A DNA stretch of 64,000 nucleotides. It comes from Bacteroidales bacterium (lineage in GTDB: Bacteria; Bacteroidota; Bacteroidia; Bacteroidales; P3). Shown here in pieces: positions 1 to 64,000 of this stretch. Every line of letters starts with the position of its first letter. The stretch's first letter is position 1. Below the pieces are notes generated by a model. That model was not told where the DNA came from and made no database searches. It saw only the letters and a list, made by a program, of their open reading frames with translations. The stretch is taken from assembly GCA_017480145.1 (NCBI GenBank), contig JAFVBF010000076.1:1-64000 (forward strand), written 5' to 3'. A program made the position numbers and the translations under genes.

Positions 1-237
1 AGCAAGTATGGGCTGACGCGCATCGGCATCTTCGGTTCTGTGGCCCGTGGCGAACAGACTGAGGACAGCGACGTGGACGTGTGCTACGAGGGGCGTGTGC
101 CGACGCTGCTCACGCTCGACCTCATACAGACCGACTTGGAGCGGATGCTGGGCAGTCGTGTGGACTTGGTGCGAGTGCGCGACGGCATGAACAGCCTGCT
201 CAGGGAGCGCATCAGAAAGGAGGCCGTCTATGTTTGA
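1..237 (+). CDS. MntA-type nucleotidyltransferase antitoxin, 5' end outside window
   Basis: The reading frame is open from base 1, so the true start lies outside the window. The visible 78 residues carry the minimal nucleotidyltransferase signature: GS at residues 12-13 of the fragment, then ten residues, then D24-x-D26 (GSX10DXD), with ARG after GS. In the MntA/HepT family this protein AMPylates the partner HepT toxin and neutralises it. It overlaps the HepT-like gene by 8 bp, the usual arrangement of the pair. The family call is firm from motif plus partner; activity is inferred. Confidence 0.85.
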   Translation, partial: SKYGLTRIGIFGSVARGEQTEDSDVDVCYEGRVPTLLTLDLIQTDLERMLGSRVDLVRVRDGMNSLLRERIRKEAVYV

Positions 238-607
238 CCGCGAGATTGTGATAGACAGCCTGCGGAAAATCCGCATTGCCATCGAGACCATTCTGGAACG
301 TGCGGCCGTGGTAAGCGACCCAAACGAACTGCTCACCTCGCCGGGCGGTATGATGCGCCTCGATGCCATCTGCATGAATCTGATTGCGCTGGGTGAAGCA
401 GTGAAAGGGCTCGACAAGCAGACGCACGGTGAACTTCTGCCCCGCTATCCCGAAATCTACTGGAGCGGCGTGATGCGGATGCGCGACAAGATAGCCCACC
501 ACTACTTTGAGATTGACACCGACGTAGTGTTCCGAACCATACAGGAAGACGTGCCGCAAATGAAAGAGGTCATCAACAGAATGATTGCCGACATAGAAGA
601 AATATAA
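230..607 (+). CDS. HepT-like (DUF86) ribonuclease toxin
   Basis: A 125-residue, mostly helical protein of typical HepT length. It contains the HEPN RNase motif RX4HXY as R85, H90 and Y92 in RDKIAHHY. HEPN toxins of this family cleave RNA and are silenced by AMPylation on or near the motif tyrosine by the MntA partner, encoded immediately upstream with an 8-bp overlap. The motif is intact, so the module may be functional. A terminator-like hairpin follows at 672. The pair sits beside decayed genes and next to the island border, a common location for toxin-antitoxin cassettes. Confidence 0.88.
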   Translation: MFDREIVIDSLRKIRIAIETILERAAVVSDPNELLTSPGGMMRLDAICMNLIALGEAVKGLDKQTHGELLPRYPEIYWSGVMRMRDKIAHHYFEIDTDVVFRTIQEDVPQMKEVINRMIADIEEI

Positions 608-671
608 TAATGTAGAACGAAAACAAAATGACAGGATAGACATAGTTCTATTAAAAAACACATTGAAACTA

Positions 672-709
672 GGCTAATTTCGTTAAGAGATTAGCCACGT
701 TTCTTTTTT
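672..709 (+). terminator. Rho-independent terminator candidate after HepT
   Basis: GGCTAAT (672-678) pairs with ATTAGCC (690-696), with a few extra internal pairs, and a T-rich run follows at 701-709. It would end the toxin-antitoxin transcript. Confidence 0.55.
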
Positions 710-724
710 CTCGCCGATTATTCG

Positions 725-732
725 TAATTTCG
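725..732 (+). promoter_or_regulatory. Imperfect Bacteroidota -7 element upstream of the MmcQ-like gene
   Basis: TAATTTCG differs from the consensus TAnnTTTG at one base. It lies about 36 bp before the ancestral ATG at 768 and just after the preceding terminator. The mismatch may weaken it, in keeping with the broken gene downstream. Inference only. Confidence 0.3.
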
Positions 733-767
733 CAGCCGATTAGTGAAACAGATAAATCGGAATTTAC

Positions 768-1142
768 ATGAATGTAGAAGAATTCCGAGATTAATGCCTG
801 TCGCTGCCGGGCGTGACCGAAAAGATGCCGTTCCCCACCGTGAACGACCCCTATAGCCGTGATGTGCTTTGTTTCTATGCAGGCTCCAAGTGGTTCTGCT
901 ATGTGAACATCGAGGTCTTTGACCGCTGCTGCCTGAAGTCAACGCCTGAGGATGCCGAGGAACTGCGTGCCCGCTACGACGGCATCCGTCCTGCATGGCA
1001 CATGAACAAGCGCATGTGGAACGATGTCTATTTCAATCAGGACGTGCCCGACGACGTTATTTTTGGCCTCGTCCGCAACTCCTACGACCTCATCGTGGCG
1101 AAACTGACGAAACGGGAGCGGGAAAAACTGCTTCACCCATAA
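768..1142 (+). pseudogene. MmcQ/YjbR family protein with in-frame stop at codon 9
   Basis: Reading from the ATG at 768 gives MNVEEFRD, a TAA stop at 792-794, then CLSLPGVTEKMPFPTV and an open frame to 1142. The N-terminus of this family (DUF419, small double-wing DNA-binding fold) usually reads like MNxEExRxYCLSLPGVTEKMPF, so the stop replaces the expected tyrosine codon (TAT or TAC to TAA). The rest is intact, including late family features such as the WNDV segment. A shortened product could start at GTG 813 but would lack the first helix. Most likely a recent nonsense pseudogene; a sequencing error is the alternative. Confidence 0.75.
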
Positions 1143-1149
1143 TATTTTT

Positions 1150-1551
1150 ATGCAGATACCCACCAACCACATCACCGACTACGCCGAGGGCGGCATCAGC
1201 CTGAAGAGCCTGACGATGGGCGGAAAGGCAAGCAGTCTCACGGGGCTGCATCGCGATGATTACTACCTTTTCTGTCTGCTCACACGTGGCGAACTACGTC
1301 TCTGCGTGGACTTCAGCGAACAAGTCGTCCATGCCCACGAAATAGGCTGCATACTGCCGGGGCAGGTACATCAGTTCGTCGATGCCCGCGACACGGAGGG
1401 CTGGCTGCTGTGTGTTGACGGCGTACACATCGGCGAGGCCAACCGACAGACGATGCAGCGGTTTGCATTCTCTCGGCGGGTACTGCCCGCCCTTACGGCA
1501 TCATATATATATAGATGGACGGCATTTATCCTCCAATTCGTCATAAAGTGA
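1150..1551 (+). pseudogene. Truncated AraC-family regulator (N-terminal cupin only)
   Basis: The ORF begins 8 bp after the MmcQ-like gene. Residues from about 35 to 110 resemble the AraC-type ligand-binding cupin of Bacteroidales regulators: HRDDYYLF near 35, a PGQVHQF motif near 73 and a GWLLCVD strand. A full regulator is about 290 residues with two C-terminal helix-turn-helix motifs. Here the frame ends at 133, and the last 15-20 residues are antisense to the opposing small ORF at 1501-1644. The gene appears to have lost its DNA-binding half at a rearrangement near 1480-1503. Confidence 0.65.
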
Positions 1552-1644
1552 ATTATATTCTTTCTCATTCTGCCGATTGTCGGAGGCAAATAGGCCACCA
1601 AAGGCTGGCATAGTGTCAAAATGAATGTCTTCTTGCTCCTGCAT
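1501..1644 (-). pseudogene. 47-residue ORF at the end of the island operon, probably a truncated ninth gene
   Basis: A minus-strand ATG at 1644 opens 32 bp after the protease gene and reads 47 codons to a TGA at 1501. The peptide is acidic and soluble-looking (begins MQEQEDIHFDTMPAFGG, later a YNSLYDELEDK segment). Its last residues fall in an AT repeat where the opposing AraC-like frame is also cut. It therefore looks like the start of a longer protein belonging to the operon and severed at the island border. It could also be a complete small protein. I do not recognise the family. Confidence 0.4.
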
Positions 1645-1675
1645 ATTGCTCTATTAAGTATCTGGAATGATGATA

Positions 1676-2464
1676 TTATATGCTCATTTGAATTTTAGCG
1701 GACAGCAATAACTTGATATAGGGTTTCACCGCATCAATACTCCAGGCATAATTAAGGTTGGCCTGTGAGCCGTCGGCAAACGAGCCAGAGGTAATGCCCA
1801 CGACCTCGCCATATTCATTGATGAGGGCACCGCCACTGCTACCATGATCGATGAGAGCACTAACCTGCATAAGGTAATCGGCTCGCCACTGGGAAACCTC
1901 ACCTGAGGAGAATGTGTTTTCAAGACCACGCGGGCTTCCGATGGCATAGACCTTCTCACCGATTTTCGGTTTGTCAGTGGCTATAGGAATATAGTTGGTA
2001 TTCTCACAATCCACTCGGAAAAGGATAAAGTCTTCGTCTTCACTCCTTGCAATAACCTCAGTAACTTTGTATGCTACGTCGCTGTCAACTAATTTAATCT
2101 GCTCTAAGCCTATACCCGTACCTTTGAACACATGATAATTGCTCACTGCAAGGCCATCGTTGTCAATAAAGAACCCAGAGCCTTGGTAAGCATTTAAACC
2201 ATCGGATGTAAATACCATGAACACTGCACTTCCGTATCGATCGAAAATTTGAGACCCCTCCAATTTGTCACTGGATCTTTTATTGACAATCTTACTCTTT
2301 CGAGAAGAGGCACGTGCTGACTTTCCATTAGGACGGTCGACCATGGCGGTACCAGGTCGCTCCCAGTCTCGCCGATGTCCCGATTTATGTGCGCACTGGA
2401 CCATTAGGAATGTTGCCAAGCAGAGCAGAATAGCAACATATTTAGATGATCTTTTTTTCTGCAT
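1676..2464 (-). CDS. Trypsin-like serine protease lipoprotein, last intact gene of the operon
   Basis: I chose the ATG at 2464 (MQKK), giving 262 residues with a basic start, a hydrophobic stretch and a possible lipobox Cys at 24 (preceded by Gln, atypical). After a basic linker comes a trypsin_2-type domain with an intact triad: H111 in SNYHVF, D145 in EDFILF, and S210 in GSSGGA. This is the HtrA/DegP-type chymotrypsin fold but without a PDZ domain. It overlaps the OmpA-like gene by 23 bp, so it is translated with the operon. It probably acts outside the cytoplasmic membrane, as an effector or to mature a partner; the substrate is unknown. Confidence 0.85.
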   Translation of the reverse strand: MQKKRSSKYVAILLCLATFLMVQCAHKSGHRRDWERPGTAMVDRPNGKSARASSRKSKIVNKRSSDKLEGSQIFDRYGSAVFMVFTSDGLNAYQGSGFFIDNDGLAVSNYHVFKGTGIGLEQIKLVDSDVAYKVTEVIARSEDEDFILFRVDCENTNYIPIATDKPKIGEKVYAIGSPRGLENTFSSGEVSQWRADYLMQVSALIDHGSSGGALINEYGEVVGITSGSFADGSQANLNYAWSIDAVKPYIKLLLSAKIQMSI

Positions 2465-3137
2465 TCTCAGTATCATCAATAATGTTTTTCGGAATAATAT
2501 GTATAACAAAACGTTGGTTGTATTTTTCTTTTATTCCTCGCTCTCGCATCAGAGTTCCATCCAACTGTTTGAAACGATTGGTGTTTTCTCCGCCTGTGTA
2601 GCCAAAATTATATCTACCATCACCACTTCCTGCTATCTGAATTTCACAGTTAGCCCCAAAATCAATATGACAAATATCTTTCCAGAACTTCATCAATGTA
2701 AGGGCACGCTGAAAACTCCAATCGTAGTTTGCATCGGTCAGCATCGTAGAATTTCGAGAAGCCTGACCTTCGATAATGAGCAAGTACTGGTTTCCATCAT
2801 TCCTGTCAAAAAAATCTTTTATTTCAGTTCCAGCCTGATGGAGACGTGCTGTATCAGCATGTAGATCAGTCAACTTATATTTAGTGGCTTCAAAGAAGCA
2901 ATTTACGTTAAGTACATATTTTTTATACTCTGCCCTATAAGCGAAGTTCTTTGATTCACCCAACTCCCGGGTTGATGCTTCTACCTTCCTTATCTCTTCA
3001 AGTTGTTTCTCTGTTGCCTCCATGCGTTTGTGCAGAAGGACAATAACGAGAACGAAGAGAGTAAGCATGATGAAGAATAGGCTTGTCATCAAGTCCGAGT
3101 AACTGGTCCAGAAAAATGATTCTTTCTTCTCTGCCAT
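2442..3137 (-). CDS. MotB/ZorB-like ion-channel stator subunit with OmpA-like domain
   Basis: 231 residues. The N-terminus has the MotB/ExbD/ZorB pattern: a short cytoplasmic start, SYSDLMTSLFF with D15 at the membrane entry (the ion-carrying Asp of the family), and a single helix at about 15-36. A coiled linker (about 37-75) leads to an OmpA-like domain at about 105-215 with IIEGQASR, the RALTLMKFW helix and an N-x-R-F-VIHI ending, matching the peptidoglycan-binding family. It directly follows the MotA-like gene (24-bp gap), the standard stator pair. Likely role: couples ion flow to movement and anchors the complex to the cell wall. Confidence 0.82.
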   Translation of the reverse strand: MAEKKESFFWTSYSDLMTSLFFIMLTLFVLVIVLLHKRMEATEKQLEEIRKVEASTRELGESKNFAYRAEYKKYVLNVNCFFEATKYKLTDLHADTARLHQAGTEIKDFFDRNDGNQYLLIIEGQASRNSTMLTDANYDWSFQRALTLMKFWKDICHIDFGANCEIQIAGSGDGRYNFGYTGGENTNRFKQLDGTLMRERGIKEKYNQRFVIHIIPKNIIDDTENAEKKII

Positions 3138-3161
3138 ACCTTCTTTTTCAGGACTTAATTG

Positions 3162-4796
3162 TTAGAAATTTGGGGAGGGGTCAGTGGTACTGGAGCTGTT
3201 GTGGACAGGCTGTTGGACAAGGTTCTTCAGCACACTATCATTCATTTGTTCCACCACCAAAGTGGAATCCACCCTCTCTGAGACATTGCCAACAGCACCT
3301 CCTAAAGGCGTATTGTTAGAAGAAAACCAAATATTGTAGACTGTGTTTGAAATACATGCTATAGCCATAAGAATCACAGATACCACAATCGTCCACTTCA
3401 ACCATTCTGGCATCATGGGAGGAACCAAATAAGGCGAGGCCCCTCCTCTTGAGGATACCGTAGTAAGTTCTTTTGCAGTACGTGTCATCGTTCCGCTCAC
3501 CTGTGAAGCAAGTGAATTGTTAGAACGTTCCATACGGTCAATCAATTTGTCTAATTTTCCTGGTATTCCCGCAATTTCTGCCAGTTGCTTTTGCAGCAGA
3601 GGAATTTGGTTAAGTTCCGCCCCAAATTGTGCCCTAAGTTCACCATTCAATCTTTCAAAAGATTCTCTCTCGTCTGCTATGATTCTTTTAAATTCTGCTG
3701 CTTGTTGAACAAGTGTAGAATTAAGTTCGCTTGTATTCGAGCTTGCCGTTTCTTTTAGAGTCCTTAATGCATTTCGCAATGCCACGTCAACATCAGCCGA
3801 GTCTTTAGCGATTTCCGCTTTGTGACGCATAAAGAACTGTTGAATTTCCTCTAATACATGTAATCGATTTTTTTCTTGCTCAAATTGAGTAGTGAAGGTA
3901 TGAATGGCATCGGTGTAGCCGTGAATGCCATCCAGATATTCATTAAACTGTTCGAGTTTATCGGTACATTCCTTTAACTCTTCAAGTACACGAACATTGG
4001 CCTTTGCCATTTTCATCACATCCATATCGTGTACGGCTTTGATAATATCACCCTGAATGCGATATGATTCATTCACTTCGCGCAGTGCACCACGGAGTGA
4101 GGTGGTGTTTTCAGCAAAAGTATTATTAAACTTGTTGAGGTTCTTCACGAGGCGATTAAGCGCATCAGAAGTATCAGAGGGAAGTTCTGGAAGTAACCTG
4201 GCCTGAAGCCATGCAAGGAAAGTATTCTTGCCAGATTCACCTTGGAGTTTATACCGTTTAAACAAAAGAGAAGCAATCGTGGTGAGCAAGATACCCATAA
4301 TACTGGCAAGCATTGCCCACGCCACACCTGACAAGAGATCGTTTACTCCTTCTGCAGCGATGCCAAAGTTTCCTGATCCTGAAGACAAAAGCGCAGTAAT
4401 ACTTCCTGTAGTAAGTAGAGAACTAAGACCGACTATTACGCCAGCCATAGTTCCTGCAAGACCACAATACAACGGTGTCGGGGTCAGTGTGTTGATGTCA
4501 TTTTCAACAGAATCGCAGTGTCGGTCAACGGCATCTTTCAGAAGCGAAAAGTCAATAACAGAACCCGAGTTGTTTTCAAGATACTTGTTGATGGAATCTT
4601 TAATCGACTCGAACACATTATTGCCTTGTCCATAAATACCCGAAACAAAATTCGTCTCAGGGTTATGGGCGATTTGCCAGGAACTTACTTCGGAAAAAAT
4701 CTTTTTGTACTCTATCATTCGAAGCACATTCTTCACAAAGAAGAATATCTGTAGTGCGATTATTAGCGCGACTATGCAAGGGACTAATAGTGACAT
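3162..4796 (-). CDS. MotA/TolQ/ZorA-like channel protein with long cytoplasmic coiled tail
   Basis: 544 residues. Membrane helices are visible at about 3-24, 108-130 (Gly-rich, LYCGLAGTMAGVIVGL) and 154-180, the MotA/TolQ/ExbB core. A long charged helical region at about 190-450 follows, then another helix at about 463-485 and a Ser/Thr/Asn-rich tail of about 58 residues. Ordinary ExbB/TolQ proteins are about 230 residues; the long tail resembles ZorA of Zorya defence systems. The extra C-terminal membrane helix is unusual. The tail could signal to the cytoplasmic tubulin-like and actin-like partners. Paired with the OmpA-like gene downstream and 1 bp from the lipoprotein gene upstream. Confidence 0.8.
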   Translation of the reverse strand: MSLLVPCIVALIIALQIFFFVKNVLRMIEYKKIFSEVSSWQIAHNPETNFVSGIYGQGNNVFESIKDSINKYLENNSGSVIDFSLLKDAVDRHCDSVENDINTLTPTPLYCGLAGTMAGVIVGLSSLLTTGSITALLSSGSGNFGIAAEGVNDLLSGVAWAMLASIMGILLTTIASLLFKRYKLQGESGKNTFLAWLQARLLPELPSDTSDALNRLVKNLNKFNNTFAENTTSLRGALREVNESYRIQGDIIKAVHDMDVMKMAKANVRVLEELKECTDKLEQFNEYLDGIHGYTDAIHTFTTQFEQEKNRLHVLEEIQQFFMRHKAEIAKDSADVDVALRNALRTLKETASSNTSELNSTLVQQAAEFKRIIADERESFERLNGELRAQFGAELNQIPLLQKQLAEIAGIPGKLDKLIDRMERSNNSLASQVSGTMTRTAKELTTVSSRGGASPYLVPPMMPEWLKWTIVVSVILMAIACISNTVYNIWFSSNNTPLGGAVGNVSERVDSTLVVEQMNDSVLKNLVQQPVHNSSSTTDPSPNF

Positions 4797-4797
4797 T

Positions 4798-5616
4798 TTA
4801 CTTTTTCAATATAATTTTAAGAGGTTTTGTGACTTCCCACGTATCTTTGCTAATCTTCACACAAACACCTTCCTCTTCAAGCTGGAAACCTGATGCATCT
4901 TTTATGGAAGCACCTTTATATTCTACCTTTTTCTGCCAATCATTGCGCGACTTAATTTTGTCTAAAGATATAATATCGAATTTTCCTTCAGATTCACTGG
5001 TGAAGGTAATTTTGAATACGCAAAAGTCTTGATTAGAATCATAAATAGTCGTAAAAAAATTATCCGAATCAACTTTTGCATATCCGACTTTTGGATAGAC
5101 AGGTGCTCCTACAGATGGGGGCGTTTCTTGGCGAGATGGCACTGATTGTGTTACAGGATTATTTATTTTATGGATTTCTTCGGTGACTTTCTTCATTTCG
5201 CTTTCCAAGTTGCGTAAACGAGTATCGAACTTAGACATATCGAAAGAACCTGAATGTGATACTCTATTACCATGTTGTGAAGATAATGAATCGCCCCTGT
5301 CTTTTTTTATCACTTTAGGTTTAAAACGAGATATGAAAAAGACAATCAAACCCAAAACAGAAGCCCCAATAAAAATGTATGCCCACGCACTTGGGGAACT
5401 CTCCAAATCTGCAACTTTTTTTTTCAAATCTGCAATTTCAGCCTTGGATGAGTTTATCTCTGCTACAAGTGTATCAACTTTTTTCGAAAGTTCTGACATC
5501 GGAGCCTTCTGCTCCACATTTTTTTGTTTTTCTATTGAAGATTCATCCTTCTTGCAGGAACTACAAGAAGATAAGACTAAAATGGCAGCGAATACGATGA
5601 GACAATATCTTTTCAT
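4798..5616 (-). CDS. Lipoprotein with coiled coil and a second membrane helix, operon subunit
   Basis: 272 residues, family not recognised. It begins with a lipoprotein signal (lipobox ending in C18, VLSSC), then a Lys/Glu-rich coiled coil (about 40-73), a clear membrane helix at about 77-98, a second coiled segment (about 125-150), a Pro-rich linker and a beta-rich C-terminal domain (about 175-272). A lipid anchor plus a membrane span is odd: it would tether the first 60 residues outside the inner membrane while the C-terminal domain lies in the cytoplasm. Only 4 bp separate it from the actin-like gene upstream and 1 bp from the MotA-like gene downstream, suggesting a link between ATPase and channel. 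Confidence 0.7.
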   Translation of the reverse strand: MKRYCLIVFAAILVLSSCSSCKKDESSIEKQKNVEQKAPMSELSKKVDTLVAEINSSKAEIADLKKKVADLESSPSAWAYIFIGASVLGLIVFFISRFKPKVIKKDRGDSLSSQHGNRVSHSGSFDMSKFDTRLRNLESEMKKVTEEIHKINNPVTQSVPSRQETPPSVGAPVYPKVGYAKVDSDNFFTTIYDSNQDFCVFKITFTSESEGKFDIISLDKIKSRNDWQKKVEYKGASIKDASGFQLEEEGVCVKISKDTWEVTKPLKIILKK

Positions 5617-5620
5617 ATGC

Positions 5621-8600
5621 TTAATTATCTAAGAAATACTCCTGTATTTTGCTTGAAAGAGACTGAAGGCCCCCCTTTATGGGGTAAAACGTAATTGCGT
5701 CCTCAATAAGATTGTCCTTATTACCAGACTCTTTAACAGAGAGTTCAATACCTTTATCAAGGTAAGTTTCCAAGTCCTTTGTGCATTCTTCTTTAGCAAT
5801 CTGCAAAGTGTCATTATCGACGCCGAAGTTATTGTCTAAGTTGAATGCAGACGGCATTTCTATAAGAGCAAATCTAAAGAAGTCTTCAACAGACTTTACG
5901 ATATCTGCTTTATGAGCATCAGAAATGGAAGCGTAAGTGTCATTAGCCCCAACCAACTTGCCAGACGAGTCACGGAGGACCAACGTTTCCGGACTTTCAT
6001 CGTCAGCTTCTGCCGCAATTAAGCCACCCTTGCAAGTTGATTCCTTTGGATTGGATCCTTGCTCCAATCCAAGTAAATCAAGAGCAGAGCCATAGTCTGA
6101 TTCCAAAACTTTCTCGAAGATGATTTTGGTGTATTTGCCAAGAATTTTCGAGTCTGATGAAATGATGCTAATTATCTTGCTACCATTACCGCTAAATGCT
6201 ATATGACGAGGAGCCTTCAATCCTTTTGCCTTTACAATTTGAGCAATGTGATAAATGATGGCAGTATAGAAAATAATAAACACCAACTTAAACTTCGTGT
6301 CGTTTTGAAGTATCTTGTTGAAATCAATATTATTTCTAGCAAGTTCTTTGGTTTCCGAATTGTCTTTCAGGGAGAAAAGGAACGATGCCATATTCGCAGG
6401 ATGCCCAAGATTGCTATTAAAGATATTAACAAGTTCAATAAGTTCTGGCTTCGACTGAAGAAGACTAAGGATATCATTTTTGAACCAGTCAACAATCCCA
6501 TTATTAGGATTGATATCTGAGAAGGAGTCCTCAAAGAGAGAATTTACAGCAAACTTAAATGAAGTAATATACTCTACTTTGCCGTTTGTAGAGAAGGCAA
6601 TATCGGTAGTACCGCCACCAATATCCACATTAACAAGATTCGTTGCCGTAGCATATCTGCGGAAATAGAATTGTATTGGAGCAACTGACTCAGAAATATT
6701 TTTTGTTGAGCCATCACGATTAAACAGTTCCGAGTATAAGTCGTTCCATGCCATTCGAAGTTGAGACAGGCGACGTGGTGACATACTGTTCGGATAAAAC
6801 CACGTAACTTTCGTCCGAGCAAGGTTCCCGTTATTTGCAATGACCTTGTTGCGGATAATCATCATGATATTACGAATGTATGCTTGCATCGCAGACTGTG
6901 CGTTCGGCTTACTGCTCCATTTGATATTTACAATATGTTCCGCATTGTATGCGATGCCTATTCTTTTATTGTAGGTAATATCGAAGTTCATCAAGCCGAA
7001 TGGCCTTAACCGCTCTGTCCAATCAGTAGATTTTGCATAAGACAAAGCGGTTCTTGTCGGGAAAGAGAAATCTGAATCTCCTCCTACCACAGCAGGGATG
7101 AAATCACGAACCATCAAATCGTTTTCATCAATTAAGTCTAAAGGAATGAGTTTCCCTTGAATTTCACGATAGGACTGTACAAAGAAAGTACTGAGGATTG
7201 CTTCCGAATCTTTGTAGTTGAAAGCGTCAGAACTATTGTTGTCAGACTTCTTAAACTCAATATGTGTGTTTGAAGTTCCCATGTCAACAGCAAATTCATA
7301 ATCTTCCAAACTCTGATGAACAAGGAAATTGGGAATAATGACGTTGCTCGCTCCACTTTTGTTTGAAACACTAATAAAGTCAAAATTGCTGTATCGGATG
7401 GTGTATGTCTCTGCTTTGAAGTCAAACAAGCCCCTCTCTTTATTTCGGCAATCAACAGGAATATCGCGTATTATTTCACCTTCACGATAAAAATCAAAAC
7501 GGAACTGGTTAGAGAAGGTACTAACACAGGAAACTGTATATATGGCATCCTCTTCATTTTGGAATTTCATACTAGGCATTACCAAGCCTGTGAAATCAAA
7601 AGATGTCATTCCACCAGAATTCTGTGTTTCAGAAACGTCAGGCTGACGCTGTGCGTAGTAGATTCGTTGGTACTCAATGTAGTCAATATTCCCATTGCCT
7701 GTGATAGGTATTCGAATTACAACATTGACAGACCCGCCAGCGATGGTTTCCATCTCAAATGCAGATTTTCCATCGGGCATGGTGGAATTAAGTGTTTCTA
7801 CAGAAAAAAAATTGAAGTAGAGCGGCTTAATTGGAAGAAGGAACGATGCCTTCTGTTCTACGTCCTTGATATTGCCATCAAAGAAATACTTCTTGTTCAA
7901 AGTGTGAGGCACTTTTACAATCGTATCTTCAAGGAAGTCGCTGATAGTCAGATATGCAAAAATTGAACCTTCATAAGGAAGAATTCGGCGCTCAATGTCT
8001 GCAACATTCGGCTTGTAGGGTGCTTTGTTAGTGTTGCCCCAGGTCCCATTCGCATACAGAAGCCCAGCGTATTTGTTCCCTGCTTCAACAGGAAGAACCA
8101 GTGGCCTCACACCTGTCACCGTACGTTCAGGTTGTATTGTAAACTCATTCTTAATATAGCCGTTGGATTTCTTCTTAAACAAAACCGTTCCCAGCACCTC
8201 AACCCGGTTACTCTGTTGATGAGACTGCACATCAATCAGAGAGAAGTCCTTAGCGGATGCTGGCGTAATCTCATTCAACTTGTTCTTGACAAGTTGATCC
8301 GTAATTGCTTTAAATGTCAAGTTCAGATAATTTTCAATCTCCGGGAAAAGATTAGAAAAATCGGGCATCGTCTTGCGAAGTGTCCACCAGGCTTTAATGT
8401 AGTCAAAATCTCTTTTGAAGAGAGGGGCATAATCGCCATCAAATGGGCGGTCGTTGTTTGCAAAAAAAATGTCTTGTATATATTCAAGACTGTTAGCCCC
8501 GCTGAAGAAAATCGTAGCTGGTGAAGTGGCACCAATAACATTTAATTCATCCGGTCCATTTGTATAGTTCAACAAATAGATATTCTTCAGTTGGTCGAAG

Positions 8601-9043
8601 TTGTAAGTTTTTGCATCGGAAACGAGATACTTCTGCAAGGCATCTGCCACATAGTAGTGACTCGCATTCTGGTCATTCTTCAAGGCATCAATCATCACGG
8701 ACGGTTCCCATGTTATGACCTCTATCTTGTCCTTGAATTTATCAATGTTAAAGAATATTTCGCCAACGTCCAATGAATCTGACACCATCTTATGAAAAAT
8801 CGTATTACCTTCCAACTCTCTAATATTACGGGTGGCTCTACGACACACTTCCTTAAAAGCCGTTTTCACAAGGTCAATTCTTGCAAATGGCGAAGGAATG
8901 GATGTAATTTCATTCTTAGCACTTGCTCCATCGGGATCCTGGATAGTATCCCTGGCATTGGAGTTATATGGAAAAGCAGGGTTTTCGTTCCAGCCCTGAA
9001 ATGTGGCAGCACCCTCTCTATATAATCTAAAAACCTTTGACAT
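5621..9043 (-). CDS. Giant actin/Hsp70-fold ATPase
   Basis: 1140 residues. The C-terminal half has the actin-superfamily nucleotide site: phosphate-1 motif AVDMGTSNTHIEF near residue 585, phosphate-2 motif NVDIGGGTTDIAF near 804, and an adenosine motif HIAFSGNGSKI near 946. The first ~580 residues are a beta-rich region I cannot assign. Typical DnaK, FtsA or ParM proteins are 320-640 residues, so the N-terminal extension is a distinctive addition. No signal peptide or membrane helix, so it is probably cytoplasmic. It lies between the tubulin-like gene (5-bp gap) and the coiled-coil lipoprotein (4-bp gap). Likely an ATP-dependent scaffold or switch; polymerisation is untested. Confidence 0.82.
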   Translation of the reverse strand: MSKVFRLYREGAATFQGWNENPAFPYNSNARDTIQDPDGASAKNEITSIPSPFARIDLVKTAFKEVCRRATRNIRELEGNTIFHKMVSDSLDVGEIFFNIDKFKDKIEVITWEPSVMIDALKNDQNASHYYVADALQKYLVSDAKTYNFDQLKNIYLLNYTNGPDELNVIGATSPATIFFSGANSLEYIQDIFFANNDRPFDGDYAPLFKRDFDYIKAWWTLRKTMPDFSNLFPEIENYLNLTFKAITDQLVKNKLNEITPASAKDFSLIDVQSHQQSNRVEVLGTVLFKKKSNGYIKNEFTIQPERTVTGVRPLVLPVEAGNKYAGLLYANGTWGNTNKAPYKPNVADIERRILPYEGSIFAYLTISDFLEDTIVKVPHTLNKKYFFDGNIKDVEQKASFLLPIKPLYFNFFSVETLNSTMPDGKSAFEMETIAGGSVNVVIRIPITGNGNIDYIEYQRIYYAQRQPDVSETQNSGGMTSFDFTGLVMPSMKFQNEEDAIYTVSCVSTFSNQFRFDFYREGEIIRDIPVDCRNKERGLFDFKAETYTIRYSNFDFISVSNKSGASNVIIPNFLVHQSLEDYEFAVDMGTSNTHIEFKKSDNNSSDAFNYKDSEAILSTFFVQSYREIQGKLIPLDLIDENDLMVRDFIPAVVGGDSDFSFPTRTALSYAKSTDWTERLRPFGLMNFDITYNKRIGIAYNAEHIVNIKWSSKPNAQSAMQAYIRNIMMIIRNKVIANNGNLARTKVTWFYPNSMSPRRLSQLRMAWNDLYSELFNRDGSTKNISESVAPIQFYFRRYATATNLVNVDIGGGTTDIAFSTNGKVEYITSFKFAVNSLFEDSFSDINPNNGIVDWFKNDILSLLQSKPELIELVNIFNSNLGHPANMASFLFSLKDNSETKELARNNIDFNKILQNDTKFKLVFIIFYTAIIYHIAQIVKAKGLKAPRHIAFSGNGSKIISIISSDSKILGKYTKIIFEKVLESDYGSALDLLGLEQGSNPKESTCKGGLIAAEADDESPETLVLRDSSGKLVGANDTYASISDAHKADIVKSVEDFFRFALIEMPSAFNLDNNFGVDNDTLQIAKEECTKDLETYLDKGIELSVKESGNKDNLIEDAITFYPIKGGLQSLSSKIQEYFLDN

Positions 9044-9048
9044 AATGG

Positions 9049-10443
9049 TTATGCATTAAATTTCTCGTTAAACAACCTAGACATTGCCAGGAAGAACATT
9101 TCAAGGAATTTGTCATTATCTTCTTTGCTATGACACTTCTTAACAGCAGAGTTCAAACGGGAAGTCACCAAATCGTAATCAGATTTAAGGCGAATGATTT
9201 TTTTAGGTTTTACGCCCGTCACAACTTCAAAGGGTTTATCCTTTGAATTAAGGTTGAAAAGATCTAATGAGCGTTTATTTCTCTTCATTTCACCTAACCA
9301 CTCAATGAATAAACCCGTCAGGGTTTGAAGTTCAGCCATAAACGAACTACCATATAGACCATTAAAATTATCATAATTGGCATTAAAATTCTTAGAAGAA
9401 TAATAGTCAAATTTGTTGTTCAAACAATTTGCCATCATCACGAATTTGGTAAGATGCTCGAAAATCAAACGCTTTTGCTGGTCGTAGAAAGAATCAAACG
9501 TTACCGAACCAGTAAGGTCTTTCAGTCCGAGTTCCTTATTCGAGGTATTTGTATGCGGTTTGTTACTGAAATCGACTATGGCAGTTGCGGCAAGGAACTC
9601 TATAAGATGTGCGTCGTTTTGCTGTGCCGAGCCACCTTCATGATTTTCGTACGTATTTGTAACATCATCCGCAAGGAAATAAAGCGCATCTATCGAACCA
9701 TTCTTGCTAATATTGTTCTCATAATAAGCCAATGCAGATTTTGTTTTTGAAATGAAAGTGGAGGAATCGATTTCACTTCCATCATCATTTTTTAACTTGA
9801 AATAAGGGAGTATTGTAATGGCACCTATTTCTGCATGATTGATAAGGTCATTATTCGGAAAGTTTGTGCCAGTACGAAGTGTTTTCAATAACAGGGGGAA
9901 ACCACTTGCTCCAGTTCCACCAAAAATTGAACTAATGATAAAAATTTTGTCGCCTGCCTCAAAGTTGCTGGAGAAGTCTTTAAAATCATCAGAATCCACT
10001 ATTTGATTGAGCACAATACTTCCTATATTGGGGTTACCCTTGAAACCGACATCCATTGACGATCCGAGATTCTTTTCAGAAAAAAGCATTTTCATCATTG
10101 CTTGTGATGATTTGCCCATGGACGGCAAGTCTATAAACTGCTGGAAAGTTTTGTCACCTGTATTATTAATCCGAAGGGTATAGTTGACCAAAATCTGAGA
10201 TAACTCTTTCCTAAAGAATGTAGACACATTGTCCTTTGTGAACGATAGTGAAGAGTGGATAGCCCTGTAGTTATTCATGAGGGCAACTGCTCTGGTCAAG
10301 TCTGCATTGGAAGCGTCTGGGTCAATGATAATAGGAACTATTTCATCTGCTCCGATGTTTACACCTGCAGCCAGCATCATTGTGAAAGAACGCAGGACAC
10401 GTGTCCCTGTCCCTCCTATTCCGAAAACATATAGTTTAGCCAT
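9049..10443 (-). CDS. Tubulin/FtsZ-like GTPase (bacterial tubulin-like family)
   Basis: 464 residues. The N-terminus reads MAKLYVFGIGGTGTRV, a Rossmann-type nucleotide site, and residues 175-181 give GGTGASG inside IISSIFGGTGASGFPLL, the tubulin signature loop (GGGTG(S/T)G in FtsZ). The spacing between the two fits the tubulin GTPase fold. It lacks the variable C-terminal FtsZ tail and is not in a cell-division cluster, so it is not the housekeeping FtsZ. It fits the divergent FtsZ-like groups proposed for membrane remodelling. It probably binds GTP in the cytoplasm and may assemble under the membrane with the actin-like partner encoded 5 bp downstream. Confidence 0.8.
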   Translation of the reverse strand: MAKLYVFGIGGTGTRVLRSFTMMLAAGVNIGADEIVPIIIDPDASNADLTRAVALMNNYRAIHSSLSFTKDNVSTFFRKELSQILVNYTLRINNTGDKTFQQFIDLPSMGKSSQAMMKMLFSEKNLGSSMDVGFKGNPNIGSIVLNQIVDSDDFKDFSSNFEAGDKIFIISSIFGGTGASGFPLLLKTLRTGTNFPNNDLINHAEIGAITILPYFKLKNDDGSEIDSSTFISKTKSALAYYENNISKNGSIDALYFLADDVTNTYENHEGGSAQQNDAHLIEFLAATAIVDFSNKPHTNTSNKELGLKDLTGSVTFDSFYDQQKRLIFEHLTKFVMMANCLNNKFDYYSSKNFNANYDNFNGLYGSSFMAELQTLTGLFIEWLGEMKRNKRSLDLFNLNSKDKPFEVVTGVKPKKIIRLKSDYDLVTSRLNSAVKKCHSKEDNDKFLEMFFLAMSRLFNEKFNA

Positions 10444-10461
10444 GACAAAGAATTTTATAAG

Positions 10462-10920
10462 TTAAAAAGGGGCACGTGAGCAGTTGGTGCTCCACCATTT
10501 GATGATATACGAGATTACAATGAAGGCAATAATGGCATCAATCATATTGGTGACACCAAATGCCAAGATGTCATCGCGATAGATGGGTAGGCCAACCATT
10601 TTACCTGTAACGGCGTCTTTTTTTACCATAAGGCCAGCGTAATAGTCCCTCTGAACCCACTGCCAACCAACGATAAAGTTAATTACAGCATTTACGCCTA
10701 AAAAAATGAGCCACCCCCACCAGTTATTAAGGCGAGGATGATTGATGATGTAATAATAGCATACGGCTACAACTAACGAGATAGACAATAGGGATAAGCC
10801 AATGCCAATAAACATGTTGCTTAATTGTGCTGGCGACGATTGCCCCCAAAGATAGTCTGCCAACTCTATTCCGAAGAAATCTTCGAGCCAGCAATAGATG
10901 CTACCAAAAAATTCACCCAT
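10462..10920 (-). CDS. Small three-helix membrane protein, operon subunit
   Basis: 152 residues, family not recognised. It has a Trp/Phe-rich amphipathic start, then hydrophobic helices at about 34-58, 67-88 and 117-142, with a charged loop (QRDYYAGLMVKKD) between the second and third. It starts 11 bp after the VWA-like gene and ends 18 bp before the tubulin-like gene, so it is part of the operon. A membrane anchor or adaptor for the tubulin-like protein is a reasonable guess only. Confidence 0.65.
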   Translation of the reverse strand: MGEFFGSIYCWLEDFFGIELADYLWGQSSPAQLSNMFIGIGLSLLSISLVVAVCYYYIINHPRLNNWWGWLIFLGVNAVINFIVGWQWVQRDYYAGLMVKKDAVTGKMVGLPIYRDDILAFGVTNMIDAIIAFIVISYIIKWWSTNCSRAPF

Positions 10921-10931
10921 GACAGTATTGT

Positions 10932-12119
10932 TTATTTGTTTTTTAATTCAAAAGAAACGGAACCATATGTAGTAGAGTTTCTATAGGCTTCTGCCACACC
11001 CTTAATCTGAGCCATTAACCCTGTTGTTTTATCAAGATTTTCTTTGACATTTTGCCCCGTCGTATCATCAGAATTAGATACCCATGCGGCCAAATATGGG
11101 TACGAGAATGAAATTGTTTCAGATTTCAAGGTCTTGGGATTGGATATTTCCAATGTGATAATATGGCTATACGGACTTGCAATATCAGAAATCTCTTCAG
11201 CCGATTTCACCATGACCTGTTGTGGATTGACAGATTTGTATTGCGCAATATTCTTATACATATTACGGCTTTGTAACGATCCCCGCAGATTTACTAACAG
11301 TTCAACACTTATTTTCCCAGAATGGTTTGTTACATAAGTACTTCTGCTTATATCGAAAGGGATTTTCTGTGGAGCAGCATAAGCACAATATTCCTTTATG
11401 CCGCCAATAATATTCTCAACCGGGACCTTTTGGTTGAATTCAGCCAAATATTTCTGGTCACCAATTATCCAAATATAGTAAGGCCGTTTTACACCCGTCA
11501 AAAATTCTTTGTTCTGTCCACAAAACCATTTGCCTTCAAATTTGGAGTCAAGTTTTATTATCTCCACTCCCAGATTGGGATTTTCTAACAGAGCATCAGT
11601 AAATGTTTCTCTAATGGAAATCTGGCAGTTTCCCAAATCATCTTTTGCATTCTTAGTAATGTCAAGGATACAGTCTGAGACAAATACCGAAACTGTTTGT
11701 TTTCCATTATTCCTCACTATTGTTTCTAAAAGTTGACTAAGGTCTGTAGTTTCTCGGTTTCCACCAGCATTGGCAAAAGATTGTGGAGTAAGATTTTTGA
11801 TATATGCTTTTAAATCTCCATTGAAAGGGATAACCTTTGAATTTATGTAGTATAGTGAGCATGAGTTAGTCAGTCGTTTCAAATCGCTTACATAATCAAA
11901 AACGGCATCTTTTAGATTTGAACCGGCACACATATAAGCATTCATGCTCTTAGAGTTTTCTACATAGACTTTTAGCTCAATGGAGTCATTAGTCGCCATT
12001 GGAGACGATACAGAGTCCCATGCCAGCCTAATTTTGCTACCTCCTCCAACGCAAGTAGAGAGGACTGCAATGGTGATGATTATGCAGATAACAATTGGAA
12101 TGATGAGTTTTTTATTCAT
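10932..12119 (-). CDS. VWA-like lipoprotein, first gene of the phase-variable operon
   Basis: 395 residues. N-terminal hydrophobic segment 5-22 ends at Cys23 (LSTC), a probable lipoprotein signal although Thr before the Cys is not classical. From about 47 the pattern is VWA-like: a strand leading to E54-x-S56-x-S58 (variant of the DxSxS metal site), a threonine near T124/T125 in ETTDLSQLL, and D149 after VSVFVSD. This would give a metal-ion adhesion (MIDAS) fold with the first Asp changed to Glu. The C-terminal half is beta-rich. As first gene it lies about 65 bp past the left inverted repeat, so its leader would be supplied by the switch. Likely ligand or partner sensing at the cell envelope. 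Confidence 0.7.
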   Translation of the reverse strand: MNKKLIIPIVICIIITIAVLSTCVGGGSKIRLAWDSVSSPMATNDSIELKVYVENSKSMNAYMCAGSNLKDAVFDYVSDLKRLTNSCSLYYINSKVIPFNGDLKAYIKNLTPQSFANAGGNRETTDLSQLLETIVRNNGKQTVSVFVSDCILDITKNAKDDLGNCQISIRETFTDALLENPNLGVEIIKLDSKFEGKWFCGQNKEFLTGVKRPYYIWIIGDQKYLAEFNQKVPVENIIGGIKEYCAYAAPQKIPFDISRSTYVTNHSGKISVELLVNLRGSLQSRNMYKNIAQYKSVNPQQVMVKSAEEISDIASPYSHIITLEISNPKTLKSETISFSYPYLAAWVSNSDDTTGQNVKENLDKTTGLMAQIKGVAEAYRNSTTYGSVSFELKNK

Positions 12120-12184
12120 AAGTTAAAAACCTTATTTTCAAACACAAAATGCGTTGACAGCATCTGTCAAGCAATATTCCTCCG

Positions 12185-12203
12185 TCTCTTCCCAAGAGAC
12201 GGA
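12185..12203 (+). repeat. Left copy of a perfect 19-bp inverted repeat (IRL)
   Basis: TCTCTTCCCAAGAGACGGA reads identically, reverse-complemented, at 12356-12374. This copy is itself inside a full dyad: TCCGTCTCTT, CCC, AAGAGACGGA (12181-12203), the form expected for a tyrosine-recombinase core with two binding arms. Confidence 0.85.
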
Positions 12204-12355
12204 GAAGTGGGATAAGCAATTGTCTATTCGCTATTTGGGAACCACACTAACTTCAAAATACTAAACAGAATCAAAAAAAATGACTTTTCTAAAACCACTG
12301 TTATTAAATAACAAAGCGGTTTTTGCAAAAAAATGTGCATCTTTGCAACTCCATA
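12204..12355. promoter_or_regulatory. Putative 152-bp invertible promoter segment
   Basis: The segment is bounded by perfect 19-bp inverted repeats, lies directly upstream of the eight-gene operon, and is followed by a tyrosine recombinase gene. It is AT-rich, has no ORF, and holds one good promoter-like element at its right end. This matches the layout of invertible promoters that control surface loci in Bacteroides, where nearby tyrosine recombinases flip short promoter segments. Inversion itself cannot be seen in one sequence. Confidence 0.75.
12338..12345 (+). promoter_or_regulatory. -7 promoter element inside the invertible segment, facing away from the operon
   Basis: CATCTTTG followed by CA in ATGTGCATCTTTGCAAC is one base from TAnnTTTG and has the same context as other likely promoters in this window (for example TATCTTTGCA before pyrG). 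The -33 region is weak. In the orientation given it fires rightward, antisense to the recombinase. After inversion it would fire leftward through IRL, with a start site about 85-90 nt before the operon's first ATG. Confidence 0.55.
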
Positions 12356-12374
12356 TCCGTCTCTTGGGAAGAGA
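12356..12374 (-). repeat. Right copy of the 19-bp inverted repeat (IRR)
   Basis: TCCGTCTCTTGGGAAGAGA on the plus strand is the exact reverse complement of the left copy at 12185-12203. The central CCC/GGG shows the copies are inverted, not direct. Its right edge overlaps the hairpin at the end of the recombinase gene. Confidence 0.85.
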
Positions 12375-12404
12375 TTGAGAAATTTGCTAAACAAATCTCA
12401 ATCT
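12372..12404 (-). terminator. Hairpin at the end of the recombinase gene
   Basis: AGATTGAG plus ATTTG (12372-12386, with a two-base bulge) pairs with CAAAT plus CTCAATCT (12392-12404) around a 5-base loop. It covers the recombinase stop codon and reaches IRR. There is no clear T-run, so it may be a weak terminator, or a structure insulating the operon from recombinase transcription. Confidence 0.4.
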
Positions 12405-13596
12405 ATAACAATCCCAGAATCATCTTGTTTGCCTTGTCGACCACCGATGTTTCCAATGATGCGAGGTAGATTTGTGTCGTGGATTCAGTGACGTGGCCCA
12501 TACCCTCACTGATAACCGACAAAGGAATATTCTTTGCCTTTGCTGCACTTGCCCAAGAATGACGAGCCACATACATGGTCAGCGGCCGTTGGAGTTTCAG
12601 CACCGCTGAAAGTTCTTTTAAATGGTAGTTTACCAAGTGAAGGGCATTGTCGTATTGCTTTCGCTCGTTACCTGCCTCTTTGATAATAGGGAGTAGATAG
12701 CCAGTCCTGTTTTCTGGGTACTTGGCGACAATCTCCTCCATGCACTTCTCCCACTTGATGGTTAGCTGCTGGCCTGTCTTTCTTCTCCGGTAGGCAAGGA
12801 TGCCATTTTTCAAGTCCGACTTTCTGAGGTATGCCATATCAACAAAGGACATGCCTCGGGTATAGAAACTGAACATGAACATATCTCGGGCAAAAACCAA
12901 TGTGGGCTTCATGGATAGGTCCAGTTCCTTCAAGGCCTTGATAGACTTGATAGGTATAGCCCGTTTCATGGTTTTATCAATTCCAGTATAGACGTGGCGG
13001 AAGGGATTGTTCTGCGGAGTCAGGCCTTTCTCCACGGCACGATTATATACTGCCCTGAGATTACGCATGTAGAACGAAATGGTGTTCATGCTTACTCCTC
13101 GGGCTTTCAGATGGACTTCGTAGAGACGCATGAGGTCGGAACTGATGCCGTCAAGCGGTAGATCCTGCCCTTCTCGGAATGACCTGAAACTTTTGAGTTT
13201 GGCCGTATAGGTTTCGGAGGTGCGGTCTTTGCCCAACTGTTTCAGCTGCGCTATGACGCCTTGCATAAAGGTAAAGAGGGAGGATGCTCGTGTCTGCTTG
13301 TAGAACATCGTAATCACATCGTCTGCCGTGAACAGGCGATGTTCCGTTTCTAACGAGCGGACAACCTTTTCCAGACGAGCCATGTCCCATAACAGTCGCT
13401 CCTGAATGCCAAGCAGGAGGCTGGAACGATTGCTGTTTATGACAATGCTCTCGGACTCTGCATCCCATTCTTCTGAGAAGACCTTGTAATCAGTATTCAA
13501 CTGCCGGACCACCCGATTATGGATGATTTGGAAATAAAGCCCTCCCTCTTTGCCATCCACAGTTGATGGCCTGAACTTTATCTTTATTGATGTCAT
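12403..13596 (-). CDS. Tyrosine site-specific recombinase, probable invertase of the adjacent switch
   Basis: 397 residues, the length of Bacteroidales phage-integrase-family recombinases. An N-terminal arm-type DNA-binding region (1-90) and a SAM-like core-binding domain (about 105-195) precede the catalytic domain, which has R247 (TRGMSF), K273 in the beta-hairpin (RRKTG), R345 in YVARHSW (Tyr replaces the usual His), H368 in GMGH and the nucleophile Y377 (TQIYL). All catalytic residues are present. Its 3' end is 29 bp from IRR, and it is co-directional with the operon. Local tyrosine recombinases commonly invert neighbouring promoters in Bacteroides; mobility of the whole island is an alternative role. 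Confidence 0.9.
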   Translation of the reverse strand: MTSIKIKFRPSTVDGKEGGLYFQIIHNRVVRQLNTDYKVFSEEWDAESESIVINSNRSSLLLGIQERLLWDMARLEKVVRSLETEHRLFTADDVITMFYKQTRASSLFTFMQGVIAQLKQLGKDRTSETYTAKLKSFRSFREGQDLPLDGISSDLMRLYEVHLKARGVSMNTISFYMRNLRAVYNRAVEKGLTPQNNPFRHVYTGIDKTMKRAIPIKSIKALKELDLSMKPTLVFARDMFMFSFYTRGMSFVDMAYLRKSDLKNGILAYRRRKTGQQLTIKWEKCMEEIVAKYPENRTGYLLPIIKEAGNERKQYDNALHLVNYHLKELSAVLKLQRPLTMYVARHSWASAAKAKNIPLSVISEGMGHVTESTTQIYLASLETSVVDKANKMILGLL

Positions 13597-14200
13597 TATA
13601 TTATTATCCTGATAATGTTTCCCAAGGGCTATCCCATACCCAATCCCGTTCTATTCCCTGTTCCGCCCCAATTGATGAGTGCATTGTTAAAACCGCTACC
13701 ATAAGCACTGATGCCATCTTCCATCACGACCATGCTCTGTATCAAACCCTTGGAAGATTCTCATTTCTCCACAAAGATGCCCTGCACGCAGTGCCGTTAG
13801 GATGGTCTTAAGAGTGGACATTCCTTCGCATGTTATCCTACCCATAGTCAAAACCAGAAATAAAAAAATCCACATCCAGTCGACGCTGAATGTAGATACT
13901 AAGTAAAACGGCAGGAGGAAACGCTCTCATTGGAAATCGCAGGAGACTGCTGCCACAAGATTGTCATTGTTGACGGCAACACGAAACCTTGGACGGACAG
14001 GAACAGCATGATATATATCGAAGTTATACCATTCCTGCCGAAAAATTATGGACTCGGCTTTTAACCTCCATTACATTCAGCCTCCAGACTCATGAATGAG
14101 AAACGAGAGGCCATAGAAGATTCATCTGCCATCGGCTCGTCCATCTATGATTATCAAACTCCCCCTCAGACTGATAGCAACAAGATACAAGAAAATAGAA
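13597..14200. other. Gene-poor stretch with possible decayed coding fragments
   Basis: No intact gene is evident between the recombinase and the aconitase terminator. Two short frames look protein-like but lack convincing starts: a minus-strand frame (about 13635-13770) reading MVVMEDGISAYGSGFNN followed by a Gly/Asn-rich stretch, and a plus-strand frame at 13903-14064 containing EIAGDCCHKIVIVDGNTKPW. They may be remnants of genes lost when the island inserted. I do not recognise either. Confidence 0.3.
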
Positions 14201-14238
14201 AACAAGGAATGGTCTGTAGGTGACGACCATTCCTTGTT
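14201..14238 (-). terminator. Strong terminator hairpin after aconitase
   Basis: AACAAGGAATGGTC (14201-14214) pairs perfectly with GACCATTCCTTGTT (14225-14238), loop of 10. On the minus strand it follows the aconitase stop by 24 bp and runs into a T-rich tail. Confidence 0.8.
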
Positions 14239-14261
14239 TCCAGTTTATGCCTCGCTAATGA

Positions 14262-16505
14262 TTACTTATTGAGGTTTTTGTAGTAGTTCATCAAGCAGCC
14301 ATCGGTAAGGATGGTGCGCTCGTCGGCAGTGAGGTTTTGGAAGAAGAGGTGGATGTCCTTAACACCGTTCTTGGTGATAACTTTGGCATCGATTTCTTCT
14401 TTGCCGTCGAGGATGGCTTGACGGATGCCAGGGATGAAGACTTTATCGCCAGGCTCGTAGTCAAATGGGGTATCCTGTGCGATGGTGAAGGGGACAATAC
14501 CCCAGTTGATGCAGTTGCTGCGATAGCGCTTGGTGGCATACTCGTAGCAAATGTTGGCATCGCCACCCAGCACCTTCTGGCAAGAAGCAGCCTGCTCACG
14601 AGCGGAGCCGTCGCCAGGCTTGTTGGCAAACACGCAGGAGCCAAAAGAAGTGTTGTCGGCAGAAGCACCAACAGCCTTCAGAGCAGCAGCGATATTGTCG
14701 GACACCTTGCCTTCACGACGTTCGAGGTCTTGAGCCTGTATCTTCTTGCTGAGCCCCACATATTCGGGCACGCGGCGAGAGAGGGCGAACTCAGAAAGTT
14801 TCAGCGGGTTACTGCGATAGCTGCTGGTCTCGCCCGAGGGGATAAGTTCGTCGGTCGTGGTAACGGGGTCGTGTATAACGGCAGCCAGTTCGACAAGCAT
14901 ATTGTCCTGCATGGGGTACATCTTAGGCCAGTCCTTAATATTGGGGCCATAGCGCAGGGCCTCGTCTTCGTTGGCATGACCATAGCCATTATAGATACGA
15001 CGCATATAGATTTTCTCGTCGTAAGTGTAACCCTCGTGGTTGTCAGTATAATCAATGTCGGTAGCAGCGGTAATAACGCCTCCGTTGGCGGCGGTAGCGG
15101 CAATACTGCGGGCATCCATCAAGGCCACCATGCTGAGCTGACCCTGTCCGGGTTTTGAACCTTCGCGGTTGGGAAAGTTGCGGGTGGTGTGGCGAATTGA
15201 GAAACCATTGTTGGCCGGCACATCGCCAGCGCCAAAGCAAGGACCGCAGAAAGCGGGCTTAATGACAACGCCAGCTTCGAGCAGTTCGGTGGCAATGCCT
15301 GTGCGAGTGGTGGCGATGTACACCGGAGAAGACTGCGGATAGGCCGACATGGTGAAATAGTCGTCACCAATGGATTTATCTTTCAAGATGGCGGCAGCCT
15401 CGCTGAGGTTGTCGTAGGTACCACCGGCGCAGCCCGCAATGATACCCTGATCGGCATACACCTTGCCGTCCTTGATTTTGTCCATCAAGTGGATATCGAC
15501 TTTGTCGCCGAATTTGGCCTTGGCATCGGCCTCGATCTTGCCCAAAATCTCCTCGGGGTTCTGCTGAAGCTCGTGGATGGTGTAGGCGTTAGAGGGGTGG
15601 AACGGCATAGCAATCATGCACTCCTGCTTGGAGAGGTCTATGCGAATCATGCTGTCATAGTAAGCCACCTTGCCAGGCTGCAGCTGTTTGTAGGCCTCGG
15701 GGCGGTTGTGCATCTTGTAGTATTTCTCAACCTCTTCGTCGGTCACCCAGATGCTGCTGAGGCAGGTGGTCTCGGTGGTCATAACCTCGATACCATTACG
15801 GAAGTCGATAGGCAGATTTTTAACGCCAGGACCTGCGAACTCAAGGACCTTATTCTTCACGAAGCCATTGTCGAAAGTGGCTTTTACCAGCGAGATAGCC
15901 ACATCGTGAGGGCCAACACCCTTGCGGGGGGTGCCTTCCAGCCAGACAAGAACGACCTCGGGAGCGTTGATATCCCAGGTGTTGCGGAGCAGCTGTTTTA
16001 CCAGCTCGCCGCCACCTTCGCCAACGCCCATGTTGCCGAGTGAGCCGTAACGGGTGTGGCTGTCAGAACCCAGAATCATATTGCCACACTGTGCCAGAGC
16101 CTCGCGGGCATACTGATGGATAACAGCTTGGTTAGCGGGCACATAAATGCCACCGTACTTCTTAGCAGCGGAAAGGCCGAAAACATGGTCATCCTCATTG
16201 ATAGTACCACCCACAGCGCAGAGCGAGTTGTGGCAGTTGGTCATGGCATAGGGCAGGGGGAATTTTTCCAAACCGCTGGCACGAGCCGTCTGGATGATGC
16301 CTACGTAAGTGATGTCATGCGACACCATGGCATCGAAGCGAATGCGCATTTTCTTCCCTTTATTGCCGTCCACTTCGTGGGCACGCAGAATTTGATAGGC
16401 AATGGTCTGCTCGCGAGCCTCGTCAGGTGTGGGCATACCAGCATTGTCGTTGACAATCGTCGAACCGTTCTGGAGATATACTCCGTGGTTAATCAGTTCT
16501 ACCAT
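14262..16505 (-). CDS. acnA: Aconitate hydratase
   Basis: 747 residues from the ATG at 16505 (MVELINHGVYLQNG); an upstream in-frame ATG at 16613 would overlap the promoter and is rejected. Converts citrate to isocitrate with a 4Fe-4S cluster. The cluster Cys pattern is visible as GCAGGT (near 383) and CGPCFG (near 447-451); the substrate-binding DSHTRYG motif is near 180. Length and motifs fit the mitochondrial-type aconitase common in Bacteroidota. It is transcribed divergently from isocitrate dehydrogenase, so the two consecutive TCA-cycle steps share a 386-bp control region. Confidence 0.95.
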   Translation of the reverse strand: MVELINHGVYLQNGSTIVNDNAGMPTPDEAREQTIAYQILRAHEVDGNKGKKMRIRFDAMVSHDITYVGIIQTARASGLEKFPLPYAMTNCHNSLCAVGGTINEDDHVFGLSAAKKYGGIYVPANQAVIHQYAREALAQCGNMILGSDSHTRYGSLGNMGVGEGGGELVKQLLRNTWDINAPEVVLVWLEGTPRKGVGPHDVAISLVKATFDNGFVKNKVLEFAGPGVKNLPIDFRNGIEVMTTETTCLSSIWVTDEEVEKYYKMHNRPEAYKQLQPGKVAYYDSMIRIDLSKQECMIAMPFHPSNAYTIHELQQNPEEILGKIEADAKAKFGDKVDIHLMDKIKDGKVYADQGIIAGCAGGTYDNLSEAAAILKDKSIGDDYFTMSAYPQSSPVYIATTRTGIATELLEAGVVIKPAFCGPCFGAGDVPANNGFSIRHTTRNFPNREGSKPGQGQLSMVALMDARSIAATAANGGVITAATDIDYTDNHEGYTYDEKIYMRRIYNGYGHANEDEALRYGPNIKDWPKMYPMQDNMLVELAAVIHDPVTTTDELIPSGETSSYRSNPLKLSEFALSRRVPEYVGLSKKIQAQDLERREGKVSDNIAAALKAVGASADNTSFGSCVFANKPGDGSAREQAASCQKVLGGDANICYEYATKRYRSNCINWGIVPFTIAQDTPFDYEPGDKVFIPGIRQAILDGKEEIDAKVITKNGVKDIHLFFQNLTADERTILTDGCLMNYYKNLNK

Positions 16506-16612
16506 GATATGATTTTTAAGGTTAATAAATATTATCCAAAATTCAACCAAACCTCTCAAAACAACCTCTAATACAAACACTTGAGGCATCCGAGAGACAT
16601 TTGCATATTGCA

Positions 16613-16620
16613 CAAAATTA
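16613..16620 (-). promoter_or_regulatory. Promoter -7 element of aconitase
   Basis: TAATTTTG on the minus strand is a perfect TAnnTTTG, about 108 bp before the chosen ATG; a T-rich -33 region lies about 22 bp upstream. Confidence 0.65.
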
Positions 16621-16784
16621 CGATTTTTAATTAATATGCTCTAAAAAGTTTGTCCCAAGAGAAAGTGCATCTGGTTCGGGGGGTGTTTCACCTCTTATGA
16701 AAGCCAACGGACACTGCAACTCCAACCTTGGCTTCAAAAAATTTAGTTTTTTCATTCAGAACGCTTTTTATAAAAAATAAATGA

Positions 16785-16792
16785 TAAATTTG
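16785..16792 (+). promoter_or_regulatory. Promoter -7 element of isocitrate dehydrogenase
   Basis: TAAATTTG followed by CAG is a perfect -7 box, with a TTTTT stretch at 16764-16769 at the -33 distance. The leader to the ATG at 16892 is about 90 nt. Confidence 0.65.
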
Positions 16793-16891
16793 CAGATGCG
16801 CAATATCTCTGAGACACTTAGCAAAAACCTGTGTTTCAGCCCCATATGGCGCAAGAATAATCAGAATCACATCTAATCACAAATCAAAATC

Positions 16892-18103
16892 ATGAAAGAA
16901 AAAATCAAGATGACCACCCCGCTGGTCGAAATGGATGGCGACGAGATGACCCGCATTCTTTGGAAAATGATCAAAGACGAGCTCATTCTCCCCTTCGTTG
17001 ACCTGAAAGCTGAATACTACGACCTTGGCCTGGTGCACCGCGACGAGACCCGCGACCAGGTGACAGTCGATTCGGCCGAAGCCACCAAGAAATATGGCGT
17101 CGCCGTGAAGTGCGCCACCATCACCCCCAACCACCAGCGCATGGACGAATACAAACTGCATGAAATGTGGAAAAGCCCCAATGGCACCATCCGTTCCATG
17201 CTTGACGGTACCGTCTTCCGTGCTCCCATCATCATTGACAGCATCAAACCAGCTGTGAAAAACTGGGAAAAACCCATAACCATTGCCCGTCACGCCTATG
17301 GCGATGTCTACAAGAGTGTCGAAATCCGTGCCGAAGAAGCCGGTGTGGCCAAACTGGTCTTTGATGGCGAGAGCGGCAAACACGAAGAAGTAGTAATTCA
17401 CAACTTCAAGGGTGCTGGCGTACTACAGGGCATGCACAACACTGACAAGAGCATCCGCTCTTTTGCCCACGCCTGCTTCAAATATGCTGTGGACACCAAA
17501 CAGGATCTCTGGTTCAGCACCAAAGACACCATTAGCAAGAAATACGACGCCCAGTTCAAGATTATCTTCCACGAGGTATTCGAGGAGTACAAGGAGCAGT
17601 TCGAGAAGCTTGGTATCGAATTCTTCTACACCCTCATTGACGATGCAGTGGCTCGCGTCATTCGCAGCAAAGGCGGCTACATCTGGGCCTGCAAGAACTA
17701 CGACGGCGATGTGATGAGCGACATGGTTTCTACCGCTTTCGGCAGCTTGGCCATGATGACTTCCGTGCTTGTCAGCCCCGACGGCAAATACGAATATGAG
17801 GCTGCACACGGCACCGTAACCCGCCACTACTACAAGTATCTGAAAGGCGAAGAGACTTCCACCAACCCCATGGCAACCATCTTTGCATGGAGCGGTGCCC
17901 TGCGCAAACGCGGCGAAATGGACGGTCTTAAAGACCTGGAGAATTTCGGCGACCAGCTTGAGGCTGCCTGCTTCGACACTCTGAACGAAGGTATCGTTAC
18001 CAAGGACCTTGTTGCCTTGATGGAAGGCGTAACCCCGAAAGCTGTGAACAGCCTTGACTTTATCAAAGCTATCCGCGAGCGTTTGGAGAAACGTCTGGCC
18101 TAA
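16892..18103 (+). CDS. icd: NADP-dependent isocitrate dehydrogenase
   Basis: 403 residues, the homodimeric eukaryote-like (type II) NADP-IDH. Converts isocitrate to 2-oxoglutarate, CO2 and NADPH. Visible signatures: [13 protein letters not shown] at the N-terminus, TITPNHQRM, the SPNGTIRS substrate loop near 94-101, the [21 protein letters not shown] region near 250 and the metal/substrate motif [17 protein letters not shown] near 270, then [10 protein letters not shown]. It has its own promoter and a strong terminator. Functional link: next step after the divergent aconitase. Confidence 0.95.
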
Positions 18104-18127
18104 GCCTGAAACTAAACGCACAATAAG

Positions 18128-18168
18128 AAGAAAGAGGCACACCTGCATGATGTGCCTCTTTCTTTTAT
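18128..18168 (+). terminator. Terminator after isocitrate dehydrogenase
   Basis: AAGAAAGAGGCACA (18128-18141) pairs with TGTGCCTCTTTCTT (18151-18164), loop of 9, then T-rich sequence. Confidence 0.85.
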
Positions 18169-18407
18169 CATAGGCCTCACCGCTATCTGCTTATCCCCCA
18201 CCCCATTGCAGCAGAACCCCACGCCAATCTGCCTCATTAGAAAACAGACACAGAGACACAATGTCTGTGACAAACAATAAACAGACGACGAATGCGTTTT
18301 TAAATAGTCATCATGTAGGGCCGACCGCAGCGTGACCGCCGGCCAATATCCCTAAAGCAAGGAATCCCGATGCAAACACACGCTATTATTGCTGTATTGC
18401 TTGGATT
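18169..18407. other. Intergenic stretch before pabA
   Basis: Nothing convincing: no ORF, no tRNA-like fold and no clear -7 box near the pabA start. A GC-rich patch (18318-18345) has GGCCGACCG and CGCCGGCC halves that could form a weak hairpin. Confidence 0.3.
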
Positions 18408-18995
18408 ATGCCGAAACGAACCCTGCTGATAGACAATCACGACTCTTTTACATACAACCTGCTACACCTTCTAACGACCTGCATACCCACGGGAGGTGTT
18501 GTGGATGTCATTGAAAACAAACGTGTCCAAACAGAGGCTTTAATCAACTATGACCATGTAGTACTGTCACCAGGCCCCGGTGTGCCCAAAGAGACCGACT
18601 GCCTGTTGGAAATCATACACTCTACAATCGAACTCGGCATACCCCTTCTCGGAGTCTGCCTAGGGCATCAAGCCATCGCCGAATACTACGGTGCAAAACT
18701 GTTTCGACTGTCAAAGCCAGCCCACGGCGAGATTAGCCAACTGAAAATCAACAAAACATCACGTCTTTTATACAATGTGGAAGATGGCTCTGTGGTAACT
18801 CGCTACCACTCATGGGCGATAGACAAGAGCACACTTCCTGAAGAAGTGCAAATTGTCGCACATTGCGAGGATGGAATCGTCATGTCTATAGAGCACAAGA
18901 CTCTACCCATCTTCGGCCTACAGTTCCATCCAGAATCATTTATGACCCGATGCGGTAGTACAATCATCAAAAACTTCTATGCAACAGCATATTAA
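18408..18995 (+). CDS. pabA: Aminodeoxychorismate/anthranilate synthase glutaminase subunit
   Basis: 195 residues, class I glutamine amidotransferase: LIDNHDSFTYNL at the start, oxyanion loop SPGPGVP near 60, nucleophile Cys in GVCLGHQA near 82, and the His-Glu of FHPESF near 176. It releases ammonia from glutamine for the chorismate-using partner. The next two genes are a PabB-type synthase and a PabC-like lyase with overlapping ends, so the substrate is p-aminobenzoate for folate rather than anthranilate. The same protein could also serve TrpE. Confidence 0.88.
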   Translation: MPKRTLLIDNHDSFTYNLLHLLTTCIPTGGVVDVIENKRVQTEALINYDHVVLSPGPGVPKETDCLLEIIHSTIELGIPLLGVCLGHQAIAEYYGAKLFRLSKPAHGEISQLKINKTSRLLYNVEDGSVVTRYHSWAIDKSTLPEEVQIVAHCEDGIVMSIEHKTLPIFGLQFHPESFMTRCGSTIIKNFYATAY

Positions 18996-19965
18996 CTCCA
19001 TGGAAGTGTTGGCTGCAACTATCAGCTGGCACACACGTAAGTCAATCCCATATCTCTTTGCCGTGGACTTCGAGATGAATGAAGCCTACTTTACCGATTA
19101 CCCACAGCAACAGCAGGAAATACTATTTAGGACCCCCTTAATGACCAACATGGCTGCTGCAAAGCACATTGAGAAATCCGTGGCACTAACAGCACAGCCC
19201 ATGTCTTTTGAGGATTACAAGAAAGGGTTCAACATAGTGCATCAAGGACTACTTTACGGCAATTCCTACCTGACCAACTATACAACCCGGACACCCATAG
19301 ACTGCTGTCTCTCCATACGGGAAATTGCCATGTCCTCTACTGCCCCGTTCGTTCTTTGCATACCCAATAAATTCGTTTGCTTCTCTCCGGAACGCTTTGT
19401 ACAAATCAAAGACGGGTTCGTAACCACACACCCCATGAAAGGAACCATAGATGCGGCATTGCCAAATGCCGAACAACGATTGCTGGCAGACCCTAAAGAG
19501 TTAGCAGAACATATCACCGTGGTAGATCTGCTACGCAACGACATAGGCATAATAGCCGACGAAGTAGAGGTCTCACGGTTTCGATACCTGTCACGAATAG
19601 AGACCCAGCATGGAGCCATTCTGCAAATGAGTTCCGCAATTACAGGCAGGCTACCATCCAATGCGATGTCCCACTTGGGAGAACTATTGTTAAGATTGCT
19701 GCCTGCTGGTTCCATCTGTGGCGCACCCAAAGAATCTACTCTGAAACTGATTGCCGAGGCCGAAAACCATTCAAGAGGTTTCTACAGCGGGATTTTCGGC
19801 GTGTTTGACGGACAATCTTTTGACAGCGCAGTGATGATCAGATTTATAGAAGAAGACACCCACCAGCAACTCTATTTCCATAGTGGGGGCGGCATCACGG
19901 TAAATAGTCATGCCGAGACAGAGTATAACGAGATGATTCAGAAGATATATCTCTCTTTGGCATGA
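18979..19965 (+). CDS. pabB: Aminodeoxychorismate synthase component I
   Basis: 328 residues, a compact chorismate-binding enzyme lacking the long N-terminal domain of TrpE or E. coli PabB. Visible: PMKGTID near 154 (the KGT of PabB/TrpE), the VDLLRND segment near 182, the AGSICGAPK loop near 248, and the C-terminal YSGIFG and HSGGGITVNS motifs. It makes 4-amino-4-deoxychorismate with PabA. The start at 18979 overlaps pabA by 17 bp; an alternative ATG at 19000 just after the pabA stop is equally possible. Confidence 0.88.
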   Translation: MQQHINSMEVLAATISWHTRKSIPYLFAVDFEMNEAYFTDYPQQQQEILFRTPLMTNMAAAKHIEKSVALTAQPMSFEDYKKGFNIVHQGLLYGNSYLTNYTTRTPIDCCLSIREIAMSSTAPFVLCIPNKFVCFSPERFVQIKDGFVTTHPMKGTIDAALPNAEQRLLADPKELAEHITVVDLLRNDIGIIADEVEVSRFRYLSRIETQHGAILQMSSAITGRLPSNAMSHLGELLLRLLPAGSICGAPKESTLKLIAEAENHSRGFYSGIFGVFDGQSFDSAVMIRFIEEDTHQQLYFHSGGGITVNSHAETEYNEMIQKIYLSLA

Positions 19966-20567
19966 CGCAGTTTATTGAAACCTTATGCATAGAAGATGGC
20001 AGGCCAAAGCACCTTGCCTATCATCTAAACCGAATGATACGGACCTCGCAGCACTTCCACGGAGTCCGTATCCCTCTCCATCCGTTATTTGAACATATCG
20101 CTGTTACGAAATCTTGCGGGAGGGCAAAACTCCGCATACTATATGACACCCATATTCTATCCATAGACGAGACCCCCTACACACCCCTATACCGTCACAC
20201 TGTCAGGCTTGTCACCGCTGATAGCCTGTTGTACAATTACAAATATGCAGACCGAACAGCCATTGACCAAATATGGCATAAGGCAGGCACCGACGACATC
20301 ATAATCGTCCAACATGACCAGATTACCGATAGCGCCATCGCTAATCTGGTATTTGAAAATTCTCACGGTTTATTCACCCCAATCCATCCTTTACTGGCAG
20401 GCACATGTCGGCAGAGGCTCTTAAATCAGGGCATTATCCGCGAAGCCGTCATTTCCCGTCAGACCCTCTCGCAATACGATCGAGTCTATTTTATCAATGC
20501 CTTATGTCCACTCTATAGTTTGCCCGCATTCCCAGTTAACATGTTTTTGAAAGACGGACAGGAATGA
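19962..20567 (+). CDS. pabC: Aminodeoxychorismate lyase-like class IV aminotransferase
   Basis: 201 residues, short for the family (about 270 in E. coli PabC). Class IV PLP fold is suggested by the ETLCIEDGRPKHLAYHLNRM start, a lysine in YNYKYADRT near 108 as the likely PLP site, the EN/HGLFTP strand and the GTCRQRLL segment. Splits aminodeoxychorismate into p-aminobenzoate and pyruvate. Starts 4 bp inside the pabB end. Product assignment rests partly on context. Confidence 0.8.
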   Translation: MTQFIETLCIEDGRPKHLAYHLNRMIRTSQHFHGVRIPLHPLFEHIAVTKSCGRAKLRILYDTHILSIDETPYTPLYRHTVRLVTADSLLYNYKYADRTAIDQIWHKAGTDDIIIVQHDQITDSAIANLVFENSHGLFTPIHPLLAGTCRQRLLNQGIIREAVISRQTLSQYDRVYFINALCPLYSLPAFPVNMFLKDGQE

Positions 20568-20570
20568 ATA

Positions 20571-20619
20571 TCATTCAGGCAAGCATATTTTTCACTATCT
20601 CATACACCTGCCTGAATGA
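20571..20619. terminator. Inverted repeat between convergent pabC and SDR genes
   Basis: TCATTCAGGCA (20571-20581) pairs with TGCCTGAATGA (20609-20619) with a 27-nt loop. Position between converging genes suggests a bidirectional terminator, though the loop is long and no strong T-run follows. Confidence 0.4.
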
Positions 20620-20637
20620 CACATGCGAGCACTGCAT

Positions 20638-21399
20638 CTACGACTCCCTGTATATCACTGAACCGCTGGCCTGATGGGTGGCCAGCACCAGCACCTCGGC
20701 TATCTGAACATGAGCAGGTGCAGCAGCAGCATACAGAGCCACATCAGCCACATCATCGCCCGACAAAGGCTTGATACCTTTATAGACACCCTCAGCACGC
20801 TGGGCATCGCCGTGGAAACGAGTCACGCTAAAATTGGTCTCCACCAGGCCGGGCTTGATATTAGTGACTCTGACAGCCGTCTCAGCCAAATCAATACGCA
20901 GACCATCAGATATGGTCTTCACCGCAGCCTTGGTGGCACAATAGACATTTCCCTTAGCATAGGCTGCATCACCTGCCACACTACCGATATTTATTATATG
21001 CCCCGAATTACGCTCCACCATGCCAGGAACAACGAAGCGTGTCATGGACAACAGCCCTTTTATATTAGTATCAATCATAATGTCCCAATCCTCCATATCA
21101 CCCTCATACTCCTTGTCAAGGCCCAATGCGAGGCCTGCGTTATTAATCAAGACATTGATTGCACGCCAGCGTTCGGGCAAACCTTCTACCGCAGCCCTAC
21201 AGGCCGCTGCATCACGCACATCGAAAAGAAGCGTGAGAACTTCCGCTCCCAAATGTTTTTCTATTTCGGATTTCAAATGCTCCAGCAAGTCTGGCTTACG
21301 GCCTGTGAGAATCAGGTCATATCCATTCTGTGCAAACCTGCGGGCACAAGCCTCGCCGATGCCACTGGTCGCTCCTGTAATCAAAGCTATCTTCTTCAT
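20638..21399 (-). CDS. Short-chain dehydrogenase/reductase, YdfG-like
   Basis: 253 residues, classical SDR. TGATSGIG at 8-15 binds the NAD(P) cofactor, TGRK follows the second strand (suggesting NADP), NNAG is near 87, and the catalytic Ser and YxxxK are present (IGSVAG then YCATK). PG near 188 (KPGLVETNF) closes the active site. Closest to the YdfG group that oxidises 3-hydroxy acids such as serine or allo-threonine; the true substrate is not shown. It is 38 bp downstream of the nitroreductase gene and may be co-transcribed. Confidence 0.85.
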   Translation of the reverse strand: MKKIALITGATSGIGEACARRFAQNGYDLILTGRKPDLLEHLKSEIEKHLGAEVLTLLFDVRDAAACRAAVEGLPERWRAINVLINNAGLALGLDKEYEGDMEDWDIMIDTNIKGLLSMTRFVVPGMVERNSGHIINIGSVAGDAAYAKGNVYCATKAAVKTISDGLRIDLAETAVRVTNIKPGLVETNFSVTRFHGDAQRAEGVYKGIKPLSGDDVADVALYAAAAPAHVQIAEVLVLATHQASGSVIYRES

Positions 21400-21437
21400 T
21401 GTTTTCGTATTTTTAGTGGGTTGATAGTTTTATAAGC

Positions 21438-21965
21438 CTATTCAATATAGAACACACGACCTTCTTTGCGGCTATGTGGTTCGGGATAGTCACCATCCAC
21501 GTAACCCAACGCACAATGGCCAATGCCTTCCCATTCGCCGGTAATGCCAAGTTCCGAGAGAATCTGTAGGCCCTCAGCAGACTCAAATTCCTGTTTGGCA
21601 CGGTGTATCCAGCAGCTTCCGACCCCCAAATCATGAGCCGCAAGCATCAAATTGCCCATCACCAGACTGCCATCGTACACGTGATTGGGGCAACTCTTAT
21701 CGCCTAACACTATCAGTATGACAGGTGCGCCATAAAACGGATCCACGCCTTCGGCATAACCGCCTATTTGGCGATTCATCTCGCTGATACGATTTCGCAT
21801 GTCCCTGTTGGTAATGCACAGGATAATCCAATCCTGCAGATTCTTGCCGCTGGCGGCATAAAGTCCTGCACGAATAATTTTGTCCAGAACCTTGCGCGGC
21901 ACCATTTCATCCTTATATTTACGAATACTACGCCGACTTTCTATCTTGTCCAATACATCACTCAT
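21438..21965 (-). CDS. Nitroreductase family flavoprotein
   Basis: 175 residues, the short single-domain nitroreductase type. N-terminal IESRRSIRKYK binds FMN phosphate, AASGKNLQDW is the SGxN-like FMN loop near 40, and the C-terminal GIGHCALGYVDGD segment closes the flavin site. Reduces nitro compounds or quinones with NAD(P)H; physiological substrate unknown. Downstream of a PaaI-like thioesterase and upstream of the SDR gene. Confidence 0.88.
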   Translation of the reverse strand: MSDVLDKIESRRSIRKYKDEMVPRKVLDKIIRAGLYAASGKNLQDWIILCITNRDMRNRISEMNRQIGGYAEGVDPFYGAPVILIVLGDKSCPNHVYDGSLVMGNLMLAAHDLGVGSCWIHRAKQEFESAEGLQILSELGITGEWEGIGHCALGYVDGDYPEPHSRKEGRVFYIE

Positions 21966-22044
21966 AACTTAATATTTTTTTTTCAAAGATTATAACAGTC
22001 CGATATTACATTTATTTTCAAGTATCCATTTAGAAGAACCGCAC

Positions 22045-22530
22045 TTATTCTCCTTCTACCAAACAATCCCTAAAGAACATTTCCTTCTCTGCCTTCTCTT
22101 TCGGAAATGCAAAATAGGTGCACGTCGCCTCTGTGCAAACAACACCCTTGTCATCCAACAATTGCGCATCAATAATGGCAATATTGCGGCGGAGTTCACG
22201 CAAATGCGCACGGGCTGTTATCTCACCTGCGTCAGTGCTCACGGGTCTCCTGTAGCGAGTTTCCATTTTCGAGGTCACGCCCGCTGTTTGCAACTTTCGA
22301 GTCACCACCCAACCACAAACCTCATCCAAAATCAGTACCTGAATACCGCCATGCAACGTGTTGAGCCAGCCTTGATAATTCTCCGATGGTTGCCAATGGC
22401 AAACCACATCGTCACCCTCTTCATAAAAACACAGATGCAGTCCGAATGGATTATCTGGCGAACACCCTATGCAGTTGTAACCATCGAGTCCTGTCCAAGG
22501 GTTGACAATTTTACGTATTTCCATATCCAA
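22045..22530 (-). CDS. PaaI-type hot-dog thioesterase
   Basis: 161 residues. A hot-dog fold is indicated by the NTLHGGIQVLILDEVCGWV helix (His-Gly-Gly then Asp/Glu, the acyl-CoA thioesterase active-site helix) and following strands TSKMETRYRRPV and ARAHLRELRRNIAIIDAQL. Probably hydrolyses an acyl- or aryl-CoA; substrate unknown. It starts a short minus-strand run with the nitroreductase and SDR genes, preceded by its own promoter-like box. Confidence 0.8.
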   Translation of the reverse strand: MDMEIRKIVNPWTGLDGYNCIGCSPDNPFGLHLCFYEEGDDVVCHWQPSENYQGWLNTLHGGIQVLILDEVCGWVVTRKLQTAGVTSKMETRYRRPVSTDAGEITARAHLRELRRNIAIIDAQLLDDKGVVCTEATCTYFAFPKEKAEKEMFFRDCLVEGE

Positions 22531-22541
22531 TCATTTTTGAA

Positions 22542-22549
22542 ACAAAGAT
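22542..22549 (-). promoter_or_regulatory. Promoter -7 element of the thioesterase gene
   Basis: TATCTTTG on the minus strand, a perfect TAnnTTTG, 12-19 bp before the ATG. The close spacing implies a very short leader. Confidence 0.5.
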
Positions 22550-22849
22550 ACAAAATATTTGCCAAACACCCACATCCGACAGCCCCAACAACCCACACCC
22601 ACCACCGCCAACGTGTGAATAACTGTCCGTACCCCACCGCTGAAGTATTCCCATGTCTGTCTTACCCACCGTACTGACGTTCCTTCCCTATCGTAGGGCA
22701 GACAATCAAGACTATACGATGCTAAAAAGGCTGTCATTCATCTCGATTATAGAACAAGGTTGTCAGAGACACTTTCTTCCAACATCGTGAAGAGATAGCA
22801 GTGGGATGGCCATAAGCCGTAATTACAAAAGCAGGGATACAAAATACAA
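22550..22849. other. Intergenic stretch between a C1 protease and the thioesterase
   Basis: Nothing I can support beyond the flanking promoter and terminator: no credible ORF, no tRNA-like structure; a C-rich patch at 22566-22610 is of low complexity. Confidence 0.3.
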
Positions 22850-22884
22850 CGTGGAGGAAGAATCTTTCGATTCCTCCTCCACGC
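22850..22884 (-). terminator. Terminator after the C1 protease gene
   Basis: CGTGGAGGAAGAATC (22850-22864) pairs with GATTCCTCCTCCACG (22869-22883) apart from one A/C mismatch; T-rich sequence follows on the minus strand. Confidence 0.7.
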
Positions 22885-22933
22885 TGATAATATTCTATAA
22901 TCTTTTACAGAGACAGATGTTCTCTGAGATGAG

Positions 22934-24214
22934 TTATTTTTTTCTTTTGCCGCCTTTTTTGGTGGACATATCGTTAGCGTTGCTCTGCACAATGCCAAGT
23001 TTTTTAGCAATCTCGGCAGGGATAGCATCTTTGTGGAGCACATAGTTCATAGTTTTGTAGCGAACGAACGCCTTGCTGGCATAGAACATACCTTTGTACT
23101 CATACACCTCGCCCCAGCTATTCTTCACCATATAGTACTCATTGCCCATCTGGTCAGTGGCACGACCATAAATCTGCATACCATGGTCATCGGTAGTTTC
23201 CTTAAGGTCATAACCAGCCTGACGTTCTTCTTGAGAGACCCAGCGCTGCGGGGTGGGATGCTCATACGCCTCTTTGCTACGCTCTTCACGGCTGAGGCCC
23301 GTCCAATGAGCCATGTCACTACCGCCGTTATCCTTGCCCTTATTGTCAAGGTCAGGCAACACACAAAAACCTTTGCGTACCCCTTGACGGAAACCATCTT
23401 CGCTGACATCACTGCCCCATGCAATGGTATAGCCATTATCAATAGCATAGTCCATAATCTCCATCATCTCATCAATAGGAACATTGTAGGTCTCGCTCCA
23501 ACGCCAGTTGTCAGAAATCTCAAGGACAAACTTGGTGTAGAAATCATGATGCGTATAAGAAGTAATGCTCACATAATCATCGGCATTGAGACCCAGAACT
23601 TCGTCAGCAAAAGACTTGGGAGTGTATTTCTTACCCTTGAAAGTAAACTCGGTAGGATTGGGTCCCAAATAGACCTGATGGACCTGATCAACTGCTTTGT
23701 ACCACAGCATGGTACCATCCTTGTCAACCTGAGGTTTCTTAATATCCTTAGAGGCAGCCTTCACCATAGCATTGGTAATGGTGGAGAGTTCACCATGGTT
23801 AGAGAGTGTGTCACCGTACATCACACCAGGACGCATCTCTTCCTCGGGAACCATGCCGTAATACTTGAGACACCACAGCACATCGCTGAAAGCACCACCT
23901 TGAGAGAAACTGGTCTCGCCACCCGTACGGTAGGCCTTCATGGCACGATCCAAATAAGTCTTATAGGCCACATACATTTCACTCAGGTTGAACTCACCTT
24001 TGCCTTGACGCAGCAGTTCGCTTTCCAAAAAAGCCAGTCCGCTATAAGCCCAGCAAGTGCCAGCGCGGTTCTGGTCCTTAATGGAGGTGATGGGGTTTTC
24101 CTTTACCACAGTAAACACATAGCCCGAGTCCTTTTTCTCAGCCTCTTTGTTTTCCTGTGCGAAAGCAGTGCCACAAAGAAGGGCAACTGCCACAACTGCA
24201 AAAAGTTTTTTCAT
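22934..24214 (-). CDS. Exported C1-family cysteine protease (bleomycin hydrolase-like)
   Basis: 426 residues with a signal peptide (residues 1-19, cleaved after TAFA). Papain-fold catalytic residues: Gln and Cys in DQNRAGTCWAYSG near 47-55, His in DDHGMQIYG near 345, Asn in VKNSWG near 364. The large insertion between Cys and His is that of the C1B (aminopeptidase C/bleomycin hydrolase) group, but unlike the cytoplasmic enzymes it is exported. The tail is Lys-rich (KKGGKRKK). Likely degrades peptides in the periplasm or outside. A paralogue lies just upstream (gap 83 bp). Confidence 0.88.
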   Translation of the reverse strand: MKKLFAVVAVALLCGTAFAQENKEAEKKDSGYVFTVVKENPITSIKDQNRAGTCWAYSGLAFLESELLRQGKGEFNLSEMYVAYKTYLDRAMKAYRTGGETSFSQGGAFSDVLWCLKYYGMVPEEEMRPGVMYGDTLSNHGELSTITNAMVKAASKDIKKPQVDKDGTMLWYKAVDQVHQVYLGPNPTEFTFKGKKYTPKSFADEVLGLNADDYVSITSYTHHDFYTKFVLEISDNWRWSETYNVPIDEMMEIMDYAIDNGYTIAWGSDVSEDGFRQGVRKGFCVLPDLDNKGKDNGGSDMAHWTGLSREERSKEAYEHPTPQRWVSQEERQAGYDLKETTDDHGMQIYGRATDQMGNEYYMVKNSWGEVYEYKGMFYASKAFVRYKTMNYVLHKDAIPAEIAKKLGIVQSNANDMSTKKGGKRKK

Positions 24215-24297
24215 AATAGTTAATTTTGTTATTGATTAATTTGTATTTAGTAGCACGTGTAAGGAGATGATGCTGTAGGGAGCGTGCATAAAAAAGG

Positions 24298-25698
24298 TTA
24301 CTCTTCTGCCTGAAACATGGGATCCCAAGCAGGCAGCATGATGGGCTTCTCCGTTTTCAGCAGGTTGAGCAGCTTGGCAGGAATATATTTCTCTTCAAGA
24401 ACCACGCGAAACATATATTCATTGAACCAGTCGTTGGTCATGATGAGGTTGCCCTGATAGCCATAACTGGGTCCCCAACTGTTCTCTACCATCCACTTGA
24501 GGGGTTTGCCATCTTTGTCAAGATCGACTGCACATAGGGTCATAGCATGACTGCTTCCACTGGCAAAGGTGCGCACACGCTGTTCCTTATTCATGCCAAA
24601 CTTGGTCCCCATCAACGACTCATAGTCAAAGTTGTTCATGTCCATAAAGCCTTTGTCGCGGTCAAGGAATTTTCCTACATCACAGCTGAAATACATCATA
24701 GTGCTGTCCTTGATTGAGGCAATACACATGGGAGCAATATCCTCCATAGGCAGATTGAGATAGCGCCAGTTCTGGCCATCATAGACATGACGGTCGTACT
24801 GAATCTCATACACCTTGTAATAATCGCGCGTGGGATCATTCATGACCATATAGTATTTGGAGAAATCCTGTTTGGCAAATTTCTCATAGAAGGACATGGG
24901 GGTGTAAGTCTCTGTGGAAACAGTCTCGCCTTTAGCATTCTTCTGCTCCCACGTGAACTCTGCAGGAGGCTCGCCAAAAGTAAGTGCCAGCATTCGATAA
25001 ATCTCACTGAGCATCTCGGTTTTACGCTTGTTGAGTTTCTCAGCGGTCATTTTCTTTTCTCCAGCCATCTGGCGCAATTCGAGTCCGTCCTCGCGGAGTT
25101 TTAATTTGATGAGACCCGTAATCGAAGAGGTGTTGTTAGTATTGAACGTTTCTGGCATCACATCAGAAGGCACCAGTCCGTACTTGTCAATCAGATTGGC
25201 AACACCCGTAAACTGCCCACCATCACTCAAAGGATTCTGAAATAGCCAAATAACCTCCTGGTCAGCCCAGTCTTTTTTATAAGTGTCTATGACCGCCTGA
25301 AGGAATAGGTTAGACTTTTCTAATTGATCATAGAAAAAAGTATAAGCCTGTGAGAACTGAAAATCAGAAGGCAGGTTGAATTTGCGGATGGCTTTGTTGC
25401 GAAGGACGTTCATACCTGTGAACATCCAGCAGCGGCCGCTGGACTTCTGATCAGTGACGGCTCGGCTCTCCACCCTGTTAGAAAAATGGGAGTTGAAAGC
25501 CCGATTGTTGTCAAAATTGACAGCCATCTTAGCAGGGCTGTTGTTCACCATAATGTTGCGCAGAGCCTTATCAGAGGCATTGCCCTCATAGGACTTTTTC
25601 ATCTGCTGCATCATTTCGCTGCTGATGCCGCCGTTCTGCTGTGCCATCATTGCCCCCGAAAGGCAAAGGATAATAGCACTGATGAATAGTTTCTTCAT
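24298..25698 (-). CDS. Exported C1B cysteine peptidase, aminopeptidase C-like
   Basis: 466 residues. Signal peptide 1-19 (GAMMAQ). Catalytic Gln and Cys in TDQKSSGRCWMF near 83-92, His in GSSHAMTLCAVD near 384, Asn in VENSWG near 407. Closer to bleomycin hydrolase than its neighbour, ending in FQAEE rather than the usual self-processing tail. Exported C1B peptidases are typical of gut and oral Bacteroidales that feed on peptides. It probably shares an operon with the downstream paralogue. Confidence 0.9.
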   Translation of the reverse strand: MKKLFISAIILCLSGAMMAQQNGGISSEMMQQMKKSYEGNASDKALRNIMVNNSPAKMAVNFDNNRAFNSHFSNRVESRAVTDQKSSGRCWMFTGMNVLRNKAIRKFNLPSDFQFSQAYTFFYDQLEKSNLFLQAVIDTYKKDWADQEVIWLFQNPLSDGGQFTGVANLIDKYGLVPSDVMPETFNTNNTSSITGLIKLKLREDGLELRQMAGEKKMTAEKLNKRKTEMLSEIYRMLALTFGEPPAEFTWEQKNAKGETVSTETYTPMSFYEKFAKQDFSKYYMVMNDPTRDYYKVYEIQYDRHVYDGQNWRYLNLPMEDIAPMCIASIKDSTMMYFSCDVGKFLDRDKGFMDMNNFDYESLMGTKFGMNKEQRVRTFASGSSHAMTLCAVDLDKDGKPLKWMVENSWGPSYGYQGNLIMTNDWFNEYMFRVVLEEKYIPAKLLNLLKTEKPIMLPAWDPMFQAEE

Positions 25699-25753
25699 AT
25701 TGGATAATTTGTATGATTGTTTGCGGTGAGTTTTTTTGTACCAATGAGCATGA

Positions 25754-26812
25754 TTATTTCAAAGCCTGAAGAATCGCAGGCTCCAATTCTTTATCGCTCA
25801 GTCCCTTGCCGATGATAGTCCCATCGGGAGACACAAGCATGATAAAGGGAATCGCAGTGATGCCATAGAGGGTTGCAGCCTTGTTGTCCTCCGAATTGTC
25901 AATCAACTGTGGATAAGGAATGCCCAGCTGCTCTGAAGCCTTTTGGTGATCTGAAGGCTTATCCATCACATCGACTCCCACAATAACCAATCCCTTATCC
26001 TTGTATTTTTCATAGAGGTCAATGAGCCTGCCCTTGATGATGGCGCGACAAGGGGCACACCACGATGCCCAAAAATCGACAAGGGCAAGTTTACCATCAA
26101 TCATTTTTACAAGCGATGAAGGCCGACCTGTGGCAAAATCGATGCCTTCAAAATCAACGACAGGCATACCCAATGCCGTCCGACGGGTGAGGGCAATACG
26201 TTCCTGAGCCTCCCTTATGGCTTTAAACTCACGCACTTTGGGAGATGCTCCTGCCAAGACACTGTCAAACTGATCGTAACTGAGGATTTCCTTCGGGGCG
26301 TTGTTAACCATGGCCAGCAACATAAAGGCACCAATCTCGTTGTCTTCATTCTGATGATAGTAGCGCCAATTCAACTCAGCATAGCGATTACGTATAGACT
26401 CCAGTTCCTTCTCCGATGGACGATTCGTGCCTTTGGACATTATTTCCATCTGCAAAGAGTGTAGTTCGCGAATGTAGGACGTCATCACGGCGTTCAACGC
26501 TGTACCATACAGAGTATCGCTGTCTATTCCGTAATGGATGGTACCTGGTTCGACCATGAGCATAGACAAAGGAGTATTGCCGACAAAGACAAAGCCCACG
26601 AAAGGTTGCTCCACAAAACCTTTAAAGACAGCTTCGCCTTTGGAAAATACCGCAGAATCCACCACAGCCTCACCAAACATATCATAAAGGACAATCTGAC
26701 TGCCCTCTGGAATGTAATCGCTTTGGCAAATGACCGTGTAATTCTGCTTGTCGCCACACGAGGCAAAGAAAACTACCAGCACTAACAGCAGCAGAAAAGA
26801 GGAATGTTTCAT
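25754..26812 (-). CDS. TlpA-like thioredoxin lipoprotein with DUF4369-type N-terminus
   Basis: 352 residues. Lipoprotein signal ending FFASC (C19). Residues about 25-130 look like the DUF4369 beta domain common before thioredoxin folds in Bacteroidota; about 215-350 is an AhpC/TlpA thioredoxin with VDFWASWCAPCRA (CxxC) and cis-Pro in GITAIPF. Predicted periplasmic thiol-disulfide reductase. The gene precedes the two cysteine proteases; keeping their Cys reduced would be a plausible but unproven role. Confidence 0.88.
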   Translation of the reverse strand: MKHSSFLLLLVLVVFFASCGDKQNYTVICQSDYIPEGSQIVLYDMFGEAVVDSAVFSKGEAVFKGFVEQPFVGFVFVGNTPLSMLMVEPGTIHYGIDSDTLYGTALNAVMTSYIRELHSLQMEIMSKGTNRPSEKELESIRNRYAELNWRYYHQNEDNEIGAFMLLAMVNNAPKEILSYDQFDSVLAGASPKVREFKAIREAQERIALTRRTALGMPVVDFEGIDFATGRPSSLVKMIDGKLALVDFWASWCAPCRAIIKGRLIDLYEKYKDKGLVIVGVDVMDKPSDHQKASEQLGIPYPQLIDNSEDNKAATLYGITAIPFIMLVSPDGTIIGKGLSDKELEPAILQALK

Positions 26813-26942
26813 GGGTTCGACTTAGATTGATTGAGTTTATTAGAACTGAGCAGCAACGGGCATTAGTATTTCGGGAGGAATCTGCTTGACTTGTACGAGT
26901 TTCCACCAGTCCGAATCTCGACTGCCATGTAAAATAGGAATT

Positions 26943-28805
26943 TTAGAATGAAAAGGAATATACACCTTCACGTTTTTGACCACGGTATTCGGCCAAGGTT
27001 TTGAGCATAGCCCCTGGCTTGAGTATCAACGGCTCGGCGTAGGTAGGTGACTCAAGTGTGGGATCGCTGCCATCAATAGTATAGTGGAACACCGTTCCCA
27101 GTTCTTCGGCAGCAAGAGAAACACGAGTACCCTCGGCATCCGGCATAGTTGTAACCATAGGTTTGAATGAACCCCAGCAAAGATTATAGCCCATGGCGGC
27201 AATACGATCCTTGTGATGTTCTATTTTTACCTGAAAACGTTCCCAACTCTTACGGTCAAGAGGGCTCCATAGACACTCGGACATGGCACACAGACGCGGA
27301 AGCAGCATGTATTCCAAGTGTTCGTTATCCTTAATATATTCTGTCCACAAATTACACTGACCACCTAATATATGTTTTTGCTCCTCGGCATTCAATTCAA
27401 CAGGAGTAGGATTGAACTGGTAGACCCTCGAGAGGGGATTGAAACGGAAAGCCTTGCCAATAGCCTGTGGCTGATAGAGTGAGTCGGCTTGACGATAGTC
27501 AAAATAGCAAGGGCTGACAGGCGTCATGATAACATCGTTGCCTTTACGAGCTGCGGCGATACCACCTTCGGTGCCCCGCCACGACATAACGGTGCAAGAT
27601 GGCGTGACGAATCCTTCCAAAATCTCATCCCAGCCAATGATGCGTTTGCCTTTTTCGAGCAGGTATTTTTCAATCTCTGCAGTCAGCCAGCTTTGCAGTT
27701 CCGCCTCATTGTTAAGTTGTAGTTCTTTGATACGAGCCTGACATTTGGGGCAGGTCTCCCAATGTTTTTTCACAGCCTCGTCACCACCCACGTGAATATA
27801 CTGGAAAGGGAACATCTCAACCACCTCATCAAAAACATCACGTAAAAATTCCTGCACCTTATCGTTGCCGGCACACATGATAGCCTCTGGAGGCCAATAG
27901 TCAGCCACTGCCACACAGTACTGGGTGTCGCGGCAGCCCAATTCGGGATAGGAGGCCAAAACAGCACAGCAATGGCCTGGAAATTCTATTTCAGGAATGA
28001 CCTCTATGTGACGCTGTGCAGCGTATTCGACAATTTCCTTAACATCCTCTTTGGAGAAGAAACCTCCATAAGTGGCCTTTTCGCCAGGCTCAGGATTACG
28101 GGGGTAATTCCAGTCCTCGTCATTGCGATCCACGCGCCATGCGCCGACCTCTGTCAGCAAAGGGTATTTACTGATTTCGAGACGCCAACCCTGATCCTCC
28201 GTCAGATGCCAGTGGAAGCGGTTCATCTTATAGGCTGCCATGATATCCAGATGTTTCTTAATCTGCGACATGGGGAAGAAGTGGCGGCAAACATCCAGAT
28301 GACTGCCCCGCCATGTAAAACGAGGATAATCGACGATAGAACAAGCCGGGATAGACACCTTGCTGTAGGCAGTGCGGCACACATCGTCTGGAAGCATCTG
28401 AAGGAAAGTCTGATAGCCATAAAAAAGACCCGTCTCAGTATTGGCGCGAACCGTTATGCCGTCAGAAGTAACATCAAGCACGTATCCTTCATCACCTATC
28501 TCGCCGTCATATTCCTTATTCAACTCAAATAGGAAGTCGCCCTGAGTATTGCCACTGACAAAAGAAGGACGAAATCCCAGCTTGCGGAGTGACGACTTGA
28601 CATAACCGAACGTCTGACTATTCTGGCTCAGATTCTCCATACGAAGCTTCAGCAGCGTCTTGACCGTGAAAACGCCCGACTTTTGTTCCAGCCGCACCGG
28701 CTCGGGGACAATATTTAGCTCCGAAACCTGAGCAGTCTTGCCACAAGAGGCAAGCAGAAGCATTACAAATCCTAATGCCAATAACTTTAATACATTACAC
28801 TTCAT
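26943..28805 (-). CDS. Beta-N-acetylhexosaminidase, glycoside hydrolase family 20
   Basis: 620 residues from the ATG at 28805; the longer frame would run through the promoter. Lipoprotein signal LLLASC. An N-terminal GH20b domain (about 30-150) is followed by the catalytic barrel with DVCRHFFP, HWHLTEDQGW, the IPEIEFPGH strand and the catalytic Asp-Glu pair in HVGGDEAVKKHW near 345. The last ~70 residues carry a chitobiase-type C-terminal domain (DGSDPTLESPTY). Releases terminal GlcNAc or GalNAc from host or own glycans at the cell surface or periplasm. Confidence 0.93.
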   Translation of the reverse strand: MKCNVLKLLALGFVMLLLASCGKTAQVSELNIVPEPVRLEQKSGVFTVKTLLKLRMENLSQNSQTFGYVKSSLRKLGFRPSFVSGNTQGDFLFELNKEYDGEIGDEGYVLDVTSDGITVRANTETGLFYGYQTFLQMLPDDVCRTAYSKVSIPACSIVDYPRFTWRGSHLDVCRHFFPMSQIKKHLDIMAAYKMNRFHWHLTEDQGWRLEISKYPLLTEVGAWRVDRNDEDWNYPRNPEPGEKATYGGFFSKEDVKEIVEYAAQRHIEVIPEIEFPGHCCAVLASYPELGCRDTQYCVAVADYWPPEAIMCAGNDKVQEFLRDVFDEVVEMFPFQYIHVGGDEAVKKHWETCPKCQARIKELQLNNEAELQSWLTAEIEKYLLEKGKRIIGWDEILEGFVTPSCTVMSWRGTEGGIAAARKGNDVIMTPVSPCYFDYRQADSLYQPQAIGKAFRFNPLSRVYQFNPTPVELNAEEQKHILGGQCNLWTEYIKDNEHLEYMLLPRLCAMSECLWSPLDRKSWERFQVKIEHHKDRIAAMGYNLCWGSFKPMVTTMPDAEGTRVSLAAEELGTVFHYTIDGSDPTLESPTYAEPLILKPGAMLKTLAEYRGQKREGVYSFSF

Positions 28806-28826
28806 AGGCAGTATTTTATAGAAATG

Positions 28827-28834
28827 CAAATATA
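28827..28834 (-). promoter_or_regulatory. Promoter -7 element of the hexosaminidase gene
   Basis: TATATTTG followed by CA on the minus strand, a perfect TAnnTTTG 22 bp before the ATG at 28805; this decides against the longer N-terminus. Confidence 0.6.
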
Positions 28835-28892
28835 CTAATTTTATCAGAATATGATAGTTGCAAAAAATTGTCAGCCCGCAATTTATGAACAA

Positions 28893-29269
28893 TATGTTAA
28901 TAACAAGCCACCACTATTCGATAGTTTTATGACTCGACTCTCTAATGCCCACGGGGAGACAGTGGGAGGAATGTCAGGCGGCGAAATATAAGACTGAAGC
29001 CTTAATCTGATTTTTGTTATTTCTACCACACACAGACTCCTGCATATAGAACTAAGCTCTGTTGAAGGAGAAACAAGACGAAGGGCCATGACCTTAGGGG
29101 GCAAACTCATTAGAGCAGGCACCATATTACAGGTCATCGGCATTAGAACATAGAGGGATGCCACTGTCTGATTGACGGACACAGGGGAGAAATCAAAGAT
29201 TGACTTGCCATTAAAATATTTGTGGCAATTGAAACGTTATTAAAGCATTTAACACGTTGGCAGAAGATT
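28893..29269. other. Intergenic region between divergent hexosaminidase and flippase genes
   Basis: No credible ORF or RNA gene. Near 29213-29220 an ATATTTG sequence, close to a -7 box, may serve the flippase gene; otherwise nothing seen. Confidence 0.3.
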
Positions 29270-30769
29270 ATGTCAGGGCAATCGCTGAAAAAACTTGTTT
29301 CGGACACAGCCATCTACGGGTTCAGCAGCATCATTGGACGTTTTTTGAACTACCTATTGGTGCCACTCTACACCTACAAAATTGCCGCAGCATCGGGAGG
29401 CTACGGAGTGATAACCAACCTATACGCTTATACGGCTCTATTGCTGGTGATGCTGACATTCGGGATGGAGACCACTTTCTTTTATTTTGCCAACAAAGAG
29501 AGAGATCGCTGGAAAGAAGTATTCACCACGGCCTTGAAAGCCGTGGGCACAGTATCCCTGACTTTTGCCACCCTCTGCATCATCTTTAGTACCCCTCTTA
29601 GCCATACGTTGGGATACGAAACACATCCCGAATATATCAGAATGATGGCCTGCGTAGTAGGATTAGACGCATTTCAGTCCTTGTTGTTTGCCCTATTGCG
29701 ATTTCAAGGACGGGCATGGAAATTTGCCAGTTTAAAACTGGGATTTATTTTATGTAATATCCTGCTGAATCTATTTGCATTTCTCATCGCTCCAGCCGTG
29801 GCACAACGATGCCCCGAACTCATGGGATGGTATCATGTCGACCAACAAGTGGGGTACGTGTTTGCCATCAACCTGATATGTACGGCCTCAGTGACGTTGG
29901 GATTCATACCCGAACTGCGGATGCTACGTCGAGGAATAGACCTTAGCCTATTGCGTCAGATGCTACGATACACATGGCCTTTACTCATACTGGGAATTGC
30001 AGGGATACTCAATCAGGTAGCCGACAAAATATGCTATCGCTTCATTGTTCCCGGAGCCGAGGGCGATGTGCAATTGGGAATTTATGGTGCCTGCGTCAAG
30101 ATAGCCATGATTATGGCCATCATCACACAAGCGTTCCGATATGCCTATGAACCATTTGTCTTCGGTGGTCAGAAAGAGAAAGGCAGCAAAGAGACCCAAG
30201 CACTGGTGATGAAGTATTTCGTTATCTTCACCATAGCGGCATTCCTTGCCGTTGTATGCTATATGGACATCTTCCGACACATAATCAGCCGAGATTACTG
30301 GGAAGGTCTCCGTGCCGTGCCTATCGTCATGATGGCCGAAATATTTATGGGGGTGTATTTCAACCTGTCGTTCTGGTACAAACTGTCTGGACAAACCTAC
30401 TGGGGGGCCATTCTTTCCACCATAGGATGTGTGGTTTTGCTATTAATAAACTTCCTATTTGTCCCCCGCTATGGCTATATGGCCTGCGCATGGGGAGGAC
30501 TGGCAGGCTATGGGGTTTGCATGGTTATGTCCTACGTCATCGGACAACGACGCAACCCTATTCCCTACCCTACAAGCATTATAGCAGGCTATTTTGCCTT
30601 GGCAGCAGTTCTATATGGAGTAACGAGGATGTTTCAACCATTGTCCTTGGGATGGCGGCTGACCTGCGGAACGCTGGTCTTATTGCTGTATGCAGGTATC
30701 GTGGCATATGCTGAGCGAGACCTACTAAGACGCATTTGGAAGCGATTTAGAAACACACCTACACAGTAG
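29270..30769 (+). CDS. Wzx/MurJ-type polysaccharide flippase
   Basis: 499 residues from the ATG at 29270; a GTG at 29222 overlaps the likely promoter and is disfavoured. About 12-14 membrane helices throughout, beginning SDTAIYGFSSIIGRFLNYLLVPLYTY, the usual start of the oligosaccharide flippase (MATE-like) family. Moves lipid-linked sugar units across the inner membrane. No glycosyltransferases lie nearby, so it is an orphan flippase whose substrate cannot be told from context. Confidence 0.85.
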   Translation: MSGQSLKKLVSDTAIYGFSSIIGRFLNYLLVPLYTYKIAAASGGYGVITNLYAYTALLLVMLTFGMETTFFYFANKERDRWKEVFTTALKAVGTVSLTFATLCIIFSTPLSHTLGYETHPEYIRMMACVVGLDAFQSLLFALLRFQGRAWKFASLKLGFILCNILLNLFAFLIAPAVAQRCPELMGWYHVDQQVGYVFAINLICTASVTLGFIPELRMLRRGIDLSLLRQMLRYTWPLLILGIAGILNQVADKICYRFIVPGAEGDVQLGIYGACVKIAMIMAIITQAFRYAYEPFVFGGQKEKGSKETQALVMKYFVIFTIAAFLAVVCYMDIFRHIISRDYWEGLRAVPIVMMAEIFMGVYFNLSFWYKLSGQTYWGAILSTIGCVVLLLINFLFVPRYGYMACAWGGLAGYGVCMVMSYVIGQRRNPIPYPTSIIAGYFALAAVLYGVTRMFQPLSLGWRLTCGTLVLLLYAGIVAYAERDLLRRIWKRFRNTPTQ

Positions 30770-30785
30770 CAGTCGACACCAGCAA

Positions 30786-30986
30786 TCAATCCCAAGAACA
30801 AGTGGAATAGTATCGTGTGTTGAACATGTATATCATGCCAGAGCACGAGCCACCATTTTCATCTACCTCAGCCTTACTGTATTCCGTGGTAGTGCCATCG
30901 TAGGCTGTACAACTACACGTCTTGCGACAGGCAGAAAGCAGGGTCATGGAGGCCACAATGACAACCAATATATATATTTTTCTCAT
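30786..30986 (-). CDS. Small Cys-rich lipoprotein (paralogue 1)
   Basis: 66 residues. Signal with lipobox LLSAC (C20), then CRKTCSC, a mid-protein SCSG and a penultimate STC. The pattern lipid-Cys, CxC, CSG, C-terminal Cys recurs in the two other small lipoproteins of this cluster. Four cysteines besides the lipidated one could make two disulfides. It overlaps the thioredoxin-fusion gene by 4 bp, so it is co-translated with it. Function unknown. Confidence 0.75.
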   Translation of the reverse strand: MRKIYILVVIVASMTLLSACRKTCSCTAYDGTTTEYSKAEVDENGGSCSGMIYMFNTRYYSTCSWD

Positions 30987-31921
30987 AGTGAAAGAAATTG
31001 AACGATTTCGTCTTCATTAATATTGCGATAATGATAAGTGGCGCACACAGACCAACCATCCATCATCACTACCACGGGCCATCTGCCATAGCCAAGTCGA
31101 AACGAAACCCCATAAGGCACCTCATAGCGCAATCCTTCTAACATAGGCACTGCCTCGTCCGCCAAAGGCTTACTATCAGGCACAGGCGTCATCAAAACTA
31201 TAAAATTTGACTCGGGCAAATCATGTCTATCGGCAATGGCTTTTAGTTTCTGCAGCGTGCGGCGACAAAAACGACAGTCTGACTTAGCCAGAACCACCAC
31301 CTTACGGCCTTCTCCAACAGGGATTTCTGACAGCAGCCCGTCGGCAGAATGAAGTTCTGAGAGCATCTTCACATCAAAAGGTTCCACACTGTGACCAAAC
31401 ATCCAATTGTCAGGCAACGAGAAGGAGAAAACTCCAATAGTTAGCCCTCCTCCCAGCAATAGCCATACGCTCCAATGAGGTTGCCACGACCACATGGGAA
31501 GCCTCAGCAACAAGAGACATAGCACAATCAACACCGCATTTTTTAGCAAAGAATGCGTAGGGGAGAAAGACACCAACGACCCCATACAATGGCAATCGTC
31601 CGTTCGACCGATCCATGCAGCATAACATAGGAAACAGCAAAACAACAATGTAACCAGTAAAATCAGCAAAGTCATGCCACGGGGGGCCAACCCCAAAATG
31701 AGAGACAAGCCAAGTACAAATTCCACCACGATGAGAAGCCGAGCCAGCAGCATGGCGCCACCCAAGGAGACAAAGCCATAAGAGAACAGATAAATCTCGA
31801 AATCATCGAGACCCATCAACTTGCCAGCAGCAGATAGCACAAACCATACTCCGACAAGCACCTGCAGTGCCACGGCAAGGATACGCATACACGGCTGCGC
31901 AACATCAAAGGAAGATTTCAT
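30983..31921 (-). CDS. MauE/DoxX-like membrane protein fused to a thioredoxin-like domain
   Basis: 312 residues from the ATG at 31921, which shares one base with the upstream stop (TAATG). Four to five helices in the first ~175 residues form a DoxX/MauE-like unit with a DDCHCMG motif near 108 on the second half, as in the BT_3928-like protein at 39873. The C-terminal part has SDCRFCRRT (CxxC) near 213 and a thioredoxin-like fold. Such fusions carry reducing or oxidising equivalents across the membrane. Flanked on both sides by small Cys-rich lipoproteins, plausible substrates. Confidence 0.8.
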   Translation of the reverse strand: MKSSFDVAQPCMRILAVALQVLVGVWFVLSAAGKLMGLDDFEIYLFSYGFVSLGGAMLLARLLIVVEFVLGLSLILGLAPRGMTLLILLVTLLFCCFLCYAAWIGRTDDCHCMGSLVSFSPTHSLLKNAVLIVLCLLLLRLPMWSWQPHWSVWLLLGGGLTIGVFSFSLPDNWMFGHSVEPFDVKMLSELHSADGLLSEIPVGEGRKVVVLAKSDCRFCRRTLQKLKAIADRHDLPESNFIVLMTPVPDSKPLADEAVPMLEGLRYEVPYGVSFRLGYGRWPVVVMMDGWSVCATYHYRNINEDEIVQFLSL

Positions 31922-32169
31922 TATTCTTCCTGACAAGAAACATACACCTGAGACATTTCAAAGTTATCGCGCCCAAGCCACTCATCCCCCACCATCGTAA
32001 TGTCGCCACACTCTATAGTCTCGTCCACATCCATCAGCACATAGGTACTCGTCACCGTCTGGTAGCCAACGATGCCATCAACCATGCAACGACAGCGTTT
32101 CTCTTTGCCACAGCTACAGAAAGCCAAAGAGATTGCCACTACGAGAAAGAGAAACAGATTTTTATTCAT
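31921..32169 (-). CDS. Small Cys-rich lipoprotein (paralogue 2)
   Basis: 82 residues. Lipobox AFCSC (C20), then CGKEKRCRC, an ECGD in the middle and VSC near the end: the same cysteine layout as the neighbours, with a longer middle. TAATG coupling to the thioredoxin-fusion gene downstream. No family recognised. Confidence 0.72.
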   Translation of the reverse strand: MNKNLFLFLVVAISLAFCSCGKEKRCRCMVDGIVGYQTVTSTYVLMDVDETIECGDITMVGDEWLGRDNFEMSQVYVSCQEE

Positions 32170-32187
32170 ATCTAAGACCTCCCAGTA

Positions 32188-32397
32188 TTAATATTCGACA
32201 CAAAACAGCGTGTCTTGGCGAACCGTGAGAAATTCATCCCAATACTCCATCGTATTCAGTCCCGAGCATTCACCAGCATCAATAGTAATCACATGCACGG
32301 CTTCTGAATCGGCCACAGAGCAACGACAGGTCTTCTTTTTATCGCATGACGTAAACAATAACAGGATTCCCGCAGCGAGAAGGAATATTTTTCTCAT
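32188..32397 (-). CDS. Small Cys-rich lipoprotein (paralogue 3)
   Basis: 69 residues from the ATG at 32397; the longer frame overlaps the promoter at 32421. Lipobox LFTSC (C18), then CDKKKTCRC, GECSG and a C-terminal LFC. First gene of a four-gene minus-strand operon (three small lipoproteins and the MauE-thioredoxin fusion). The three paralogues have diverged greatly apart from the cysteines, suggesting the cysteines matter. Function unknown. Confidence 0.75.
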   Translation of the reverse strand: MRKIFLLAAGILLLFTSCDKKKTCRCSVADSEAVHVITIDAGECSGLNTMEYWDEFLTVRQDTLFCVEY

Positions 32398-32420
32398 AAT
32401 GAAACAATCTATTCGGAATG

Positions 32421-32428
32421 CAAAAATA
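32421..32428 (-). promoter_or_regulatory. Promoter -7 element of the Cys-rich lipoprotein operon
   Basis: TATTTTTG followed by CA on the minus strand, with a TTGT at -33 spaced 19 bp upstream: a full Bacteroidota promoter, 24 bp before the ATG at 32397. Confidence 0.7.
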
Positions 32429-32466
32429 CAATTAAATAAACAAATTGACAAAAAAGAAAAAAAACG

Positions 32467-32474
32467 TACTTTTG
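32467..32474 (+). promoter_or_regulatory. Promoter -7 element of the EamA transporter gene
   Basis: TACTTTTG followed by CA, with TTGA at 32445-32448 as -33 (18-bp spacing). It fixes the start at ATG 32502, not the longer frame. It is back to back with the lipoprotein operon promoter. Confidence 0.7.
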
Positions 32475-32501
32475 CAAGACAAAAAACGCCATTGCCACCA
32501 G

Positions 32502-33446
32502 ATGGAAAAAAAACTCATCTCATATCTGCTGCTCATCTTCGCCACAGGTTGCTGGGGACTCAGCTTTTTTTTCACACGAGAGATTTTCAATGCTTCGCCT
32601 GCCCCAAGCGTCACTGCACTGGTGACGCTGAGACTACTCGTAGTAAGCATTATCACCATTCCCATGCTGCTATTGCTGCGCCAGTGGGAGCCACTACGCA
32701 AAGGGGATCTGAAATGGTTTCTGCTTATCTCACTGTTTGAACCATTTCTGTACCACCTCTGCGAAACGGGAGCCGTCAGTATGGTCAATGCCAGTCTGGT
32801 CTCTGTCATAGTGGCTACCGTACCTCTGTTCGTTCCTTTCGGCGTTGCAGCCGTTTACAAGCAGAAACTCCAGCCCATGCTACTTCTGGGCATTATTATT
32901 TCCATAGCCGGCGTTGTGGCCATGATGGCGGGCGACCTTTCGTGGCAAGCCAACCCCATGGGCATTGTCATCCTGCTTGGGGCTGTGTTGGCATCTACAG
33001 CATACATGCTCATTCTCGTGAAGATAGCCAACAATTATCGGCCCATCACCATCACAATGTATCAAAATCTGTTCGGATTGGTTTACTTCATTCCCTGCAC
33101 CTTGATCACCGATGCCGAAGCAGTGAGCAACCTGCCACTTTACTCGGCAAAAACATGGACGCTAATCCTTGTGCTCGGCATCTTCTGCAGCCTATTGGCC
33201 TACACGGCCTATAATCATGGTTTCAAGCAAATCGGGGCAAGCAAAGCCGCTGCCTTTATGAATGTGAGTCCTGTGTTCACGTTGGCCGCTGTGCTGCTCA
33301 TAGGGCAGGAGCCTTTCCACTGGTTAAAAATCATTGGGATGGTCATAGTCATTGCCGGGCTATTCGTTGCCCAATACGAACCCAGAAAACGGCAGCAAGT
33401 CACTGTCTCGAAATCAGATCCATCTCCCATCGATTTAGAAAAATAA
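32502..33446 (+). CDS. EamA-family (drug/metabolite) transporter
   Basis: 314 residues with ten hydrophobic helices in two homologous halves, each an EamA repeat (first begins SYLLLIFATGCWGLSFFFTRE; second contains YTAYNHGFKQIGASKAAAF). Family members export or import small metabolites such as amino acids or drugs; the substrate cannot be read from sequence. Followed by an exported protein gene 28 bp downstream. Confidence 0.88.
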   Translation: MEKKLISYLLLIFATGCWGLSFFFTREIFNASPAPSVTALVTLRLLVVSIITIPMLLLLRQWEPLRKGDLKWFLLISLFEPFLYHLCETGAVSMVNASLVSVIVATVPLFVPFGVAAVYKQKLQPMLLLGIIISIAGVVAMMAGDLSWQANPMGIVILLGAVLASTAYMLILVKIANNYRPITITMYQNLFGLVYFIPCTLITDAEAVSNLPLYSAKTWTLILVLGIFCSLLAYTAYNHGFKQIGASKAAAFMNVSPVFTLAAVLLIGQEPFHWLKIIGMVIVIAGLFVAQYEPRKRQQVTVSKSDPSPIDLEK

Positions 33447-33474
33447 AAACGTCAAAGGAAAGACATCCATAACC

Positions 33475-34227
33475 ATGAAGAAAATCATCATTCTCGCAGC
33501 CCTATTAATGTCAGCCAGTCTCGCCCTCATGGCTCAAAACAAATTCAAAGGCATTGTAAAATATAAGGTCGAATCATCCGGAGAGGTAGCCTTTCAAGTG
33601 CCAGCAGAGGCTGCTACTGCCGAAATTATGGTTAGCGGTAGTGATTTATTCACCAAGAGCGCCATTTTCATGAATAGTCCCTTTTCTGAGTGCATTCTGG
33701 TAAATGGGCTTACCGTCACGCAATGCGAGAACTACAGCCAATTGCTGGGATATCTGCGGGGCAACGGTAGCGAATTTACCTATCAGGGCGATGGCAAAAT
33801 ACTGATGAAGCACACCTATACGCAAGGAGACATCGACAGCGTTTCCATCCCAGATACTGAGTCAGGACACTTCTACCTTGAATACGTTGACGACGCAACC
33901 CAAGAGATTGCTGGTGTTACGGCAAAGAAGGTAATCCGTCATGCCTTTGATGCCGAGGGAAACGATCACCCCGTAGAGATGTGGTACACCGATGAAATGG
34001 GACCGAAGTACAACTTCCTGTTTCTCGGCATCAAGGGAATGCCGCTGATGTGCAAACAGGATATAGGCGACGGCAAAGCCATTACTTATACGGCCATTCA
34101 AGTGATCAAGGGAAAGGTGAAAGAGGCTGACTTTCTGCTTCCTGACGGCTATGAGACCCTCAGTCCCGAAGCGCTTGAAACCCTTGGCACTGAGCTTCAG
34201 GAAGAACTCGAACTGCTGAATGAATAA
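33475..34227 (+). CDS. Exported protein, DUF4412-like
   Basis: 250 residues, signal peptide 1-20 (ALMAQ). Beta-rich: FKGIVKYKVESSG at the start, a GVTAKKVIRH segment and EMWYTDEMG late, the arrangement of DUF4412/GLPGLI-like proteins in Bacteroidota that bind or protect something in the envelope. The last 40 residues are Glu/Leu-rich. Function unknown; family assignment moderate. Confidence 0.65.
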   Translation: MKKIIILAALLMSASLALMAQNKFKGIVKYKVESSGEVAFQVPAEAATAEIMVSGSDLFTKSAIFMNSPFSECILVNGLTVTQCENYSQLLGYLRGNGSEFTYQGDGKILMKHTYTQGDIDSVSIPDTESGHFYLEYVDDATQEIAGVTAKKVIRHAFDAEGNDHPVEMWYTDEMGPKYNFLFLGIKGMPLMCKQDIGDGKAITYTAIQVIKGKVKEADFLLPDGYETLSPEALETLGTELQEELELLNE

Positions 34228-34457
34228 GCGTTTGCCCCTCCCACTTGAAAGCACGAGGCAAACGGCGTTCATTCACCATTGAATGACGAAACGCACACCT
34301 CTTCTATTCTGCAAATTGCAGACCGGAGAGACCTATCTGAGAAAAGCACAACACACAATACATCTCTGCACGGCATTCCTCTGCCTCGCTTGTTATTAGA
34401 CCGATACCACTCATTTTGCAGCCAGAGGACATACCGACTTGAAATAAGTGATACATC

Positions 34458-36977
34458 ATGGTAAAGAAAGGCAACGGCGAGGCCTCACGGCGACAAGATT
34501 TCCTAAAATTCATTCACAGCGAACGTTTTCGCAAATTAATAGGAATTTGCACCCTATTGTTCTCTGGTTTCCTTGTATTTGCCATACTCTCATTTCTGTT
34601 TTCCCGTGGCGCAGAGCGAAATGCCATGGGAGCATTAGGCTGGCTATCAGCCAAAATCATCACCAATAAATTGTTCGGGATTGCCTCTCTCGGACTGGTG
34701 GGGCTGCTGTTCCTCTATGGAATACATCTTGTCTTCAACAAAAACTTTCGATGGTGGCACATCATTAGCATCACCTTTTTCTGGGTCATCTGGCTCAGCA
34801 CTACCATCGGATACATTTGTAGTCTCGCCAGCGACACAACAGTTATTGAACACTATGCTGGGATTGGAGCAATTATTGCCGATAGATTGAATCACCTGCT
34901 GCGATGGGGAACCGTGGTACTGCTTATTTTTTCTGCCGCAGTATTCCTTGTCTTCGTTCATCACGTTCATATCCAATTGCCCAGACTCTCTTCCTTATCC
35001 AGTTTTCGGAAAAAGGAAAATGAAATAGACACCAATACCAACAAAACGGAAAACCTTGACGAGACTCCCATCCACACAAGGATGCTGGCAAGGATTAAAA
35101 ACACCCTGTGGAGAAAAGGGGACAACACTCCTGAATCTTCTGATTTAGATGATACATCTGATAACAAGGTCAACACAAGCGATGAGAATCAAAGCGATGA
35201 GAACTCAACAGACCCGCCAAACAGTCCCCTCGATGAAAAAAATGATGGAGAGGGCGAAGTAACCTTCGACATTGACGATGAGTTTGAACGAATCAATCGC
35301 CGTGCCCAAAGCGCAGCAGACACGAATACTCTTGGAGAGCCAGAATTTACCATCCAAGAGCCTGTAGAAAACACAGCACAAACAGACACCCCCATTGAAA
35401 ATGACAAGGAAGAGGACACCCCCATGTCCGATGACCCAGAAGACTATGCACGTCATTTTGCGGCAAATGACCTCTATGACCCCACCCTTGAACTAAAAAC
35501 ATACGAAATGCCCTCAACCTCCATTCTTACATTATGGGAAGAAAATAATGTAAAAGTGGAACGAGAAGAACTCATTGCCAACAAAGACCGAATTGTCAAT
35601 ACCTTGCGAGACTATGGGATCGAGATTACTGGCATCTCGGCATCACCAGGCCCCACGGTGACACTATATGAAATCAAACCAGCCCCGGGCATCCGTATTT
35701 CCAAAATTAAAAGTCTGGAAGACGACATTGCCCTCAGTCTCTCTGCTTTAGGCATCCGAATCATTGCCCCTATTCCAGGCAAAGGCACAATAGGTATAGA
35801 GGTACCCAACGCCAACCCACAGGTGGTATCTATGAAAACCATGCTCGAAAGCCCCGCTTTCCGAGACAACAAGAAATACGAACTCCCCATAGCCATAGGC
35901 AAAACCATCAGCAACGAACCCTTTGTCACCGATCTGGCAAAGATGCCACATCTTCTGATGGCAGGAGCCACCGGTACTGGCAAGTCCGTAGGTTTAAATG
36001 CCGTCATATCCTCACTGCTTTACAAAAAACATCCTGCCGAACTAAAATTCGTCATGGTGGACCCTAAGAAAGTAGAGCTTTCCATTTATAGCAAGATTGA
36101 ACGTCACTATCTGGCCAAACTGCCCGACAGTGACGAAGCCATCATCACCGATGTGAAAAAGGTGGTACGCACGCTCAACTCACTCTGCATCGAGATGGAC
36201 CAGCGATACGATTTACTAAAACTGGCCCAGGTGCGCAAAATCACCGAATACAACGACAAGTTTATTCACCGCCACCTGAACCCGATGAACGGGCACCGCT
36301 ACTTGCCCTATATCGTTCTGGTTATTGACGAGTTTGCCGACCTCATTATGACAGCGGGGAAGGAGGTAGAAGCCCCCATTTGCCGTCTGGCGCAGCTGGC
36401 ACGTGCCGTTGGCATACACCTGATTATCGCCACCCAGCGACCTACCACAAATATCATCACTGGAACCATCAAAGCCAACTTCCCAGCCCGCATCGCATTT
36501 AAGGTGACCAGTGCCATCGATTCGCGCACCATCCTCGACACCAGCGGTGCCCAACGGCTTATCGGTCGCGGCGACATGCTCATTTCACTCTCTGGGAGCG
36601 ACATGGTTCGTCTGCAATGTGCATTAATAGAGACCTCCGAGTGCGAGGCTCTTGTGGAGCACATTGCGAACCAAAGAGGGTATCCAGACGGATTCCTCCT
36701 GCCCGAATATCTTGACGAAAACGAGGCTCCCAACAAGGACTTTGACCCCAAACAGAAAGATGAGTTCTTCAACGATGCAGCACATTTGGTATTTGTATCT
36801 GGATTCGGCTCCACTTCCCTGCTGCAACGTAAGTTACAACTCGGATTTGCTCGTGCGGGACGAATCATCGACCAGCTTGAAGCCGCTGGCATCGTGGGGC
36901 CTCCCAATGGTCCCAAACCACGAGACCTACTTATTCGCGACGAAGAAACCCTCAACGAATTACTGAAAAGCCTGTAA
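34458..36977 (+). CDS. ftsK: FtsK/SpoIIIE DNA translocase
   Basis: 839 residues. Four N-terminal membrane helices (about 25-47, 70-90, 97-117, 147-168), an acidic Asn/Asp/Glu-rich linker (about 185-340), the alpha-beta motor with Walker A AGATGTGKS near 502 and Walker B VLVIDEFADL near 620, and a C-terminal winged-helix gamma domain (about 775-839) that reads chromosome polarity signals. Pumps DNA at the division septum and activates XerCD at dif. The arginine-rich ATQRPTTNIITG motif near 660 is intact. Confidence 0.95.
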   Translation: MVKKGNGEASRRQDFLKFIHSERFRKLIGICTLLFSGFLVFAILSFLFSRGAERNAMGALGWLSAKIITNKLFGIASLGLVGLLFLYGIHLVFNKNFRWWHIISITFFWVIWLSTTIGYICSLASDTTVIEHYAGIGAIIADRLNHLLRWGTVVLLIFSAAVFLVFVHHVHIQLPRLSSLSSFRKKENEIDTNTNKTENLDETPIHTRMLARIKNTLWRKGDNTPESSDLDDTSDNKVNTSDENQSDENSTDPPNSPLDEKNDGEGEVTFDIDDEFERINRRAQSAADTNTLGEPEFTIQEPVENTAQTDTPIENDKEEDTPMSDDPEDYARHFAANDLYDPTLELKTYEMPSTSILTLWEENNVKVEREELIANKDRIVNTLRDYGIEITGISASPGPTVTLYEIKPAPGIRISKIKSLEDDIALSLSALGIRIIAPIPGKGTIGIEVPNANPQVVSMKTMLESPAFRDNKKYELPIAIGKTISNEPFVTDLAKMPHLLMAGATGTGKSVGLNAVISSLLYKKHPAELKFVMVDPKKVELSIYSKIERHYLAKLPDSDEAIITDVKKVVRTLNSLCIEMDQRYDLLKLAQVRKITEYNDKFIHRHLNPMNGHRYLPYIVLVIDEFADLIMTAGKEVEAPICRLAQLARAVGIHLIIATQRPTTNIITGTIKANFPARIAFKVTSAIDSRTILDTSGAQRLIGRGDMLISLSGSDMVRLQCALIETSECEALVEHIANQRGYPDGFLLPEYLDENEAPNKDFDPKQKDEFFNDAAHLVFVSGFGSTSLLQRKLQLGFARAGRIIDQLEAAGIVGPPNGPKPRDLLIRDEETLNELLKSL

Positions 36978-36987
36978 ACCACAATCC

Positions 36988-37482
36988 ATGAAACGTATCG
37001 GTGTTATTTCAGACACTCATGGCATCGTGCCACGACAAGTTTACAGTTTCTTTAAAGATTGCGACGAGCTATGGCATGCTGGCGACTGCGGCCCAGAAAC
37101 AATTGAAACCCTGCAAAAGTTCAAGCCAATGCACGCTGTCTATGGCAACATTGATGGCTATCCCCTTAGACAAGAGTTTCCCAAGACCGACATATTCCAC
37201 TGCGAAGGGCTAAAAATCATAATGACTCATATTGGAGGGTGGCCAGGACACTACCCTGCCGACATACAAGAACTGCTAATCTCCGAAAAGCCTAACATCT
37301 TCGTCTGTGGACACAGCCATATTCTGAGAATAATGTATGACCAGCAGTACCATCTACTGCATATCAACCCAGGAGCCGCAGGCCGACAAGGGTTTCATAA
37401 AGTCGCAACCCTTGTACGATTCACCATTGATACAACCCCCAAGGATTTAGAGATTCTGGATTTTGACAAATTCAGCAACTAA
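36988..37482 (+). CDS. YfcE/MJ0936-family metallophosphoesterase
   Basis: 164 residues. The calcineurin-type metal motifs appear in order: ISDTHG near 7, HAGDCG near 31, YGNIDG near 50, MTHIGG near 76 and CGHSHI near 107. Small stand-alone phosphodiesterase; substrate unknown. Starts 10 bp after ftsK. Its stop codon overlaps the convergent cdaA stop by 4 bp. Confidence 0.88.
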   Translation: MKRIGVISDTHGIVPRQVYSFFKDCDELWHAGDCGPETIETLQKFKPMHAVYGNIDGYPLRQEFPKTDIFHCEGLKIIMTHIGGWPGHYPADIQELLISEKPNIFVCGHSHILRIMYDQQYHLLHINPGAAGRQGFHKVATLVRFTIDTTPKDLEILDFDKFSN

Positions 37483-38273
37483 GCAAGTTGCTCCTCCAAA
37501 AAGAGGCGTAATTGAGCAGGAGATACCGAACGATGCACCTCGCCATCAAACACATAAGAGATGGCTCCAGTTTCCTCGCTAACCACAACAGCGACCACAT
37601 CCAGTTGCTCTGTCACGCCTATGGCACTACGATGGCGAAGGCCCAGATCGGGATCTACATCCGTTCGCTCTGTAACAGGCAGAATGCAACGGGCGGCAAC
37701 GACCGTGTTCCCATTCACCATCACCGCTCCGTCATGTAATGGAGAATTCTTGAAGAAAAGCGTTTCCAGCAAAGCCGAAGAGGCACGAGCCTCCACCACC
37801 TCGCCAGTAGCAACAATCTCGTCTATCGAATTACTACGTTTAAAGATGATAAGCGCACCCGTCTTAGTTGCAGACATGTGTTCGCATGCCTCAATGTAAG
37901 GGTCAAGATTAATGACATGAACCTCCTCTGTCCTGCGCGCAAATAAGCGCCTCAAAAGTCTAAGACGAACTTCAGGAGCTGCCTTGGTGCCAAGCACCAA
38001 CAGAAATTTGCGTATCTCTGGCTGGAAGACTATGACAATAGCCAGCAAACCTATATTAATAACCGAACCAAGAATGTCCGATGAAAGTCTCATGCCGCAC
38101 ACATCCACAATACGCCAGAGCACGTATATGCCCGCTATTGTCCAGAAAATGCGAATAACATTCGTTCCCTTGGCCAGCCGGTAACACTCATATATCAAAA
38201 AAGCCACCAAAAGGATGTCAAGCACATCCACAAAATGAAGGGTTGGCAAACCCTGCAATGCCAAAAGATTCAT
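37479..38273 (-). CDS. cdaA: Diadenylate cyclase CdaA
   Basis: 264 residues. Three N-terminal helices (about 12-80) then a DAC domain with DGA in PLHDGAVMVNG near 180 and RHR in LGLRHRSAIG near 210, the catalytic motifs. Makes cyclic di-AMP from two ATP, a signal for cell-wall and osmolyte homeostasis. It follows folP with 12 bp between, the order conserved across Bacteroidota. Confidence 0.94.
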   Translation of the reverse strand: MNLLALQGLPTLHFVDVLDILLVAFLIYECYRLAKGTNVIRIFWTIAGIYVLWRIVDVCGMRLSSDILGSVINIGLLAIVIVFQPEIRKFLLVLGTKAAPEVRLRLLRRLFARRTEEVHVINLDPYIEACEHMSATKTGALIIFKRSNSIDEIVATGEVVEARASSALLETLFFKNSPLHDGAVMVNGNTVVAARCILPVTERTDVDPDLGLRHRSAIGVTEQLDVVAVVVSEETGAISYVFDGEVHRSVSPAQLRLFLEEQLA

Positions 38274-38285
38274 CGAACAGATTAT

Positions 38286-39161
38286 TTAATCACGTTTTTT
38301 GGTGCATTCATGCATTCGTTCACAGATGACAGCAGCCTCGCGAGCCTCCCGGGGGTCATGCACGCGCAGCATTTGGACACCTTTTTCTAATGCAATGGTA
38401 TTGATAACCGTAGTGCCGTTAAGAGACTCCTGAGGAGAGGACTTCAAAGTCTCATATATCATGCGCTTACGGCTTACGCCAACCAATATGGGTTCTCGAA
38501 ACACCTCCGTCAGGCCCTCCAGACGCGACAATAAATCGAAGTTCTGCTCCGCCGTTTTGGCAAAACCGAAACCTGGATCCAAAATGACATCGGTCATACC
38601 CAGCCGATACACCTTGTCAAGAAGTTCTGAAAAATAATGCTGTAGCTCCAATAGTATATCCTCATAGTGTGCATATTGCATCATTTCTGAAGGCAGTCCG
38701 CGAGTATGACTGAGCACATACGGCACATGCAAATCAGCCACAGCATCAAACATACGGGGATCAAACTGCCCGCCACTTATATCATTGATAATAGCGGCTC
38801 CAGCCCTCACAGCAGCCTCTGCTGGCAGGGAATAACAAGTATCCACCGAAATAATTGTATCCTCCGGAAGTTCAGCTCGTAGCAACCGTACAACCTCTGA
38901 TAAGCGGCGAGCTTCTTCGGCCGGATCCAAAAGCACAGCGCCAGGACGGGACGAAACCACACCCACATCAATAATGTCGGCTCCATCAGCAAGCAATTGA
39001 CGCCCATGCGTCACAATCTGCTCCGGGGTCACATGACGTCCGCCATCGTAGAAAGAATCTGGCGTAACATTGAGAATACCCAAAATACAGGGATGCTCGA
39101 AAGAAACAATGTTTTTGCCGCAATGCAGTGTAAATGAAGAAAAAAATGTACCTTTGCTCAT
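38286..39161 (-). CDS. folP: Dihydropteroate synthase
   Basis: 291 residues. DHPS signatures: LNVTPDSFYDGGR near 29 (pterin/pyrophosphate loop), DVGVVSSRPGA near 66, VDTCYS near 101, NDISGG near 126, DPGFGFAKT near 196 and VSRKRM near 230 with the pABA/sulfonamide region. Joins p-aminobenzoate with the pterin; the pab genes at 18-20 kb feed this step. Minus-strand promoter at 39243. Confidence 0.94.
   Translation of the reverse strand: MSKGTFFSSFTLHCGKNIVSFEHPCILGILNVTPDSFYDGGRHVTPEQIVTHGRQLLADGADIIDVGVVSSRPGAVLLDPAEEARRLSEVVRLLRAELPEDTIISVDTCYSLPAEAAVRAGAAIINDISGGQFDPRMFDAVADLHVPYVLSHTRGLPSEMMQYAHYEDILLELQHYFSELLDKVYRLGMTDVILDPGFGFAKTAEQNFDLLSRLEGLTEVFREPILVGVSRKRMIYETLKSSPQESLNGTTVINTIALEKGVQMLRVHDPREAREAAVICERMHECTKKRD
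39149..39156 (+). promoter_or_regulatory. Plus-strand -7 element inside the folP start, facing the DUF1599 gene
   Basis: TACCTTTG followed by C fits TAnnTTTG and lies within the first codons of folP, about 115 bp before the DUF1599 gene. It may be real or a chance match. Confidence 0.4.
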
Positions 39162-39242
39162 AACTGTGTGTCACCTTGGTCTTGCTCTATCTGCTGTAAT
39201 TCAGAGAGAACAAAGATGAATCGTAGGTTAATTCTTTTATTG

Positions 39243-39250
39243 CAAAGATA
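39243..39250 (-). promoter_or_regulatory. Promoter -7 element of folP-cdaA
   Basis: TATCTTTG followed by CAA on the minus strand, 82 bp before the folP ATG. Confidence 0.6.
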
Positions 39251-39271
39251 ATAAAATACAGAAAATTACCA

Positions 39272-39826
39272 ATGATGCGCTCCACCGAATCCGAATTTGC
39301 ACACGAGATAGCCGCCTGTCGTAGCATCTTTGAGAAAAAAACACGAGATTACGGTACCTCATGGCGTGTGCTTCGGCTCCCCTCACTGACCGACCAAATC
39401 TTCATAAAAGCAAACCGTATCCGCAGCATAGAGGAATGTGGTGAGCATCGCGTAGAGGACGGTTCTCGGCCTGAATTTATCGCCTTGGTCAATTATGCCG
39501 TCATGGCACTCATGCAGCAAGAACTTGGTCCTGACGGGGAACAGGAGTTGCCGCTGACCACAGCCCTTGACCTTTATGACAAACATCTGCGACAAGCCAC
39601 CCAGCTTATGCTTGACAAAAACCACGACTACGGCGAGGCTTGGCGGATGATGCGCATCAGCTCCATGGTCGATTTGATACTCATGAAAATACGACGTATA
39701 AAGCAAATCGAGGACAACAAAGGCAAAACCATCATCTCTGAAGGTGTGGAAGGAGGCTATATGGACATCATCAACTATGCAATCTTCTGCCTCATCAGAA
39801 TGACCGAAGACGAAGACAAGGCATAG
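39272..39826 (+). CDS. DUF1599 protein with duplicated domain
   Basis: 184 residues. Two similar halves: KTRDYGTSWRVLRLPSLTDQIFIKANRIRSIEE (about 23-55) and KNHDYGEAWRMMRISSMVDLILMKIRRIKQIED (about 118-150), so an internal duplication is directly visible. DUF1599 is a predicted nucleotide-modification-associated fold; function in Bacteroidota is unknown. It heads a plus-strand run of housekeeping genes, with folP divergent upstream. Confidence 0.88.
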   Translation: MMRSTESEFAHEIAACRSIFEKKTRDYGTSWRVLRLPSLTDQIFIKANRIRSIEECGEHRVEDGSRPEFIALVNYAVMALMQQELGPDGEQELPLTTALDLYDKHLRQATQLMLDKNHDYGEAWRMMRISSMVDLILMKIRRIKQIEDNKGKTIISEGVEGGYMDIINYAIFCLIRMTEDEDKA

Positions 39827-39872
39827 CCCCAAGAGCATCACAGGATATAACCCAACCAACATTCAAAGCACT

Positions 39873-41030
39873 ATGAATATACAAAGCAAAAGCAGCAACG
39901 ACTCAACCGTCTATATGCTCAACGTCATTGCCAGATGGTTTGTGGGTCTGCTATTCCTTTTTTCCAGTTTCGTCAAAGGCGTAGATCCGCTGGGTACGGC
40001 GTTCAAGATAGAGGAATATTTCTCGGCATGGAGTGGAGGATTCATCTCTTTCATGGGACTAATGCCTTTTGCCTCCTTTTTTGCCATGCTGCTCATCACC
40101 TGCGAGTTTCTTGTCGGAGTACTGCTTATCACCAACTCATTCCGTCGTTTCACAGCATGGCTGCTGGTTGCCATGATGATTTTCTTCACCTTTAGCACGG
40201 CTTTAGATGCCTTCAGCCCCACCTACGGCATCAGCGACTGTGGATGCTTTGGCGATGCCGTCAAACTGACACCATTACAAACCTTCCTGAAAAACATAGT
40301 CCTTGACATTCCTACCGTCTGGATTCTACTGACATGGCATGTGAGGAGCAAGAACCGATTCACCCGTGACTCCATCATTGCCATTGCGGCCATCCTCGCC
40401 ATGGTGATTTTCGGACTCTACAACATCAACAATGAACCCTGCATTGATTTTCGTCCTTGGAAAGTTGGCAACCGAATGATGAATACCGACCCAACCCTGC
40501 AGAGCGAAAGCTTCACCACCTACCAAAACAAGCAAACGGGTGAAAGCGTAGAACTTTCTGCTAAAGAATTAATGACTCGCTATGCCACCGAACCCGATTT
40601 TGAGCAAAACTGGGAATGGGTCTCCAGCCGAGTCTTTGACCCACACGAAATTTATGCCGCCGGATTCTCCATGCTTGATGACAATAACAATGACATGGCT
40701 GTGGAACTCATCGGTTCTGAAGACACACTACTCATCGCAACCATTCACCATATCCACAAAGTTGATGAAGACGGCATTATTGCACTACAGGCAGCCTACC
40801 GCTACGCATCCGACCATAACTACTACATGGTCATGCTCACGTCCGCACTGCCAGAAGATGTTGAATCTTTCAGCCAGCAGAACGGACTGACAGACGTCGA
40901 TTGGTACTACACCGATGACAAGGCCATTGAGACCATGATACGCTCCAATCCAGGATTCATCATGCTTCAAGATGCTGTAATTCTTGGCAAATGGCACTAT
41001 AATAACATAACCCATCTTACAAAGGAATAA
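39873..41030 (+). CDS. BT_3928-like DoxX/MauE membrane protein with thioredoxin-like tail
   Basis: 385 residues. Five helices in the first ~190 residues, including VARWFVGLLFLFSSFVKGVDP and a conserved SDCGCFGDAVKLTPLQTFLKN loop near 120 that matches the DDCHCMG loop of the MauE-thioredoxin fusion at 30983. The C-terminal ~190 residues look thioredoxin-like but lack a CxxC. Family widely conserved in Bacteroidota, function unclear, perhaps electron transfer to envelope thiols. Confidence 0.78.
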   Translation: MNIQSKSSNDSTVYMLNVIARWFVGLLFLFSSFVKGVDPLGTAFKIEEYFSAWSGGFISFMGLMPFASFFAMLLITCEFLVGVLLITNSFRRFTAWLLVAMMIFFTFSTALDAFSPTYGISDCGCFGDAVKLTPLQTFLKNIVLDIPTVWILLTWHVRSKNRFTRDSIIAIAAILAMVIFGLYNINNEPCIDFRPWKVGNRMMNTDPTLQSESFTTYQNKQTGESVELSAKELMTRYATEPDFEQNWEWVSSRVFDPHEIYAAGFSMLDDNNNDMAVELIGSEDTLLIATIHHIHKVDEDGIIALQAAYRYASDHNYYMVMLTSALPEDVESFSQQNGLTDVDWYYTDDKAIETMIRSNPGFIMLQDAVILGKWHYNNITHLTKE

Positions 41031-41076
41031 ATACATATCACTCCCCACCTACAGGAAAAAAGATAAAGGAACCACA

Positions 41077-41616
41077 ATGATACAACGCATTCAAACACTC
41101 TACCTGCTTTTGGCTGCTTGCGCATTCGCACTCTGCTTCATGTTTCCCATTGCCACCTACATCGCACCAGTGTCCAGTACCCAGCAGACCATCGTTTCCG
41201 AACTCAACCTATTCCCAAAGGATGTCATTTCCAGTGGCGACCAGTTCACAGAAATTAATGCAACCATTGCCGTACCCCAAAAAGGATTCATCAACACATG
41301 GATTCTCATAGTACTAATCATTGTCTGCATCGGAATCTCCACTGCCTGCATCTTCCTCTACCACAACCGGGTGTTACAAATGAGGCTTGCTGCCATTGGG
41401 TTTCTACTGGCAGCCATTTACGTTTTTCTAATTTTCATATGGGCTGTCGAAGCCTATGGGAAAGCCTACACTGCCCCCTTTGGCTCTGAGGCTCCAGCCG
41501 TCACATGGAGTGTTGGGACATGGGCTCCCGTGGCAGGAGGCCTCCTATTGTTTCTTGCACAGAGAGCCATTAGGAAAGACGAGGAAAAAGTACGTGCAGC
41601 CGACAGACTTCGATAA
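41077..41616 (+). CDS. DUF4293 integral membrane protein
   Basis: 179 residues, four helices (about 5-27, 72-95, 103-126, 146-163). The start MIQRIQTLYLLLAACAF is typical of DUF4293. Function unknown. Lies in the housekeeping run, 35 bp before tsaE. Confidence 0.8.
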   Translation: MIQRIQTLYLLLAACAFALCFMFPIATYIAPVSSTQQTIVSELNLFPKDVISSGDQFTEINATIAVPQKGFINTWILIVLIIVCIGISTACIFLYHNRVLQMRLAAIGFLLAAIYVFLIFIWAVEAYGKAYTAPFGSEAPAVTWSVGTWAPVAGGLLLFLAQRAIRKDEEKVRAADRLR

Positions 41617-41651
41617 CCCCACCACTGACTTTTTGACAAAAGCACTACACT

Positions 41652-42128
41652 TTGGAACAGTCATTCTGCCATATTGACCAGTTGCCCGACGTGGCGCGAC
41701 AATTGCTCTCCACATTCCCAGACGAACGTTTTTATGCCTTCTTTGGCAGCATGGGCGTGGGAAAAACAACCCTAATCAAGGAACTCTGCTGTCAGATAGG
41801 AGTAGTCGATAACGTTTGCAGCCCCACATTCGCCATCGTAAACGAATACTTAACCGACCAGCAAAATCCTGTTTATCATTTCGATTTCTATCGTCTCAAA
41901 AAAATCGAAGAAGCCTATGACATCGGCTATGAAGAATACTTTTACTCCGGATGCTACTGTTTTACCGAATGGACAGAAAAGATAGAAGACCTATTGCCAG
42001 ACCACTATCTGCGGATTACCATTACCGAATCCGGTGGCACTCGACATCTTGAAGCCCATATAGAAGGCAAATTAAGCGACTTTACCCACGGGAAACCACC
42101 GCACAGCAAGAAACATTCACACCCCTAA
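41652..42128 (+). CDS. tsaE: tRNA threonylcarbamoyladenosine ATPase TsaE, TTG start
   Basis: 158 residues. Walker A FFGSMGVGKTTLIKE near 34, the SPTFAIVNEY segment near 58, and HFDFYRLKK plus FTEWTEKI later, all hallmarks of TsaE. Supports t6A37 synthesis with TsaB/TsaD. The only start between the upstream in-frame stop (41634) and the conserved region is TTG at 41652. Confidence 0.92.
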   Translation: MEQSFCHIDQLPDVARQLLSTFPDERFYAFFGSMGVGKTTLIKELCCQIGVVDNVCSPTFAIVNEYLTDQQNPVYHFDFYRLKKIEEAYDIGYEEYFYSGCYCFTEWTEKIEDLLPDHYLRITITESGGTRHLEAHIEGKLSDFTHGKPPHSKKHSHP

Positions 42129-42139
42129 AACATACAACA

Positions 42140-42499
42140 TTGAAAGAATCTGAAGTTTTAGCCCGACTGGCCGCCCAGGCCATCGACAATAAGAAGGGTC
42201 TCGATATTTCCATACTCGATCTCCGAAACATACCCTCGGCACCCGCCGAATTTTTCGTCATTGCATCTGGCAATGTACCTTCACACGTAAGCGCCATGAG
42301 CGATGCCGTCCACGAAACCATAAAGAAAGCCACAGGCCTTAACCCCTCTAAAGTCGAGGGATACCAAAATGCAGAATGGATTCTTATGGACTACTTCGAC
42401 GTTGTCGTACACATCTTCCAGAAAGAGAAGAGAGACTTCTATCGCCTTGACCAACTATGGGAAGATAGCAACAAAATCACTTTTGAATCCCAGTCATAG
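42140..42499 (+). CDS. rsfS: Ribosome silencing factor RsfS, TTG start
   Basis: 119 residues. FFVIASGNVPSHVSAMSDAVHETIKKA and WILMDYFDVVVHIFQKEKRDFYRLDQLW match RsfS/DUF143, which binds L14 on the 50S subunit and blocks joining in starvation. Starts at TTG 42140, 11 bp after tsaE; no suitable ATG precedes the conserved region. Order rsfS-ftsH-cdsA is conserved in Bacteroidota. Confidence 0.92.
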   Translation: MKESEVLARLAAQAIDNKKGLDISILDLRNIPSAPAEFFVIASGNVPSHVSAMSDAVHETIKKATGLNPSKVEGYQNAEWILMDYFDVVVHIFQKEKRDFYRLDQLWEDSNKITFESQS

Positions 42500-42538
42500 T
42501 CCACAGACATTTATTTTGTCCATCCAATAAATACACCC

Positions 42539-44680
42539 ATGGCAGAACGTTCTTCCAAGAGCCCCCAGCCCCCCATGCAGCCCAAAAACCCACGCTCCAC
42601 GGGTTCCACAATCATGTATATCGTGTATGCCGTCATCATTCTCGGTCTCGGCAGTATGCTCATAGCTGGCAATGGCAGCGAGAGCCGCGAAATAGACTGG
42701 CAGCGATTATGCTATATCATCGAGAATGAGGACTATGAGAAAATCATTGTCGTCAATGAAGAATATGCCGAAATCTACATCAGCGACAAAGGAGTGCGCC
42801 GAGACTCGTCTTACAACAATCTTTACGGACGCACATTCACCGGACAACGGACTACCGAGCGAGGACACTATCGGTACAACAGCGTGGGCTCGCTTGAGCA
42901 TTTCGACAAGGAACTGGATCGTATAGAACAAAACACCGGGAAGCACGTCAATTACGCTATCGAAAAAAGAGCCAATGCTTGGAGAGACCTGATTATCATG
43001 TTTGGGCCGTTCTTGCTGCTCATTCTGCTTTTTGTATGGATGGGGCGCAGCACCCAGAGACAGATGGGTGCCGGTGGTGGCGGAATCTTCGGTGTAGGCA
43101 GATCCCGCGCCAAGATGTATGACGGTAAAACACCGACCAACACAACATTCAAAGATGTTGCAGGTCTGGCTGGTGCCAAAGAAGAAGTAATGGAAGTTGT
43201 CGATTTTCTCAAAAATCCAAAACGATATACCAATCTTGGCGGCAAAATACCCAAGGGAGTTTTGCTCGTAGGGCCTCCAGGCACCGGAAAAACACTGCTG
43301 GCAAAAACCGTGGCAGGAGAGGCGAATGTTCCTTTCTTTTCACTATCGGGCAGCGACTTTGTCGAAATGTTTGTCGGAGTGGGAGCCTCCCGAGTGAGAG
43401 ACCTCTTTGAGGAAGCCAAAAAGAAAGCCCCGTGCATCATTTTCATTGACGAAATTGATGCCGTAGGTCGAGCCCGCGGACATAGTGGCCTCAGCAATGC
43501 CAACGATGAACGCGAGAATACGCTCAACCAACTGCTCACGGAGATGGACGGATTCAGCAGTGGCACCAACATCATTGTCATGGCTGCTACCAACCGTGCC
43601 GATGTATTAGACAAGGCCTTGCTACGCGCTGGACGTTTTGACCGTCAAATATATGTAGAACTACCAGATATTGAGGAACGCAAGGCCATCTTCAAAGTCC
43701 ATATGAAAGGGCTGAAAATCTGCAAGGAGGGTGAGAATCGTATTGACAGAGACTTTCTCGCCAAGCAAACTCCGGGTTTTTCGGGAGCCGATATTGCCAA
43801 CGTATGCAATGAAGCTGCCTTAGTGGCTGCCCGAAAAAACAAGAGCAAAATCGAAAAACAAGATTTCCTTGATGCCATAGACCGTATTGTCGGCGGATTG
43901 GAGAAACGAACCAAAGTACTAAGCGAAACCGAGAAGCGCACCATTGCCTACCACGAGTCGGGCCACGCCTCCGTAAGCTGGCTTCTACGCTGGGCCAGCC
44001 CGTTGGTCAAAGTCACCATTGTGCCACGGGGCAAAGCCCTTGGAGCAGCCTGGTATCTGCCCGAAGAAAGACAGATTACCACTTTTGAACAGATGTTCGA
44101 CGAAATGACATCCCTCATGGCAGGACGTGCTGCCGAAGATGTAGTGTTTGGGAAAATCAGCACGGGAGCACTCAACGATATTGAGCGGGCCACCAAAATG
44201 GCATTCTCCATGGTGGCCTACTATGGCATGAGCAGCGAGGTAGGCAACATCAGCTACTACGACTCGACTGGACAGAGTGATTATGGATTTACCAAGCCAT
44301 TTAGTGAGAAGACTAATGAAAAAATAGACCAAGAAGTACGTCGTTTGGTAGAAGAGGCATACCATCGCGCACGAACCATGATTACAGAACATCGATACCA
44401 GCTGGAGCAACTGGCATTAAAACTATATGAAAAGGAAGTACTGTTCCGCGAGGACTTAGAACGAATCTATGGGCCTCGGCCTTGGGAAGAGAGTAGCCGA
44501 GAGACCCTTTCCAGAGGAAAATCACAGCCACAGATTTCCGAAATCAGTGACAAAGAGGATGATGCCACAAACGCCAACAGTGACAACGATACATCGGCAT
44601 CAAGCAACAATACCGATAATGCCACCGAAAGCGATTCATCCAAAGGACAATCACCCATATCGCAAACCACGGACATATGA
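42539..44680 (+). CDS. ftsH: Membrane AAA+ metalloprotease FtsH
   Basis: 713 residues. Helices near 24-42 and 150-168 bracket a small extracytoplasmic domain. AAA+ module: Walker A GPPGTGKT near 244, Walker [10 protein letters not shown] near 302, pore [10 protein letters not shown], second-region-of-homology [21 protein letters not shown]. Zn protease HESGH near 471 with a later Asp ligand. The C-terminal 60 residues are Asp/Asn/Ser-rich. Degrades misfolded membrane proteins. Overlaps cdsA by 4 bp (ATGA). Confidence 0.96.
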
Positions 44681-45546
44681 AAACATTCTGGATACGTACG
44701 CTTTCTGCCACCGTCTATGCTCTGCTCTTTGTCGGATGCATCTATGCCGGGTGCCTGACTGGCAGCCAGATAACGGGGACGATAATATTCATCGGATTTC
44801 TTTCGTTTGTCGCCGTAGGATGCTCTTATGAGATATATCGTATGGCCCGCAAACACCGCATCAGTCCCCTCAAAGGGCCTGGTTACATGATTACCGGACT
44901 AACCACGATTATTCTGGGACTGTCAATGCTATTTCATAACACTCCCTACGAGATACCGATATATGATGTCTCCTTCGCTTTCTTGCGACTGGGATTACTT
45001 CTACTGCTAACAGTCCCCTTATGCCTGATTATCCAGTTATGGCGGAAATCCAAACGCCCGCTTTCCGATGTGGCCTACACATTTTTTCCCGTACTCTATG
45101 CCGCCCTGCCATTAGGGCTTATGCCGTTTATGAACAACCAGTGGAATGTCATGATGATGATACTCATCATGGTTTGGGTGAACGACTCATTCGCCTATAT
45201 GGGTGGTTCTCTGTTTGGCAGGCATAAAATGTGGCAAAGACACTCTCCTGGCAAGACTTGGGAAGGTACTGCCTGCGGAATTGTCTTCACCATCGCCGTA
45301 GCACTCATTGCTGGACCTTTGTTTCACACGCAGCTTCTGTGGTATGATTGGATGGTCTTGGCAATAATATGCGGCATTATTGGCACACTTGGAGATTTGG
45401 TAGAATCCATGATGAAACGCTCGTTCGGAGTGAAAGACAGCGGCAATATCATGCCTGGGCATGGTGGTTTCCTCGATCGTTTTGACAGTCTACTGACCAT
45501 CACTCCCATAGCATTTATATACCTATCCGAGAGATTCCTTTTCTGA
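44677..45546 (+). CDS. cdsA: Phosphatidate cytidylyltransferase
   Basis: 289 residues, about eight helices. The C-terminal CDP-diglyceride synthetase signature is visible: SMMKRSFGVKDSGNIMPGHGGFLDRFDSLL. Makes CDP-diacylglycerol for phospholipid synthesis. Coupled to ftsH by ATGA overlap and followed by psd, the next lipid enzyme. Confidence 0.94.
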   Translation: MKTFWIRTLSATVYALLFVGCIYAGCLTGSQITGTIIFIGFLSFVAVGCSYEIYRMARKHRISPLKGPGYMITGLTTIILGLSMLFHNTPYEIPIYDVSFAFLRLGLLLLLTVPLCLIIQLWRKSKRPLSDVAYTFFPVLYAALPLGLMPFMNNQWNVMMMILIMVWVNDSFAYMGGSLFGRHKMWQRHSPGKTWEGTACGIVFTIAVALIAGPLFHTQLLWYDWMVLAIICGIIGTLGDLVESMMKRSFGVKDSGNIMPGHGGFLDRFDSLLTITPIAFIYLSERFLF

Positions 45547-45599
45547 CAAAGGCATCCTTATAAAAAAACGGAAGTTTAATCCATAAGAAACAGCATACC

Positions 45600-46286
45600 A
45601 TGTACATACACAAAGAAGGAAAAAAGATTATACGAAATACGCTGATTGTCGTACTTCTCATCTATGTCCTCATGATTTTCACCGTCCACCATTGGACGTT
45701 TTTCCACGGATTATTCATGGCTATCCTGTTTGTATTCTGGATTGCCATCATGATGTTCTTCCGCATACCGCGACGTATCTTTACAGAAGATGACCAACAA
45801 CTCATTGCGCCAGCCGATGGAACTATAGTTACCATAGAAGAATTCTACGAAAAAGAATATATCAAGGGGGACTGCATCATGCTGAGTATTTTTATGAATG
45901 GCACTGATGTCCACGTAAACCGTTATCCCTGCAATGGTACAGTAGAGTATATGAAATATCACAGGGGCAACTATTTTGTGGCCTCCTATCCCAAATCAAG
46001 CGATTTAAACGAACGCACATCCATCGGATTACGGCTTGAGAACGGACAAAAAATCATGATTCGCCAAGTGGCAGGCACCATGGCTCGACGCATCGTATGT
46101 TATGCCCGAGAAGGAGAAAAGGTAAAGCAGAACCAAGAGATGGGATTCATCAAATTCGGTTCCCGCATTGACCTATTCATTCCAAAGTCTTTTGAAATCA
46201 ATGTTGACCTACAGGACAAGGTGCGCAATGCCATTAGCCCAGTAGCACGTATCGTTCTTCCCCCGGATGAAAGTCCTGCAGAGTGA
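45600..46286 (+). CDS. psd: Phosphatidylserine decarboxylase, short form
   Basis: 228 residues. Two N-terminal helices (about 10-55), then APADGTIVTIEE, MNGTDVHVNRYPCNGTV and MGFIKFGSRIDLFIP; the GS pair in the last motif is where the proenzyme self-cleaves to form the pyruvoyl cofactor. Converts phosphatidylserine to phosphatidylethanolamine. Confidence 0.92.
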   Translation: MYIHKEGKKIIRNTLIVVLLIYVLMIFTVHHWTFFHGLFMAILFVFWIAIMMFFRIPRRIFTEDDQQLIAPADGTIVTIEEFYEKEYIKGDCIMLSIFMNGTDVHVNRYPCNGTVEYMKYHRGNYFVASYPKSSDLNERTSIGLRLENGQKIMIRQVAGTMARRIVCYAREGEKVKQNQEMGFIKFGSRIDLFIPKSFEINVDLQDKVRNAISPVARIVLPPDESPAE

Positions 46287-46328
46287 TGCCCGCCGACTGA
46301 CATTGGCTTTAGCACAGCACCAATCATC

Positions 46329-47006
46329 ATGATGGACATTGGCTCACAAATCATTTACGAGGACAACCATCTCATAGCCATCTGCAAAAAAGCCGGACAG
46401 ATTGTGCAGGGAGATAAGACAGGTGACTATTGCCTGTCTGATGCAATCAAAGATTATATCAAACTTCGAGACAGTAAACCCGGCAACGTTTTCTGCGGGG
46501 TCATACACCGATTAGACCGCCCGGTGAGCGGCATTGTGGTGTTTGCCAAGACAAGCAAGGCACTAAGCCGAATGAACCAGCTGGTGCAAAGCCGCAAAAT
46601 GCAAAAGACCTATTGGGCAATCACTAAAAACGTCCCTCCGCAAACACAGGGGACACTGCATGACTGGATTGTCCGCAACGAAAAACAAAACAAATCCTAC
46701 GTTGTTACATCCCATGCCCCCAACGCCAAAGAAGCCCTGCTGGACTACCAACTTTTAAACACCTCCAAAGGAGGCTATCATCTGCTGGAAATCAATCTAC
46801 ACACTGGGCGTCACCATCAGATACGTTGCCAGCTGGCACACATGGGCTGCCCTATCAAAGGAGACCTCAAATATGGGGCCCCGCGCTCCAATCCCGATGG
46901 CAATATCTCCTTGCACGCCTATCAGTTAGTGTTTGAACATCCCGTCAGCCATCAAGAAATCCGACTGACTGCCCCATGGCAAGAAGCCAATATTTTTGAG
47001 TCTTAA
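46329..47006 (+). CDS. RluA-family RNA pseudouridine synthase
   Basis: 225 residues. HRLDRPVSGIVVFAKT near 60 contains the catalytic Asp, and HTGRHHQIRCQLAHMGCPIKGDLKYG is the second family motif. No S4 domain, so a small stand-alone enzyme; rRNA or tRNA target not predictable. First start ATG 46329 may be ATG 46332. Confidence 0.9.
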   Translation: MMDIGSQIIYEDNHLIAICKKAGQIVQGDKTGDYCLSDAIKDYIKLRDSKPGNVFCGVIHRLDRPVSGIVVFAKTSKALSRMNQLVQSRKMQKTYWAITKNVPPQTQGTLHDWIVRNEKQNKSYVVTSHAPNAKEALLDYQLLNTSKGGYHLLEINLHTGRHHQIRCQLAHMGCPIKGDLKYGAPRSNPDGNISLHAYQLVFEHPVSHQEIRLTAPWQEANIFES

Positions 47007-47064
47007 ACCACCTGCCCTACAAGTTTAGGCACCACGCTTGTACACAAATAGAAAATCCTCATCC

Positions 47065-50000
47065 ATGAAATCTCGCCGTTCATTATACTTATGCTTATAC
47101 AGCATTCTGACGATTTTTGCCTGCACATACATATCGGCCCAGAACATCAAAGTGGCAAACAACACGATGCAAGGGGCAACCATATTTTACAGCACAGGCA
47201 TACCCACAGCAAAAACCATCGTCACAAACGGGGATACGCATAATGTCCTAATACTAAATGACTGTCACCAGGGCCACGATGTAGGGATGCCCAGTCTGCC
47301 TCAATACAGTAGAATCATTGAGACCCCTCTATGCGAAGAAATCTCACTGCACACCGAGTACCACAGCTGTAAAACCTACAGCTATGAAGACCTCAATCTA
47401 CGATATCCCATAAGGCCATCACAGCCGCACCGCAGCAAGAATGACAGTATGCCGCTGTCATTTTCCATAGATAACAATGCATATCAAACCGATAGTTTTT
47501 ACGGCGGACCCTTGGCGTCTGTTCAGCCCATAGGCATTGCCCGAAGCCGAAATCTGGCACGGCTGACAATCTCTCCCATAGCCTATAATCCCGTCCGTAG
47601 AGAAATCCTCATATACGACGGAATAACCGTTCATATCACCTATAAAAACAGTGATAGGAAAGCCACCATCAAACTCAAGCAGCACGAAACGGGCCTCTCC
47701 CCCATCCTTCCGCCATATATTCCCCTGCAATCCAAGGAGACCAAAAGCCTTCAGCACAAGGCACCCCTACGATACCTCATTGTAGCACATAGTTCATTTC
47801 GCGGGGCTTTAGACGATTTTATCTCATGGAAACGCCGACAGGGATTTATCACCACCGTTGCCTACACCGATGATGCCGAGGTAGGGACAACTGCAGAGTC
47901 TATCGCAGCCTATATCAAACGCCAGTACACCGAAGCATCAAACGAGTTACCCGCCCCAGACTACCTTCTTCTTGTGGGCGACATACAGCAGATTCCCTCA
48001 TTCCGCAGCAGGATTCAGAACTCCGCCGTCAACAACGGACACTTCACCGACCTATACTATGCCACGTGGACTGACGACTACCTTCCAGACTGCTTGTACG
48101 GACGATTTTCTGCCAACAACATCAACGAACTACAGCCTCAAATAGACAAATCGCTGCTATACGAACAATATGCTTTTGAAGACCCATCATACCTATCCAA
48201 AGCAGTGCTGGTGGCTGGTGTAGACGAGGGGCGCTCAAATGACTACGCCTACCAGTACAGCGACCCACAAATGGACTACATTGCAACGCGTTACATCAAC
48301 ACCGCCAATGGATTTAAGAGCGTCTACTACTACAAAAACAATACTGACATTGCTCCTGCTGGGGTTACGGTCAGCAGCAGTGCCGCACACAATGCCGCTA
48401 ATGAATTAAAACGACTCTATACCGATGGATGTGGCTGGATTAACTATTCCGCTCACGGAGTGGAACGCGGCTGGGTGACGCCTACATTCACCGTCAACCA
48501 TATTGCCAGCATGAACAACTATGGAAAGCCCAGCATCATGATTGGCAACTGCTGTTTGACCAACCACTTCAATAGTGAGACATGCTTTGGGGAGCAACTG
48601 CTACGCCGGGGAGAAAACGCAGGTGCAGCCGCCTATATAGGAGCCATCACCGACACCTACTGGGACGATGACCTCTATTGGACAGTAGGGCTTCGCAATT
48701 ATATCCACCCCGAAATGCATGCCGATGGGGACCACTACGATGCCCACCATTTGGGCATGTATGACAGACTATTCCACGCTGCTGACGAACCTTTCGACCA
48801 ATGGTATGTCACCATGGGGGGAATGATTTATGCCGGCAACATGGCGGTAGAAGAAGCCGGGGAAGATCCTTATTCTCAATACTACTGGGAGATATATACC
48901 CTCATGGGAGACCCCTCGCTGATGCCATGGCTGGGAGAGGCCAGCCCTATGACATTGGACTATACCCAACCCGTGAGCCGAAGCCTTGCCACCATAGTTG
49001 TAACCACCGAACCTTACGCCTATGTGTCGCTGACCAGCACCGATGGGACGCAACTTCTTGATGCGGCCTATGCCGATGCAGAAGGCAACGTCTCCCTTAC
49101 CTTTGACAATTCAATACCCGACTCCATACTGCAGATTGCCGCCTTCGCACAAAACCAGATTCCGGTTTACGGCACCGTACAACTCACTTATGACAACAAC
49201 ATACGCATGGGAATCTCGGGTGTAAGAGCATACAATTGCGTGGCTGGCGACACAGTAGACTTCTCTTTCCGACTGGCCAATCTTGGAAGTGATACACTGC
49301 ATTTTATAAACTATGTACTGCGAGGCAACCCATCGGAGATTCGCCCGTTACACACAGATGAATACATTGGAGAGTTGCCCCCAAGAACTTCTGTACAGCA
49401 AAACCACGTATGCCAAAGCCTGCTTGACCCAGGCCTGGCCGACCAGAGCACCGTACCAGTCACACTGCAATTCATTTCAGACACCATCGTCGCTACTTGC
49501 ACAGCGGAAATCACAGTCAATGCTCCTAAGATTGTGATACAATCAACTTCCGTAAAAGGCGTGACAGCCATTGATAGCACAATCTCCCTGTGTATTAGCA
49601 TAGCCAATCGGGGACATGCCGATGCTCACAACACCTCCTACAGCATATTTCAGCCATTTCAGATGGCGCACCTAGAGCCGCAGTACAAAAGCATTAGTCA
49701 CATAGCACAAGACAACAGCATCGAGGTATGCTTCACCATCACAATAGATAGTTCGGCGACAGGGATTAGAAAACTTCCATTACAAATCATCTCCCGAAGC
49801 AATGGCGACAGTTCATTCTACGACATCGACCTGCCGTTTTACGATGAGGATTTTGAATTAGAGGATTTCGACAGATTAGGCTGGCAAAACGACGAAATCT
49901 ATCCCTGGATTATCAGCGACACCGCCTGCCACGGACATTATGCAGCACGCTCCCACCCGGGAATGCCCCACAGGGCATCTTCATCTCTTAGCCTCGCCTT

Positions 50001-50868
50001 CAACAGTCCCAAGGAGGACAGCCTCTCCTTTAATTACCTCATTTCGTCTGAAGCTGACAACGACCTGATCTACGTCACTCTCGACAGCACTAATATCCTG
50101 ATCATAAGCGGCATTCAGGAGGGATGGAAACATTTCTCTCGTGTCGTTGGCGCAGGTGCACACCTACTTACATTCCGATATCGCAAAGACGAAAGTCGGA
50201 GCCAAGGAAGTGATGCCGCATGGATAGACGACATCATTCTGCCCGACAGAGGCAATGCCGTGCTACGCTACCATTACGACTCCATCTGCCAAGGTTCTCC
50301 CTATCAGTTCTACGGACAAGAATTACCCACAGAAACCGCCGGGGATTACTTCTTCTATCACGAATCCGGAGACACCCTGCACAGACTACGTCTCAGCGTA
50401 CTACCCATGCCAACACTCACCATTCTAACAAGCGACAGCAGTGTATTTCCAGGGCAGACAGCCTATCTGGCCGTTGCCGGAGCCACCACCTACATTTGGA
50501 GTACTGGCGACAGCAGCCAATACATTCGCATTACCCCCACAGACACAACTACCCTATACGTCACAGGGACACAATACGGATGCAGCGCCACAGACTCAAT
50601 CACCATCGGGATACGGCCATTAAGCATTGATCTTATTCATCCTGAAGATATCCTAATCTACCCGAATCCTACATCCACCGTCCTCCATATCCAAGCCCCC
50701 AATTTACGTACAGCCCAGCTACTTGACATCTATGGAAAACAACTGATACAACAGAATTGCAACAGCGACCAGCTGACACTTGACCTCAATCTGCTGCCCA
50801 ATGGCATATACCTATTGCGCCTGTCTTCCGAGGCATGGACCCACTCCCACAAAATCATAAAAAGATAA
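47065..50868 (+). CDS. Gingipain-like C25 cysteine protease with type IX secretion signal
   Basis: 1267 residues from the ATG at 47065 (a TTG at 47038 precedes it). Signal peptide ends near SAQ. A C25 propeptide-like region (about 30-225) is followed by the caspase-like domain from about 240 (LRYLIVAHSSFRG), with catalytic His in NYSAHGVERGW near 462 and Cys in IGNCCLTNHF near 496. Several Ig-like/adhesin-type beta domains follow (about 640-1180). The last ~75 residues, from DILIYPNPTSTVLHIQ to HKIIKR, form a type-A C-terminal sorting domain. Predicted to be exported by the type IX system and attached to the surface; roles in protein feeding or host interaction are inferred. Confidence 0.9.
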   Translation: MKSRRSLYLCLYSILTIFACTYISAQNIKVANNTMQGATIFYSTGIPTAKTIVTNGDTHNVLILNDCHQGHDVGMPSLPQYSRIIETPLCEEISLHTEYHSCKTYSYEDLNLRYPIRPSQPHRSKNDSMPLSFSIDNNAYQTDSFYGGPLASVQPIGIARSRNLARLTISPIAYNPVRREILIYDGITVHITYKNSDRKATIKLKQHETGLSPILPPYIPLQSKETKSLQHKAPLRYLIVAHSSFRGALDDFISWKRRQGFITTVAYTDDAEVGTTAESIAAYIKRQYTEASNELPAPDYLLLVGDIQQIPSFRSRIQNSAVNNGHFTDLYYATWTDDYLPDCLYGRFSANNINELQPQIDKSLLYEQYAFEDPSYLSKAVLVAGVDEGRSNDYAYQYSDPQMDYIATRYINTANGFKSVYYYKNNTDIAPAGVTVSSSAAHNAANELKRLYTDGCGWINYSAHGVERGWVTPTFTVNHIASMNNYGKPSIMIGNCCLTNHFNSETCFGEQLLRRGENAGAAAYIGAITDTYWDDDLYWTVGLRNYIHPEMHADGDHYDAHHLGMYDRLFHAADEPFDQWYVTMGGMIYAGNMAVEEAGEDPYSQYYWEIYTLMGDPSLMPWLGEASPMTLDYTQPVSRSLATIVVTTEPYAYVSLTSTDGTQLLDAAYADAEGNVSLTFDNSIPDSILQIAAFAQNQIPVYGTVQLTYDNNIRMGISGVRAYNCVAGDTVDFSFRLANLGSDTLHFINYVLRGNPSEIRPLHTDEYIGELPPRTSVQQNHVCQSLLDPGLADQSTVPVTLQFISDTIVATCTAEITVNAPKIVIQSTSVKGVTAIDSTISLCISIANRGHADAHNTSYSIFQPFQMAHLEPQYKSISHIAQDNSIEVCFTITIDSSATGIRKLPLQIISRSNGDSSFYDIDLPFYDEDFELEDFDRLGWQNDEIYPWIISDTACHGHYAARSHPGMPHRASSSLSLAFNSPKEDSLSFNYLISSEADNDLIYVTLDSTNILIISGIQEGWKHFSRVVGAGAHLLTFRYRKDESRSQGSDAAWIDDIILPDRGNAVLRYHYDSICQGSPYQFYGQELPTETAGDYFFYHESGDTLHRLRLSVLPMPTLTILTSDSSVFPGQTAYLAVAGATTYIWSTGDSSQYIRITPTDTTTLYVTGTQYGCSATDSITIGIRPLSIDLIHPEDILIYPNPTSTVLHIQAPNLRTAQLLDIYGKQLIQQNCNSDQLTLDLNLLPNGIYLLRLSSEAWTHSHKIIKR

Positions 50869-50929
50869 GAAAACCGTCCTAAGCCACGCCCCACCCACTA
50901 TTCTCATCCAAAGAACGAAATTTATTTCA

Positions 50930-50937
50930 TACCTTTG
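50930..50937 (+). promoter_or_regulatory. Promoter -7 element of the PLP decarboxylase gene
   Basis: TACCTTTG followed by CAG, a perfect TAnnTTTG. Transcription would begin about where the hairpin at 50940 starts. Confidence 0.65.
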
Positions 50938-50939
50938 CA

Positions 50940-50971
50940 GCGCAATCCGATTAAGTCGGATTGCGCTTTTT
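50940..50971 (+). terminator. Terminator-like hairpin directly at the promoter of the PLP decarboxylase
   Basis: GCGCAATCCGA (50940-50950) pairs perfectly with TCGGATTGCGC (50956-50966), loop TTAAG, then TTTTT. It can end the C25 protease transcript, but it also lies at the predicted start of the next gene's transcript, so it may act as an attenuator or 5' stabilising hairpin. Confidence 0.7.
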
Positions 50972-51002
50972 AACACCAACCAATCAATTCAAATTGGCAA
51001 AA

Positions 51003-52403
51003 ATGAAAAACAAGTATCACGATTTGATTGACCAAACATTCGACTTTCCCAAAGACGAATTTCGCACAGAAGATGGAGAACTCTATTTCCACGACATCCC
51101 GCTGATGGAAATCATCAAGCAATATGGAACCCCCTTGAAGATTACATACTTGCCCAAAATCAGCTCACAGATACAACTTTCGAAACGAATGTTCAACGTA
51201 GCCATTGCCAAAACAGACTATCGTGGCAGTTACAACTACTGCTACTGCACCAAGAGCAGCCACTTTGAATTCGTGCTGGAAGAGGCATTGAAAAATGAGA
51301 TCAACTTAGAGACCTCATCGGCATTCGACATCAATTTGATTCAGGAACTCTACGAACAAAAACTTATAAGCAAAGACATCTTCATTGTATGCAATGGGTA
51401 CAAAAAACAACAGTATATTGAGAACATCGCAGCGTTATATGGCGACGGATTCCAGAATGTAGTACCCATTCTTGACAACAAAAACGAATACTACGCTTTG
51501 GACCAACTCATCGCAGACAACAGTAGCCCGATGAAACTGGGCATACGTATCGCAGCCGAAGAAGAGCCCAAATTCGACTTCTACACCTCACGCTTAGGCA
51601 TACGCTACAATGACATTCTAAGTTTCTACGAAGAACAAATCAAACCCAACAAGAAGTTTTCGTTCAAAATGCTACACTTCTTCATCAACACGGGCATACG
51701 CGATACCGCCTACTATTGGAACGAGTTGGCCAAGTGCGTAAATGTCTATTGCGACCTGAAACGTGTATGTCCTGAGCTTGACTCACTCAATATCGGAGGC
51801 GGCTTCCCGCAGAAGACCTCTCTGGCAAGCGACTACGACTACGAATATATGGCAGAAGAAATTCTGGCACAAATAAAAAACATATGCGCCCAGCGCGATG
51901 TACGCGAACCCAATATTTTCACAGAATTTGGTTCATTCACCGTCGGCGAAAGCGGAGCAACCCTATACAGCATATTAGACCAGAAGCAGCAAAACGACAG
52001 AGAGCTGTGGTACATGATTGACAGTTCATTCATCACCACGCTACCAGACACCTGGGGCATCAACCAGCGATTCATCATGCTGCCCATCAACCACTGGGAC
52101 AGCGAGTATCAACGCGTATTTCTGGGTGGGCTGACCTGCGACAGTGAAGACTACTACAATGCCGATTCGCACGCCAACGCCATATTCCTTCCCAAACTAC
52201 AAAAGGACGAGCCGTTGTACATTGGATTCTTTCACACCGGAGCCTATCAAGAGAGCCTGGGCGGATACGGCGGCATACAGCACTGTCTAATTCCTGCCCC
52301 CAAACACATCATCATAGACAAGGACGAAAACGGAGAATACACGACAAAGCTATTTGCCAAAGAGCAGTCGCACAAATCGATGTTAAAAATACTCGGATAT
52401 TAA
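51003..52403 (+). CDS. Fold-type III PLP decarboxylase, arginine/diamine decarboxylase-like
   Basis: 466 residues from the ATG at 51003. The PLP lysine lies in NYCYCTKSSHFEF near 80, with later GGGFPQ (phosphate loop), EFGSFTVGES and the FFHTGAYQESLGGYGG ending, matching the alanine-racemase-like decarboxylases. In Bacteroidota this close group is usually annotated as biosynthetic arginine decarboxylase or carboxynorspermidine-type; polyamine synthesis is the likely path. Ends at a strong terminator. Confidence 0.82.
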   Translation: MKNKYHDLIDQTFDFPKDEFRTEDGELYFHDIPLMEIIKQYGTPLKITYLPKISSQIQLSKRMFNVAIAKTDYRGSYNYCYCTKSSHFEFVLEEALKNEINLETSSAFDINLIQELYEQKLISKDIFIVCNGYKKQQYIENIAALYGDGFQNVVPILDNKNEYYALDQLIADNSSPMKLGIRIAAEEEPKFDFYTSRLGIRYNDILSFYEEQIKPNKKFSFKMLHFFINTGIRDTAYYWNELAKCVNVYCDLKRVCPELDSLNIGGGFPQKTSLASDYDYEYMAEEILAQIKNICAQRDVREPNIFTEFGSFTVGESGATLYSILDQKQQNDRELWYMIDSSFITTLPDTWGINQRFIMLPINHWDSEYQRVFLGGLTCDSEDYYNADSHANAIFLPKLQKDEPLYIGFFHTGAYQESLGGYGGIQHCLIPAPKHIIIDKDENGEYTTKLFAKEQSHKSMLKILGY

Positions 52404-52426
52404 TTCCAACGTATCTGACACAGCAT

Positions 52427-52460
52427 AAAAGGAGCGGCTGGATATCCAGCCGCTCCTTTT
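52427..52460. terminator. Bidirectional terminator between convergent genes
   Basis: AAAAGGAGCGGCTG, then GATATC, then CAGCCGCTCCTTTT: a perfect palindrome, with A and T runs on both sides, between the decarboxylase and the lipoprotein genes. Confidence 0.9.
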
Positions 52461-52505
52461 GTTTTCAAACATACTATTTGACAACACTAAAGTCAGTCGC
52501 AGGGA

Positions 52506-53144
52506 CTAACGCGAAGTCTTGTCTTCAAATTTAAATTTGCCAGCAATGGCGAAACGCATGGCAGCAGTAACAGAATTGTCAGCAGCATTGGCCATATTGA
52601 AACTCAAAACACAACCCATTGAGAGGTCATCAGCATCAACATAAGTCAACTCTGAGTTATCCCAATCGGTGGTCGTTTTCTCCCAAATGGTGTAAGTTGT
52701 GTCGGACGTATATTCAATATATCTTGCAACCAACACGCCTACTGATACCTGATCATTCTCGGCAGGATAGGAATACATCTGAATGGTGACACGGGGGAAC
52801 TCAAGATTGTCAGCATCCTTCATTTTGTATGCACCATCAAAAACCCAATAGGTAGTGTCGGCAACCTTCTGAACATAACCAGCCTTATAGCCCAGCACAT
52901 CAGAGCCGTTCATAAAGCCACCATCAAATCTGACAGACACAGAGGTGTCGGCATCCATCATGAAGACTATATTGCTTGCATTAAGACCTGCAACAGCAAT
53001 TTTCGCAGTGCTGCCACCACCGCTGTTTTCGGGTGTATCGACTCCCTTTTCGTTGTTATCATCGTCGTCCTTGGAGCAAGCGGCAAACATAACAGCACAG
53101 CTTAGAAGCGCAATGCCGCAAATTCTAAAAAGATTCTTTTTCAT
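52506..53144 (-). CDS. Surface lipoprotein, unknown function
   Basis: 212 residues from the ATG at 53144. Lipobox MFAAC, followed by SKDDDDNNEK, a Lys-Asp/Glu signal of the type that sends Bacteroidota lipoproteins to the surface. The rest is beta-rich, with a GGGST linker. No family recognised. It is 42 bp downstream of another surface lipoprotein gene, likely one operon; the two proteins are not obviously homologous. Confidence 0.75.
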   Translation of the reverse strand: MKKNLFRICGIALLSCAVMFAACSKDDDDNNEKGVDTPENSGGGSTAKIAVAGLNASNIVFMMDADTSVSVRFDGGFMNGSDVLGYKAGYVQKVADTTYWVFDGAYKMKDADNLEFPRVTIQMYSYPAENDQVSVGVLVARYIEYTSDTTYTIWEKTTTDWDNSELTYVDADDLSMGCVLSFNMANAADNSVTAAMRFAIAGKFKFEDKTSR

Positions 53145-53185
53145 TATTATTTTGATTTTGGGGTTATGCATCCTTTCCTATTGAC

Positions 53186-53833
53186 TTAATTCATGTCTTC
53201 GACAAAGGTAATGTTGGTCGCCTTGAGGGTCAGTCTTTTGATAGCACCCTGCACGTCGGCATAATCTTCGCGGCGCGAAACATCAGAGAAATTATAGCCA
53301 TACTCGTCGAACATGTTCATGTCCAAGGTAGCACTGAACACCATGCTGCTGGCATCAAATTCAATAGCAGAGGTGCTGGTAACACTATATATAGTCCAAT
53401 CGCTATACATTATGAGATTGCCCGCATCATCGCGATCATCAATATCCTCACTCAGCGCAGTGGATTTCTCGTTATCGAAATAGAATTCCGAATGCTCAAT
53501 GTCGGTATCCACCTCGTATTTCTTGGTATCCTTATTGAGGCTGGCATAAAGGTTGAGATAGGGATTATCCAACATATAGGAGCCACCTCTATTGATAGCA
53601 TCCTGAGCGCACTTGAAGCAAATCTGCTTCTCATAGCCCTTGAACCAAGAGCCTTCTTTCTTGTAAAGGCCCTGCTTGAAGCCCATGGTGTAGCTTTGTC
53701 CATCGAAAGTGAGTTCGACAGTGCTTTTGGTGATATCCAGAGTATCGTCCTCTTCTTCGTCTTTTTCGCAAGAGACAAAAGCAAGACTACCTGCCAATAC
53801 TGCTAAGCTAAACAGTTTGAAAAAATTTTTCAT
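53186..53833 (-). CDS. Surface lipoprotein, unknown function
   Basis: 215 residues. Lipobox AFVSC, followed by EKDEEEDD, an acidic surface-export signal. The mature part is beta-rich with many charged residues (YKKEGSWFKGYEKQICF). No family recognised. Promoter at 53962 on the same strand. Confidence 0.75.
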   Translation of the reverse strand: MKNFFKLFSLAVLAGSLAFVSCEKDEEEDDTLDITKSTVELTFDGQSYTMGFKQGLYKKEGSWFKGYEKQICFKCAQDAINRGGSYMLDNPYLNLYASLNKDTKKYEVDTDIEHSEFYFDNEKSTALSEDIDDRDDAGNLIMYSDWTIYSVTSTSAIEFDASSMVFSATLDMNMFDEYGYNFSDVSRREDYADVQGAIKRLTLKATNITFVEDMN

Positions 53834-53961
53834 GATTGTTTTTTTTTGTTTTTGGGGTTAATAATTATCAAAAAAGACTTGGTCTGTTCCCCCTACCAAA
53901 TGACACAAGGATAACAAATGCAAAGCCAATGGAGACAGGGGGTGACCACCTATTTTTTATG

Positions 53962-53969
53962 CAAAGGTA
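53962..53969 (-). promoter_or_regulatory. Promoter -7 element of the surface lipoprotein operon
   Basis: TACCTTTG followed by CAT on the minus strand, directly next to a run of 12 A (53969-53980 on the plus strand). Confidence 0.6.
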
Positions 53970-53997
53970 AAAAAAAAAAACAAATTAGAAAAAAATG

Positions 53998-54005
53998 TAT
54001 TTTTG
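53998..54005 (+). promoter_or_regulatory. Promoter -7 element of the helical lipoprotein gene
   Basis: TATTTTTG followed by CAG, perfect -7 box, leader about 70 nt to the ATG at 54078. It is back to back with the minus-strand promoter, sharing the poly-A tract. Confidence 0.6.
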
Positions 54006-54077
54006 CAGAATGAATCCAGTAGTCCACACTGGTATCCAAAAAGCATATCAAACTAACAATCAACAAATAAAATTATC

Positions 54078-54494
54078 ATGAAAAAGAATTTCAGCATTAT
54101 CGCCATGGCCGCTATCGCGGTGTTTGGACTTGCAGCCTGCAACAATCAGCAGCCCGCTTCCGAAGCTCCTGTTGATGAAGAGACCATCGTAATCGATGAG
54201 GCCATTGCCGAAGAGGCAGATGCCGTTGAGGCCGTCATTGCCGAAGAGGTGAAAGACACCCCCGAACAGCCCGCCCAAGAGGCAAAGGTTGTGAAAGCCG
54301 CCAAAAAAGTTTCCAACGATGTGAAAGAGGCTGCCGAGACCACCGCTCAGACCGTGAAGTCGACCGCCAACGCTGCCGCTCAGACCGTGAACGTAATTGA
54401 CCAGACTGTGAAGTCTGTGGAGAACACCACCAAAGTGGCTGTGGAAGACCTTCAGTCTGCAAAGCCCGTGGAGAAAAAAGGCCGCAAGAAATAA
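54078..54494 (+). CDS. Small lipoprotein with amphipathic helical repeats
   Basis: 138 residues. Lipobox GLAAC (C21). Residues 33-57 are acidic (many Glu/Asp with Ala/Val); from about 66 to 128 the sequence is one long amphipathic helix built of Ala/Thr/Val/Lys/Asn units, such as AETTAQTVKST, ANAAAQTVNVI and DQTVKSVENT, resembling LEA-like or Lpp-like helices. Ends KKGRKK, basic. Could bind membrane or peptidoglycan; no family recognised. Confidence 0.7.
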   Translation: MKKNFSIIAMAAIAVFGLAACNNQQPASEAPVDEETIVIDEAIAEEADAVEAVIAEEVKDTPEQPAQEAKVVKAAKKVSNDVKEAAETTAQTVKSTANAAAQTVNVIDQTVKSVENTTKVAVEDLQSAKPVEKKGRKK

Positions 54495-54517
54495 TCATTT
54501 CTAATTTGGAAAAAATT

Positions 54518-54561
54518 GAAAGGGGAGTCATCCGTATGGGTATGACTCCCTTTCTTTTTTT
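54518..54561 (+). terminator. Terminator after the helical lipoprotein
   Basis: GAAAGGGGAGTCAT pairs with ATGACTCCCTTTC (one bulged G), followed by a run of eight T. Confidence 0.85.
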
Positions 54562-54622
54562 TATCTGAGGCAACGTTTGCCGCAGACATAACCAACATAT
54601 TAAAATCCATAACAAAGACGAT

Positions 54623-55045
54623 ATGAAACGCTATAGCATTGCCATCTTCCTCTCTGCCATTATGCTTATATCCTGCCATCGTCAAGGGGCAGAAATAGAA
54701 AACGTAGCATTAGGCTATGCCACTGCCGTAGGAAACTACGACTTTGACGCAGCATCTCCCTACGTAACCGAGGAGACCCGCGCGGTGACGCTCACGATAT
54801 TCAAACGGATTCTAACAATGACGGATACGGCATACATTCGGTCAAACACCCCTGCCGAAATCAAGATAAAAAATGTAACCTTAACCTCCGACAGTACGGC
54901 GCGCGTGGTATATCATAAAAGCACCCCTATCACGGAACAGAACGACACTTTACATCTGGTACATCAACAAAACCGCTGGCTGGTAGACAACGTCATTGAG
55001 CTTAACCCATTCATGAAGATGATATTAGCCACCGCCGAACAATGA
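54623..55045 (+). CDS. Small lipoprotein, DUF4878/SnoaL-like
   Basis: 140 residues. Lipobox LISC (C18). NVALGYATAVGNYDFDAASPYVTEET then VVYHKSTPITEQNDTLHLVHQQNRWLVDNV suggest an NTF2/DUF4878-like fold (a helix pair plus curved sheet, ending in a W-x-V-D strand). Function unknown. Confidence 0.65.
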   Translation: MKRYSIAIFLSAIMLISCHRQGAEIENVALGYATAVGNYDFDAASPYVTEETRAVTLTIFKRILTMTDTAYIRSNTPAEIKIKNVTLTSDSTARVVYHKSTPITEQNDTLHLVHQQNRWLVDNVIELNPFMKMILATAEQ

Positions 55046-55279
55046 TGGAGTAGCCCTCAAGCCTTCGTTTGTGGATAGGGAGGCAAGCACACTTCGATTC
55101 CTTTGTTTCCACTCTGGACCCGTTACATTCTATATCCGTCAGACAAAATCTTACCGCATGACGAAAAGGACAACGGCGTATCTCTACTATTGACAAAACA
55201 CATAAAGAGGCAATCCCGCCTTGACCAAGGGGGATTGCCAATAGAAGGAGTTTTTGAGATGCGGACACATAGGCATTAG

Positions 55280-56929
<1,650 letters not shown>

Positions 56930-56947
56930 AACTTGCCATTTCGCGAA

Positions 56948-57034
56948 TCATTTTTGCCGCTCGTCGAGCACCTCCTCAAAGGGGAAAACATGCAGGATAT
57001 AAAATAGCGTTGCCGCATCTACGCCAAGACCCAT
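56948..57034 (-). CDS. Possible 28-residue small membrane-associated peptide
   Basis: A minus-strand ATG at 57034 reads MGLGVDAATLFYILHVFPFE then EVLDERQK. The same frame stays open upstream to about 57110, with hydrophobic codons just before the ATG, as if a longer membrane protein were intended. It lies antisense to the ahcY leader and has no ordinary start for the longer form. Could be a remnant or chance. Confidence 0.2.
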   Translation of the reverse strand: MGLGVDAATLFYILHVFPFEEVLDERQK

Positions 57035-57099
57035 CAAGATGACAACCACAAGCAACGCTATACACCGTTCAATTGATAAATATTTAAATCTTAAAAAAA

Positions 57100-58521
57100 A
57101 TGGCTTTTATAGATTATTCGATGCCTTATAAGATTGCAGACCTGTCGCTGGCCGACTGGGGACGCAAGGAATTATTCATGACGGAAAAAGAGATGCCTGG
57201 ACTGATGGCACTTCGTAAAAAATACGGCGAAGAGAAGCCGTTGAAGGGTGTGCGTATCAGCGGCTCATTGCACATGACATTGCAAACCGCAGCCCTCATA
57301 GAGACACTGACTGCATTGGGTGCCGATGTGCGTTGGGCCTCATGCAACATTTTCTCTACTCAGGACCATGCAGCTGCCGCCATTGCTGCCACGGGAGTAC
57401 CCGTATTTGCCTGGAAGGGCGAGTCAATAGAAGAATACTGGTGGTGCACAGCACAGGCATTATCATTCCCCGGAGGCAAAGGACCACAACTGATTGTGGA
57501 TGATGGCGGCGATGCCACCCTACTGATTCACAAAGGCTATGCAGCAGAAAACGACCCGACTTTGCTGGATAAAACACCAGAGAATCAGGAGGAAGGGGTC
57601 ATACTATCTACCCTGCGAAAAATACAGGCAGAAGAGCCACAGAAGTGGCACAATGTATTGAAAGAGCTGAAAGGTGTGTCCGAAGAGACAACAACGGGCG
57701 TACATCGGCTGTATCAAATGGCAGCGCGTGGCGAACTGCTGATACCCGCCATCAATGTGAACGACTCCGTTACGAAGTCCAAATTCGACAACCTGTACGG
57801 CTGCCGTGAGTCTCTGGCCGATGGCATCAAACGTGCCACGGACGTGATGATTGCAGGCAAAGTCGTTGTGGTCTGCGGCTACGGAGATGTCGGCAAAGGA
57901 TGCGCCCGCTCAATGCACTCTTACGGAGCCCGTGTTCTGGTGACGGAGATTGACCCCATCTGCGCTTTACAGGCAGCCATGGAAGGATTCCAGGTAGTCA
58001 CGATGGAAGAAGCCGTGAGCGAAGGTAATATCTACGTGACGACCACTGGCAATTGCGATGTCATCACGGCAGAACATATTGCCCAAATGAAAGACGAATC
58101 CATCATCTGTAACATCGGCCATTTTGACAGCGAAATTCAGGTGGACAGACTAAACAAATGGCCAAACATCCAAAAGGTGAACATCAAACCACAGGTAGAT
58201 AAATACATCTTCCCCGATGGGCACTGCATTTATCTGCTGGCCGAAGGCCGCTTGGTCAATCTGGGCTGCGCCACGGGACATCCTTCGTTTGTAATGAGCA
58301 ACTCATTCACAAACCAAACCATTGCCCAGTTGGATTTGTGGAAGAAACGTGACACCAATAAACCCGGGGTGTACCGCCTTCCGAAAGAACTGGACGAAGA
58401 GGTGGCCCGTCTGCATTTGGAACAACTCGGGGTACACCTTACCACACTGACCGAAAAACAAGCCCAGTATCTCGGCGTACCCGTAAATGGGCCTTTCAAA
58501 GCCGACCACTACCGCTACTAA
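57100..58521 (+). CDS. ahcY: Adenosylhomocysteinase
   Basis: 473 residues. NAD-binding motif [15 protein letters not shown] near 257-270, the substrate region with [34 protein letters not shown] near 80, and the C-terminal DHYRY hallmark. Splits S-adenosylhomocysteine into adenosine and homocysteine. Has its own 170-bp upstream region; ends at a strong terminator. Confidence 0.96.
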
Positions 58522-58536
58522 CTTAGCAGGACTTAG

Positions 58537-58577
58537 CAAAAGAGAGGGTGATGCAAATTGCATCACCCTCTCTTTTG
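58537..58577. terminator. Bidirectional terminator between ahcY and panB
   Basis: CAAAAGAGAGGGTGATGCAA and TTGCATCACCCTCTCTTTTG form a perfect 20-bp stem with one central base, between convergent genes. Confidence 0.92.
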
Positions 58578-58689
58578 TTAAGCAAGTGGACTAAGCAGAA
58601 GGAGCCTCTTACCTAAGTCGGACAAATAGATTCACCTCCGACTTGCCAGACAAGCATCGAAATCACTTATCACAGGCTATTCCGAAAAA

Positions 58690-59508
58690 TCAATACTGCT
58701 CCTTGTCGTTGGGGAATGACTCCGTCTTGACATCGTCAATATATTGGCGAACGGCAGAGCAAATACCCTCACCGAAAGTGCCATAAAGACGCAGATACCG
58801 GGGTTTGAATTGCTGGGTAATGCCAAGCATATCCTGCAAGACAAGCACCTGTCCATCCACACCAGCTCCTGCACCAATACCAATGATAGGAATCTTAATC
58901 TCCTGTGCAATGCGGGCGGCTAATTTTGCGGGTACTTTTTCGAGTACAATGGCGAAACACCCTGCCTTTTCAAGTATATGGGCATCACGAACTACCTGCT
59001 CGGCCTCCTGCTCATCGGTAGCACGGACAGCATAAGTACCAAATTTATTGATACTCTGCGGAGTAAGGCCAAGATGACCCATTACTGGAATACCCGCAGA
59101 GAGAATGCGGGAGATGGACTCCAAAACCTCCTCTCCTCCCTCCATCTTGACAGCATCGGCACCCGTCTCCTTCATGATACGTATGGCAGAAGCCAAAGCC
59201 ATCTTGGAATTGCCTTGGTAAGTACCAAATGGCATATCAACCACGACAAGCGCACGTTTGGAGGCTCGTGCGACAGAGGAGCCATAAACAATCATTTCAT
59301 CCAAAGTAATAGGCAATGTGGTATTGTAGCCTTCCATAACATTGGCCGCGGAATCACCAACAAGTATCACATCAATCTTTGCCTTATCCAGCAAAGCAGC
59401 CATTGAGAAATCGTATGCCGTCAGCATGGCAATCTTTTCTCCTTGGGCCTTCATGCTCTGAAGCACACGTGTTGTTACTTTACTAATGTCGGTCTGTAAG
59501 TATGCCAT
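58690..59508 (-). CDS. panB: 3-methyl-2-oxobutanoate hydroxymethyltransferase
   Basis: 272 residues. [26 protein letters not shown] near 23, a VKMEGGEE segment near 118, GHLGLTPQS near 140, IVLEKVPA and the [21 protein letters not shown] segment near 205-225: all PanB. First step of the pantothenate branch; no other pan gene in view. Confidence 0.95.
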
Positions 59509-59560
59509 TGGGGGTCAATTACTGGGTTATTGTTAGGCAAATAAATAAAATTTAGAGGTG

Positions 59561-60841
59561 TTAATCTTCTTTAATTTCCTCATCGTCCTCGTAGTCAATA
59601 GCCTTCTTCTTGTCTTTTTCTTCCTCCTGCTCCACCTCGGTTCGGAAGAGAACCTTTAAAGCCTTACGGCTTTCATATTCTCCTTTACGGTTCATCTTGT
59701 ACGCCTTATAATACTTATCCTTAATCTGGACGACACCCTCCTCACGATCGCTATCAACAGGGTATAGGTAGGCTTTCACTTCGTCAGGCTTAATCCGCTT
59801 GCCAAAATATAGTGTGTCGAACATGGTTGGATTGAGTGCTACTTGAAGATAAAGTGTCTGAGTACTCTTATTGGTAACCTTCTTAGTAGTCAACATCTTG
59901 TATTCCGGCCCCTTGTCGGTATATTTCTTACCATATACCCGCAATTTGTTATCCCACTGTTCCTGCGTGATAGGAACCGATAAAAAGATTGAGTCTTGTA
60001 ATGGCTGCTCACACTCATCGAAAGCACGAGAAAAATTGCTTTTCAACACCACATAGCCCGCATGGAGGATGAACTGTTTAGGGTGCGGGACCAAAGAGTA
60101 TCTCTCCACAAGCGGCTCGTAGTCAAAATGCTCCTCAATGGTGATATTTAAAGCAGGAGGGCAAGAATCCTTGGTTCCTTCAACCGAATAGACAGCCCCC
60201 TTGGGCATAGTCATCTTGGTATAATAGCCACGAATCGTAGTGTCCTGACTTGGCAGATAACATCCACCCGCCATACCGATACACTCGGCTGGATTGTTAT
60301 GGAATGATACGAGGACGCTGTTTTTCAAAGAAATACTATTATTAAGCAGCAGACGGCTGTCTGGCAACTCACTGCAATCGTACACTTTGAGAGAGACAGG
60401 GACCTCGTAGCGCAACTGTTCTACCGTGTCGCCATGGCAACTGCATTTAACCGGATTGTTGGCTATGCGTATTGGGAACGGTGCATAACTGCGCTGGGCG
60501 AAATAGCGGAAAACCTCGTCCACACGTTTTTTTGTCAGCTCTTGAATATCATTACCATATCCCTCAATCATCATGGTGTAGAGTTTCGGATTGGTTTGGG
60601 AGAAGGCTATCCGATAGACCGAATCGAGAAGGTCAAGGTCATCCAGAGTGAAGTCTATCTGGTCTTCCTGATACTGAATAAGCAGACAAAAAGCTTCAGG
60701 ATTGACCAAAGCTTTTTTCAAATTGCGGACAGGCTTGGCCGAAGGAATGTAAAGTCCCGTCTGAGAGAACACTTCGGTAGCACACAGCAGTGCTATCAGA
60801 AACAAAGCGAGGCCACGGCCAAACATTCTATACGTACTCAT
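59561..60841 (-). CDS. Exported protein of unknown function, Cys-containing, acidic tail
   Basis: 426 residues. Signal peptide 1-26 (EVFSQ). Eight cysteines in the mature part, including CSCHG near 134 and CIGMAGGC near 187-194. Beta-rich centre, and a highly charged tail (EVEQEEEKDKKKAIDYEDDEE). I do not recognise the family. It follows moxR with a 19-bp gap and belongs to a run with two SurA-like isomerases, hinting at an envelope-assembly role; this is inference. Confidence 0.65.
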   Translation of the reverse strand: MSTYRMFGRGLALFLIALLCATEVFSQTGLYIPSAKPVRNLKKALVNPEAFCLLIQYQEDQIDFTLDDLDLLDSVYRIAFSQTNPKLYTMMIEGYGNDIQELTKKRVDEVFRYFAQRSYAPFPIRIANNPVKCSCHGDTVEQLRYEVPVSLKVYDCSELPDSRLLLNNSISLKNSVLVSFHNNPAECIGMAGGCYLPSQDTTIRGYYTKMTMPKGAVYSVEGTKDSCPPALNITIEEHFDYEPLVERYSLVPHPKQFILHAGYVVLKSNFSRAFDECEQPLQDSIFLSVPITQEQWDNKLRVYGKKYTDKGPEYKMLTTKKVTNKSTQTLYLQVALNPTMFDTLYFGKRIKPDEVKAYLYPVDSDREEGVVQIKDKYYKAYKMNRKGEYESRKALKVLFRTEVEQEEEKDKKKAIDYEDDEEIKED

Positions 60842-60860
60842 GATTCAGAGATGGTTATCT

Positions 60861-61814
60861 TTAAAGCAATTGAGCGATAATATCGTCTGTGGCGACGCCA
60901 TCGGCCTCAGCATAATAATTGCGTACCACACGGTGGCGGAGCACCTCGGCTGCCACTGATTGTACATCCTCAATGTCAGGCGAATACTTGCCAGTGAATG
61001 CGGCATGAGTTTTTGCCCCCATGACGAGATACTGCGATGCACGAGGACCTGCACCCCAAGAGACATACTTTTTAGTATATTCCGAGGCCAGTTTGTCAGT
61101 CGGACGAGTAGATGCCACCAGCCGTACTGCATAGTCACAGACATTGTCAGCCACAGGCATACGACGGATAGCCTGTTGAAAAGTCATGATCTCATCTGCG
61201 GAAAGTATCACCTGCGGTGTAGCAACGCGATCGGCTGTAGTACTCATCACGATAGCCTTCTCCTCCTCGAAAGAGGGATAATCCAACTTGACATTAAACA
61301 TAAAACGATCCAACTGCGCTTCTGGCAAAGGATAGGTGCCTTCCTGTTCAATGGGATTCTGCGTAGCCAATACGAAAAACGGAGAGGGAAGCGCATATGA
61401 CTTTCCCGACACCGTGACGCAATGTTCCTGCATAGCCTCTAACAACGCAGCCTGCGTTTTGGGAGGTGTGCGGTTAATTTCATCTGCCAACACAATGTTG
61501 GCGAAGACGGGACCTGTCAAGAACTGGAAACGCCGATTTTCGTCCAAGATTTCCGAACCCGTGATGTCAGAAGGCATCAAGTCCGGTGTGAACTGAATCC
61601 GGTTAAAATCCAATCCTAACGCCTTGGACACAGTATTTACCATAAGCGTTTTGGCGAGACCAGGGACACCTACCAAAAGACAGTGCCCCCCCGTGAAGAT
61701 AGCGTTGAGGAGACTATCCACCGCCTGCTGCTGGCCAACAATGACTTTGGCGATTTCCTGCCTCAACTCCTGATACTTTAGCACCAGGGTATCAATAGAC
61801 TGTTTGTCTGTCAT
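60861..61814 (-). CDS. MoxR-family AAA+ ATPase
   Basis: 317 residues. Walker A GVPGLAKT at 49-56, Walker B VLADEINR near 111, sensor [22 protein letters not shown] near 151. MoxR ATPases act as chaperones, often with VWA-domain proteins; here no VWA neighbour is present, but the unknown exported gene follows. Lies 22 bp after the SurA-like gene. Confidence 0.9.
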
Positions 61815-61836
61815 GGTCGAAGGTATTATTCTTTGA

Positions 61837-63177
61837 TTACTGCAACCACTTCATACGGAAGTTGCAATCCTTATATTCATCATCAATCCTAACGTACGTA
61901 TTCTTTATCATCTTGTCTGCCCAAGCATAAACTTTGTTCTGCTTTGCCTCCTGCAAAGCCGCATTGTATATCTTATCATAGTCATCGGAGAGATTGGCAT
62001 CATGTTCCTCTACTCGCTTTGTCAGCTTAATAATTCTATAAAGAGCCTTGTTGTCTTCGTCCACCATCTGGGTGGCATTGGAAATATCACCCACCTGCAT
62101 CGTGGCAATCGGAATGCCTGGGTAAATCTCCATAAACTCAGACTTGGTAAACCTATTGTTGCCCGTGGAAGGATTAGACAAAACACCCCCAGTCTTATTG
62201 GTTGAAGCCTGTGAATACTGCCTAACCGCATCCTCGAACGAAATCGTACCCTTGCGGATTTCCGAAGAAATGCTGTCCAGTCGCATCCGAGCTGCCAACA
62301 GGTCTTCGGCACCCACTTGAGGCTGAAGCAGAATATGGCGTACATTGATGGTATTGCCACGTCGCTCAATAAGCTGGAGAATATGAAAACCGAACTGCGT
62401 CTCAATGATGGGTGAGACCTCCCCTGGTTTCAAGGCAAAAGCAGCTGCTTCAAACTCACTCACCATATCGCCACGTCCGAAGAATCCTAACTCGCCGCCC
62501 TTCTTTGAAGAACCAGGATCTTGAGAATAAAGTGTAGCAAGCATACTAAAGCTCTCGCCCTTGAGGACTCGTTCACGCAACTGGGCGAGTTCCAAACGGA
62601 CGCGATCTCGCTCCGATTCAGCAATAGCAGGCTGCAACGAAATCTCGGCCACCTCATACTCGGTCTCAATATGGGGCAGGCTGTCTTTAGGAATACTTTC
62701 GTAATAAGAACGCACCTGCTGTGGTGTCACAGTAACCGAGCTGGTAAGCTGAGACTCGACACGCTGCCGAAGAATATTGTTTTTCAACAAATCAAAATAT
62801 AGGTCATGAAACTCGTCGTACTCAAAGCCGGTGGCTTCACGCAAAGCCTGCTTGCTACCATACTGGCGTAGATAAGCCTTTAAATAGTATTCCACCTGCA
62901 CTTCCACTTCCTCATCCGTTACCTCAACACTATCCACAAGACCCTTCTGTATAAGCAGTTTGCTCAACATCTGGTTTTCAAGAATCTCGCACCGACCCTC
63001 GAAGCCCGCCGCATTACCCTGCCGCATACGGACTTGCGCATAAGCACTCTCTACATCCGATTTTTTGACAATATTCTTACCCACTACTGCCACAACCTTA
63101 TCCACCGCCACTGGTTCCTGAGCATCCACGACCGAGCAAGCGGCTAACATAACTAATACAAATAAAATCCGTTTCAT
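61837..63177 (-). CDS. SurA-like periplasmic peptidyl-prolyl isomerase
   Basis: 446 residues from the ATG at 63177. Signal peptide ends VDAQ. An N-terminal SurA-type helical chaperone domain (about 25-155), then two parvulin domains: about 165-270 (with [21 protein letters not shown] and the FGFHILQL end) and about 275-390 ([26 protein letters not shown]). Folds outer-membrane proteins. Follows another SurA-like gene by 37 bp. Confidence 0.9.
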
Positions 63178-63214
63178 AAAGACTATTTCAGAAATAAGCC
63201 ACCCACTGATGACA

Positions 63215-64000
63215 TCACATAACATAAACAGCGCCTCGTTTCTCGGCATCACGACGTAAATCCTGTCGCATCTGATTGACCAAATCCATCTTGCGCATAT
63301 TGATAATTATTGTTTTAATATTATCGTACTCCATCTCTACTGGCGTATATTCATCAATAAGTTTAGCCTCAAAGAAATGGACCATGCTCACCCCAGTGGA
63401 ATCCCATACGCGAGAGAAGTGAGAACGACGAAAATAGTGAGGATCTGAGAACACGTTATCCGAGATTTTGCCGCGCAAACGAGAAAGAGGAATCCAATCC
63501 TCATTGTCAAAAGAATACTCTATCACACCATGCGAAATGATTCGCTGCACCTCCATATAGGCAGACTCGTTCATGTCGTATTGTTCCATAAGCGCCGCCA
63601 TACGCCAAAAACCGCCATCTTCTGGATTCATCTTGACATACAAAGACTTGACTATAGGCGATTTGAGGATAAAATCGTCCCGATGGTCTGCATAATACTG
63701 GAGAATTTCCGCATCGGTGACAACCGTGTCTATCATCTGCCCCACGATGCGTTGCTCATAGGCATAGATAAGCAGGCTGTTGTGATACTGGGCAAGCTGA
63801 CGAGAGAAATCTTCCTTGATATTCTTCTCTGCCTTACTGACCAACACCATTTCGTCTATCCACTGATTGACATAATTCTGAACCAAAAGAATACTGTCCT
63901 CCCCTTTGAGGCCAGCAGGTACAATCTCTGCCAAATCAGAGCGATACAACTTATGCCCATAGACACGTGCCACGACCTCATCGCTGCGCGAACCACTACA
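63215..64000 (-). CDS. SurA/PpiC-like lipoprotein, 5' end outside window
   Basis: 262 residues visible; the first in-window codon is TGT (Cys), so the sequence begins CSGSRSDEVVARVYG, typical of a lipoprotein just after the lipobox. The body is like the SurA N-terminal helical domain (VYGHKLYRSDLAEI, VNQWIDEMVLVSKAEKN, TDAEILQYYADHRDDF), without a clear parvulin domain. Probably an outer-membrane-protein chaperone paired with the next gene. Signal peptide lies outside the window. Confidence 0.75.
   Translation of the reverse strand, partial: CSGSRSDEVVARVYGHKLYRSDLAEIVPAGLKGEDSILLVQNYVNQWIDEMVLVSKAEKNIKEDFSRQLAQYHNSLLIYAYEQRIVGQMIDTVVTDAEILQYYADHRDDFILKSPIVKSLYVKMNPEDGGFWRMAALMEQYDMNESAYMEVQRIISHGVIEYSFDNEDWIPLSRLRGKISDNVFSDPHYFRRSHFSRVWDSTGVSMVHFFEAKLIDEYTPVEMEYDNIKTIIINMRKMDLVNQMRQDLRRDAEKRGAVYVM

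Follow-up and report, generated by a model that had tools for sequence, protein, structure and literature searches.

A conserved Bacteroidota gene cassette with a predicted ZorAB-type motor and a tubulin-like/actin-fold pair as a candidate phase-variable anti-phage system

Several described systems resemble parts of the locus reported here. Zorya requires binding to the cell wall, the tail, and ion flow, according to the available part of PMC11890865. A tubulin theme was described by Kaur et al. 2020 for firmicutes and actinobacteria, and the available part of that text does not contain the word "MotA" (PMC7159879). A vWA protein next to a TolQ-type motor, which is proton-driven, of the 5:2 type and located in the envelope, is presented in the available part of PMC12204202.

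We analysed a window of 64,000 nt (the whole stretch of DNA under study) from a Bacteroidales bacterium. An earlier note on this DNA had proposed an eight-gene operon on the minus strand between positions 1676 and 12119, and an ORF check confirmed coordinates and strand for all eight tightly packed ORFs:

1676..2509, minus strand: g8, trypsin-like serine protease with a lipoprotein leader, swapped effector slot (Trypsin_2)
2442..3137, minus strand: g7, ZorB-like motor subunit with one TM segment and an OmpA-like domain, 231 aa (PADLOC, PDB)
3162..4796, minus strand: g6, MotA/ZorA-like channel subunit with a long coiled coil, 544 aa (PADLOC)
4798..5616, minus strand: g5, protein with a lipobox, a coiled coil, one TM segment and a C-terminal domain, 272 aa (sequence)
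5621..9043, minus strand: g4, large ASKHA (actin/Hsp70-fold) ATPase, 1140 aa (model and Foldseek)
9049..10443, minus strand: g3, tubulin/FtsZ-like GTPase, 464 aa (Tubulin_2 and Tubulin)
10462..10920, minus strand: g2, small membrane protein, three hydrophobic segments by eye, 152 aa
10932..12119, minus strand: g1, VWA-like lipoprotein, 395 aa (ExSxSM and SD motif; model)

The gaps from g1 to g7 measure 11, 18, 5, 4, 1, and 24 bp, and g7 and g8 overlap by 68 bp, in line with the claim of gaps of 24 bp or less, or overlaps. The region was also said to be richer in AT than its neighbours, and GC content is indeed 0.37–0.43 over positions 2001–13000 versus 0.46–0.54 in the adjoining flanks (2 kb to the left, 4 kb to the right). 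The claim of broken genes at the left edge was checked in part: this side has a HepT-like gene and short ORFs. Three other genomes of the genus, out of 59, have aconitase, and comparison of two such loci revealed no empty site. The assignments to trypsin, ZorB, tubulin, and ASKHA families hold by Pfam, PADLOC, models, and motifs; those of g6 to ZorA (PADLOC) and of g1 to VWA (motif and model) are weaker. Two features go beyond the list of the earlier note: the lipoprotein leader of g8, and inverted repeats that enclose a segment between g1 and the recombinase gene.

The four genes transcribed first (g1–g4) have remote or no family matches. Neither Pfam and PADLOC nor further profile searches returned a family for g1; a VWA domain is recognised by a MIDAS motif (DxSxS) and a Rossmann-type fold, and g1 has ExSxSM plus an SD motif, with moderate support from the predicted model. 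No Pfam family above cut-off was found for g2, whose position is constant in all 32 loci holding the four core genes. G3 matched Tubulin_2 (5.3e-5) and Tubulin (3.4e-4), both under the Pfam cut-off. A PDB search with the g3 sequence gave nothing useful, and the best match of the tubulin alignment in the PDB was a tubulin/FtsZ GTPase at 0.02. In this alignment GGTG, the glycine-rich GTP-binding motif that the tubulin/FtsZ superfamily carries in a Rossmann GTPase domain, and Glu282 are present in 31 of 31 rows each. G4 consists of a N-terminal region of about 580 residues and an ATPase domain. It gave sub-cutoff Pfam matches alone (Ppx/EutA/FtsA/MreB) and no match in a PDB sequence search; its predicted model (pLDDT 83.9) led Foldseek to MreB and Hsp70 structures with a best E of 6.6e-8 and a probability of 1.00. 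The model supports an ASKHA fold with phosphate and adenosine motifs, and Asp587, Asp807, and Asp814 occur in 30 of 30 aligned rows. Judged by these alignments, the nucleotide-binding motifs are in place in both g3 and g4.

G7 matched ZorB1 in PADLOC (3.2e-11), and its three best PDB matches were MotB-type chains (8vvn, 3.3e-12; 8qyd, 1e-7; 8vvi, 1.9e-4). 8qyd belongs to a ZorAB entry, and we take the 8vvn and 8vvi chains to be ZorB as well; the PDB search gave 0.013 for MotB 6ykp. Asp15 of g7 is present in 15 of 16 aligned rows and invariant in a second alignment of 15, and Arg144 and Arg209 are conserved. By sequence, g7 combines the pore-helix Asp and the OmpA-type peptidoglycan-binding domain that mark ZorB. 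For g6, PADLOC reported ZorA2 at 7.4e-6 with the best stretch at residues 259–388, a weak match that is largely coiled coil. A single-sequence PDB search with g6 gave nothing useful and the profile search returned coiled-coil noise, with ZorA at 0.0057 over the coiled-coil part; in the membrane part, G/T/S residues are conserved. The comparison relates the predicted motor to ZorB and, weakly, to ZorA, with the key Asp and residues of the peptidoglycan-binding type kept. G5 evolves fast: it shares 38, 36, and 34% identity with its counterparts in L003, L004, and L006, where g4 and g6 reach 73–90%.

The last gene of the operon, g8, matched Trypsin_2 in Pfam (6.9e-23); its ORF is listed from a TTG, and a later start is likely. 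In the 21 motor loci among the relatives, the slot after MotB holds a trypsin in 3 cases, a retropepsin-like aspartyl protease in 8, DUF4357 plus a nuclease in 3, and nothing recognised in 7. The trypsins of L003, L005, and L033 were assigned by our own models or by similarity to g8 rather than by Pfam, as were effectors in L039, L040, L066, L097, L098, L101, and L075 (E from 1e-24 down). An Endonuclease_NS nuclease is encoded in 7 of the 21 motor loci, and all six viewed have a lipobox or a signal-like N-terminus. When leaders of trypsins (window, L003, L005) were compared with those of aspartyl proteases (L004, L006), 0–4 of 2000 shuffles scored as high in the six pairs; the trypsin of L033 does not have a leader in common with the aspartyl proteases of L034 and L035 (1158 and 1993 of 2000 shuffles as high). 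These data show that unrelated hydrolases replace one another in the last slot, and that in near relatives two of them have a leader in common.

The set travels together, and the homologues are not just scattered, as the earlier note had allowed. We read 46 loci, 14 of which miss at least one recognisable core gene; the other 32 have all four core genes, and order and strand of VWA, TM, tubulin, and ASKHA genes are kept in every one. MotA and MotB follow the core in 21 of the 46 loci (including L066, which has broken genes), and 25 have no recognised motor pair, some of these being cut by contig ends; in L104 the tubulin gene stands without a recognised ASKHA gene. DNA homology to L003 extends from the g1 start codon (12119) to position 1713 within g8, and no more of it was found within the window's first 20 kb; homology to L004 and L006 ends at 2476, 34 bases before the MotB stop, after which the effector differs. 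The conserved order in 32 of 32 loci and the end of DNA homology at the cassette ends rule out a chance neighbourhood. Some inverted repeat lies upstream of g1 in six other loci, one of these repeats being common to L004 and L006. The distribution is patchy: at 1e-13 or better, 17 of 190 family genomes have a match, and in wider samples 13 of 395 phylum genomes and 22 of 395 class genomes (each count including the genome of the window). For g3, 4189 matching proteins were found among 8000 scored. A tubulin tree was built by a quick method from the window and 44 of the 46 loci, L047 and L066 being too short to include. The minimum number of changes in motor presence was 5 over the full 45 rows and 3 over the 37 that remained once 8 loci that end early or have no clear layout were omitted; for the trypsin/aspartyl protease state it was 4. 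A plasmid search gave 6 records, all remote. PADLOC reported matches beside 3 of 10 other copies, namely to a GajB-like helicase, to mad6/PD-T4-6, and in part to a CARF-type protein, with no system complete. Taken as a whole, the eight-gene set is a conserved cassette that is apparently mobile and recurs across Bacteroidota.

The claim of a flanking recombinase was borne out by a tyrosine recombinase gene, and the DNA between this gene and g1 has the arrangement of an invertible promoter:

12176..12203, no strand: operon-proximal recombination site with a TCTCTTCCCAAGAGA core (inverted repeat I1)
12204..12355, no strand: predicted invertible promoter segment, 152 nt between opposed repeats
12338..12346, plus strand: −7-like box CATCTTTGC of Bacteroidota type, predicted OFF (by consensus)
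12356..12383, no strand: recombinase-proximal recombination site with a TCTCTTGGGAAGAGA core (inverted repeat)
12403..13596, minus strand: tyrosine recombinase, predicted to flip the segment (Phage_int_SAM_5, 1.8e-19; Phage_integrase, 9.2e-7)

The site core pattern occurs 3 times in the window with at most one mismatch, versus 0.11 expected. The −7 consensus of Bacteroidota is TAnnTTTG. The CATCTTTGC box deviates from it by one base, and no −33/−7 promoter pair was found in the segment. Opposed sites around a putative promoter, next to a recombinase gene, point to phase variation. The putative promoter is directed away from the operon in the assembly, and therefore the sampled majority would be OFF; in all five segments read (window, L123, L124, L125, L135) the −7-like box faces away from the genes. 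Upstream of g1, a TCTCTT-type site pair is absent from all 34 other loci with g1 (three of the stretches being shorter than 200 bases), hence the cassette itself is not generally under the switch. For the cassette family at large we reject phase variation, such sites being found at the window copy only.

The recombinase has 15 other matches in 190 family genomes. Five are at least 60% identical (83, 65 over a part, 63, 62, and 60%), and all five adjoin paired TCTCTTNNNAAGAGA sites with reverse-complementary spacers and 0–2 mismatches. Behind these sites PADLOC found HKD plus Snf2 (2.4e-51) and a type IIG piece in L123, a type II restriction-modification (RM) system in L124, a type ISP/IIG RM system in L125, and Zorya II in L126 (ZorA2, 2.9e-236; ZorB2, 2.6e-80; ZorE2, 7.9e-122); L135 has a gene pair 86 and 87% identical to that of L124. 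In the near clade, 5 of 5 recombinases precede known or candidate defence genes. The ten more-distant relatives (<60%) do not support this link. At L114/L134 (42%) exact paired sites precede an exopolysaccharide-like locus, at L113/L133 (43%) variant sites precede genes without an assigned role, and at L121/L136 (56%) variant sites precede lipoprotein and housekeeping-like genes, all judged by first residues. Four others have no such sites (the one that is 59% identical over half its length breaks off early), two have no clear site pair, and one was unreadable.

Phage protection is probable because the closest relatives of the predicted switch precede known or candidate defence genes. We give a probability of roughly 55% to the view that the cassette is a phase-variable anti-phage system. 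In this view a predicted inner-membrane motor of ZorAB type and the tubulin-like/actin-fold pair would trigger an exchangeable lipoprotein protease in the periplasm, joined by a nuclease in some relatives. Among the roles offered in the earlier note, phase-variable phage defence is favoured on sequence grounds by the recombinase relatives, the swapped effectors, and the kinship to ZorB. The segment would flip, and when the operon is ON, g7 would be held at the cell wall while the coiled coil of g6 extends inward to the cytoplasm, the arrangement reported for Zorya. Ion flow and rotation of the predicted motor may set in upon wall damage or entry of DNA. G3 and g4, by analogy alone with FtsZ and FtsA, could build a submembrane scaffold that collects motors at the site of entry or gates them there; g2 and g5 may link it to the membrane. 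On the periplasmic side, g1 may present or restrain the effector; the protease might cut phage entry proteins or free a partner nuclease, which would destroy DNA as it crosses the periplasm.

The main competitor is a machine for envelope maintenance or wall remodelling, in which the FtsZ/FtsA-like pair would guide periplasmic enzymes and a motor anchored to the wall, and which would be switched for surface adaptation and not against phages. The YkuD L,D-transpeptidase genes in the motor-free loci L038 and L068 fit this idea, as do the lipoprotein nature of the effectors and the exopolysaccharide-like locus (exact sites) and lipoprotein gene behind the 42% and 56% recombinase relatives. We consider it unlikely, given the nucleases in 7 of 21 motor loci, the patchy distribution, the 5 of 5 defence contexts of the near recombinase clade, and effectors swapped between cores with 85% identical tubulins. 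The same machine could instead serve a phage or mobile element by excluding competing phages or plasmids (superinfection exclusion). On a 103.6-kb viral contig the motor cassette lies between terminase and integrase, a second viral contig has a motor cassette near terminase, and the DNA ends are cassette-like; against this, 43 of the 46 loci read come from genome assemblies and g3 found no match in 50,697 phage records, which makes such cargo improbable. Least probable is an antibacterial weapon or secretion device with a motor that drives export or surface delivery of protease or nuclease: the effectors are lipoproteins with catalytic domains, the terminal toxin-like genes are swapped, and in L036 an unassigned 218-residue gene that separates protease from nuclease is a possible immunity gene, but none of the eight genes matches a secretion-channel family above cut-off.

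Within the anti-phage reading, we tentatively go one step further, to a class of immune machine that is new. Its chassis would be the cytoskeleton-like pair plus the VWA lipoprotein, its sensor the ZorAB-type motor, and its weapons interchangeable periplasmic proteases and nucleases that hit phage DNA before it reaches the cytoplasm. Cassettes and single effectors would be traded between hosts and prophages, and here the chassis would have been captured by a recombinase-borne defence switch. Should this hold, immunity would enlist tubulin- and actin-like proteins alongside a proton-driven motor, destruction of phage DNA would begin in the periplasm through swappable lipoprotein enzymes, and one lineage of Bacteroidota phase switches would be shuffled between RM, Zorya, and the present cassette. 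Such shuffling could explain how costly defences are kept mostly off, and many systems not yet described could be traced by the tubulin/ASKHA chassis. An eight-gene relative (L005) is present in the type strain Prevotella jejuni DSM 26989, so the idea is testable in a cultured organism.

The earlier note knew of no described system with this gene set, nor did we find one in the literature searched (bioRxiv left aside, few subscription journals). FtsZ/FtsA is similar in that a tubulin-like GTPase gene adjoins an actin-fold ATPase gene; however, the sequences are remote (sub-cutoff) and g4 has its large extra N-terminal region. In the TolQ-linked systems the vWA protein is TM-tethered, and the available part of the text (PMC12204202) mentions neither a tubulin nor an actin-fold partner, whereas g1 has a lipobox and the motor its own ZorB-like subunit. 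Tubulin and ASKHA are paired with TerD in the remote loci L044 (Pfam), L072, and L106 (own models), but none of the eight window genes matches TerD in Pfam. As far as the available text goes, DO-GTPase/GAP1-N2 systems likewise have tubulin-family and vWA proteins, mobile neighbourhoods, and variable effectors (Kaur et al. 2020, PMC7159879). Remote tubulin relatives adjoin DO-GTPase2 and GAP1-N2 in L042 (Pfam), L043, and L045 (own models), and the window has the tubulin component by sub-cutoff matches and the vWA component by motif and model alone. No Pfam match to DO-GTPase or GAP1 was found in the operon (for g5 among the best 25 of 40 weak matches), and the clade is likewise without them; since neither protein matches, we reject this assignment. 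Plain Zorya (types I–III) is rejected because there are no ZorC/D/E-type partner matches: PADLOC found neither ZorC, ZorD, ZorE, nor type III partners in the nine proteins submitted to it, even with E values as high as 1 allowed. The statement that the motor stands without the Zorya nuclease and helicase holds for ZorC/D/E, and needs the addition that 7 of the 21 motor loci encode a nuclease from a different family, Endonuclease_NS. The likeness to Zorya lies in the ZorB-like subunit with pore Asp and OmpA-type wall-binding residues, the MotA/ZorA-like subunit with its long coiled coil, the downstream effector slot, and the Zorya II system behind the same kind of switch in L126. The cassette differs in adding a VWA lipoprotein, a 3-TM protein, and tubulin-like and ASKHA proteins, and in having lipoproteins as effectors. 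It is best read as a system related to, yet outside, Zorya and the tubulin/vWA DO-GTPase systems, with effectors that face the periplasm.

The earlier note proposed an operon of eight minus-strand genes at 1676–12119, and eight ORFs were indeed present at these coordinates, with gaps of 1–24 bp and one overlap. In transcription order they are:

10932..12119 (−), g1, 1st: VWA-like lipoprotein
10462..10920 (−), g2, 2nd: small membrane protein
9049..10443 (−), g3, 3rd: tubulin-like GTPase
5621..9043 (−), g4, 4th: ATPase, 1140 residues
4798..5616 (−), g5, 5th: lipobox/coiled-coil/transmembrane protein
3162..4796 (−), g6, 6th: MotA/ZorA-like protein
2442..3137 (−), g7, 7th: ZorB-like protein
1676..2509 (−), g8, 8th: trypsin-like protease

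The cassette is AT-richer than its neighbours, as had been stated, with a block GC of 0.37–0.43 versus 0.46–0.54 in the near flanks. Alone among the eight genes, g8 scored above the Pfam cut-off (Trypsin_2, 6.9e-23), while PADLOC matched g7 to ZorB1 (3.2e-11) and g6 to ZorA2 (7.4e-6). Judged from its sequence, g5 comprises a periplasmic coiled coil, a transmembrane segment and a cytoplasmic end. A gene for a HepT-like ribonuclease (PF01934, 3.2e-18) lies close to the cassette, at window position 230–607.

Homologues of these genes occur together and are not scattered. A search of genome contigs revealed a collinear gene set in four loci, of which only L003 and L005 matched a full-length trypsin g8. 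The gene content of 46 loci was then read with iterated models: VWA, TM, tubulin and ASKHA genes (the core, g1–g4) stood on one strand and in that order in 32 of the 32 loci holding all four, and the other 14 represented a remote branch, were cut or broken, or were without a recognisable core gene. Both MotA and MotB genes were located downstream of the core in 21 of the 46 loci. Whole-genome searches with g3 gave matches in 25 of the 190 genomes of the family, 8 of them short and weak and the other 17 at 1e-13 or better. The corresponding count was 13 of 395 genomes for the phylum and, when an alignment served as query, 22 of 395 for the class; the own genome is counted each time and the three sets overlap. 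At the protein level, 4189 of 8000 scored proteins matched g3. All eight genes are present in L005, from the cultured type strain Prevotella jejuni DSM 26989, with 24–59% identity per gene. A GajB/UvrD-like helicase of 1128 residues (15579–18962) is encoded 3′ of the L034 cassette, which has both an aspartyl protease and a nuclease.

The last gene of the cassette is an effector slot. Following MotB, the 21 motor loci carried a trypsin (3), a retropepsin-like aspartyl protease (8), DUF4357 and Endonuclease_NS (3) or no recognised gene (7); Endonuclease_NS was also present in 4 of the aspartyl loci, giving 7 of 21 in total. All 17 proteases and nucleases viewed had a lipobox or a signal-like stretch at the N-terminus. 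We compared the leaders, i.e., the stretches after the lipobox Cys, against 2000 shuffles per pair. Trypsin leaders (window, L003, L005) and aspartyl leaders (L004, L006) were so similar that only 0–4 of 2000 shuffles equalled or beat the score (six pairs), and for aspartyl or trypsin leaders versus nuclease leaders of the window's clade 16–19 of 2000 were as good (three pairs). No likeness was observed among the three pairs of L033, L034 and L035 (460–1993 of 2000 as good), so the shared leader is limited to the near clade of the window. L004 and L006, with 85% identical tubulins, nevertheless carry an effector other than that of the window, and the DNA homology of both loci to the window stops at 2476, 34 bases short of the MotB stop. 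For L003 it extends from 12119, the g1 start codon, to 1713. Among relatives lacking the motor, aspartyl proteases were found in L039, L040, L065 and L097, a trypsin in L041, and L,D-transpeptidases in L038 and L068. In L040 (2389–9520) first models matched four g5-like genes 3′ of one motor-free core, resembling g5 duplication.

Some cassettes lie on viral contigs. L074 (103.6 kb) carries a terminase (55356–56060), a motor cassette with nuclease (about 62855–73896) and an integrase (102993–103520). As in L074, the motor cassette of L075 includes a DUF4357 protein and Endonuclease_NS, with a terminase on the same contig, in L075 close to the cassette; an integrase was not found in the L075 record. 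L073 has a tail-protein match near the cassette, and its record yielded neither terminase nor integrase. Since these contigs are fragments, we infer prophage membership. The phage record collection gave no match.

Between g1 and the recombinase gene (12403..13596, −) there are two opposed 28-nt repeats, 89% complementary and 152 nt apart. Their core TCTCTTNNNAAGAGA has three occurrences across the window if one mismatch is allowed (0.11 expected), the third, exact site being inside g4 (8409–8423). The repeat spacers CCC and GGG are reverse complements, the condition that inversion needs. The −7-like box CATCTTTGC is directed away from the operon, and the assembled state is therefore predicted to be OFF. 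In 34 further loci that carry g1, the 126–800 bases inspected upstream of this gene contained no paired sites of the window type, so switch and cassette do not move together. L004 and L006 share another kind of inverted repeat upstream of g1, with AATGCTGAAAGCCC arms about 200–230 bases apart, which might be a different switch.

A search of the 190 family genomes at 1e-60 gave 15 further matches to the recombinase, spread over 12 genomes besides the window's own. All 15 were checked for sites, and adjoining genes were listed for eight. Paired sites stood beside all five relatives of at least 60% identity (L108/L123, L117/L135, L109/L124, L110/L125, L120/L126), and behind the sites were:

L123 (83%): HKD+Snf2 with a type IIG piece
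L135 (65% over a part): type II RM, 86–87% identical to that of L124
L124 (63%): type II RM
L125 (62%): type ISP/IIG RM
L126 (60%), about 506–4433: Zorya II (ZorA2, ZorB2, ZorE2) and a GNAT-like gene

The last case suggests that the Zorya II of L126 is phase-variable. Control of the cassette thus appears to have passed to a switch for which the closest relatives of the recombinase adjoin defence genes. The ten more distant relatives, of which L111 was unreadable, weigh against this link. L121/L136 (56%) has variant sites followed by a lipoprotein and housekeeping-like genes, and L113/L133 (43%) variant sites with genes of no recognised kind behind them. L112, L115, L116 and L122 (59% over half, ending early) had no such sites, and L118 and L119 no clear site pair. 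L114/L134 (42%) has exact paired sites in front of an exopolysaccharide-like locus; this makes phage defence slightly less and an envelope machine for wall remodelling slightly more likely, and we still regard the latter as improbable.

Our favoured reading, with a probability of roughly 55%, is a phase-variable anti-phage system with a periplasmic effector. A wall-anchored motor would sense entry damage, the cytoplasmic tubulin/actin-fold pair (g3/g4) could organise or gate this motor, and the lipoprotein effector would act in the periplasm, with g5 and g1 as likely links returning the signal there. The role of g3/g4 and the return of the signal are the weakest steps of this mechanism.

Our literature search, in a collection with few subscription journals and no bioRxiv preprints, listed no motor/tubulin/ASKHA system by title or opening abstract, so one may have been described elsewhere. 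Kaur et al. 2020 (PMC7159879) describe GAP1-N2 systems that include tubulin and vWA components, giving the tubulin theme for firmicutes and actinobacteria; 'MotA' is absent from the text. Further literature considered was PMC12839542, PMC8195603, PMC12204202 and PMC10333322. The cassette differs from Zorya, whose partner genes are missing from the window, and from the GAP1-N2 systems, whose defining genes are missing as well. In the remote branch tubulin and ASKHA are retained, paired with DO-GTPase2/GAP1-N2 in L042, L043 and L045 and with TerD in L044, L072 and L106, and these Bacteroidota pairs possibly link those conflict systems to the cassette.
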